Shown one piece after another: positions 1 through 32,955 of a DNA stretch of 32,955 nucleotides. The position numbers and the translations under genes were made by a program. The DNA lies in assembly GCF_002848135.1 (NCBI RefSeq), contig NZ_PKGB01000023.1:1-32955 (forward strand), written 5' to 3'. The stretch's first letter is position 1; every line of letters starts with the position of its first letter. The DNA is from Hydrogenovibrio sp. SC-1. Its GTDB lineage: Bacteria; Pseudomonadota; Gammaproteobacteria; Thiomicrospirales; Thiomicrospiraceae. The notes under the pieces were generated by a model. It worked only from the letters and a program-made list of their open reading frames with translations, had not been told where the DNA came from and did no database searches.

Positions 1-205
1 GAAGTACTTCACCCATTAGTTTTATATAGTGCTGATCAATCTGATCAAGAAGCGCGGAAATTTCCTCAAGCTTTTCTTGGCGAAGTCGGATCTGCTGCCA
101 TTTCATCTCTAGCCTTGCTAAGGCAGTAGAGTTCCAGTGCGTCAATAGACCACCGACTAAACCTCCAAGCAAGGTACCTGCTACTCCAATTATTGCGGCG
201 TCCAT
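1..205 (-). CDS. Small membrane-anchored protein of unknown function (partial, C-terminus off the left edge)
   Basis: The reverse strand is open from the ATG at 205-203 to the window edge, giving 68 residues. It begins MDAAIIGVAGTLLGGLVGGL, a glycine-zipper-like hydrophobic segment (about residues 5-22). A charged stretch rich in Q, E, K, R and L follows (about residues 28-60) and should form a coiled coil. An upstream ATG at 211-209 is in frame but abuts the AAAAGGAG ribosome binding site. The ATG at 205 sits 6 nt after it and is the better start. I do not recognise the family. A single N-terminal membrane anchor with a cytoplasmic coiled coil is what can be seen. The end of the protein lies outside the window. 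Confidence 0.7.
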   Translation of the reverse strand, partial: MDAAIIGVAGTLLGGLVGGLLTHWNSTALARLEMKWQQIRLRQEKLEEISALLDQIDQHYIKLMGEVL

Positions 206-531
206 ATTCATCTCCTTTTATGGCTAACTATAAATTGGACATCCTAAACTCGTTATATCAAGTATGTTGACGACTTATAATAATGCCGTTTTATGTTTTA
301 ATTTAGTACAAAAAGCTAAACTAACTTGATGTTTTTATAAGTATTACTATTTTAATAAAGTCGTTTAAGGGGCATATAGTATGGCTAATAAACCTAGGGA
401 TTTCTAATAGGGATTCAAGTTATCCGAAAACACTCAAGTCTCGCCTTTATTTCAAAAAAATTAAGTACATAGTAATACATATTTAACCAGGCCTGGGCAT
501 TTTTATTAGTTGACTACATTTCAAGCAATAG
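206..531. other. AT-rich intergenic region with one CCAGGCCTGG repeat
   Basis: No convincing gene is present. The region contains an 8-codon ORF at 381-407 (MANKPRDF) preceded by AAGGGG at 367-372, probably chance. It also contains the first copy of the AACCAGGCCTGGGC repeat at 485-498. The promoter of the partial gene at 1-205 should lie at 206-320, but I see no clear -35/-10 pair. Confidence 0.5.
473..504. repeat. Direct repeat, copy 1 (pairs with 1418-1450)
   Basis: TAATACATA, two variable bases, then TAACCAGGCCTGGGC and a T5 run. The copy at 1418-1450 shares this layout, differing at two bases in the spacer and by a 1-nt indel before the T run. The two copies bracket the methyltransferase gene in the same orientation. 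Both contain the CCAGGCCTGG palindrome (here 487-496). Confidence 0.75.
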
Positions 532-556
532 AAAAGCGGCCATTTAGACCGCTTTT
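532..556. terminator. Bidirectional Rho-independent terminator after the methyltransferase gene
   Basis: Stem AAAAGCGG (532-539) pairs with CCGCTTTT (549-556) around a 9-nt loop, with A/T runs on both sides. It is homologous to the terminator after the glutamine synthetase gene at 3865-3889, both sharing a GGCCATT loop region. It therefore appears to belong to the lost synthetase copy whose tail is at 581-634. Confidence 0.8.
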
Positions 557-580
557 AAAATTACTGCAACTTGTACTTGT

Positions 581-634
581 TTAAAACAGGTGGCTGTAAC
601 GCTCTATTTCCCAAGCTGAGACGGTTTGATGCTA
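581..634 (-). pseudogene. Remnant 3' end of a second type III glutamine synthetase gene
   Basis: Directly after, and in frame with, the TAG stop of the methyltransferase gene, the minus strand encodes [16 protein letters not shown] and then TAA. This is identical in protein to the last 16 residues of the synthetase at 3913-5268. Eight of the 16 codons differ, and all eight changes are synonymous (for example ACC/ACT, ATA/ATC, CTG/TTG). The homology continues through the spacer and the terminator (527-637 against 3860-3971). The pattern says the donor was a diverged but functional paralogue, not a fresh copy. The TAG at 632-634 aligns with a TAC (Tyr) codon in the intact gene. The remainder of the paralogue is absent, having been replaced by or deleted up to the methyltransferase gene. 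Confidence 0.9.
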
Positions 635-1216
635 GGCATTCACAGCGACACCCATGACAACCCTCATTGAACCATTCTCACTTTCCATTGAAAATGGAAT
701 GGATATTGAGCATTTAGAGAACCCTGCTTGCGCCAGTGTTGATTCAATCAATTCCTTTGAAAAGCCTATGCCAGGTTCTTCACTTTCCTTTAGCCAGTCC
801 CACTGAACCAATAAACCATCCTTTTTTAGCAATTGTTTTAGAAGCTTAAGTGTTTCTTGATAATCAGGCACAAAAGCCAAAACAGATGACGCTACGATCA
901 AATCTAAATCATTCTTGAGAACGTCATTAAGCTCAATGAGCTCTTGGCTCAGTTCAGCATTTATTGTGTGTACATGGTTAAGACGTTTATCGGTAAGAAT
1001 GGAAATCATCTTCTCAGAAGAATCCATCGCCACGACTGAGCTCGCGTGTTTGGATATTTTTTCTGTTAGCAGGCCTGTACCACAGCCGAAGTCCAGTACC
1101 TTAAGTCCCTCTAAATCAACAATTTTCAATAATGACTCATAGGCCTTATCGCAATATGAAATAACGGCCTCATTGCTGTCCCAACCGTCAGCATAATCGT
1201 CCCAACTTTCGCTCAT
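632..1216 (-). CDS. Class I SAM-dependent methyltransferase
   Basis: The product is a 194-residue Rossmann-fold methyltransferase. Motif I is VLDFGCGTGLLT (about residues 41-52), the acidic residue after strand 2 is in VVAMDSS, and a later motif is LDLIVASSVLAFVPD. This layout is typical of small cytoplasmic UbiE/Methyltransf_11-like enzymes. The substrate cannot be told. I prefer the ATG at 1216-1214 (MSESWDDYA) over the TTG at 1234; AGGAAA lies about 10 nt upstream. It stands alone, with a 538-base gap upstream and a terminator downstream. The stop codon joins directly to a glutamine synthetase tail, and the gene is flanked by direct repeats at 473 and 1418. Both features point to arrival by recombination. 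Confidence 0.85.
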   Translation of the reverse strand: MSESWDDYADGWDSNEAVISYCDKAYESLLKIVDLEGLKVLDFGCGTGLLTEKISKHASSVVAMDSSEKMISILTDKRLNHVHTINAELSQELIELNDVLKNDLDLIVASSVLAFVPDYQETLKLLKQLLKKDGLLVQWDWLKESEEPGIGFSKELIESTLAQAGFSKCSISIPFSMESENGSMRVVMGVAVNA

Positions 1217-1754
1217 TATCGTCAATTTCCTCAAGTTATCATTTTGGTGCTTTAAATCAGAGTCATAGGTTTAAAAGATTGACTATTTTCCTAATTGAAG
1301 CATGTGTTCGGTTTTTCGTAAACCTCAAACACCTTCTTAGCTAGTACTCTTGTTTAAGATCAAGGTAGCCAATTTAGAAGTTGTTTTCATCCATTACTTC
1401 AAAAACGACATCCATAATAATACATACATAACCAGGCCTGGGCGCTTTTTAACTGAAATAAAAGCTAGTTATTGATGACAATTCTTTAGCGTTTCGGGAC
1501 TAGACGGGAGGTTTATTGTAAAAAAACAAAATCCCCCAAATCTCATTTCATTTCAATTACCTAAAGCAGTTGCTAATTCAATAAACTCAATGTAACCTTA
1601 CTAAATATATTGTTTTTTTGGGTTGATTCGCTTTGATCATGATTGCGACCCTATCTAGAGAATCCGCTTGGAACTCTATAAAATAAATCTGATAGAGAAA
1701 CGCTATTAACGAGCTGAACTGTTTGAAAGTGCCTAATTTATAAAAGAATACTGT
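1217..1754. other. Intergenic region between divergent methyltransferase and diguanylate cyclase genes
   Basis: No ORF worth calling on either strand. It holds repeat copy 2 (1418-1450) and otherwise AT-rich sequence in which the divergent promoters must lie. A G-rich/C-rich pair (GGGAGG near 1506, TCCCCC near 1532) could form a weak hairpin. I see no tRNA or other structured RNA. Confidence 0.5.
1418..1450. repeat. Direct repeat, copy 2 (pairs with 473-504)
   Basis: Same layout as copy 1: TAATACATA, two variable bases, TAACCAGGCCTGGGC, two bases, T5. The CCAGGCCTGG core is 1432-1441. It lies upstream of the methyltransferase start, so the gene is bracketed by same-orientation repeats about 945 bp apart. 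Confidence 0.75.
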
Positions 1755-2942
1755 ATGAAAAGACATTTAAGCGCCAACAAACCACTGACGATTATGGGGC
1801 TTGCCATGACCCTGATGCTGACGCTCGTGGCGACATTCGGCTATACGGCACTCCATCAAGCTAAACAGATTGAACAAACATTCCATGACTTTTTTCAACA
1901 TCCCTTTACGGTCAGTAATGCGGCAGGCCAGTTGAGATATGCGGTTACGAAAAGCCAACTGATCCTAACCAATCAACTTCAAAGTCTAACCCCCAGTCAG
2001 CACTATGGTTTTCATCAGAATGTTGAAACTTTAAATACAGACATTAATCGTCAGCTACAAATCATTCAGTCGCAATTTTTAGGTGATATGGATAAGATTC
2101 ACCAACTGGAAAAATTGCTTGAGAAATGGCAAAAGTACGAGATGGAAATCCACTTATTGATTACCGATCAGGAGTCTGAAAAAGCCAAACACTTATTTCA
2201 AAGTAAAATGGTACTGCTCAATGAGCAAATCAATGTGCTCACGGATTATATTTTGGGCTTTGCTCTGAACAAGGCAAAACAATATGAGTCGAAGGCAATG
2301 CAGTCTAGTGAGCAATCGACCCGATTATTAACACAAGCGATTATGTTAACGCTCACGGTCATTATCACTATTTTGGGATATTTGATTTGGTACTTTTATC
2401 AATATAGCGAGAGAGTCGAAACCCGTGCGCTAACGGACAAACTAACGGGGTTATTTAATCGTGCTTTTTTAGAAGCTGAATTGCCGCGCCAATTTAATCT
2501 AGCCGACGAAGAGACTTCCAGTGTTTACACTATGCAGGTCATTGATGTGGACAACTTCAAACAGGTGAATGATACCTACGGTCACAATATTGGTGACCAA
2601 GTGCTAGTGACCTTAGCCAATGAACTGAAACACCATTTTCGTAAGGACGATATTATCGTGCGCTGGGGCGGAGACGAGTTTGTGTTAATTTTACCTAACA
2701 CCAGCGAAATAGAAGCCTTGGCGATTGCGGAAAGCTTTAGAGCGCGCTTGGAAGATATGCCCATTCAGACCGACAAAGGGATTATTTACTTTACGGTCAC
2801 GATTGGGATAAGCGAATTTTTATTGTCTGAACCCATAAAGCAAGCATTTGAAAGAAGTGATGCGGCGCTCTATCAAGCCAAACAAAGAGGACGAAATTGT
2901 GTCGCGTCCTATAAATCATTGACGCCCCAGAGTGATCACTAA
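1755..2942 (+). CDS. Membrane-bound diguanylate cyclase (GGDEF)
   Basis: This 395-residue protein makes cyclic di-GMP from two GTP. Its layout is TM1 (about residues 12-33), a largely helical periplasmic sensor region resembling a four-helix-bundle domain (about 34-190), TM2 (about 192-215), then a GGDEF domain (about 225-385). The active-site motif is intact (GGDEF, 305-309). An RxxD product-inhibition site is present as RKDD (296-299), five residues before it. No EAL domain is fused, so it should be a dedicated, feedback-inhibited cyclase. The sensed signal is unknown. The ATG at 1755 has only a weak upstream AAAAGAA. The gene is monocistronic and ends at a terminator shared with the convergent YceI gene. 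Confidence 0.92.
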   Translation: MKRHLSANKPLTIMGLAMTLMLTLVATFGYTALHQAKQIEQTFHDFFQHPFTVSNAAGQLRYAVTKSQLILTNQLQSLTPSQHYGFHQNVETLNTDINRQLQIIQSQFLGDMDKIHQLEKLLEKWQKYEMEIHLLITDQESEKAKHLFQSKMVLLNEQINVLTDYILGFALNKAKQYESKAMQSSEQSTRLLTQAIMLTLTVIITILGYLIWYFYQYSERVETRALTDKLTGLFNRAFLEAELPRQFNLADEETSSVYTMQVIDVDNFKQVNDTYGHNIGDQVLVTLANELKHHFRKDDIIVRWGGDEFVLILPNTSEIEALAIAESFRARLEDMPIQTDKGIIYFTVTIGISEFLLSEPIKQAFERSDAALYQAKQRGRNCVASYKSLTPQSDH

Positions 2943-2998
2943 GATTTTTTACAGAATAATTGTGACGTCTTTGCAGCATTCGTCGTATTCAAAGAATA

Positions 2999-3023
2999 AA
3001 AAACGGCCATATAGACCGTTTTT
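2999..3023. terminator. Bidirectional terminator between convergent genes
   Basis: Stem AAAAACGG (2999-3006) pairs with CCGTTTTT (3016-3023). It lies between the ends of the diguanylate cyclase gene (plus strand) and the YceI gene (minus strand) and can serve both. Confidence 0.85.
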
Positions 3024-3039
3024 AACAGGTTTGTTTGGT

Positions 3040-3618
3040 TTATTGTTGTTTAAATATCAAACTGAACGTGACCGGGACGGCTGAGCTGATAGATGGCAGG
3101 TTTGCAACCTCACGCAATTTTTCAATGCCTTCCAATAAATCATATTGAGATGCCTCTACAATAACTGGGTTCATTGATACGGCTAAAATTCTATCTTTTG
3201 CTAATTTCACAACGCGCACATCGGTTGCCATTTCTTGTGATACACCGTGCAAAGACAGGTTAAAACGAAATGAATCTTGGTATGTTTCACCAATAGCCAT
3301 CTTATCAATCGTTTTAACGTCTAAAGCCGCGCTGATGTTTGCTTTTGAAAATGAGGCAATTTCAAAAAGCATAGATTTCATTCGTTCATTACGTTTTGGA
3401 ATATTGGTCTCAACACTGCCTAAATCGATATTGATTGATAATTTTCCATCAGAGTTTATTGATCCTTCAAGCTGCTTAAAGCTGTTCACCTCTCCCACTT
3501 TAGACTTTTTTATAGAAACATAATTAAGTTCCGAATCATCATTTACCAGCGCCCATTGAGCCAGCGCATTGGTAGAAAAAAATACCGTTGCCAGTATCAA
3601 AATGCATCTTTTTAACAT
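3040..3618 (-). CDS. YceI family periplasmic protein
   Basis: The 192-residue protein has a clear Sec signal peptide (MLKRCILILATVFFSTNALA, cut about residue 20). It then has a YceI-like lipocalin-fold body: a SELNYVSIKKSK start, a GSI..DGKLSINIDLGSVETNIPKRNERM segment and a FNLSLHGVSQEM segment. These features match periplasmic isoprenoid- or lipid-binding YceI proteins. The actual ligand is unknown. GAGGAG lies 7 nt before the ATG, so the start is secure. There is no operon partner: a terminator lies downstream and a 294-nt gap upstream. Confidence 0.85.
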   Translation of the reverse strand: MLKRCILILATVFFSTNALAQWALVNDDSELNYVSIKKSKVGEVNSFKQLEGSINSDGKLSINIDLGSVETNIPKRNERMKSMLFEIASFSKANISAALDVKTIDKMAIGETYQDSFRFNLSLHGVSQEMATDVRVVKLAKDRILAVSMNPVIVEASQYDLLEGIEKLREVANLPSISSAVPVTFSLIFKQQ

Positions 3619-3864
3619 CTCACTTCTCCTCTGATTTTTAAATCATCTCATAGTATTTATGGCTGACACGTTTTAAGCGTCTAACAATCATTAGCCATCG
3701 TAAATGGGTTATATTAAATAGATTAACGTCTGACAACAATACCATTTCATTTTATTAGTTTGGCAAAAAATAAAAATAACCCTATGTTTTTTCAGGGTTT
3801 ATACATTCCATATAATTGTTCAGGCTATCACAGCATGACTCATAAATCTCGATCTTAGACAATA

Positions 3865-3889
3865 AAAAACGGCCATTGAGGCCGTTTTT
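3865..3889 (-). terminator. Rho-independent terminator of the glutamine synthetase-like gene
   Basis: Perfect 10-bp stem AAAAACGGCC (3865-3874) with GGCCGTTTTT (3880-3889) and a 5-nt loop. It sits 23 nt past the stop of the minus-strand gene. Its sequence and surroundings are homologous to 532-556. Confidence 0.88.
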
Positions 3890-3912
3890 AAAGTAACTGC
3901 AATAGACGCTGT

Positions 3913-5268
3913 TTAGAACAAATGGCTATAGCGCTCGATTTCCCAAGCTGAAACAGTTTGATGGTAGGATTCCCACTCTGCCGTTTTGTATTTAATGAAT
4001 TCATCGCTAAGCCCTTTGCCAAGCGTTTTCTCAACAAACGGATCGGCTTTAAAGGCCTCAACAGCTTCCAGTAAATTTTTCGGCAAGAACTCAATGCCTC
4101 TGGCTTCGCGCTCGGCTTCGGTTAAATCATACAAGTTATCTTCTTGTGGATTGCCTGGATCGAGTTTTTCACGAATGCCTTCCAGCCCCGCTGCCAACAC
4201 TAAAGTGGATGCCAAATAAGGATTCACCGAGCCATCAGCATTGCGCGATTCAAAGCGACCACCGCCCATAGGGACTCTGACTGAGTTGGTTCGGTTGTTT
4301 GAACCAAAGGAATTAAAGACTGGCGCCCAAGAGAAGGTGGCCATATCACCCTGTCGAACCAACCGCTTGTAGCTGTTCACGGTGGGCGAAAACACCGCAC
4401 AAAGTGCTGGGCCATGTTTTAAAACACCGGCAATAAAGTGATAGCCAATATCCGTTAGCCCCAAGCCTCGTGGGTCGTCTTTTGGATCACATTTAAAAAC
4501 GTTTTCACCGGTTTCTTTATCAAATAAAGACATATTAAAATGCGCGCCATTACCGGTTTTATCGGCAAAGGGTTTGGGCATAAAGGTGGCCAACAAGCCT
4601 TCTTCTTGCGCATAATGTTTTGCCATATAGCGGAAGAAGATAAACCGATCACACATGGTCAATCCATCGCTATATTGGAAATCAAACTCATATTGACCGT
4701 TAGCGTCTTCGTGATCGAGTGAATATAAATCCCAGCCTAGATCGTTAATGGTAGTCGCCATTTTGTCTAACCAGGTAAAACGATTCATAAAGCTGCGAAC
4801 GTCATAGCAAGGCTTGGTTAATTTGTCGTCCTTGTCGGGCACGGATAGGCGGCCATCATCTTTTTCTTTCAGCACAAACAATTCACATTCGATACCCAGA
4901 TTAAAACCAAAGCCCATTTCTTCGGCTTCGGCTAATACTTTTTTCAGAGCCACGCGGGTATTGATCTCATAAGGTTCACCATGCAGGGTATTGTCTGCAG
5001 CCATCCAAGCGACTTCTGGTTGCCAAGGCAACTGAATTAAGCTGTTTAAATCGGGGACGGAAGCGATTTCATCTTCATTGGGTTTTTGCCCCAAGCCATC
5101 CAAGGCATATCCGGTATACAATTCAGACCCTTTAACCATGTGATCTAAATGATCAATTGGCACAAACTTCCCTTTAGGGATGCCGTGTATATCAACATAA
5201 GCACCTAAACAGTATTTGATGCCTTTGTCTTTTAGGGTTTGTTTGGTCGTTTCAATATCATTTGCCAT
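3913..5268 (-). CDS. glnT: Type III glutamine synthetase-like ligase (glutamate-ammonia or glutamate-amine ligase)
   Basis: The 451-residue protein is of the short GlnT/GMAS class. Known members join glutamate's gamma-carboxyl to ammonia or to an amine (for example gamma-glutamylmethylamide synthetase) using ATP. Visible signatures are the beta-grasp start, the metal-binding GIECEL (125-130), [27 protein letters not shown] and [24 protein letters not shown] resembles the adenylylated-tyrosine region of class I enzymes. The ATG follows AAGAGA and lies 14 nt after the creatininase gene, so the two are one transcript. Sequence alone does not tell ammonia from amine as substrate. Linkage to a creatininase-family hydrolase and a binding protein argues for an amine. 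A second, lost paralogue left its tail at 581-634. Confidence 0.85.
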
Positions 5269-5282
5269 AACGTTTATCTCTT

Positions 5283-6050
5283 TTATAGGTTTGTTTTATC
5301 AAAATAGCCATAATCTAGCGGTGCGGTTTCAGCCATGCCTTTTTTCACCACTTTGCTTAAATCTTCAACCATCCAATCGAATAACTCTGTGCCCCTTTCA
5401 AGGGTTGCCAAGCTTGGGCTTCCCGTGACCCCATTCAAACTGGTTCGATTAACGGGATGTGAAAAAACACTGTCTTCGGTTCGATCTGGATCGTCACTGT
5501 CTTGCAATTTATCTTCACGTACGAGTTGTGGTGCCACGGCCATCATTAAAGACGTTTCAGCTTCATTGGCATGCCAATCTTCAGCATCTTCAAAATGACG
5601 TGCTTTGACCCTTTCGCTAACCGAAGCCGAATTGATCAATGCCACCATAAAGCCATCATGTTCGGCACGCAGTATCTCTAAAGCACACCGCAAGGGTGCA
5701 AAGTTGGAAACATGACTGTTTAAAATAAACAGTCGCTTAAACCCTGAGTCATGTACCCAATCACCGATGTCTTTCACCACATCAATTAGGGTTTTGGGTT
5801 GCAAGGCAATGGTGCCTGGCCAACGCTTTGAATGGCCGATGGAACAGCCATAAGGCAAGGTTGGTAACAATGCCACTTGAGTTTGTTCAGCGACCTTTTC
5901 TGCAAGTTGATGGGCTATCTCTGAATCCATTCCACAGCCCAAATGCGGACCATGCTGCTCAGTTGCGCCCACCGGCAATATCGCGGAATCGATGCCGGAA
6001 CTAACTAATAGGGAAACTTCCTCCCATGTCATCTGATGCCATTGATTCAT
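5283..6050 (-). CDS. Creatininase-family amidohydrolase
   Basis: The 255-residue metal-dependent hydrolase belongs to the creatininase/MftE/FAPy-deformylase superfamily. The metal-site strand [20 protein letters not shown] (25-44) supplies Glu, His and Asp. LNSHVSN (110-116) replaces the usual NGHGGN, and [10 protein letters not shown] supplies further conserved His and Glu. Family members open cyclic amides or cleave formamides and similar C-N bonds. The substrate here is unknown. I take the ATG at 6050 (AGGTAG 5 nt upstream) over the GTG at 6080, which lacks a ribosome site. It is cotranscribed with the glutamine synthetase-like gene 14 nt downstream. The altered NGHGGN loop suggests a specialised subgroup. 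Confidence 0.82.
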
Positions 6051-6148
6051 ATTGCTACCTAAATCCCCTTTTTTATACACAAACGGATCCCTTAGCCAGA
6101 AGATGTTCTTCTAACAAGCTTTTGAATATAAAAAGAATTTAATAAAAA

Positions 6149-6171
6149 ATAGCCGCAAGAACTGCGGCTAT
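6149..6171 (-). terminator. Rho-independent terminator after the substrate-binding protein gene
   Basis: Perfect 9-bp stem ATAGCCGCA (6149-6157) with TGCGGCTAT (6163-6171), loop AGAAC. It is followed on the minus strand by a T6 run. It separates the binding-protein transcript from the creatininase-ligase pair, so abundant binding protein can be made without equal amounts of the enzymes. Confidence 0.9.
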
Positions 6172-6197
6172 GATTGTTCATAACGACGGGGGTTGAA

Positions 6198-7175
6198 TTA
6201 CAATCCCTGTGTTAAAGAAGCATCAATGTATGAATCGATTTTTTGTGGATCAGCGTAAACTTTATTGGCAACGTTAAAGTCGTCAGAAAGTTTTGTTGAA
6301 CCGTAGATAGAGCTGAATCCATCGCCTTTTTTGAAGTGTTTCTTCGCTTCTTCAAGCGTCAGAATCTTGGTGCCTTCTACAAACTTACCATACTTTTCAG
6401 GTGATAACCCAACACGTGATGCCATGATTTTGATTGCATCCGCTTTGGTTTTAGGATCATTGACATAATCCACCACTTTATACCAAACTTTAGCAACCTT
6501 TTCCCACTTAGCACGAGCGGCTGAATAGCTGCTTGGAGAAACACACAACATATCGTAAATCAGGCCAGGTTCATCGGCACTGGTATAGATGGCTTTTGAC
6601 CCAGGAACCAAATCTAAAGCAGAACCTGAACTAGGCTGCCATGCAACAATCGCGTCAACCTGACCAGACGCCAAAACTTGTGGTGTTTCATTGGTTGGAA
6701 CATTAACCAACGTTACATCAGACTCTGACATCCCATTGTCTTTTAATGCATTTAACAGTAATAAGTGACTCACGAAACCAACTTCGACGCCCACTTTCTT
6801 ACCTTTTAGATCTTTAATCGAATCAATGCCTGGTGCACCAATCACCATGTCATTACCATTACTGTAGTCGTTCATTAAGAACATCACACTTTGTGCGCCT
6901 GTAGCACCGGTCACCAAAGCATCACCATTGGTCATACCAACCGCATCCAATTGTCCTGCGGCAAATGCGTCCATTGAAGCGACATAGTCAAACCATTCAA
7001 ATTGAACATCCACCCCTTCTTCAGCAAACCAATCCTTTTCGATGGCCACTTCCCATGCTACCCAGCCAGGCCAATCACTATAGCCAATTTTTAAAGGCTC
7101 GGCGCTGACAGACAGAGCAGAGGTTGAAAGAAATAATCCTGCGAAGAAACCGACTAACGACTGACGTGAGAACAT
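6198..7175 (-). CDS. ABC transporter substrate-binding protein, NMT1/THI5-like, urea-carboxylase-associated type
   Basis: The 325-residue periplasmic protein has a signal peptide (cut after about residue 25, VSA-EP). The mature start [20 protein letters not shown] is typical of the SsuA/TauA/THI5 fold. The stretch [21 protein letters not shown] and the following [11 protein letters not shown] resemble binding proteins found beside urea carboxylase (guanidine or urea utilisation) genes. That is recalled family similarity, not a search. AGGGTGG precedes the ATG. No permease or ATPase gene is adjacent, so it is an orphan and must dock with a transporter encoded elsewhere. Its own terminator lies downstream, and an NtrC-type box and a palindrome lie upstream. 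A small nitrogen-rich solute is the likely ligand. Confidence 0.82.
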
Positions 7176-7269
7176 ATTGGTACCACCCTAAGTTATTACA
7201 AATTGAAAGAAAGGTAATAAACATTAAACAGACTGTATACCAATAAACTTTTTAGCTTACATTTCATAG

Positions 7270-7287
7270 CGTTATAATTTTATAACG
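7270..7287. promoter_or_regulatory. AT-rich inverted repeat upstream of the binding-protein gene
   Basis: CGTTATAA, TT, TTATAACG: perfect 8-bp arms, 95 bp before the start codon at 7175. It could be a repressor or activator operator, or part of a promoter, since on the minus strand it contains TATAAAAT. No regulator can be assigned. Confidence 0.45.
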
Positions 7288-7337
7288 AAAATAACCACTA
7301 TAAATCACACCAACATTTAACAAATACAATCATAAGC

Positions 7338-7352
7338 GCATTATATTGGTGC
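7338..7352. promoter_or_regulatory. NtrC-type box upstream of the binding-protein gene
   Basis: GCATTATATTGGTGC (plus strand) matches 13 of 15 positions of the box at 11026-11040 read on the minus strand. It agrees well with the enteric NtrC consensus (GCAC..A-N3-TGGTGC) on its right half. It lies about 165 bp upstream of the start at 7175. I found no GG-N10-GC sigma-54 element between it and the gene, so its role is uncertain. Confidence 0.4.
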
Positions 7353-7353
7353 A

Positions 7354-8208
7354 CTATTGTCGTCGCGCTTCCAAGAAGGCCGCCAAGACAATTAAGGTTC
7401 CACCCACCATTTCATATGGGGAAAGCGTTTCTCCCAATAGGATGCTGGCGGAAACCACCGCGGTAACCAATTCAAAAATCACAATAATTGAAGAACGGCC
7501 CGCTTCCATGTGCGTGACGGCCCACTGAGTTCCCAAGTTTGCAGCCATCATCCAAACGGCGGCATAAACCCCTAATAATAACCAGGCCTGGTTGCTCACC
7601 TCTAGATTCCATGGACTTTGTTCGGTGGCTAACAGCAAAATTGACGACAACAGCACCGCCCCCAAAAACATAAAGGCCAATTTACTATAAACCGATACGG
7701 TGGGTGACACGCGAAAAACAATATTATTCATCGCAAACAAAAACCCGGATAGCAAGGCAACTGCATCGATCCATGAAGGTGGTGCAATAAAGGCATTCAT
7801 ACCACCCACCACTAAAAACGCACCGATAACTGATAAACCGACACCTAACCACCTGACGGCATCAATTCGTTCTTTGAGAAAAATTCGACCGCCCAGCACT
7901 CCCCAAAGTGGCACCAAATAAAACAACACCATGACCCGAATCACTTCGCCATAGATTAACGCGGTATTAAATGCTAACTGTGCGCCCCCTCCTAACAAAG
8001 CAACACCGACAAGGATTCGCCAGTCTGATAGTAAATATCGTCTCTGCCGCCAACACCAAGGCAACATAATGACCAATAACGCTAAGTAAACAAAGAAAGT
8101 TAGGGCAATGCCGTGAAAGCCTTGCTCGTGAAGCGATTTCAATGGCAACCAAGTCAACCCCCATAAAATGGACGCCACAAAAAGAACAATAACCGCGCGG
8201 TTTTGCAT
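7354..8208 (-). CDS. EamA-family (DMT superfamily) transporter
   Basis: The 284-residue integral membrane protein has about ten transmembrane helices in two EamA repeats. It begins VIVLFVASILWGLTWLPLKS, with repeat 2 near SWIDAVALLSGFLFAMNNIVF. The second repeat ends GGTLIVLAAFLEARRQ. Family members export or import amino acids, drugs or metabolites by secondary transport. I choose the ATG at 8208, which has AAGGA 8 nt upstream; the track of open sequence extends to 8229. It is the last gene of the operon starting at 10902, 33 nt after the TIM-barrel gene. In context it probably moves the pathway substrate or a product. One copy of the CCAGGCCTGG repeat (7582) lies inside it and encodes NQAWLLL. 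Confidence 0.85.
   Translation of the reverse strand: MQNRAVIVLFVASILWGLTWLPLKSLHEQGFHGIALTFFVYLALLVIMLPWCWRQRRYLLSDWRILVGVALLGGGAQLAFNTALIYGEVIRVMVLFYLVPLWGVLGGRIFLKERIDAVRWLGVGLSVIGAFLVVGGMNAFIAPPSWIDAVALLSGFLFAMNNIVFRVSPTVSVYSKLAFMFLGAVLLSSILLLATEQSPWNLEVSNQAWLLLGVYAAVWMMAANLGTQWAVTHMEAGRSSIIVIFELVTAVVSASILLGETLSPYEMVGGTLIVLAAFLEARRQ
7582..7591. repeat. CCAGGCCTGG repeat inside the EamA transporter gene
   Basis: Extends to a perfect 14-bp palindrome AACCAGGCCTGGTT (7580-7593). On the minus strand it is followed by TTATTATTAGG, matching the AT-rich tail seen at other copies. Confidence 0.85.
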
Positions 8209-8241
8209 AAATAATTCCTTAATAAACACTCAGCGTGTAAT

Positions 8242-9093
8242 TTACGCCTGTGTCATAAACTGGTTGAAATGGTGACGTTCAGTTTCCGCCATCCATTGAT
8301 TGATTTGCCAAATATCGGCAACGGGGGCTTGAGTGAAAGGTAACAAATGACAATACCCATCCGGACCAAACTCTGGCGTCATGGTGGTAAAGGCACGCTG
8401 CTGATCCAAATGATTTTGCCAAACGGTTTGCCAAAAGTTTTGATGAGAATGCAGTGCGGGTTGATATTCTGGTGCGGCTGGGTGCGGCACCTGCGGCCCT
8501 TGATCATAACCCACACGAGCATGCAGATGATGCACCTTGGGCGCCAACTGCGTTAAAGTGTCTAACTCTGAATCCATTAACCGTTCACACACCACACACC
8601 AATGACTAATATCGGCCGTCAGTTTCATTTCGGGCAATTGCTCAACCATCCTCAGAGTTGTCCAAGGGTTGAATAAAGGACGACTGCGGTGCGTTTCAAA
8701 GCAGACGGGTATATCATAGTCTTTAGCAATTTCGAGCGCGGCACCATAAAAATCAACGCTTTTGGATTCTTCCCAGGCATCACAACCGGTTAGACAAGTT
8801 GCCAATAATGGCGAGAGACTCATGCTGGCCTCTAGCCGTTTTTGAAACTCTTCCAGATGTTGCTCTGGCGTCCAATCTCGCTGGGGAACATAGTCTCCAC
8901 CTGTGACGATTTCGGCAATATAATCCAGATCATGCCATCGCAACATCCCACTCCATTGCTGTTGATCATTTCGATCTAAAGGCGCAGGTCCTTCAATGCC
9001 TTGAAAATTAGCAACCGAAGCCTGTTCACAAGCTTGCTCAAAAGACAGTTGATGTCCCCATAGGGTTTTAAACAATTTCAGTTGCATTGCCAT
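8242..9093 (-). CDS. Xylose isomerase-like TIM-barrel (sugar phosphate isomerase/epimerase family)
   Basis: This 283-residue protein belongs to the AP-endonuclease-2/IolE fold. Predicted metal ligands lie in order at the barrel mouth: Glu in CFETHRSR, Asp-x-x-His in TADISHW, His in HHLHARVG and Glu in TPEFGPDGY. Family members isomerise, epimerise or dehydrate sugars and hydroxyacids. The substrate here is unknown. Its ATG overlaps the upstream lactamase-fold gene stop as TAATG, indicating translational coupling and therefore a shared pathway. The protein is unusually rich in Trp and His near its C-terminus. It precedes the EamA transporter by 33 nt. Confidence 0.78.
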   Translation of the reverse strand: MAMQLKLFKTLWGHQLSFEQACEQASVANFQGIEGPAPLDRNDQQQWSGMLRWHDLDYIAEIVTGGDYVPQRDWTPEQHLEEFQKRLEASMSLSPLLATCLTGCDAWEESKSVDFYGAALEIAKDYDIPVCFETHRSRPLFNPWTTLRMVEQLPEMKLTADISHWCVVCERLMDSELDTLTQLAPKVHHLHARVGYDQGPQVPHPAAPEYQPALHSHQNFWQTVWQNHLDQQRAFTTMTPEFGPDGYCHLLPFTQAPVADIWQINQWMAETERHHFNQFMTQA

Positions 9094-9875
9094 TACTCAA
9101 AATAATTTGGAAAACGATTATGACGTTGAAAAAAGTCCCAATCATGATTAGGCCAGATCACTGCTTGATTCTTCTGACTCAGCGATTTCAATTTTTGAAT
9201 GCTTTGAACGGCCATCGCCGCATCGTCCTGCCAGCAGAGCCCCGGTGCCACTTCTTCATCGATATTTTCTTGTAGGTCCGCTGCATCACCCGCCAATAAA
9301 ATCGGTTGTCCTTTAGGTAATTCAATTAACATCGACATATGTCCAGCGGTATGTCCAGGCGTTTCAATCGCACTGACGCCGGGAGCCAAATCATACTCAC
9401 CGGTTTGCAGTTTCCAGTTTAGCGGCAGTTCAAAGTCTGAAGCAAAGTAGGCCTCATCAGCTGGTTCCTTTGCAGCTTGCATTTCTTTCGCATGCACATG
9501 CACTTCTGCATGACAAAATTCACACAAGCCGCCGGCATGGTCAAAGTGCAGATGACTACAAAACACCAAATCAACATCTTCTGGTTTTAAGCCCAACACC
9601 TCAAGTCGATTTGGTAATCGCTCTTCTTCAGACATTTCTGGTGGCCCAAACGGAAAGCCATCATGCTCGTAATAATGTTTTCTTTGATCTTGTTGTTGAA
9701 TCTTTTGATAATCACAACCGACATCAAACAGAATACGACCATTCAAGGTTTCAATTAAGTAAGCCAGGATGGGGGCTTTAATAATCTCACCTTGCCCTCT
9801 TCCTCTGGTTGATAAGGTTTTTTCATAAGTGTGCCGCCCAGTTAAGATGGGCCAAAATTTGGTAACGTGTGTCAT
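9093..9875 (-). CDS. Metallo-beta-lactamase-fold hydrolase (N-acyl homoserine lactonase-like family)
   Basis: The 260-residue enzyme has the zinc motif HLHFDH (108-113) in SHLHFDHAGG. Further metal residues lie in TPGHTAGHMS, AGDAADL and PNHDWDFF. This arrangement matches the AttM/AiiB lactonase-like branch, whose members hydrolyse lactones or other esters and amides. Quorum quenching should not be assumed. Position inside a metabolic operon, with a coupled TIM-barrel gene on its 3' side, suggests a catabolic lactone or amide substrate. AAAGGG lies 6 nt before the ATG. It follows the desaturase-fold gene by 16 nt. Confidence 0.82.
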   Translation of the reverse strand: MTHVTKFWPILTGRHTYEKTLSTRGRGQGEIIKAPILAYLIETLNGRILFDVGCDYQKIQQQDQRKHYYEHDGFPFGPPEMSEEERLPNRLEVLGLKPEDVDLVFCSHLHFDHAGGLCEFCHAEVHVHAKEMQAAKEPADEAYFASDFELPLNWKLQTGEYDLAPGVSAIETPGHTAGHMSMLIELPKGQPILLAGDAADLQENIDEEVAPGLCWQDDAAMAVQSIQKLKSLSQKNQAVIWPNHDWDFFQRHNRFPNYFE

Positions 9876-9891
9876 GTCTAACCCTTTACGG

Positions 9892-10902
9892 TTAATGCGC
9901 GGTTAAAAAAGAAACGCCATCAACCCCAATAAACGTTTCACCTTCATCCTGCTTTACATCCAAGTCCACTGGATCGCCATTTAAAATGCGTGGTACTCGA
10001 TAACGGTGAAAACTTTTTACGAGGTGTTTGAAGGTCAATTGTTGAGGATGGTCTATGTCGAACATCTCGGCGTTCAGTTTCGGTAACCGATACCAAGGTT
10101 GCAACATACTGGCATGGTGTACATTGTGATAGCAAAAGTTTAATACCAGTAAGTTCAACCAAGGGTAGCGAACCGACAACAGATTAGAATAGGTATTGCG
10201 TTGCTCAAATTCGGCATCACGTAACTTGGCCTCTGGCCCCCGTTTTTGATCCAGAGTTTCGAACACTTCATAGGTATGTTGATGAATATCCATAAAGCGC
10301 ATAACGGTTAAAAACAGTAAATAGGCCAATGGATATAGCCACAACACATGCCAAGAAATTGAAACTAACCACGCAAAAAAAACCACCCGTAATATTAACG
10401 CCATCATAACGCGCCCTCGCCGCTGTCGACGACTGGGTTTGATAAAAGGTAACAGAACCACCATTAGGTGCATCCATATTTCCAGCGCGGGGATATACGC
10501 CCATTCAAATGCTTTAATTACTTTCAGCAATAGCGGGTGCTTTGGTATGGTTTCACGAAAATCAAAAGAAACAATATCGGCACGATCAATATGATGTCGA
10601 TTGTGTTTGTGCTGAACATCATCAAAATGAGAATAACTGCAACCGGTAATCCACAGACAAACTTCTGCGAACCAGCGATTGTGAGTCTTTTTTCGAAACA
10701 AACTATAGTGAGCGGCTTCATGTAATAGATAGGAAGCAATGACCATTGAGTGCGCTAACAAAACCACCCCCAGCAAACTCCACAGTGACGGCTCCAACAG
10801 CAATAAGCCGAACCCCACGATATAGGTCAACAGCACGTAGCTAAACGCCATTAAATTTGGCAAGATTGCATCATCATGCCTAAACAAACCCTGATTTTGC
10901 AT
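9892..10902 (-). CDS. Membrane fatty-acid desaturase-fold di-iron enzyme (desaturase or hydroxylase)
   Basis: The 336-residue integral membrane protein has the histidine boxes of the desaturase superfamily: HEAAH (61-65), HKHNRHH (98-104), HQHTYE (207-212) and HNVHH (259-263). Hydrophobic helices lie at about 17-35, 38-58, 137-155 and 165-200. Such enzymes use O2 and reducing equivalents to desaturate or hydroxylate acyl chains, alkanes or other small molecules. Being first in an operon with two hydrolase/isomerase-type genes and a transporter, under a sigma-54 promoter, it more likely oxidises a small nitrogen-containing substrate than membrane lipid; that is inference. AGGA lies 8 nt before the ATG. 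No ferredoxin or reductase gene is adjacent. Confidence 0.82.
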   Translation of the reverse strand: MQNQGLFRHDDAILPNLMAFSYVLLTYIVGFGLLLLEPSLWSLLGVVLLAHSMVIASYLLHEAAHYSLFRKKTHNRWFAEVCLWITGCSYSHFDDVQHKHNRHHIDRADIVSFDFRETIPKHPLLLKVIKAFEWAYIPALEIWMHLMVVLLPFIKPSRRQRRGRVMMALILRVVFFAWLVSISWHVLWLYPLAYLLFLTVMRFMDIHQHTYEVFETLDQKRGPEAKLRDAEFEQRNTYSNLLSVRYPWLNLLVLNFCYHNVHHASMLQPWYRLPKLNAEMFDIDHPQQLTFKHLVKSFHRYRVPRILNGDPVDLDVKQDEGETFIGVDGVSFLTAH

Positions 10903-10946
10903 TGAACCATCCTAGAATTATTTTTAGACAATAATTCAGAGTGATT

Positions 10947-10962
10947 AGCAGCGTCCATGCCA
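10947..10962 (-). promoter_or_regulatory. Sigma-54 (RpoN) promoter for the desaturase-fold operon
   Basis: The minus strand reads TGGCATGGACGCTGCT. It matches the consensus TGGCACG-N4-TTGCW at all but two defined positions and has the exact GG-N10-GC spacing. The predicted start of transcription is near 10936, giving a leader of about 34 nt before the ATG at 10902. The NtrC-type box at 11026-11040 lies about 90-100 bp upstream, a usual enhancer distance. Confidence 0.68.
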
Positions 10963-11025
10963 CAAAGTTAGGTTATTGATAACTCAAATAAAATCTGATT
11001 TTAACTATTTTCATATACCCTTAGC

Positions 11026-11040
11026 GCACCAATTTAGTGC
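11026..11040. promoter_or_regulatory. NtrC-type enhancer box
   Basis: On the minus strand GCACTAAATTGGTGC fits the NtrC dyad consensus (GCACYA-N3-TGGTGC). Together with the sigma-54 element at 10947-10962 it predicts activation under nitrogen limitation. Only one good copy is seen in this gap. Confidence 0.6.
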
Positions 11041-11157
11041 TTCATTACAGAGCGATTCAGAATAAACAGACTCACTCGCTGAAACCAATAAAAATCCTCC
11101 GACATCAGTGCTGTATTTCGGTAAACTATCCGTCCGAATTCATCAACTATCGACATT

Positions 11158-11598
11158 ATGTTTTATACAACCGAAAGAGATAAAATGCGCCAGTTCTTTG
11201 CGGATACCTGGCAAAAAGCAATCCAAAATGTGCCACTGGATGCAATGGAACAACAAGTTGCAAAAGTGATTGAAATGCATCCGGAATATCATGCGATGCT
11301 CAATAACGCTAAGCACCTTGGTAATGACTACTTACCCGAAATGGGGGAAACCAACCCATTTTTACACATGGGCATGCATTTAGGCCTGCAAGAACAAGTG
11401 GTGTTGGATCAGCCTGCCGGTATTCAAGCCATTTACAGCCAGTTAGGAGAACGCCTTAAAGATGTCCATGAAACCGAACATGCCATGATGGACTGTTTGG
11501 GGGAAGCGCTATGGCAAGCACAACAAAATGGCGGCTTGCCGGATGAATCGGCTTACTTTAGCTGTTTAACTCAATTGGTTAATCCAAAGGAAGATTGA
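11158..11598 (+). CDS. DUF1841 family protein
   Basis: The 146-residue soluble protein matches DUF1841 from memory of its conserved features: an N-terminal RDKMRQFFADTWQKA helix, HPEYHAML, a central NPFLHMGMHLGLQEQV and a C-terminal ALWQAQQNGGLPDE. The function is unknown. The family is common in beta- and gammaproteobacteria, and its conserved His and Glu residues could bind metal. The ATG at 11158 is preferred over 11185 because the family usually begins just before RxQ/MRxFF. One base separates its TGA from the next gene, so the two are coupled. It is divergent from the desaturase-fold operon. Confidence 0.8.
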   Translation: MFYTTERDKMRQFFADTWQKAIQNVPLDAMEQQVAKVIEMHPEYHAMLNNAKHLGNDYLPEMGETNPFLHMGMHLGLQEQVVLDQPAGIQAIYSQLGERLKDVHETEHAMMDCLGEALWQAQQNGGLPDESAYFSCLTQLVNPKED

Positions 11599-11599
11599 A

Positions 11600-11812
11600 A
11601 TGGCTCACCCTCTTTCCCCTTTAAAACGCGCGATACGCAATAGTGCCATCTTGACGATATTGGTGGGCGCTTTAACTCAATACCAAGGAAGCACACTGAG
11701 CGAGTCACTGATGGCGATGCAGTTTACGCTTGTGGTGATTACGCCCGCTTTGTGGTTGTCTTATCATTGGACGCAAAAACTCTTTAAATCTCCGCCAACC
11801 GACTCAAAATAA
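11600..11812 (+). CDS. Small membrane protein of unknown function
   Basis: This 70-residue protein has two probable hydrophobic segments (about residues 14-26 and 38-57). The first starts in AILTILVGALTQY and the second in AMQFTLVVITPALWLSY. Basic residues lie at both ends. It starts 1 nt after the DUF1841 stop, so translation is probably coupled. No family is recognised. Its last codons overlap the left arm of a terminator at 11806-11854. Confidence 0.6.
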   Translation: MAHPLSPLKRAIRNSAILTILVGALTQYQGSTLSESLMAMQFTLVVITPALWLSYHWTQKLFKSPPTDSK

Positions 11813-11854
11813 CCAGGCCTTTATGCCCATGCCCCTCGTGGGTATGGTTATTTT
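11806..11854 (+). terminator. Rho-independent terminator built on a CCAGGCC-type repeat
   Basis: Outer stem AAAATAACC (11806-11814) with GGTTATTTT (11846-11854), plus an inner stem ATGCCCA with TGGGTAT (one G-U pair). The left arm contains AACCAGGCCT, a half copy of the window-wide repeat. Confidence 0.75.
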
Positions 11855-11891
11855 GGGACGATTTAGCGATTAATTTGCCAGGAATCATTGT

Positions 11892-12413
11892 ATGTCAGCT
11901 TCGACAAAACCCACCGCAGACTTTAGTATTATCCAATCAAAAGGCTCTTTAGACTGGGCTTATCCATCCATGATTCTTGCCAGTAGCGCGGTGGCAATGG
12001 GCAAAGAGGCAGAAATCTTTTTTACTTTTTACGGCATCAACTGCTTACTGAAAGACACCAGCGCACTCAAGGTGTCGCCAGTGGGGAATCCCGGCATGCC
12101 GTTAAAAAGTCCGCTCGGCCCAGACTGGCTCAAGCAGATTAATTGGCGTTTTTTACCCGACAGTGTTTGGGGGCTGCCAGGGATGACCTCGGCTGCAACC
12201 TGGATGTTTAAGAAAACGTTACAACAACAAAACCAACTGCCTTTTGATGATTTTCGCCAACTGTGTTTGGAATTGGGCGTGAAATTTACGATTTGTGAAA
12301 TGAGTATGCAGCTATTGGGATACCGTGAGGAAGATATGATTGACGGCATTGATTATGCTGGTGCTGCTACCTATTTTGCTCAAACGCCACAACAACAGAG
12401 TTTATTTATTTAA
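11892..12413 (+). CDS. DsrE2-family sulfur-carrier protein
   Basis: The 173-residue protein of the DsrE/DsrF-like fold resembles DsrE2: an N-terminal SKGSLDWAYPSMILASSAVAMG and the core EIFFTFYGINCLL. A conserved cysteine is in TICEMSMQLLGY, and the end has DGIDYAGAATYF. DsrE2 proteins take part in persulfide relay with TusA and rhodanese during sulfur oxidation. Neither partner is adjacent here. The cysteine in TICEMS would be the persulfide carrier. AGGA lies 7 nt before the ATG. The stop overlaps the -35 element of the cobalamin operon promoter. This gene is the main hint that the host is a sulfur oxidiser. Confidence 0.83.
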   Translation: MSASTKPTADFSIIQSKGSLDWAYPSMILASSAVAMGKEAEIFFTFYGINCLLKDTSALKVSPVGNPGMPLKSPLGPDWLKQINWRFLPDSVWGLPGMTSAATWMFKKTLQQQNQLPFDDFRQLCLELGVKFTICEMSMQLLGYREEDMIDGIDYAGAATYFAQTPQQQSLFI

Positions 12414-12439
12414 CATTTTAGAATCATTCCCGCTATAAT
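12410..12439 (+). promoter_or_regulatory. Sigma-70 promoter of the cobalamin operon
   Basis: -35 TTAACA (12410-12415), 18-nt spacer, -10 TATAAT (12434-12439, perfect). Transcription should begin near 12446, immediately before the riboswitch. Confidence 0.8.
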
Positions 12440-12449
12440 GCGCTTTTTT

Positions 12450-12606
12450 AGGTGCTGGTGAACTCAATACGCCAGTTAAACGGGAAGTTTGTGCAAATCA
12501 AACGCTGCCCCCGCAACGGTAATAGAGAAGACAAATGATCATGCCATTGGAATTACTTCCGAGAAGGCCATTTGAAATTGCTCTTAAGCCCGGAGACCGG
12601 CCTGAA
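12450..12606 (+). ncRNA. Cobalamin riboswitch (adenosylcobalamin-type)
   Basis: The conserved landmarks appear in order. GGTGCTGG opens the element (about 12451), followed by GTTAAACGGGAA (12475-12486). The core GCTGCCCCCGCAACGGTAA is at 12504-12522. A P7/P8-like ATGCCATTGG and GAGAAGGCC follow (12541-12569). The B12 box AAGCCCGGAGACCGGCC is at 12586-12602. Binding of cobalamin should lower expression of the btuB-cobO-btuF operon. The strong promoter starts transcription just upstream. Confidence 0.95.
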
Positions 12607-12610
12607 AAGG

Positions 12611-12670
12611 GTCAGCAAATGCTGACACAACCGATTGCGGTGGGCAATACGGCGTGTATTTATCTTTTTT
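12611..12670 (+). terminator. Probable riboswitch expression platform
   Basis: After the B12 box are a perfect hairpin GTCAGC-AAAT-GCTGAC (12611-12626) and a second hairpin CCGATTGC-GGTGG-GCAAT-A-CGG (12631-12652). A T-rich tail ending TATCTTTTTT (12661-12670) follows. The second hairpin plus T run could be the ligand-controlled terminator. The gap between the hairpin and the T run is longer than ideal, so translational control remains possible. Confidence 0.45.
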
Positions 12671-12770
12671 GGTTAGGTCTGTGCCGTTCAAAGGACAAGC
12701 ATTCCTATCGGTTAAGCTAAGTCTCCGTTTTGCCTTCGTTCATTATCAATATGAATTGAAGGAAACTTTC

Positions 12771-14591
12771 ATGAAAAAAACCACATTACAAGCAGCCCTT
12801 TTAACGCTGCTAACCCCTACGATCACCCTTGCGGCCAGTAGTCAAATCGATCCGATCATTGTCACGGCGCATAATTCGCAAGAGTCGGCTCAAGCCGTCA
12901 CCTCAAAAATGCATATTATCAGTCGTCAGCAAATTGAAGAAAAACAATACCAAACCCTAGAGGATGCCTTGCAGGAATTGCCTGGATTTTTCAGTACTCG
13001 TAATGGCGGCTTAGGAAGCGCAACGTCCGTTATGCTGAGAGGCCAGTCAGCCAAACACATTTTGGTATTGCAAGATGGCATTGAACTCAATGACCCCATG
13101 AATATCAATGGCGCCTATTTTGAAACTTTGAACCTTGATAATGTCGAACGTATTGAAATCATCAAAGGTGCTCAATCCGCACAATGGGGCAGTGGCGCTA
13201 TGTCAGGTGTCATCAATATCATTACGCGTCAGGCTTCTAATCAAGCTGGTTTCGGCTATGAAGCGGGCAGTTATGGTTTCCAAAAGCTGCGTTTTGCTGC
13301 TGGCGCTAAACAACAGAATGCCGATTTTTCTGTAAACTTCTCGACTTTAAAAACCGATGGTTTCAGTGCGGTCAAACCTTACCAACGGTCAACCGATGGC
13401 TTGGAAAGTGATGGTTATCAGCAAACCGATTTAGGCATTAAAGTAGGGATTAATCCATCTCAAGGGCACCGTATTGAGACGAACTTTCAGCAACGTCAAG
13501 CGCAAGGCGAAATCGATTACGGAAATGACCCCAGTGCCGATGCCAACAGTGAGCTTAAAAACAGACTACGCCAATTGCGTTACCAATTTAGCGGGGACAC
13601 GGTTCAATTTACTGCCAGCGCCCAAGACACCGAAAGTAAAACGCTTTATTCTGCTGGAAAGCTCACCCAAGCGTTAACGCAACTGAATTGGCAACCTCAA
13701 GCCAATCAAACACTACGCCTAGCCATGGATAAGCGCTATCTCAGCAACCAGAATTCAAACACAAATAACTATGATCAACTGGGCTATAGCGCCAGCTTAC
13801 AGCAACAGCTTTTGGAGGATACCTTAGTTTTGAATGCCGGACTGCGCCAAGATGAATACTCTTTATACAACAATAAAAACACGGGCAATATTGGCCTCAA
13901 GGGTCAATTGACGATTGACAGTTATTTAGCTGCGAATTATGGCACCGCCTATCGTGCGCCCTCTCTAGCAGAAATCAGTTATACCGATGCTGCGGCCCCG
14001 ATGCTGACACCTGAGACCCAAACCAGTTATGATGTCACGTTTCACATCAAGGGGTTTGAAATCAGTTATTTTGATGCCAAAATTGGCGATGAAATTGATT
14101 ATGATTTAAATACCGGCAGTTTTGGTAGTTATGTCAATCTTGATGGACAATCGCACTACCAAGGTATCGAAGCAAGTTATCAGAGAGAATGGTTAGCACT
14201 GGCAAGCCAATTGAATCTGCAATACAGCCAGCAAACGGCGAAAAATGATGCCGGAGAATGGTTGGCCAGACGCCCTGCTTCTCAAGCCAGTGTCAGTTTC
14301 GACAACTATCAATTATCTGATACCCATTTAGGCATCCGCGTACGTTATGTGGGTGAAACCTTTGATGAGCCTAACCAAACCGGTGCTCAGATTGGCAACT
14401 ATACGGTCACGGATTTGGTAGCTGATTATCAGCTTAACGCGCACTTAACGGTTTATGGTAAAGTGTTGAATCTGTTTAATGAAGATTACACCACGGCCGT
14501 TGGTAGCCCTAGAGGCGGTATCTCTACCCCAACGTTTGTCTATGCCAATGGCGGCACACAAGTGTTTGTCGGTATTAAAGGCCAACTCTAA
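12771..14591 (+). CDS. btuB: TonB-dependent vitamin B12 receptor BtuB
   Basis: The 606-residue outer-membrane receptor takes up cobalamin with TonB energy. It has a signal peptide (residues 1-21), the TonB box DPIIVTA (27-33) and a plug domain (about 45-155). The plug includes LEDALQELPGFFSTRNGG, SVMLRGQSAKHILVLQDGIELND and GSGAMSGVINIITR. A 22-strand barrel follows, ending in an aromatic-containing QVFVGIKGQL. The open frame extends to 12654, but GAAGGAAA lies 6 nt before the ATG at 12771, which also starts the signal peptide. The riboswitch directly upstream assigns the ligand. The cobO gene follows 10 nt downstream. Confidence 0.93.
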   Translation: MKKTTLQAALLTLLTPTITLAASSQIDPIIVTAHNSQESAQAVTSKMHIISRQQIEEKQYQTLEDALQELPGFFSTRNGGLGSATSVMLRGQSAKHILVLQDGIELNDPMNINGAYFETLNLDNVERIEIIKGAQSAQWGSGAMSGVINIITRQASNQAGFGYEAGSYGFQKLRFAAGAKQQNADFSVNFSTLKTDGFSAVKPYQRSTDGLESDGYQQTDLGIKVGINPSQGHRIETNFQQRQAQGEIDYGNDPSADANSELKNRLRQLRYQFSGDTVQFTASAQDTESKTLYSAGKLTQALTQLNWQPQANQTLRLAMDKRYLSNQNSNTNNYDQLGYSASLQQQLLEDTLVLNAGLRQDEYSLYNNKNTGNIGLKGQLTIDSYLAANYGTAYRAPSLAEISYTDAAAPMLTPETQTSYDVTFHIKGFEISYFDAKIGDEIDYDLNTGSFGSYVNLDGQSHYQGIEASYQREWLALASQLNLQYSQQTAKNDAGEWLARRPASQASVSFDNYQLSDTHLGIRVRYVGETFDEPNQTGAQIGNYTVTDLVADYQLNAHLTVYGKVLNLFNEDYTTAVGSPRGGISTPTFVYANGGTQVFVGIKGQL

Positions 14592-14601
14592 GGAAGTTAG
14601 A

Positions 14602-15210
14602 ATGTCATCAACCAACAAACAAGCCGAATACCACGCCTTGAAAATGGCTCGCAAAAAAGCGCAAATCGAAGCGTCTATTGAAAAAGCAGATTCTGAGAAA
14701 GGTGTGCTGATTGTGATCACAGGTCAAGGCAAAGGAAAATCAACGTCGGGGTTTGGAATGGTTGCTCGCGCCTTGGGACATGGTCTCAAGGTGGGGGTCT
14801 GCCAATTTATTAAAAGCCGAACTGACACAGGCGAAGAAGCGTTTTTTAAAGAACAGCCCTTATGTGAGTGGCATGTTTTAGGCGATGGTTTTACTTGGGA
14901 TACCCAAAATCTTGATCAGGATATCGCCACGACAAAACGTGCTTGGGAGGTCGCCAGCAAAATGCTCAGCGATACCAGCTATGATTTAGTATTACTAGAT
15001 GAGTTGACCTATTTACTCAGTTATCATTATCTAGACAAAGAAATGGTACTCGCTGCACTCAAAAACCGTCCAGAGCAACAACATGTGGTTATTACTGGTC
15101 GTTCGGCCATTATCGAATTGCGTGAATTAGCCGATACGGTTTCCGATATAAAAGAGGAAAAGCATGCCTATAAAAACGGTATTATGGCGCAAAAAGGCGT
15201 GGATTTTTAA
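14602..15210 (+). CDS. cobO: Cob(I)alamin / cob(I)yrinic acid a,c-diamide adenosyltransferase
   Basis: The 202-residue CobO/CobA/BtuR-type enzyme transfers the adenosyl group of ATP to cob(I)alamin, making coenzyme B12. Signatures are the N-terminal helical lid, the P-loop GQGKGKST (41-48), VCQFIKS and DLVLLDELTYLLSYHYL. The C-terminal HVVITGRSA and LADTVSDIKEEKHAY follow the family. The upstream open frame begins inside btuB. AAGGAAG overlaps the btuB stop, and the ATG at 14602 fits the family length. With BtuB and BtuF it makes a salvage set rather than de novo synthesis. Confidence 0.93.
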   Translation: MSSTNKQAEYHALKMARKKAQIEASIEKADSEKGVLIVITGQGKGKSTSGFGMVARALGHGLKVGVCQFIKSRTDTGEEAFFKEQPLCEWHVLGDGFTWDTQNLDQDIATTKRAWEVASKMLSDTSYDLVLLDELTYLLSYHYLDKEMVLAALKNRPEQQHVVITGRSAIIELRELADTVSDIKEEKHAYKNGIMAQKGVDF

Positions 15211-16073
15211 TGCGTTTTTTCGCTCGATTGCCAGTACTGAGTCTGCTTTTAATAGGCCTCTATTTGGCCAGCCATACTGTCAATGCCAAACCCACTCACC
15301 CCCCCCCTCACGCTACTCCGAGATTAGTTTCTTTAGCGCCTAGCTTTACCGAACTGGTCTTTGCCGCAGGTGCTGGCCATCATTTAGTGGGTGCGGTTGA
15401 GTATTCCGACTATCCATTAGCAGCTCGTTCTATTGCTCGAGTCGGCAGCTTGAATGCTCTAAATTATGAGGCGCTGTTGCAACTGAAACCCGATGTTATT
15501 TTAGTTTGGCGATCGGGCAGTTCGGCCCAAGAGATTCGCCGTTTGCAACAACTTGGATTTCAATTATGGATTAGAGAGAGTCAGCAATTAGCGGAAATTC
15601 CAAGCTTGATCCGCGAAATCGGTGAACTGACAGGGCACCAGAGGACTGCTAACCAGGAAGCGCAGCGCTTGCAAGTCAAACTCCATCAATTGCGCCAGCA
15701 ATATCGTCATCGCCCCCCCCTTCGGGTGTTTTATCAACTTTGGGATGCGCCGTTGATCACCGTCAATGGTGATCAGTTTATTAGCCAGGCACTGGATATT
15801 TGTGGGGCTAAAAATAGCTTTGCCGACTTGCCTCTCCTAGCGCCACAAGTCAATTATGAAGCGGTGATTCAACAAAACCCGCAGGTGATATTACTGGGAG
15901 GACAACCAGAGCGCCAGCGCAATTGGCAACAGAAATGGCAACGGTTTGACCAAATTGAAGCCGTCACCAAAGATCAGTTTATACAAATCGAATCAGATGC
16001 CTATCAAAGACCCACTGGCCGGCTCATCGATGCCTTAGAGGGGCTTTGCCAACAACTGGATCGCTTTCGCTAG
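15210..16073 (+). CDS. btuF: Periplasmic cobalamin-binding protein BtuF
   Basis: The 287-residue class III substrate-binding protein has a signal peptide (about 1-26) and two lobes joined by a long helix. Characteristic stretches are RLVSLAPSFTELVFAAGAGH, VGAVEYSDYP, LLQLKPDVILVW and a second-lobe INGAKNSF-like ISQALDICGAKNSFADL. It should pass cobalamin from BtuB to an inner-membrane BtuCD, but no btuC or btuD gene is nearby. The ATG overlaps the cobO stop (TAATG). Two long C runs, nine at 15299-15307 and eight at 15713-15720, lie in the gene. A slip in either would shift the frame, so the gene may be phase-variable or sequencing-sensitive. Confidence 0.88.
   Translation: MRFFARLPVLSLLLIGLYLASHTVNAKPTHPPPHATPRLVSLAPSFTELVFAAGAGHHLVGAVEYSDYPLAARSIARVGSLNALNYEALLQLKPDVILVWRSGSSAQEIRRLQQLGFQLWIRESQQLAEIPSLIREIGELTGHQRTANQEAQRLQVKLHQLRQQYRHRPPLRVFYQLWDAPLITVNGDQFISQALDICGAKNSFADLPLLAPQVNYEAVIQQNPQVILLGGQPERQRNWQQKWQRFDQIEAVTKDQFIQIESDAYQRPTGRLIDALEGLCQQLDRFR
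15299..15307 (+). repeat. Poly-C tract (9 C) in btuF
   Basis: Nine consecutive C bases just after the signal peptide codons, encoding the Pro-rich HPPPH segment. A one-base change would truncate BtuF. Confidence 0.9.
15713..15720 (+). repeat. Poly-C tract (8 C) in btuF
   Basis: Eight consecutive C bases near the middle of btuF, encoding RPPL. It is the second slippage-prone tract in the same gene. Confidence 0.9.
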
Positions 16074-16093
16074 TCTAGCGTTTTAAAGTCGCT

Positions 16094-16300
16094 TTATTCG
16101 CTTTGAAATAGATACCACAGCATATAGCCAGCATACATGGACACCATCACAATACTAAATAAGGTAATGGGACGCATCCCCTGCTGCTGAACAACAATGC
16201 CCTGTTTGGCTAATTGACGCTGTCTGAACTTGCGTTTAATCATCCAATACACAAAATAGACAACCGCAACTAGGGTGAGGATATTGAGTAGCTTTACCAT
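16094..16300 (-). CDS. Small membrane protein coupled to kdsB
   Basis: This 68-residue protein has two transmembrane segments (about 5-22 and 44-64) joined by a strongly basic loop, IKRKFRQRQLAKQ. Its ATG overlaps the end of kdsB (ATGGTAA), so it is almost certainly translated by coupling. No family is recognised. Being last in the comEC-lpxK-ycaR-kdsB run it may serve the envelope, but this is only context. It ends 20 nt from the convergent btuF. Confidence 0.65.
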   Translation of the reverse strand: MVKLLNILTLVAVVYFVYWMIKRKFRQRQLAKQGIVVQQQGMRPITLFSIVMVSMYAGYMLWYLFQSE

Positions 16301-17082
16301 GCCTTTCCTTCGGAATTGGCTATTTTTTGTGCAAATACACGTCGCACTTTCTCTAAATCCTCTGCCGTATCAACGCCAATACCGGCATCCATCACCGCAT
16401 CCAATACCAAAATGGCTTCACCATGCCATAGAACGCGTAATTGCTCTAACCGTTCGACTTGTTCTAGCTCACATTCTGGCCAGGCCACATAACGTTTCAC
16501 AAACCCGGCTCGATAGGCATAAAGACCAATATGACGTTTATAGTGCCAATTTTCCGGTAACGTTTTTGAGGTTGACGTAAAGGTGTCACGAGACCAAGGC
16601 ATGGGCGCACGGGTAAAGTTCAATGCATGGTTTTCATGGTTGCGAATCACCTTCACCGCATGTGGGTCAAAAACGGTCTCCACATCCTCAATCGGTTCAC
16701 ATAGCGTCGCCATATTGACTTGCGGGTGTTGTTCTAATCCCTCAGCCACTTGTTGAATCAACTCGGGTGGTAACATGGGTTCATCGCCTTGGACATTGAC
16801 AATAATCTCATCATCCTGCAATCCTAAACGCTCGACCACTTCGGCAATGCGTTCTGTACCTGATTGATGATGCAATGCAGTCAAACACACTTCTGCGCCA
16901 AAGGCTTCACAAGCCTGCTGTACTTGGGTAGATTCGGTGGCAATAATGACACTTTTAGCGCCCGCTTTTTGGGCTTGTCTCCAAGTCCATTCAATCATCG
17001 GTTTGCCTTCAATCATTTTTAAAGGTTTGCCCGATAATCGGGTCGATTCAAAACGTGCGGGAATGATCACAATAAACGACAT
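16294..17082 (-). CDS. kdsB: 3-deoxy-manno-octulosonate cytidylyltransferase
   Basis: This 262-residue enzyme activates Kdo to CMP-Kdo for the lipid A core, in the cytoplasm. Signatures are the nucleotide-binding start FIVIIPARFESTRLSGKPL (3-21), VIIATES, QSGTERIAEV, VNVQGDEPMLP and the YKRHIGLYAYRAGFVKRY region. The length is normal (about 250). GAAG lies 7 nt before the ATG. It lies between ycaR and a small membrane-protein gene, in the usual gammaproteobacterial order after lpxK. Confidence 0.96.
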   Translation of the reverse strand: MSFIVIIPARFESTRLSGKPLKMIEGKPMIEWTWRQAQKAGAKSVIIATESTQVQQACEAFGAEVCLTALHHQSGTERIAEVVERLGLQDDEIIVNVQGDEPMLPPELIQQVAEGLEQHPQVNMATLCEPIEDVETVFDPHAVKVIRNHENHALNFTRAPMPWSRDTFTSTSKTLPENWHYKRHIGLYAYRAGFVKRYVAWPECELEQVERLEQLRVLWHGEAILVLDAVMDAGIGVDTAEDLEKVRRVFAQKIANSEGKAW

Positions 17083-17117
17083 TCAAAAGTCTTCTCTAAT
17101 TGAGGCTGATTAGCCGG

Positions 17118-17318
17118 TTAACGTTTTTGTCTTAAATACTGTTCTTTTTCTTCAGCCGTTAAAGCACGGGCTTCGTCTTCCAGCATAATGGGAATGCCAT
17201 CTCGAACGGGATAAGCAAGATTGGCTGCCGTCGAGATCAGCTCTTGCTTGGTCTTATCAAATTGTAAAGTGGTTTTCGTCACCGGACAGACAAGAATGTC
17301 TAACAATTTCGGATCCAT
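17118..17318 (-). CDS. ycaR: Trm112-family zinc-ribbon-like protein YcaR
   Basis: The 66-residue protein starts [18 protein letters not shown] and ends in [16 protein letters not shown], the hallmark of the YcaR/Trm112 family. One cysteine of the first metal pair is kept, but the second position of the usual CPxC is Thr (CPVT). The zinc site is therefore incomplete, as in many bacterial members. I start at 17318 on family alignment; an in-frame ATG at 17351 would add 11 residues. It is in its standard place between lpxK and kdsB. The biochemical role is unknown. Confidence 0.9.
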
Positions 17319-17372
17319 GATGTTTTCTCTTTCTAGTTTGGGACTTTTCAAGCTGAGCCCCTGGTTATTGAA

Positions 17373-18410
17373 TTAGAGGTCTCTTAATAACCCCTCAAAT
17401 GCTTGATGATGTCCAATTTTTTGCAAAATTTGATGCATGAGCCCTTCCGGGCAAACAGGCTTTAATTCTAAGTACCACCAATTGGCTTGTGCAAACGCCC
17501 GACATTTTACCGCATCTTTTTCCGTCATAAGCAAAGGTTTGGTATGGTCAAACCCTGCAAAATCGGCAGGGCTAAATTGATAATGGTCATCAAAGGCCTT
17601 GAAATCGGATTCAACCCCCAAGTCGTTCAGGGTTTTTAAAAAACGTTTGGGACTCCCAATACCGGCAATGGCATTGACCTTATCCGCTTTAAAGCTAATG
17701 GCCGGCAAGACCATCTTCGGGTTGGCAACAGACCGAAATTGATGTGGCGTTAATTGCATGACACTACTGCTCTCAGCCACCAAATCAGATGCATCACCGC
17801 CGTTCCAAACCACAAAATCGACCATCGCTAAGCGTTTTTTGGGTTCTCGCATCGGCCCAGCTGGCAGACAAAGCCCATTGCCTAATAGGCGTTGCGCATC
17901 CATCATCACAATTTCAACGTCACGCGCCATGGCATAATGCTGCAAGCCATCATCACTGATAATGACATCTAATTCATATTTGGATTCCAGTAATGCGATC
18001 GCTTCAGTGCGTTTGGGTGAGACCGCCATCGGGCATCCCAAAGTGCTGACCAATAAAACGGGTTCATCTCCTACCATTTTCGGGTCAGAATGTTCCGTCA
18101 CCCATTGCGGCCAACTGCTGGATTGGCCACCATAGCCTCGACTCACAACACCATAGCGTAACCCTTGCGCAGCCAACTGTTTTCCCAGCCATTGAATAAA
18201 CGGAGTTTTCCCCGTTCCACCCACCACAATATTGCCGACCACGATGACCTGCGCAACCGTTTGTCGAGCTGTCGCTTGCATGACTCTTCGCTTATTAAAA
18301 CGTCGCAGTCTAAGCGCAGCAACCCCACAGACCAGTTTTCCGATAGGCCATAATAGCGCTGTTTTCCAAGATTGGGTTGGTGATTGTGTCCAAAATCCTG
18401 GCCAACTCAT
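17373..18410 (-). CDS. lpxK: Tetraacyldisaccharide 4'-kinase
   Basis: The 345-residue inner-membrane-associated kinase phosphorylates the lipid A disaccharide to lipid IVA. It has an N-terminal hydrophobic/amphipathic anchor (about 14-34) and a P-loop GNIVVGGTGKTP (59-70). VVSRGYGG, VGDEPVLL, the DDGLQHYAMARDVEIVMMD segment and LMTEKDAVKCR follow. All are standard for LpxK. AGGGA lies 9 nt before the ATG. It follows comEC by 64 nt; the flippase gene msbA, often found directly before lpxK, is not here. Confidence 0.96.
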   Translation of the reverse strand: MSWPGFWTQSPTQSWKTALLWPIGKLVCGVAALRLRRFNKRRVMQATARQTVAQVIVVGNIVVGGTGKTPFIQWLGKQLAAQGLRYGVVSRGYGGQSSSWPQWVTEHSDPKMVGDEPVLLVSTLGCPMAVSPKRTEAIALLESKYELDVIISDDGLQHYAMARDVEIVMMDAQRLLGNGLCLPAGPMREPKKRLAMVDFVVWNGGDASDLVAESSSVMQLTPHQFRSVANPKMVLPAISFKADKVNAIAGIGSPKRFLKTLNDLGVESDFKAFDDHYQFSPADFAGFDHTKPLLMTEKDAVKCRAFAQANWWYLELKPVCPEGLMHQILQKIGHHQAFEGLLRDL

Positions 18411-18474
18411 TACATGTTTCCCTGCTTGACTAACTTCATGATTTCCCCTTTTGCAACTTGCAATTCAGCTGATA

Positions 18475-20952
18475 TCAAGGCTGATATGCTTGACGGCTTG
18501 TTGATGAAAATGCATCACACCGACTGTAAAACCATTTGGCACGATGCTGTTTTTCGCTGCCCAGCCAAATTATCTCAGAGGCTGACTTGGATTTCGGTTT
18601 CGTAGTTTGTTTTGTCAAGTTGGGTATTATTTTATACTGAATTGCACCGTCACAGGCTGTATTTCGCCACGGAATCTGTCGGCGTTTTAAACGGTCGATA
18701 ACGGGTTGACTCGGAAAGCCATAACGATTGGCAAAACCACTTGAAATCACCACTTCGCTTGGCGATATCGCATCTAACCAGGTCTGAGAGGTGGAGGTTT
18801 GACTGCCATGGTGCCCCGCCACTAACAGATCGACCTTCAATTTTGATCCCAGCTTATCGACTAATTGGCGCTCCATCTTTTCCGTTAAATCCCCTGGTAC
18901 CAAAATCGAGGCTTGCGATGTTGAAACCTTTAACAAGCAGGACGTATCATTATCATCAAGCGGACGATTTTCGCCCTTTTCTGGCGACAGAATTTCAAAC
19001 TTGACCCCTGAAAACAACCAGGCCTGGCCATTTTCACAAGGACGAACCTTCCATTGAGGCTGTTGCTGATTTAACCGTTTTGCTTGCCCTGAAACAAAGT
19101 CTAGTACCGCAATATGATTCCATAAACTGGCTGTTCCGCCGGCATGGTCTTGATCAGAATGACTGACGATGAATAAATCTAGCTGTTGACGTCTTTGTGA
19201 TTTGAGATAAGGCAAGATGGCTAATTGTGCGCCATCAAACTGATCGGTCCATTTGGGGCCGGCATCATAAATAATAGTTTCATTGCGGGTTTCAAACACA
19301 ATCGCTTGCCCCTGCCCAACATCCAATACCGTCATGCGCACTTCGCCCAACGCTAACGGTGACGACGGCCAAAGCATCCAAACGAGCCCCAGAACAACCC
19401 CTGACCCCCCTAACGTTTTCCACCCCCCAGTCAGAGGCAATCTCCCCCCAGTGACGAGCAATGCAATGCCGCCATAAATCGCCGCTACCTCAATAAACGA
19501 TAGCTGGCCAGTCTGCCAAAATTCGAACGACTCCGCAACGCCATTTAAGCCCCACCAAAGCAATTGCCATAGTTGTTCATGAAGGGTCATCATCCATTGC
19601 GCCAAATCGTATGAAATGAAGCTAATCCCTACTGTCAAAAATAACAACGGCAAGCCCACTAAACTGACAAAGGGCACCGCAATAAGATTGGCAATTAAAC
19701 TCCCCACCGCAAACTGTTGATAAAAACCCGCCAAAACCGGGATCATGCCAATGGTTAAACTGAGTTGCACCCATAGCATTTTTTGCCAAGCAGGTGCTTG
19801 ACGAATTTTGGGCAAAGACAAGACTTTAAAAATAATGGCCACGGCAATAAAAGATAACCAAAATCCTGAGCTCAACACCGATGACGGATGCCATAATAAA
19901 ATCAACGCGGCTGCCAAGGCTAACGCCGACCAGGGTTGAAACTGGCGTCTCATCATTACCAAGCAGGCCACAACCACGACCATCATCCAGGCGCGTTGTG
20001 TGGGTATCGAATAGCCAGCCAAACTCATATAAAGCGTCGCAATTATAATCGCACCCACTGACCCAAAAACCAGCCGCGGCGTTGTCATCACCCAATGCCA
20101 ATCCGTCCAACGAATAAGACCTCGCCAAATCAGCGCAAACAGTGCGAAACCAAATGCAGCCATAATGCCGATATGCAGTCCGGAGATCACCATTAAATGC
20201 ACGGTGCCCGTTTGTCTTAAAAGTTGCCAGTCATCTTTACTGATAGCGGCTTTATCGCCATAAACCAATGCCTGAAAAATGCCTTTGAATCGGCTTGTCT
20301 CAAATAAGGGTGCTAAATGCTGAGCCAAAGATTCACGTAGATAAACGCCATTAGTCGGTGCAACCCTCATTGCTGAATCGTCTTGATTTAGTACATAGCC
20401 CTTTGCACGGATACCTTTTTCATATAAATAAGCTTCATAGTCAAAGCCACCTAGATTTAAACTGCCTTGCGGCGGTTTTAATTTAACTCTAAAGCGCCAT
20501 TGCTCCCCCGTTTGGGGCAGTTTTGTTGGGTGATACCAATTCAATTGAATCTGCGGTTGCCAAAATGACCAGGCCTGGTCATTTTGGTCATCAAGGCTAT
20601 GCCAATGTGACAGCTGCAATACTAATTTCAATCTTTTAGGACTTGAATCGTTTGGACTGGCAATGACTTCCGGTCGTTCAACGATCGTTGCCATCACTTC
20701 AATGGGGGCAAAATAGGCTGACTTTGAGAGGGTTGGACTCATAATTATCATCAAAAAAACCCAAATAAAGCCGCTCAGAAACCCTATAATAATTTGGCGT
20801 AACCGGGATATCAGTGCCTGACGGCTTGAAAAGAAGTCTAACCCCACCAACAGCAATGCGGCCAGCAGAATGCTTTGCCAACCGGGTAAGACCGCGAGTT
20901 GGTAAAACCACACCAGTGCAGTGACTAGGCCAACAACAAAGTAACGAAACAT
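18475..20952 (-). CDS. comEC: DNA internalisation-related competence protein ComEC/Rec2
   Basis: The 825-residue membrane channel carries incoming single-stranded DNA across the inner membrane during natural transformation. It has N-terminal transmembrane helices and a DUF4131-type soluble domain (about 70-200). The Competence domain contains VMISGLHIGIMAAFGF and many helices (about 230-530). The C-terminal metallo-beta-lactamase-like domain has SHSDQDHAGGT and GHHGSQTS. The start ATG directly abuts the ATG of the divergent DUF2062 gene (CATATG) and has no clear Shine-Dalgarno; a slightly internal start is possible. Two CCAGGCCTGG repeats lie inside it (19018 and 20569). Confidence 0.93.
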   Translation of the reverse strand: MFRYFVVGLVTALVWFYQLAVLPGWQSILLAALLLVGLDFFSSRQALISRLRQIIIGFLSGFIWVFLMIIMSPTLSKSAYFAPIEVMATIVERPEVIASPNDSSPKRLKLVLQLSHWHSLDDQNDQAWSFWQPQIQLNWYHPTKLPQTGEQWRFRVKLKPPQGSLNLGGFDYEAYLYEKGIRAKGYVLNQDDSAMRVAPTNGVYLRESLAQHLAPLFETSRFKGIFQALVYGDKAAISKDDWQLLRQTGTVHLMVISGLHIGIMAAFGFALFALIWRGLIRWTDWHWVMTTPRLVFGSVGAIIIATLYMSLAGYSIPTQRAWMMVVVVACLVMMRRQFQPWSALALAAALILLWHPSSVLSSGFWLSFIAVAIIFKVLSLPKIRQAPAWQKMLWVQLSLTIGMIPVLAGFYQQFAVGSLIANLIAVPFVSLVGLPLLFLTVGISFISYDLAQWMMTLHEQLWQLLWWGLNGVAESFEFWQTGQLSFIEVAAIYGGIALLVTGGRLPLTGGWKTLGGSGVVLGLVWMLWPSSPLALGEVRMTVLDVGQGQAIVFETRNETIIYDAGPKWTDQFDGAQLAILPYLKSQRRQQLDLFIVSHSDQDHAGGTASLWNHIAVLDFVSGQAKRLNQQQPQWKVRPCENGQAWLFSGVKFEILSPEKGENRPLDDNDTSCLLKVSTSQASILVPGDLTEKMERQLVDKLGSKLKVDLLVAGHHGSQTSTSQTWLDAISPSEVVISSGFANRYGFPSQPVIDRLKRRQIPWRNTACDGAIQYKIIPNLTKQTTKPKSKSASEIIWLGSEKQHRAKWFYSRCDAFSSTSRQAYQP
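19018..19027. repeat. CCAGGCCTGG repeat inside comEC (downstream copy)
   Basis: On the minus strand it is followed by TTGTTTTCA. TGAAAA/TTTTCA arms flank the core with three unpaired positions on each side. In frame it encodes QAWLF. Confidence 0.85.
20560..20587. repeat. 28-bp perfect palindrome around a CCAGGCCTGG repeat in comEC
   Basis: The core CCAGGCCTGG is 20569-20578. The palindrome extends perfectly to CCAAAATGA and TCATTTTGG arms. It encodes QAWSF within comEC. Confidence 0.9.
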
Positions 20953-21483
20953 ATGCCAAAAAAGATTTTCAAAAAATATTCTCCCAGTCCAGAGAAAATC
21001 AGAAATACCAAAGGGCTCGGTTTTTTAGCCCAGTGGATTGCGAACCCCAGTTTATGGCATATTCACCGCCACAGCACAGCGAAAGCCTTTGCAAACGGGT
21101 TGTTTTGGATGTCGATTCCCATTCCTTCACAAATGGTCACATCCGCGATTACCGCCATTTTTATCCGCGCCAATTTGCCAATCAGTGTCGCGCTGGTTTG
21201 GATAAGCAACCCCCTCACCATGCCACCAATTTTTTATTTTAATTATCTCGTCGGGACTTGGCTATTAGATGCGCCGGCAAAACCGGATTTACAATTTGAA
21301 ATGAGCTGGCATTGGTTAACCACCACCTTAGGTGAACTTTGGCTGCCCCTGTATTTAGGCAGTTTTGTGGTAGGCCTCTGTTTGGCAGTGATCAGTTATT
21401 TTGGGATTCACCTTTTTTGGAAACGCCATGTTGCTCGAGCCTGGCAAAAACGCATGAAACGTCGTCATTCCCAACCCCATTAG
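20953..21483 (+). CDS. DUF2062 domain membrane protein
   Basis: The 176-residue protein begins MPKKIFKKYSP and has the DUF2062 pattern: NPSLWHIHRHSTAKAFANGL, IPIPSQM and a membrane segment with WISNPLTMPPIFYFNYLVG. A C-terminal membrane helix (about 137-155) is followed by a basic tail. The function is unknown; the family is often near lipopolysaccharide and comEC loci. Its start fits family members exactly. No intergenic DNA separates it from comEC, so its promoter and ribosome site lie inside comEC, with only AAAGTAACGAAA upstream. It converges on the Lon-like gene 23 nt away. Confidence 0.88.
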   Translation: MPKKIFKKYSPSPEKIRNTKGLGFLAQWIANPSLWHIHRHSTAKAFANGLFWMSIPIPSQMVTSAITAIFIRANLPISVALVWISNPLTMPPIFYFNYLVGTWLLDAPAKPDLQFEMSWHWLTTTLGELWLPLYLGSFVVGLCLAVISYFGIHLFWKRHVARAWQKRMKRRHSQPH

Positions 21484-21506
21484 GCATGCATGGCGTTTAA
21501 CAGATC

Positions 21507-23891
21507 TCAGTTATGATCGCTGTCCTTGGCATTCATATCTTGCAAAGCCAACATCACTTTCTCATTTAAGCTGCCTTTAGGATAATGACCGTCAGCAGCA
21601 ATTTCACCAACGTCAGTACCCGACAACAATTCCAAAGCATGATCAATGTGACTCATCGCGTACAAGTGGAAACGCTCATCAGCAACTGCGGCTCTGACTT
21701 CTGCATTGAGCATTAAGTGTTTGGCATTCGCTTCTGGGATGACAACGCCCTGAGACCCCGTCAATCCACGCGCTTTACACACTTTAAAAAAGCCTTCAAT
21801 TTTTTCATTCACGCCACCAATCGGTTGAATTTCACCGAATTGATTCACTGAACCCGTCACAGCGATATCTTGTCGCAACGGGACTTGTGAAATGGAAGAA
21901 ATCAATGCCAGTAGCTCTGCTGATGAGGCACTATCGCCTTCAACCCCATCATAGGTTTGTTCCATTACAATCGATGCGCTAAACCCGAGGGATTTGTGTT
22001 TCATATAACGTCCGCGCAAATAGCCCGAGAGAATCAACATGCCTTTAGAGTGAATCGGGCCGGCCATCTCAATTTCTCGTTCAATATCCACCACCCCTTC
22101 ATCTCCAGCTGAGGCTTGAGCCGTGATTCGGACTGGTTGACCAAAAGATTGACGACCCACGGTTAACACCGTCAGGCCATTAACCATACCGACATGACGC
22201 CCCACGACCTTAATCAGGACCTGTTCTTCAATAATGGCTCGGTGATAATGATCTTCCATTAAGCCAGTATGAAAGTCACGTTGCGCAATGGTATCTTCAA
22301 TAATTTCTCGGGTGACTTCTTGCTGATCATGCGCACGGGCAAAGGCATTAGCTTCGGCTAATACGTCCCGCAATAATGCCTTATTTGTATAAAGTCGCTC
22401 CTGAGATTCAACCAGTCGTGATGCATATTCAATCAGACGTTCCAAGGCAGAGGGTAAAACGGGTAAGTCTTCCCAAGCCTCAACTTCACTGGCCAATTGT
22501 TTTGCCAATACCAATTCATGTTCGGGAGTTCTTGCTAACTCAGCTTCAAACTCAACTTGCACTTTAAATAATCGGTTAAACTGCGCATCGAGTTCTTGCA
22601 AGGCATAAAAATGCTCCGCTTGCCCCACTAATACGAGCGTCACGTCAAGAGGGTAATCGGGTAAATGATATGGCACGACACTACTGGATGAGGGAATTTC
22701 AAACGTCAACCGTTTGCTCATCAAAGCGGCTTTTAAGTTTGACCAGATTTCAGGTTCTTTTAACACCGACTGAATACTGAGCATCAAAAAGCCGCCATTG
22801 GCTTTTTGCAATAAACCAGCTTGATGATTCATTGCCAGGGTTAAAGGATCGGTAACCGTTGCGCTTGCAGAATTAATGGTATAACCAAACAACTTCGGCA
22901 TAGAAGCATTTTGCTCGTAAATCACTGGCGCATGTTTCAGCCCAGTGTGATCCACCAATAAATTGACCTCAAATACCGACATCCCAGACTGCTCGGCTAG
23001 CAGTTCTTCCATTGAAGTTTGCGCCGCACTGGTCACCTGATCCGCGGATTGATCCCAAAATAGATGTAACTTTGAAACAATGGCATTTTTGAGGGCTTCT
23101 AAATAGCCACGCACCGACTTACTTTCACCAAACTCCATTTTAAGTGCATCAATTAAGGGGGCTAAATGGGCATGTGTTACTTCGGTATTAAGACGCTTTC
23201 CAGCATCCATAAACTCATGCTGTAAAAAGGGAAAATGCGTCAAGCCTTTATTAAGGGCCTCTTCAACTTGATCCAGCGCCTCGATAAACTGCTTTTGCAA
23301 AGGTTCTTCCAGTTTTTTCAAGTCGGCCATTCGCAGCCGCTCACCTTCAACCACCGCATACAAAACAAAGTTGTTTTCATTTTGCTGGACCTCAATACTG
23401 AGGGATTCAGCCAAGTCCAATGCGGGCTCTAAAGCATCCTCTTGTTTCTCTGCTAAATCATTCTCGAGTTGTTGATTTTTAAGTTGATAAGCATGACCGT
23501 CGAACACCACCGGTAATTGACTTTTCAGCTGCGTAATCAGCTCTTCGATTGCTTGCTTAAAAGCATGACCATGCCCTGCATCAAAAAATAAATATTGCGT
23601 TTTATTGGTTTCACTAAAATCCGACACCAATACCACATCTTGAGGAATAGGCTTACGCTTGGCAGCTTCTCGCAACATGGACTTGGTCATGCCAATGCGT
23701 CCGACGCCAGGTTCGCCCATAATAAAAATATTATTTTGGTTCCGGCGCAAATGTAATCCGAAGTTTAGCGATTGATACGCTCGAGGATGAAAGCGCCTCA
23801 TAAACTCTTTAGTATCAGAATGATTTGATTGAAAGTCTTGATCGTCTATCGACGTAAATCGATAAAGCTGGTCTGCAGATAATTTGCGCAT
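21507..23891 (-). CDS. Lon-family ATP-dependent protease (YcbZ/LonB-like)
   Basis: The 794-residue protein has an N-terminal AAA+-like region, a long helical insertion and a C-terminal Lon protease domain. The catalytic Ser is in EGDSASSAE (Ser about 654) and the Lys in GGVNEKIEGFF (Lys about 697). The P-loop GEPGVGRIGMT lacks the canonical Lys (Arg instead) and the usual GKT spacing. ATP use is therefore doubtful, as in YcbZ-type proteins. Substrates are unknown. It is monocistronic between the amt terminator and the convergent DUF2062 gene. The long helical insertion (about 110-300) is the least conserved part. Confidence 0.9.
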   Translation of the reverse strand: MRKLSADQLYRFTSIDDQDFQSNHSDTKEFMRRFHPRAYQSLNFGLHLRRNQNNIFIMGEPGVGRIGMTKSMLREAAKRKPIPQDVVLVSDFSETNKTQYLFFDAGHGHAFKQAIEELITQLKSQLPVVFDGHAYQLKNQQLENDLAEKQEDALEPALDLAESLSIEVQQNENNFVLYAVVEGERLRMADLKKLEEPLQKQFIEALDQVEEALNKGLTHFPFLQHEFMDAGKRLNTEVTHAHLAPLIDALKMEFGESKSVRGYLEALKNAIVSKLHLFWDQSADQVTSAAQTSMEELLAEQSGMSVFEVNLLVDHTGLKHAPVIYEQNASMPKLFGYTINSASATVTDPLTLAMNHQAGLLQKANGGFLMLSIQSVLKEPEIWSNLKAALMSKRLTFEIPSSSSVVPYHLPDYPLDVTLVLVGQAEHFYALQELDAQFNRLFKVQVEFEAELARTPEHELVLAKQLASEVEAWEDLPVLPSALERLIEYASRLVESQERLYTNKALLRDVLAEANAFARAHDQQEVTREIIEDTIAQRDFHTGLMEDHYHRAIIEEQVLIKVVGRHVGMVNGLTVLTVGRQSFGQPVRITAQASAGDEGVVDIEREIEMAGPIHSKGMLILSGYLRGRYMKHKSLGFSASIVMEQTYDGVEGDSASSAELLALISSISQVPLRQDIAVTGSVNQFGEIQPIGGVNEKIEGFFKVCKARGLTGSQGVVIPEANAKHLMLNAEVRAAVADERFHLYAMSHIDHALELLSGTDVGEIAADGHYPKGSLNEKVMLALQDMNAKDSDHN

Positions 23892-23932
23892 ATTGGAAAA
23901 GGTCTTTAAAAATAAAAAGCAACTATAACAAA

Positions 23933-23956
23933 AAACCCGCTCTTATTAGCGGGTTT
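23933..23956 (-). terminator. Rho-independent terminator of amt
   Basis: Stem AAACCCGCT (23933-23941) with AGCGGGTTT (23948-23956) and a 6-nt loop. On the minus strand it is followed by a T run. It ends the amt transcript before the Lon-like gene. Confidence 0.92.
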
Positions 23957-23973
23957 CAAAATCTTAAAATGAA

Positions 23974-25200
23974 TTAATATTCTTCGCGAGGTGGGTTGGC
24001 GTGAATTTTATGAATGGCCAAATCAGCACCGATGTATTGTTCTTCATCGGAAAGTCTTAACCCCATCACTTTATGAACCAACCAATAAACGGCATAACCG
24101 CCAATCAGGGCAACAACAACACCTAATACACTCCCTGCAATTTGCGACATTAGCGAAACGCCCCCTAAACCCCCAAGCGCTTCGGCACCGAAGATGCCCG
24201 CTGCAATTGCACCCCAGACTCCGCAAAGTCCGTGCAATGGCCAAACCCCAAGTACGTCATCAATTTTGAGCGTTTTTTGCGTCCAAGTAAAGGCTTTCAC
24301 AAATAAGGCCCCGGCAACCAATCCAATCACCAATGCGCCAAGCGGGCTCACAATGTCTGATCCTGCACAGATCGCCACCAGTCCAGCAAGTGGACCATTA
24401 TGAATAAAGCCGGGATCTTTCTCTCCAACAAAAGTGGCTGCAATAATGCCGCCAACCATTGCCATTAAAGAGTTCATCGCGACTAACCCTTGAATACCTT
24501 CAATCGCTTGAGCAGACATGACATTAAAGCCAAACCAGCCCACTGATAGAATCCAAGCACCCAAGGCTAAAAACGGAATACTGGAAGGTGGATAAACCGT
24601 GCGCATTCTGCCTTGGCTATCATAACGATTATGACGAGCACCTAATACAATAATCGCTGCCAGAGCAATCCAACCACCAACAGCGTGAACCACAATTGAC
24701 CCAGCAAAATCATGAAAAGGCGCACCAAACATCGCTTCCAAGCTATTTTGGATGCCGAAATTGCCATTCCAGGCAATGCCTTCAAATAACGGATAAACAA
24801 AAGCTACAATGAGAAAAGTAGACATCAACACTGGGTTAAAACGGGCTCTTTCAGCAATTCCACCCGATACGATAGCGGGTATCGCTGCGGCAAAAGTCAT
24901 TAAAAAAAAGAATTTCACCAATTCATAGCCAGACTTTTCTGTCATCTGCTGGGTGAGCTGTCCATCGATATTGAACCCTAAAAAGACGCCATAGGCGATG
25001 CCATAGCCAATAAAGAAGTACGCAACGGTTGAAACCCCTAAATCGGTCATAATTTTGACCAGTGCATTCACTTGGTTTTTATGTTGTACGGTTCCCACTT
25101 CTAAAAAAGCAAATCCGGCGTGCATAAACAGCACCAAAATGGCTCCCAGCAAAATAAACATCACATCTAAGCTTGTGGTTAAATGTTCCATCCTTGTCAT
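23974..25200 (-). CDS. amt: Ammonium transporter (Amt)
   Basis: The 408-residue channel of the Amt/Mep/Rh family has about 11 transmembrane helices. Signatures are MHAGFAFLEVGTVQHKN near the start, FFFLMTFAAAIPAIVSGGIAERAR, DFAGSIVVHAVGGWIALA and the twin-histidine region WPLHGLCGVWG. It takes up ammonium at low concentration. The usual partner gene glnK is absent on both sides. Two possible ATGs (25200, 25191) differ by three residues; GAAGGGTGG favours the first. It is divergent from the PLP-enzyme gene, 42 nt away. A role alongside the nitrogen-scavenging genes at 3913-10902 is plausible but not shown by linkage. Confidence 0.94.
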   Translation of the reverse strand: MTRMEHLTTSLDVMFILLGAILVLFMHAGFAFLEVGTVQHKNQVNALVKIMTDLGVSTVAYFFIGYGIAYGVFLGFNIDGQLTQQMTEKSGYELVKFFFLMTFAAAIPAIVSGGIAERARFNPVLMSTFLIVAFVYPLFEGIAWNGNFGIQNSLEAMFGAPFHDFAGSIVVHAVGGWIALAAIIVLGARHNRYDSQGRMRTVYPPSSIPFLALGAWILSVGWFGFNVMSAQAIEGIQGLVAMNSLMAMVGGIIAATFVGEKDPGFIHNGPLAGLVAICAGSDIVSPLGALVIGLVAGALFVKAFTWTQKTLKIDDVLGVWPLHGLCGVWGAIAAGIFGAEALGGLGGVSLMSQIAGSVLGVVVALIGGYAVYWLVHKVMGLRLSDEEQYIGADLAIHKIHANPPREEY

Positions 25201-25242
25201 CCACCCTTCCGTTAAAATAAAGCGCTATTCTAACAAATAAAA

Positions 25243-26217
25243 TTGAGATTCGTTAATTTGCTAACCTCTTCTATCGTCACACCACTACAACCGCTTAAGC
25301 ACCCACTCTTTGAAAGCCACCAACTACAGGTATGGATGAAGCGTGATGACTTAAATCACCCTGCCATTCAAGGCAATAAATGGCATAAGCTGCGGTTAAA
25401 CTTAGATCAGGCTCGCAAGCAAGGCACCCTCAGACTCATTACCTTTGGCGGAGCCTATTCCAATCATATTGCTGCAACGGCTGCAGCGGCGAAGACATTT
25501 GGTTTTGAAACCGTCGGAATGATTCGAGGCGATGAGCTGGCAAACTGCCCTCAAAAATGGAGTCCAACCTTATTGACCGCCCAGGCGAATGGCATGCAAT
25601 TGCATTTTATGAGCCGTCAGGCTTATCGACAAAAGGAAGACCCAGCATTTTTACGGCAACTGCAAGAGGATTTTCCGAACAGTTTTATTCTGCCAGAAGG
25701 CGGAACCAATGAGCTTGCCATACAAGGGTTTGAAGCCGTGATCGACCAACTTGATCAGCAATGTCCGACTTGGTCACACCTTTATACAGCAGTGGGAACC
25801 GGTGGCACCTTGGCAGGCCTGGTTAAAATGAGTCAACGAAATCCTGTTTCCGTACGAGCCTTATTTGGCATCGCAACGCTCAATCAAGCAGACTATTTAC
25901 GGGAGTCAATTAGTCATCTTGCTGATAACAGAGCGAATACAGCGCACCACTCAGTGACCTGGCAACTGCTCACCCAGTACAGTAGCGGTGGCTATGCAAA
26001 AACAACTGAAGCGTGTCTAGCCGATCAACGCTGGTTTGAAACTAATTTTGGTATTTTATTGGATCCCATCTACACCAGTAAAATGGTACATGGATTTTTA
26101 GAAGAAATGCGACTACAAAGAATCCCACCCAATTCGAAAGTAATTCTTTATCATTCAGGTGGGCTGCAAGGTCGGCCAGAAGACACTGACCAAGAAAATG
26201 AGGTTAAAACTGACTGA
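25243..26217 (+). CDS. PLP-dependent ACC deaminase / D-cysteine desulfhydrase family enzyme
   Basis: The 324-residue fold-type II PLP enzyme has an N-terminal WMKRDDL, the lysine in QGNKWHKL (Lys46, predicted Schiff base), TFGGAYSNHIAATAAAAK and a phosphate-binding loop GTGGTLAGL. The end LYHSGGLQG is typical. Members release ammonia or hydrogen sulfide from D-cysteine, 1-aminocyclopropane-1-carboxylate or related amino acids. Sequence alone does not decide which. The start is a TTG at 25243 without a good ribosome site; TTG at 25258 is an alternative. Its end overlaps the convergent cytochrome gene by 14 nt. Confidence 0.85.
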   Translation: MRFVNLLTSSIVTPLQPLKHPLFESHQLQVWMKRDDLNHPAIQGNKWHKLRLNLDQARKQGTLRLITFGGAYSNHIAATAAAAKTFGFETVGMIRGDELANCPQKWSPTLLTAQANGMQLHFMSRQAYRQKEDPAFLRQLQEDFPNSFILPEGGTNELAIQGFEAVIDQLDQQCPTWSHLYTAVGTGGTLAGLVKMSQRNPVSVRALFGIATLNQADYLRESISHLADNRANTAHHSVTWQLLTQYSSGGYAKTTEACLADQRWFETNFGILLDPIYTSKMVHGFLEEMRLQRIPPNSKVILYHSGGLQGRPEDTDQENEVKTD

Positions 26218-26770
26218 TATAATCCACCATCGTTTTTAAATCGGTATCAGAAAGGTTTTTGACATAAGGCGTCATTAGCGAACTCATTGGCCCGACTTGC
26301 CCACCTTCACGGTAGGTTTTTAAATTGGCTATCATTTGTTCTGCATCACGACCTGCCAATCTTGGACCGACACCGCCTTCTCCCTTTGCGCCATGACAGC
26401 CAACACATGACTTATAGAGATCGACTCCTGCAGTTGCATTTTCAGCCAATAACATCGGAGCCGCTTCAGCCGCACTCAGTGACTTGGCTTTTTCGTAAGT
26501 TTCTTCAACCGTTTCCGTCACAGAATCAGTGACCGACTCAGTCATTTCATCCATTTTTTCTGTAGCTTCATCAACCGACTCTTCTATGGTTTCTTGTGCT
26601 TTTTCCATTGAGTCCTGAGCCATTTCTTTAGCATTTTCAATAGCGTCACTGGCTTTCTGTTTGGATTCTTCACTACAGCCACTTAGCAAGCCAATGCTCA
26701 GTAGCGCACTTAAGCTTAGACCCACAATCGAACGCATTGAAAAACCAGGCTGTGCATTTAACAAGATCAT
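26204..26770 (-). CDS. Lipoprotein c-type cytochrome with a coiled-coil linker
   Basis: The 188-residue protein has a lipobox (LLSGC, Cys32), so it should be lipid-anchored to a membrane face outside the cytoplasm. About 60 residues follow that are very rich in Glu, Lys, Met, Ala and Thr (34-97), a probable long coiled coil. Then comes a class I cytochrome c domain with CVGCHG (122-127) binding haem and a likely Met ligand in QVGPMSSLMTP. The coil would hold the haem off the membrane, shuttling electrons in the periplasm. AGGGG precedes the ATG at 26770; an internal ATG at 26737 (MRSIV) also gives a good signal peptide. Redox partners are unknown. Confidence 0.85.
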   Translation of the reverse strand: MILLNAQPGFSMRSIVGLSLSALLSIGLLSGCSEESKQKASDAIENAKEMAQDSMEKAQETIEESVDEATEKMDEMTESVTDSVTETVEETYEKAKSLSAAEAAPMLLAENATAGVDLYKSCVGCHGAKGEGGVGPRLAGRDAEQMIANLKTYREGGQVGPMSSLMTPYVKNLSDTDLKTMVDYISQF

Positions 26771-26875
26771 AAACCCCTAAACTCCCTACGATAAATTAAA
26801 AAGATAAATCAACTTGGCTTTATTATGGCATAAGCTTCCCTTATGACCAATAATTACTTTTCCTAAAATAAGGAG

Positions 26876-29800
26876 TCACAAAGCTTGTAGCTTTTTTTGT
26901 ATTCTTGGAATCGACACGGGTTTGAGTGTTTTCATCGGCTGAGCGAATAGTGACAATCGTAACTCTTCAATTAACCAGCGAATTTCAACCAGGCCTGGGT
27001 GAAATTGATACGCTGGGGAGTGTGCTAGAGCCTGATAACGATCCAATAAGGGTTGAATCTCACGAATCAGCTTCTGATCTTTGGCAGGGTCTAGGTCAAT
27101 TTTTTCTAACCGTTTTTCAATGCCTTGTAGGTAGCGGGGAAATTGCTTTAGCCAGTTTTCAGGGGTATCTCGAACAAAGGTAGCATCAATTAATTCATCT
27201 AATTGAGTACGGACATCTGCTACAGAAGCTAACCAACGCGGCGACACCTTGCCTTTAACCTGTTTCGCAATTTTTTGGTGCTGCGTCAAAATAGCCGTTA
27301 CCTGCTTGGCCAATTGTTGTGCAGTTTCGATCCAGTGCGTTTTTACCTCTGCCAACCGTTGTTCAAAGTCAGCTTGACGGCGAATCTTTTCAGCATTGGG
27401 CAACCATTCCAATAACGCACGATCGATAATTTGCTGCGTTAAAGACTGGCAATTACCATAGGGCGCAAAACACAAACAGGCCTTTTGTAACGGCAGCTTT
27501 TTTTGTAAATATTTTTCTTTATCAGCAAGCGCTTGTTTCATGAGAAAAATAACCGCTTCACGATGATGCTGCTCAGCTTCGTCCATATCCCCCAACAGCG
27601 TTAATTCAATATGATCATTTGCCTTTTGTAACGCTGGATAGGCAACCATTTCCAGCCCCTGAGAACGAATGGTTTTTGAATCCGCTAAGTCACCAAAATC
27701 CCAACTTTCAACGACACGATGTTCTGTTTGCTGATGTGATTGATGCTTCTGAATACGAGCATCAACCAGATGCAAATAGTCTGTTTTTAGCTTTTCCAAG
27801 TCACTGTTTTTAGCAATTTTTTTACCCTGATCATCCAATAACACAAAATAGGGTTTTAGATAATCGGGTAGCACAACTTCGCCAAAATCAGCGGCCGCTA
27901 CCCGATTTTGTGCACGGCGATTCAGCGCCCAAACCAGTTGGGTAACGTAATCTGCTGTACGACCCTCAATCCGTTTAGTGGGTGACATATCAGCCAATAC
28001 CGCTTCGGCCGTTTGTGGTGCCGGGATAAACTGCTTTCGCAGATTTTTCGGTAATGCCTTAATATAAAAGGCGGTTTTTTCTTTTAATAACCCGGGGGTC
28101 AACCATTCAAAGTCTGCTGTTTGTGCCAGATTTAACGCGGACAAGGGCAATTTCACCACCATGCCATCAACGGCTTTGCCCGGCTCAAATTGGTAGTCGA
28201 CTTGTAAACTCAACTGGTTTTTAATCTGGAGTTGATCGGGGTAATCAATCGCAACCCGCTCATCAACCGCTTGTTTCAACAAAAAGTCGCGCTCTAAATA
28301 GAGTGATTTGATTTTGTCAGGATCTTTCTTTTGAGTCTGCTTGACCCAAGTTTCAAAAGCCGGCTGATTATAAATGTGAGTCGGAATATGGGTATCGTAA
28401 AAATCATGCAACACCGATTCCTCAACTAAAAAATCCGGCCGTCTGAGCTTGGATTCCAGTTTATGGATTTCAGCAATACGCTTTTGATTATGAACAAAAA
28501 AATCCACTTTACTATTCAGCTCACCCTGCACCAAACCAAACTGGATAAACAGCTTACGGGATTCCACAGGATTAATTGGACCATAATTACAGCGTCGTCG
28601 ATTGACGATTGGCAGCCCATACAAGGTTACCGATTCAAAAGCACCCACCTGCCCCGATTTTTTCTGCCAATGTGGGTCGGCATAATGCCGTTTGATAAGA
28701 TGCTGCGCTAAAGGTTCAATCCAGTTAACATCAATCACTGCATTATTTCGTGCATACAGTTTGGTGGTTTCGACTAACTCGCCGGACAACAACCATTTAG
28801 GCTTTTGCTTGAATAAGGCCGAACTGGGATGAATAAACAACTTAGTATTTCGAGCGCCAAGATAGCTATTTTCATCGTCTCTCATGGCAATATTCCCCAA
28901 CAAACCAGCCATTAAGGAACGGTGCACTGCCATAGAATGCAGGTCTGAAAGACGCTCGGTCACGGTTTTACCCTGTTGCACTTCTTCATATAAATGCAAC
29001 TCACCAACTTTGATGCCCATGCGTTTTAAGTTCATTTCCAATTGAAAAAATAAATCGTGCCATTCTTTCATTCGCAAGTACGACAGGAAATTGGTTTTGC
29101 ATAATTTTCGAAGTTTGTTTTGACTTAAATGGCGACGCTTATCTTCATAAAAGCGCCATAAATTGAGGAAAAATAAAAAATCAGATCGACGATCTTCAAA
29201 GATTTTATGGGCCTGATTGGCTGCTTGCCGTGTTGATTCATTGACATCTCGTGGGTCTTGAATGCTAATGGCCGCCGCGATAATCAACACTTCCGCCAGC
29301 ACCCCATTTTTCTGCCCCTCCAACACCATTTTGGCCATTCGAGGGTCTAATGGCAATTTAGCCAGTTGCTGCCCTGTCTGAGAAAGGGTGCGTTTTTCGT
29401 CTAAAGCACCTAATTCTTGTAGCTGTCGAAAACCATCATTGAGCGCTTTATCTTCCGGTGGTTCAATAAAGGGAAAGTGTTTAGGTGACCCCAAGCGCAT
29501 CTGCGCCATTTGTAATACCACGGTGGCTAAAGAGGTACGATGGATTTCCGGCGGCGTAAAGGCGGCGCGACTATTGAAGTCGTCTTCCTCATAGAGTCGA
29601 ATACAGACCCCTGAACTAACGCGTCCACAACGGCCAGCACGCTGATTGGCTGAAGCTTGAGAAATTTTTTCTATCGGCAGGCGTTGCACTTTAGAACGCA
29701 CCGAATAGCGGCTAATTCTAACCAGGCCTGGGTCAATCACAAATTTAATGCCCGGCACCGTTAAAGAGGTTTCAGCGACATTGGTCGATAAAATCACCCG

Positions 29801-30868
29801 CCGTTTGCTAGATGTCTGAAAAACCTTATTTTGTTCCGCCATGCTTAATCGCGCATAAAGGGGGACTATTTCGGTGTTTTTGAGATGTTGCTTGCGCAGC
29901 GCTTCCGCCGTTTCCTTAATATCCCTTTCACCGGTCTGAAAAACTAACACATCGCCAAACGGATCGATTTCAGATAATTCGGCCAAGGCATCGCCGATCG
30001 CCGTGGGCATATCCTGTTCAAATTCATTGCCATCGTCATCGCTTACTTTGACCAACGGGCGATAGCGAATTTCAACCGGATAGGTTCGTCCACTGACTTC
30101 AATAATTGGCGCGCCTTCAAAAAAATCCGCAAAACGCTGCGTATCAATCGTGGCCGACGTAATAATCAATTTTAAATCCGAACGTTTTGCCAAAAGCTTT
30201 TTAAGAATACCCAATAAAAAATCGATATTAATGGAACGCTCATGCGCCTCATCAATAATCAGCGTGTCATATTGGTTTAAATAGGGATCTTTTTGAACTT
30301 CCGCTAATAAAATCCCATCGGTCATCACTTTCAATAAGCTTTGTTCGTGTACTTGATCATGAAAACGTACTTGGTAACCGACCAATTCTCCAAGCTTAGA
30401 CCCAAGTTCCTCGGCAATCCGTTCAGCAACACTTCTTGCCGCCAATCGTCGAGGCTGAGTACAGCCAATTCGGCCAAACACCCCTCGCCCAGCTTCTAAA
30501 CAAATTTTAGGGATTTGCGTGGTTTTTCCGGACCCGGTTTCCCCCGCAATGACAACCACTTGGTGTTGTTTGATCAGTGATAGAATTTCTGATCGCCGCT
30601 CAGCAACCGGCAAGGCTTCATAATGAATATTTGGGATGCTTTGTTGGTGTTGCGCTACCGCGGTTAAAGAATCAATCAACTTCTGGCAAAACGGCTGCCA
30701 TTTTGGATTGTCTAATAAGTGAGATGGAATACCCGTTGAGTCAGGCCACTTCGAACAAAATTGGCGGAATTGCTGGCTCAACCGAAATCGGTCTTTGGTT
30801 AAAGTTTGCTCAAGCGCCCTCTCAATGGATTGCCTATCATTAAAATTGATCTGATCTATCTTTAACAT
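26876..30868 (-). CDS. hrpA: ATP-dependent RNA helicase HrpA
   Basis: The 1330-residue DEAH-box helicase has the usual HrpA length. In order: GETGSGKTTQIPKICLE (motif I), TQPRRLAARSVAERIAEE (Ia), DEAHERSIN (II), TSATIDTQRF (III), a helicase C-terminal region ending in SQASANQRAGRCGRVSSG (VI), HA2 and OB-fold domains. The long DUF3418 C-terminal half is present. HrpA resolves stalled, collided ribosomes in bacteria. It stands alone, with 276 nt to the divergent lipoprotein gene. Two CCAGGCCTGG repeats (26989, 29722) lie inside; each encodes Pro-Gly-Leu-Val. Confidence 0.95.
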   Translation of the reverse strand: MLKIDQINFNDRQSIERALEQTLTKDRFRLSQQFRQFCSKWPDSTGIPSHLLDNPKWQPFCQKLIDSLTAVAQHQQSIPNIHYEALPVAERRSEILSLIKQHQVVVIAGETGSGKTTQIPKICLEAGRGVFGRIGCTQPRRLAARSVAERIAEELGSKLGELVGYQVRFHDQVHEQSLLKVMTDGILLAEVQKDPYLNQYDTLIIDEAHERSINIDFLLGILKKLLAKRSDLKLIITSATIDTQRFADFFEGAPIIEVSGRTYPVEIRYRPLVKVSDDDGNEFEQDMPTAIGDALAELSEIDPFGDVLVFQTGERDIKETAEALRKQHLKNTEIVPLYARLSMAEQNKVFQTSSKRRVILSTNVAETSLTVPGIKFVIDPGLVRISRYSVRSKVQRLPIEKISQASANQRAGRCGRVSSGVCIRLYEEDDFNSRAAFTPPEIHRTSLATVVLQMAQMRLGSPKHFPFIEPPEDKALNDGFRQLQELGALDEKRTLSQTGQQLAKLPLDPRMAKMVLEGQKNGVLAEVLIIAAAISIQDPRDVNESTRQAANQAHKIFEDRRSDFLFFLNLWRFYEDKRRHLSQNKLRKLCKTNFLSYLRMKEWHDLFFQLEMNLKRMGIKVGELHLYEEVQQGKTVTERLSDLHSMAVHRSLMAGLLGNIAMRDDENSYLGARNTKLFIHPSSALFKQKPKWLLSGELVETTKLYARNNAVIDVNWIEPLAQHLIKRHYADPHWQKKSGQVGAFESVTLYGLPIVNRRRCNYGPINPVESRKLFIQFGLVQGELNSKVDFFVHNQKRIAEIHKLESKLRRPDFLVEESVLHDFYDTHIPTHIYNQPAFETWVKQTQKKDPDKIKSLYLERDFLLKQAVDERVAIDYPDQLQIKNQLSLQVDYQFEPGKAVDGMVVKLPLSALNLAQTADFEWLTPGLLKEKTAFYIKALPKNLRKQFIPAPQTAEAVLADMSPTKRIEGRTADYVTQLVWALNRRAQNRVAAADFGEVVLPDYLKPYFVLLDDQGKKIAKNSDLEKLKTDYLHLVDARIQKHQSHQQTEHRVVESWDFGDLADSKTIRSQGLEMVAYPALQKANDHIELTLLGDMDEAEQHHREAVIFLMKQALADKEKYLQKKLPLQKACLCFAPYGNCQSLTQQIIDRALLEWLPNAEKIRRQADFEQRLAEVKTHWIETAQQLAKQVTAILTQHQKIAKQVKGKVSPRWLASVADVRTQLDELIDATFVRDTPENWLKQFPRYLQGIEKRLEKIDLDPAKDQKLIREIQPLLDRYQALAHSPAYQFHPGLVEIRWLIEELRLSLFAQPMKTLKPVSIPRIQKKLQAL
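26981..27006. repeat. 26-bp near-perfect palindrome around a CCAGGCCTGG repeat in hrpA
   Basis: Core 26989-26998, with arms AATTTCA/TGAAATT and a single mismatched pair. It encodes PGLVE. Confidence 0.88.
29722..29731. repeat. CCAGGCCTGG repeat in hrpA (second copy)
   Basis: On the minus strand the core is followed by TTAGAATTAG, the AT-rich tail shared with other copies. It encodes PGLVR. Confidence 0.85.
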
Positions 30869-31145
30869 TGAGTGATTTAACCTCTCAAAAACGCCGTTTT
30901 ACTGATATCAATTCATTATCCTGGCGATTATTAGGAATAATAAATTTTGTATCTAAGCTTGCAAAAAAAAGGCATTCTACGCTAGTTCCTCTTTTTTTAC
31001 CAAAATCACACACAAAGAGGTTGTTTTAAAGCTAAAAACCCGCTAAAGTTATACAGAATTTTAATGTAAACATTAATGCTCGACTTATTGTAAAATGTCC
31101 AGTGTTAATCAATACGCACCCAATACCCTTAAGAAGGAATCAACA
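30869..31145. promoter_or_regulatory. Divergent control region between hrpA and the lipoprotein gene
   Basis: Holds an inverted repeat TTAATGT-AA-ACATTAA (31061-31076), which could be an operator of the lipoprotein gene. A longer-range stem CCTCTTT/AAAGAGG (30988-31020) is also present. A -10-like TAAAAT lies at 31091-31096. No gene is seen. Confidence 0.4.
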
Positions 31146-32228
31146 ATGGATACCAAAAACCTTTCATTACTGTTTAAAACCAGTTTTCTTGCCGCGACCA
31201 TGTCAATGGTCATTGGCTGTAGTGAGAACCCCATCCCAACATCAACTGCAACTGAAGCTTCAGTTGATGCTGAAATTGATCAGGCAATCGATGCTGCTGC
31301 TGCTAACGGAACTGTTGTTACCGTTGCCGACGGATTAGGAACCGGTTGTACCGTAAAATCTGGTGATCTTACCGCTATCGAAGTAGATCCAACAGGTTCA
31401 CCCGGTCAATATATCTTTATGGGTACACCGACAGAAGATATTACTGTCACTGGCTGTAAGGATGCACATACCGGTGCAGATCTTCCGCCAATGTCAGCAA
31501 AAGCTAAAGATGCTACGGAGTATGGCTTAAAATCATTAGCCGTAACGCCTCTAACCACAATGGTAAAAAGTTACCAAGATTCAGGTTTAACTGAAGCTGA
31601 AGCCAGAACGAGAACCGCTGAGATATTAGGTGTTTCAGAAGCGGAACTTGACCAAAATCCAGTTGCAGAAGGTGCCAGTGATGCGGTTATTAAAGCGGCT
31701 GTTAAGTTAACTGCCCTAGCTAAAACACTTGAGAAAGCCGGTAATACGGATCCACTTAAAGCATTTGCATCAGCAACAAAAACCAAAACTGCTACAACAA
31801 CAACGATTGATGAAGCTGTAAATGATGATACTGTTATCAATACGGTTGTCACTAATGCCGCTAACCGCGCTGTAGCGAAATCTGCTGCAAAGGCTGTTAC
31901 TGATGCCATTAATGAAAACAGTGCGGGTCAAACAGGTGGTGATCTGCTTGATACCATTGCAAAAATCGTTAAGGTTGTTACTAGTAGCACAGCTGCAGAG
32001 CTAACTAACAAAGAGACCATTAAAACGAAATCGACAAGCCAAACACTTGCTGCTGCTGGTAAAACCGTTGTCGTGATAACGACTGACAGTGAACTTTTCA
32101 AAACAGTTGTTGCACAGAAAAAAGAAGATGTTAAAAACGGTAATACTGAAGGTTTTGAAAATAATGAAGCCATTAAAACTAAAGTAGAAGAAAAAACCAC
32201 TCTTTCTGGTGGAACAGCTACGAACTAG
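31146..32228 (+). CDS. Predicted lipoprotein of unknown function
   Basis: The 360-residue protein has a lipobox MVIGC (Cys at about residue 25), so it is probably lipid-anchored. The rest is rich in Ala, Thr, Lys and Val. One stretch, LAVTPLTTMVKSYQDSGLTE, with EAEARTRTAEILGVSEAE just after it, resembles the helical motif found between beta-sandwich repeats in large surface proteins. I do not recognise a family. The start at 31146 has AAGAAGGAA 7 nt upstream; the open frame reaches back to 31095. A two-stage terminator follows. It lies beside the integrase remnant, but base use looks like its neighbours. Confidence 0.7.
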   Translation: MDTKNLSLLFKTSFLAATMSMVIGCSENPIPTSTATEASVDAEIDQAIDAAAANGTVVTVADGLGTGCTVKSGDLTAIEVDPTGSPGQYIFMGTPTEDITVTGCKDAHTGADLPPMSAKAKDATEYGLKSLAVTPLTTMVKSYQDSGLTEAEARTRTAEILGVSEAELDQNPVAEGASDAVIKAAVKLTALAKTLEKAGNTDPLKAFASATKTKTATTTTIDEAVNDDTVINTVVTNAANRAVAKSAAKAVTDAINENSAGQTGGDLLDTIAKIVKVVTSSTAAELTNKETIKTKSTSQTLAAAGKTVVVITTDSELFKTVVAQKKEDVKNGNTEGFENNEAIKTKVEEKTTLSGGTATN

Positions 32229-32237
32229 TAGTAGATA

Positions 32238-32313
32238 AAGGAGTGAATAATTCACTCTTTAAACAAAGTTAAAACTAGACGGAGAAATTGCATTGCTTTT
32301 TCTCCGTTTTTTT
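32238..32313 (+). terminator. Tandem hairpins and Rho-independent terminator of the lipoprotein gene
   Basis: First hairpin AGTGAA-TAA-TTCACT within 32238-32261. Second hairpin ACGGAGAAA (32279-32287) with TTTCTCCGT (32299-32307), followed by a T7 run. The second is a standard terminator. Confidence 0.85.
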
Positions 32314-32602
32314 ATGCCCCCAAAATACTCAAGCTTTGGTTTGGACACAATGCACACTAACTTTATCAAGCCTTTTGAACAATACAAATCAGCATAAAAA
32401 CAACCAGACCTGGTTAATTTTTTTCAATCCTAAAACTTAAGCCCCCCCTTTCATTAACTTCTAAACCACCAATTTCTAACACTAAATAATATTGAATAGG
32501 TTAAGATTTCTTGTGACTGAACCCATTAAATTATGGAAAACATGAAATCCTAATTCCCGGCTTACCCCCTCCTTCAATAATCTATTTTGTGTTGTTAAAT
32601 AA
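32314..32602. other. AT-rich region with a degenerate repeat copy
   Basis: Contains AACCAGACCTGGTT (32402-32415), a one-base variant of the palindrome followed by AATTTTTTT, and a C7 run near 32442. No intact gene is seen. This may hold the decayed start of the integrase gene. Confidence 0.5.
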
Positions 32603-32955
32603 TACGAGTCAAAGGTAAAATCCGATTTATGGCGAGTCCATAATTTAGGGGAAAACCTCTCCTTAAATGGCAAGAAGCTTTTGTCCGTTATGTGAAAGAA
32701 ACCCAGAATCTTGATCAAATAAATGAGATCAGCATTTTTAAATATCTTGATCCATTTTTTTGTCATAAATATCTGGATGAAATTCGCCGTATGCATGTTG
32801 ATGAGATCATTCAAAAACGTTTGGATGATGGCGTCAGTAATGCAACCATTAATAGGCTACTCCAGAAACTTAGAGCGGTATTAAATAAGGCACACAAAGA
32901 GTGGGAAGTTAAATACGACCCACCCTATATAAAACTTTTAAAAGAACCAAAAAAA
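32603..32955 (+). pseudogene. Phage-type tyrosine recombinase (integrase), frameshifted and 5'-truncated, continuing past the edge
   Basis: Two overlapping frames encode the N-terminal and SAM-like core-binding parts of a phage integrase. Frame A from 32603 reads YESKVKSDLWRVHNLGE. Frame B from about 32653 continues KPLLKWQEAFVRYVKET and later DDGVSNATINRLLQKLRAVLNKA, the typical helix before the catalytic domain. Joining LGE to KPLLKW needs one extra base in the GGGGAAAA run at 32648-32655. Frame A is stopped by TAA at 32600-32602, and no start codon with a ribosome site precedes it. The gene is probably a remnant. The catalytic Arg/His/Tyr region is beyond the window. Confidence 0.8.

Follow-up and report, generated by a model that had tools for sequence, protein, structure and literature searches.

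A conserved gene block with a desaturase-fold membrane enzyme as a candidate front end of guanidine assimilation in Hydrogenovibrio and its relatives

In the sulfur-oxidising bacterium Hydrogenovibrio sp. SC-1, a seven-gene block most likely imports a guanidine-containing compound from which a membrane oxidase would free guanidine as a nitrogen source. Taken as a whole, the block is best explained as a substrate-specific front end of guanidine assimilation (probability roughly 0.55). That its context is guanidine appears close to certain; the substrate class, judged from the neighbourhoods and riboswitches of relatives, is most likely a guanidine compound, and the exact chemistry, putatively hydroxylation beside the guanidino nitrogen followed by break-up to guanidine, stands at about even odds. 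The block lies in a DNA stretch of 32,955 nt, hereafter the window, and comprises seven open reading frames, all on the minus strand (Table 1). Together with their Pfam matches, these reading frames confirm the first-pass annotation in that the genes are real and arranged as it described, with the spacings it gave of 16 nt, a TAATG overlap, 33 nt (counted from the eamA ATG) and 14 nt.

Table 1. Genes and putative regulatory sites of the block (positions in the window).
Feature	Position	Strand	Description	Match or remark
NtrC-type box (palindrome)	11026..11040	.	GCACTAAATTGGTGC	sole full match in window
sigma-54-type (-24/-12) promoter site	10947..10962	-	TGGCATGGACGCTGCT	begins 60 nt ahead of des start
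des	9892..10902	-	fatty-acid-desaturase-fold membrane protein, candidate di-iron hydroxylase of guanidino compound	PF00487 FA_desaturase 9.8e-39
mbl	9093..9875	-	metallo-beta-lactamase-fold, lactonase-like hydrolase, AiiA/pyridoxolactonase type	PF00753 Lactamase_B 8.3e-19
tim	8242..9093	-	xylose-isomerase-like TIM barrel, candidate lyase/isomerase paired with oxidase	AP_endonuc_2 1.7e-6, below its cut-off
eamA	7354..8208 (ATG; listed ORF: GTG 8229)	-	DMT-superfamily transporter	PF00892 EamA 6.3e-31
second NtrC-like box	7338..7352	.	one mismatch, upstream of sbp	motif match
sbp	6198..7175	-	periplasmic binding protein, NMT1/SsuA type	NMT1 7.3e-19
crn	5283..6080 (ATG at 6050)	-	creatininase-family amidohydrolase	PF02633 Creatininase 8.3e-72
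glnT	3913..5268	-	type III glutamine synthetase-like ligase	Gln-synt_C 1.2e-92

The seven-gene set is a conserved block. Among 93 genomes searched, 58 belong to the host's family, and des, mbl, eamA and sbp are grouped together in 23 of these 58, which is the co-occurrence in other genomes that the first-pass annotation had called for. In all 23 family genomes having des, eamA stands in line with des and mbl; tim is in line with the block in 21 of the 23 and 24-29 kb distant in G002 and G009. The crn-glnT pair is present in 15 of the 23 block genomes, and crn is accompanied by glnT in 15 of 15 family genomes having crn; the des block lacks close crn and glnT homologues in 8 of 23. G010 is among the block-carrying genomes, and a tim-only scan of genome contigs gave a single locus, 82% identical.

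The link to guanidine is drawn from gene neighbourhoods. The CgdAB pair occurs in 22 of the 23 block genomes and in 0 of 35 other family members, and within 25 kb of the block in 18 of 20. Outside the family, 13 genomes carry tim, des or crn; CgdAB was found in one of these, G083, and in 10 of the remaining 12, compared with 3 of 68 controls (for the 12, Fisher p 1e-8; the Fisher tests ignore the relatedness of genomes). CgdAB was not found in G223, G318 has a single DUF1989 match only, and the 20 kb of sequence covering each of the distant des relatives in G223 and G268 holds no linked guanidine genes. The genome G175 (locus L098) holds a single run, sbp-permease-ATPase-crn-glnT-(Gd-II)-des-tim-(Gd-I)-cgdA-cgdB-gca-atzF, in which gca spans only query residues 465-1137, and crn adjoins guanidine-carboxylase genes in other families. 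In Paraburkholderia sprentiae, a single locus brings together the complete carboxylase pathway, mbl (58% identical to the window mbl), sbp and tim, and a 2OG/Fe(II) oxygenase gene takes the place of des. This oxygenase shares 48% identity with an oxygenase encoded in a guanidine locus of Acinetobacter, next to an SMR transporter and a protein whose family is unknown.

The host genome itself encodes all the carboxylase pathway enzymes, on contig C30 and not on the contig of the block. According to PMC11410670, a guanidine-type carboxylase is marked by Asp at two positions of the K. lactis numbering, 1330 (Asn in the K. lactis enzyme) and 1584; in the Gca of the host genome, D722 (L091 protein) aligns with N1330 of the K. 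lactis enzyme (5i8i), so that Asp replaces the Asn of urea carboxylase at position 1330. For CgdA and CgdB there is a pair of DUF1989 genes (C30:12264-13518), of which one shares 62% identity with the cgdB of L082 and the other exceeds the UAAP1 cut-off, and AtzF scores 741 bits with TIGR02713 against a cut-off of 511. The Gca-CgdAB-AtzF pathway, whose genes in relatives usually lie near the block, excludes the block itself as described in the portions cited of PMC11410670 and PMC12186494.

Riboswitches point in the same direction in other families. A guanidine riboswitch starts des or its sbp-des operon in six of nine des loci outside the host's family (guanidine-II in L093, L095 and L098; guanidine-I in L105, L108 and L109). 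Within the family, guanidine-II precedes des in 2 of 23 genomes; an Rfam scan of 22 family des loci (the window and 21 others, with L075, L059 and L076 left out) found a riboswitch in two, L065 and L067, and the idea that guanidine riboswitches lie near most family clusters was rejected because 20 of the 22 had none. The search that covered all 93 genomes, with stricter filters, was for guanidine-II alone. The window has no guanidine riboswitch at the Rfam gathering threshold, and a search of positions 10850-11200 at E up to 10 returned unrelated weak matches only. On a tree built from 21 desaturases, loci labelled with a riboswitch are not confined to a single clade; the label requires three changes, and 500 of 500 shuffles are as low, so that the tree does not demonstrate a single origin of the guanidine link.

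The sites ahead of des agree with the first-pass annotation, which had proposed a nitrogen-scavenging set with a sigma-54 promoter and an NtrC-type box; both sites were located, and the window has putative promoter and enhancer sites of an NtrC/sigma-54 regulon. Taken alone, the sigma-54-type site is weak evidence: the window has no other match, but the expected number is 0.34, and at least one match turns up in 24 of 100 shuffles. At up to two mismatches, the window holds nine NtrC-type matches, one of them full, against 3.94 expected, and six shuffles reach nine; no clear sigma-54 site accompanies the second NtrC-like box. The two sites are credible because they are jointly placed upstream of des and recur in relatives: the arrangement is repeated in G003 and G008, and relative to random stretches drawn from both strands of the same loci (with coding sequence, and hence not matched to intergenic base composition), a sigma-54 site (up to two mismatches) is found at 13 of 23 cluster heads versus 2.8% and an NtrC box (2-3 mismatches to the 17-nt consensus) at 9 of 23 versus 2.7%. 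The combination is common to part of the host's family.

The designation of des as a di-iron oxidase candidate is strengthened by the PF00487 match and by three His boxes, as in membrane fatty-acid desaturases/hydroxylases, which are invariant in 21 of 21 aligned rows (HxxxH 61/65, HxxHH 100/103/104 and HxxHH 259/262/263), together with an AlkB-like predicted fold (Z 10.3-10.8) in a medium-confidence model (pLDDT 75.7). The AlphaFold model of tim (pLDDT 90.6) has a ketose-3-epimerase-like fold (Z 21). Profile searches of PDB sequences with des and tim gave no matches, and tim has no BLASTP similarity to an MgdL-like Acinetobacter protein, which served as a stand-in and is not MgdL itself. The mbl product has the motif HLHFDH, and its nearest solved structures are AiiA lactonases; with the AiiA N-acyl-homoserine lactonase model NF045699 it scores 158 bits against a cut-off of 375.

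The binding protein is of the SsuA/TIGR03427 type, under both cut-offs, and had been called an orphan. This holds locally; however, an ABC ATPase gene lies at the end of contig C30 of the host genome, and permease and ATPase genes are located with the guanidine-carboxylase genes in the near complete relative L110. Outside the family, sbp homologues (70-80% identity) adjoin an ABC permease in all seven fetched loci holding one (L092, L093, L095, L097, L098, L100 and L101), the homologue in L098 standing behind a guanidine-I riboswitch. Sbp is most likely the binding protein of an ABC transporter for guanidine or a guanidine compound.

From these data we infer the following reactions, substrate, regulation and roles of the accessory proteins. 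Under nitrogen limitation, the block would be switched on by NtrC and sigma-54, and Sbp, together with the permease and ATPase whose genes adjoin the carboxylase genes, would import guanidine and/or a small N-substituted guanidine, for which methylguanidine is the simplest candidate and a guanidino acid is also possible. The desaturase-fold di-iron membrane enzyme would hydroxylate the carbon adjoining the guanidino nitrogen; Tim and/or Mbl may then act on the hydroxylated compound, cleaving or otherwise processing it to guanidine and a carbonyl product, and EamA might serve the transmembrane passage of substrate, product or excess guanidinium. Guanidine would be passed through Gca, CgdAB (carboxyguanidine deiminase) and AtzF (allophanate hydrolase) to ammonia, which GlnT may assimilate, and the crn product could be an accessory amidohydrolase in the same guanidine pathway. 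It counts against this explanation that simple demethylation gives Mbl, EamA, Crn and GlnT no necessary role, that the window des and most family des loci scanned have no riboswitch, that the des relatives in G223 and G268 have no guanidine genes linked to them, and that tim is accompanied by a 2OG oxygenase in place of des in Klebsiella and G201.

The nearest precedent is in Vreelandella, where hydroxylation of methylguanidine by a 2OG oxygenase together with a lyase is proven according to PMC12508155. The MgdH/MgdL operon of V. boliviensis described there likewise adds an oxygenase and a second enzyme to a guanidine-carboxylase system that has an ABC importer and is under riboswitch control. 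The block differs in that there is no 2OG/Fe(II) dioxygenase gene among its reading frames and its oxidase is instead a desaturase-fold membrane protein partnered by a TIM barrel and an MBL hydrolase; it also adds EamA and, optionally, Crn and GlnT, and the window carries sigma-54/NtrC-type sites. Ethylene-forming enzyme and the plant homoarginine-6-hydroxylases similarly release guanidine by hydroxylation beside the guanidino group, but they are 2OG/Fe(II) enzymes and do not have the desaturase fold (PMC11018352).

It is possible, though unlikely, that the substrate of Des is instead a guanidino acid, such as arginine or homoarginine, which it would hydroxylate at the carbon beside the guanidino group, giving guanidine and an aldehyde acid. 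Such chemistry is known for 2OG oxygenases, namely ethylene-forming enzyme and plant 2-ODD-C23 (PMC11018352). In Klebsiella and G201, tim is paired with a 2OG oxygenase, next to an agmatinase-type ureohydrolase and a different ABC transporter, so that a larger guanidino compound may be the substrate of the pair. GntB, the L-arginine hydroxylase of guanitoxin biosynthesis (NF041365), is described as a transmembrane enzyme (PMC10367076) whose substrate is a guanidino compound, and a relative of des, the L095 protein, matches it remotely (E 3.2e-8; a match in 1 of 21 desaturase rows). That match, however, reaches 33 of 380 bits and is absent for the window des, for which, as for the majority of rows, DesA gives the higher score; GntB is biosynthetic, not assimilatory, and the linked binding protein belongs to the NMT1/SsuA type that plain guanidine-carboxylase loci also have. 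Somewhat less probable still is that the block releases no guanidine and serves instead to convert or detoxify it, or a compound derived from it, with EamA as an exporter and the riboswitches and NtrC sites reflecting guanidine load. Guanidinium-exporting SMR proteins and EamA share the DMT superfamily, and the Acinetobacter guanidine locus includes an SMR gene; nevertheless, the NtrC/sigma-54-type sites and the linked complete assimilation pathway indicate nitrogen acquisition.

The first-pass annotation had suggested a PuuA/IpuC/GMAS-type route in which an imported amine is gamma-glutamylated by GlnT and oxidised by the desaturase-type enzyme, with Crn hydrolysing the product, a reading that we now consider improbable. 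The constant pairing of crn with glnT would fit it, as would the nearest solved structure of GlnT, glutamate-methylamine ligase 9qur; GlnT scores 678 bits with TIGR03105 (type III glutamine synthetase; cut-off 470) but only 261 of 650 with the PuuA model NF045547. No specific support for such a route emerged: since the des block occurs without close crn/glnT in 8 of 23 genomes, the ligase cannot be an obligatory first step of the des reaction, and G083, G140 and G201 have crn-glnT with the guanidine transporter and CgdAB but no des of this family at E 1e-40. Creatinine was rejected as a substrate because Crn scores 132 bits with creatininase TIGR04448 (cut-off 235) and has NSHVSN in place of NGHYEN, with Ser opposite the Glu that serves as a metal ligand. 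That the genes are unrelated, brought together by chance or general co-regulation, is barely credible; in some genomes crn-glnT and the des block are indeed found apart, and in two tim lies at a distance, but the genes are kept together in 23 genomes and the grouping recurs in several other families with guanidine riboswitches.

Among the literature matches listed, there is no published description of a guanidine-releasing desaturase-type step or of this gene set. We consider the chances evenly balanced that the guanidine-releasing (N-dealkylating) hydroxylases have a new class in the desaturase-fold di-iron membrane enzyme, which would replace the 2OG oxygenase of guanidine operons without being homologous to it and would make up, with its TIM-barrel and MBL partners, an undescribed route of substituted-guanidine assimilation in chemolithoautotrophs and other Gammaproteobacteria. 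The origin of free guanidine in nature has been an open question ever since the discovery of the guanidine riboswitches; a review (PMC12186494) gives three bacterial pathways of guanidine synthesis and one of plants/algae, and PMC12508155 reports methylguanidine demethylation. If our proposal is true, the desaturase-fold route would be a further enzyme class for guanidine release, an uncharacterised desaturase family would gain a substrate class, and sulfur-oxidising autotrophs may draw nitrogen from guanidine compounds.

In the window of Hydrogenovibrio sp. SC-1, ORF calling together with Pfam and model searches bore out the order, strand and spacing of the seven genes proposed in the first-pass annotation (des, desaturase fold; mbl, metallo-beta-lactamase fold; tim, TIM barrel; the transporter gene eamA; sbp, binding protein; crn, creatininase-like; and glnT, ligase), and both the sigma-54-type site and the NtrC-type box that it had claimed upstream were found. 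The genome comprises 2.45 Mb in 41 contigs, the window being contig C23, and its closest named relative in one scan of genome contigs is a Piscirickettsiaceae MAG. The expected co-occurrence in other genomes also held: among 93 genomes (58 of the family and 35 other class members), des was present in 23, all within the family (E up to 1e-30), and tim in the same 23 (E up to 1e-10). All of them have the binding protein (70-100% identity), which also occurs in three further genomes at 29-37%. The genes des, mbl, eamA and sbp are grouped in all 23 des-bearing genomes (the window and the loci of the other 22; in G003 a contig end cuts sbp), the order being either sbp-des-mbl-tim-eamA or des-mbl-tim-eamA-sbp; tim is in line with the block in 21 and lies 24-29 kb off in the remaining two, G002 and G009. 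The crn and glnT genes co-occur in 15 of the 23, adjoining the block in 14 and placed on a different contig in G042, and GlnT is 86-100% identical across the carriers. Because this pair is found in only 15 genomes and the core in all, we distinguish two modules, the core des-mbl-tim-eamA-sbp and the optional crn-glnT.

Positions of sites in the window and of related loci in other records
Feature	Record	Coordinates	Context
Sigma-54-type site	Window	10947-10962	Upstream of desaturase gene
NtrC-type palindrome	Window	11026-11040	Upstream of desaturase gene
Cobalamin riboswitch	Window	12433-12619	Ordinary; upstream of ORF 12654-14591, which reads as a TonB-dependent receptor
NikR-like regulator	L091 (contig C30)	13571-14047	Between ABC ATPase and cgdA
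Separate tim locus	L052 (G002)	6975-11563	
Separate tim locus	L059 (G009)	8011-9312	
Distant desaturase relative	L081 (Gloeothece plasmid)	9797-11376	
Partial gca	L098 (G175)	5925-7925	
Second operon type	L105	4559-11641	Behind guanidine-I riboswitch
Second operon type	L108	8394-13618	Behind guanidine-I riboswitch
2OG oxygenase set	L087 (Acinetobacter sp. plasmid)	12958-15184	Inside guanidine-carboxylase locus
tim-2OG oxygenase locus	L084 (Klebsiella pneumoniae CP125156.1)	6904-13881	
tim-2OG oxygenase locus	L099 (G201)	9627-12559	
tim-2OG oxygenase locus	L083 (Kozakia)	196-9889	

The separate tim loci of G002 and G009 contain a MarR-like gene and lie near an allophanate hydrolase gene; that of G002 also has a second desaturase (44% identical) and its own ABC transporter genes. 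The Gloeothece desaturase relative (36.5%) adjoins a gene annotated as ectoine synthase, with one annotated as tryptophan 7-halogenase further along, and probably has a different function.

In many relatives, the neighbours of the block encode allophanate hydrolase, a biotin-dependent carboxylase and UCA-associated (DUF1989) proteins. When a strong DUF1989 pair (Pfam search, both >195 bits) was taken as the carboxyguanidine deiminase CgdA/CgdB, it was present in 22 of 23 block genomes versus none of the 35 remaining family members, two of which (G031 and G049) gave one weaker hit each; G003, a draft in 120 contigs, has a weak DUF1989 fragment only. Outside the family, three of the 35 class genomes have the pair (G058, G076 and G083). 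Of the 20 genomes with des and the pair on one contig, 18 have them no more than 25 kb apart, and in G025 a single strand reads consecutively cgdA-cgdB-gca-atzF-des-mbl-tim-eamA-sbp-crn-glnT, gca and atzF being the carboxylase and allophanate hydrolase genes. Contig C30 of the window's genome carries an ABC ATPase gene, a NikR-like regulator gene (ribbon-helix-helix, with a NikR C-terminal domain), cgdA, cgdB, gca and atzF. Asp722 of this carboxylase aligns with Asn1330 of K. lactis urea amidolyase; in PMC11410670, Asp at this position is one of two residue criteria, and our comparison covers this one. In the near-complete genome G008, a permease and an ATPase gene precede cgdA (locus L110), and no binding protein of the sbp kind is encoded in the 19 kb around them; the block's binding protein is therefore most likely the missing subunit of this transporter.

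In a wider sample of 369 class genomes (E up to 1e-40), tim was present in 8 genomes, crn in 9 and des in 11, of which 6, 7 and 9, respectively, lie outside the family; together these make 13 carriers beyond it. The CgdAB pair is present in G083, and a pair of at least about 190 bits in 10 of the other 12, the exceptions being G318 (one DUF1989 hit) and G223 (none); such a pair occurs in 3 of 68 other sample genomes serving as controls (G100, G113 and G147), 6 of the 68 having one or two weaker hits that were left uncounted. Rfam scans placed a guanidine-II riboswitch immediately before des at L093, L095 and L098 outside the family and at the family loci L065 and L067, and a guanidine-I riboswitch before des or sbp-des at L105, L108 and L109; outside the family, 6 of 9 des loci have a riboswitch in one of these positions. 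At L092, des-mbl-eamA, tim and sbp-permease-ATPase lie together with cgdA, cgdB and gca, and the riboswitch precedes gca instead. G175 (L098) presents almost the whole set in one run: guanidine-I, sbp, permease, ATPase, crn, glnT, guanidine-II, des, tim, guanidine-I, cgdA, cgdB, gca and atzF. Its gca at this locus matches query residues 465-1137 only; the operon therefore either lacks the biotin-carboxylase part and the biotin carrier or has them encoded elsewhere. Additionally, crn and glnT are placed between the ATPase gene and cgdA at L094, L095, L100 and L101, and in G083 they separate sbp-permease from cgdA, guanidine-I riboswitches being present before sbp and at cgdA. The second operon type, at L105 and L108, encodes a binding protein, a desaturase, one or more SDR dehydrogenases, another creatininase-family protein and the same metallo-beta-lactamase-fold protein, joined at L105 by EamA and an isochorismatase-family hydrolase. 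Its dehydrogenases suggest that a hydroxylated intermediate is oxidised, with hydrolysis as the next step.

Sequence shows the conserved block, its link to guanidine assimilation, the promoter sites and the riboswitches of relatives, and we put the probability that the block belongs to guanidine metabolism at about 0.95. Counting against the mechanism proposed below are two des relatives, at L106 and L107, whose loci have neither guanidine riboswitch (Rfam) nor linked guanidine genes. A larger guanidino compound would also fit as the substrate, as pairs of tim and a 2OG/Fe(II) oxygenase gene adjoin agmatinase-type ureohydrolase genes in Klebsiella and G201. In Kozakia the companion of such a pair is an arginine-deiminase-family protein; all three loci have another ABC transporter, those of Kozakia and Klebsiella also class II aldolase and glyoxylate/hydroxypyruvate-reductase genes, and together they look like a separate guanidino-compound pathway.

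Des has all three His boxes known from membrane desaturases/hydroxylases, invariant in 21 rows, and its predicted fold resembles that of AlkB, an alkane hydroxylase (Z 10.8, rmsd 4.7 over 254 residues); the best fold match of the model is one chain of a chloroplast FtsHi motor complex (Z 18.3, rmsd 3.7 over 284). Tim is modelled confidently as a ketose-3-epimerase-like barrel (pLDDT 90.6; Z 21, rmsd 3.2 over 245 residues), and its invariant Glu133, Asp161, His189 and Glu241 agree with the metal sites of such barrels. Mbl comes closest to the AiiA lactonases, yet falls below their model's cut-off, and GlnT scores above the cut-off of the type III glutamine synthetase model, its nearest solved structure being glutamate-methylamine ligase. 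Creatininase was ruled out for Crn by both model and motif.

A Paraburkholderia sprentiae plasmid combines mbl (58% identity), sbp (57%) and tim (47%) with a complete carboxylase pathway and guanidine-I and guanidine-II riboswitches; here tim overlaps a 2OG/Fe(II) oxygenase gene, and no desaturase gene was found in the 20.8 kb of the locus examined. This oxygenase shares 48% identity with one in the Acinetobacter guanidine locus L087, which also encodes an SMR transporter and, next to the oxygenase, a protein without a Pfam match whose D-x-R motif, read by eye, resembles the catalytic Asp49/Arg51 of MgdL (PMC12508155); this set is possibly an MgdH/MgdL relative outside halophiles. Since a 2OG oxygenase accompanies tim, mbl and sbp at the P. 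sprentiae guanidine locus, and since methylguanidine demethylation by the oxygenase MgdH and the lyase MgdL is proven in Vreelandella (PMC12508155), the simplest inference is that des fills in this block the role that a 2OG oxygenase has in other loci, and that tim, partner of either oxidase, serves the step following oxidation.

We propose that guanidine and a substituted guanidine would be imported, that Des would perform a hydroxylation and Tim and Mbl process its product, that EamA may act in transport, and that Crn and GlnT would have accessory roles. Oxidative release of guanidine by Des has, in our estimate, an even chance or a shade better; methylguanidine specifically is a candidate substrate of clearly lower probability. 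In the literature covered, which includes PMC11410670, PMC12625717 and PMC10367076 (the main guanidine-use survey apart), no paper was found that places a desaturase-type, TIM-barrel, creatininase-like or GlnT gene in a guanidine operon. The review PMC12186494 lists guanidine-forming enzymes known by 2025 and terms NapI a desaturase, but PMC11018352 makes it a 2OG enzyme.

The block would also be regulated. Among the 23 cluster heads, 13 have a sigma-54-type site (no more than 2 mismatches) within the 300 nt upstream, versus 2.8% of random stretches of the same loci, coding included, and 9 have an NtrC box (no more than 3 mismatches), versus 2.7%; at the clearest heads, the box starts about 80-110 nt upstream of the site. 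The two guanidine-II heads (G025 and G035) have no sigma-54 site at this threshold in the 300 nt, and 8 further heads have neither such a site nor, where scanned, a guanidine riboswitch. Given the sigma-54 and NtrC sites at some heads and guanidine-II at two heads without a sigma-54 site, the family appears to be split: nitrogen control seems to be used by part of its members and guanidine sensing by few, and the window seems to be of the nitrogen-control type.
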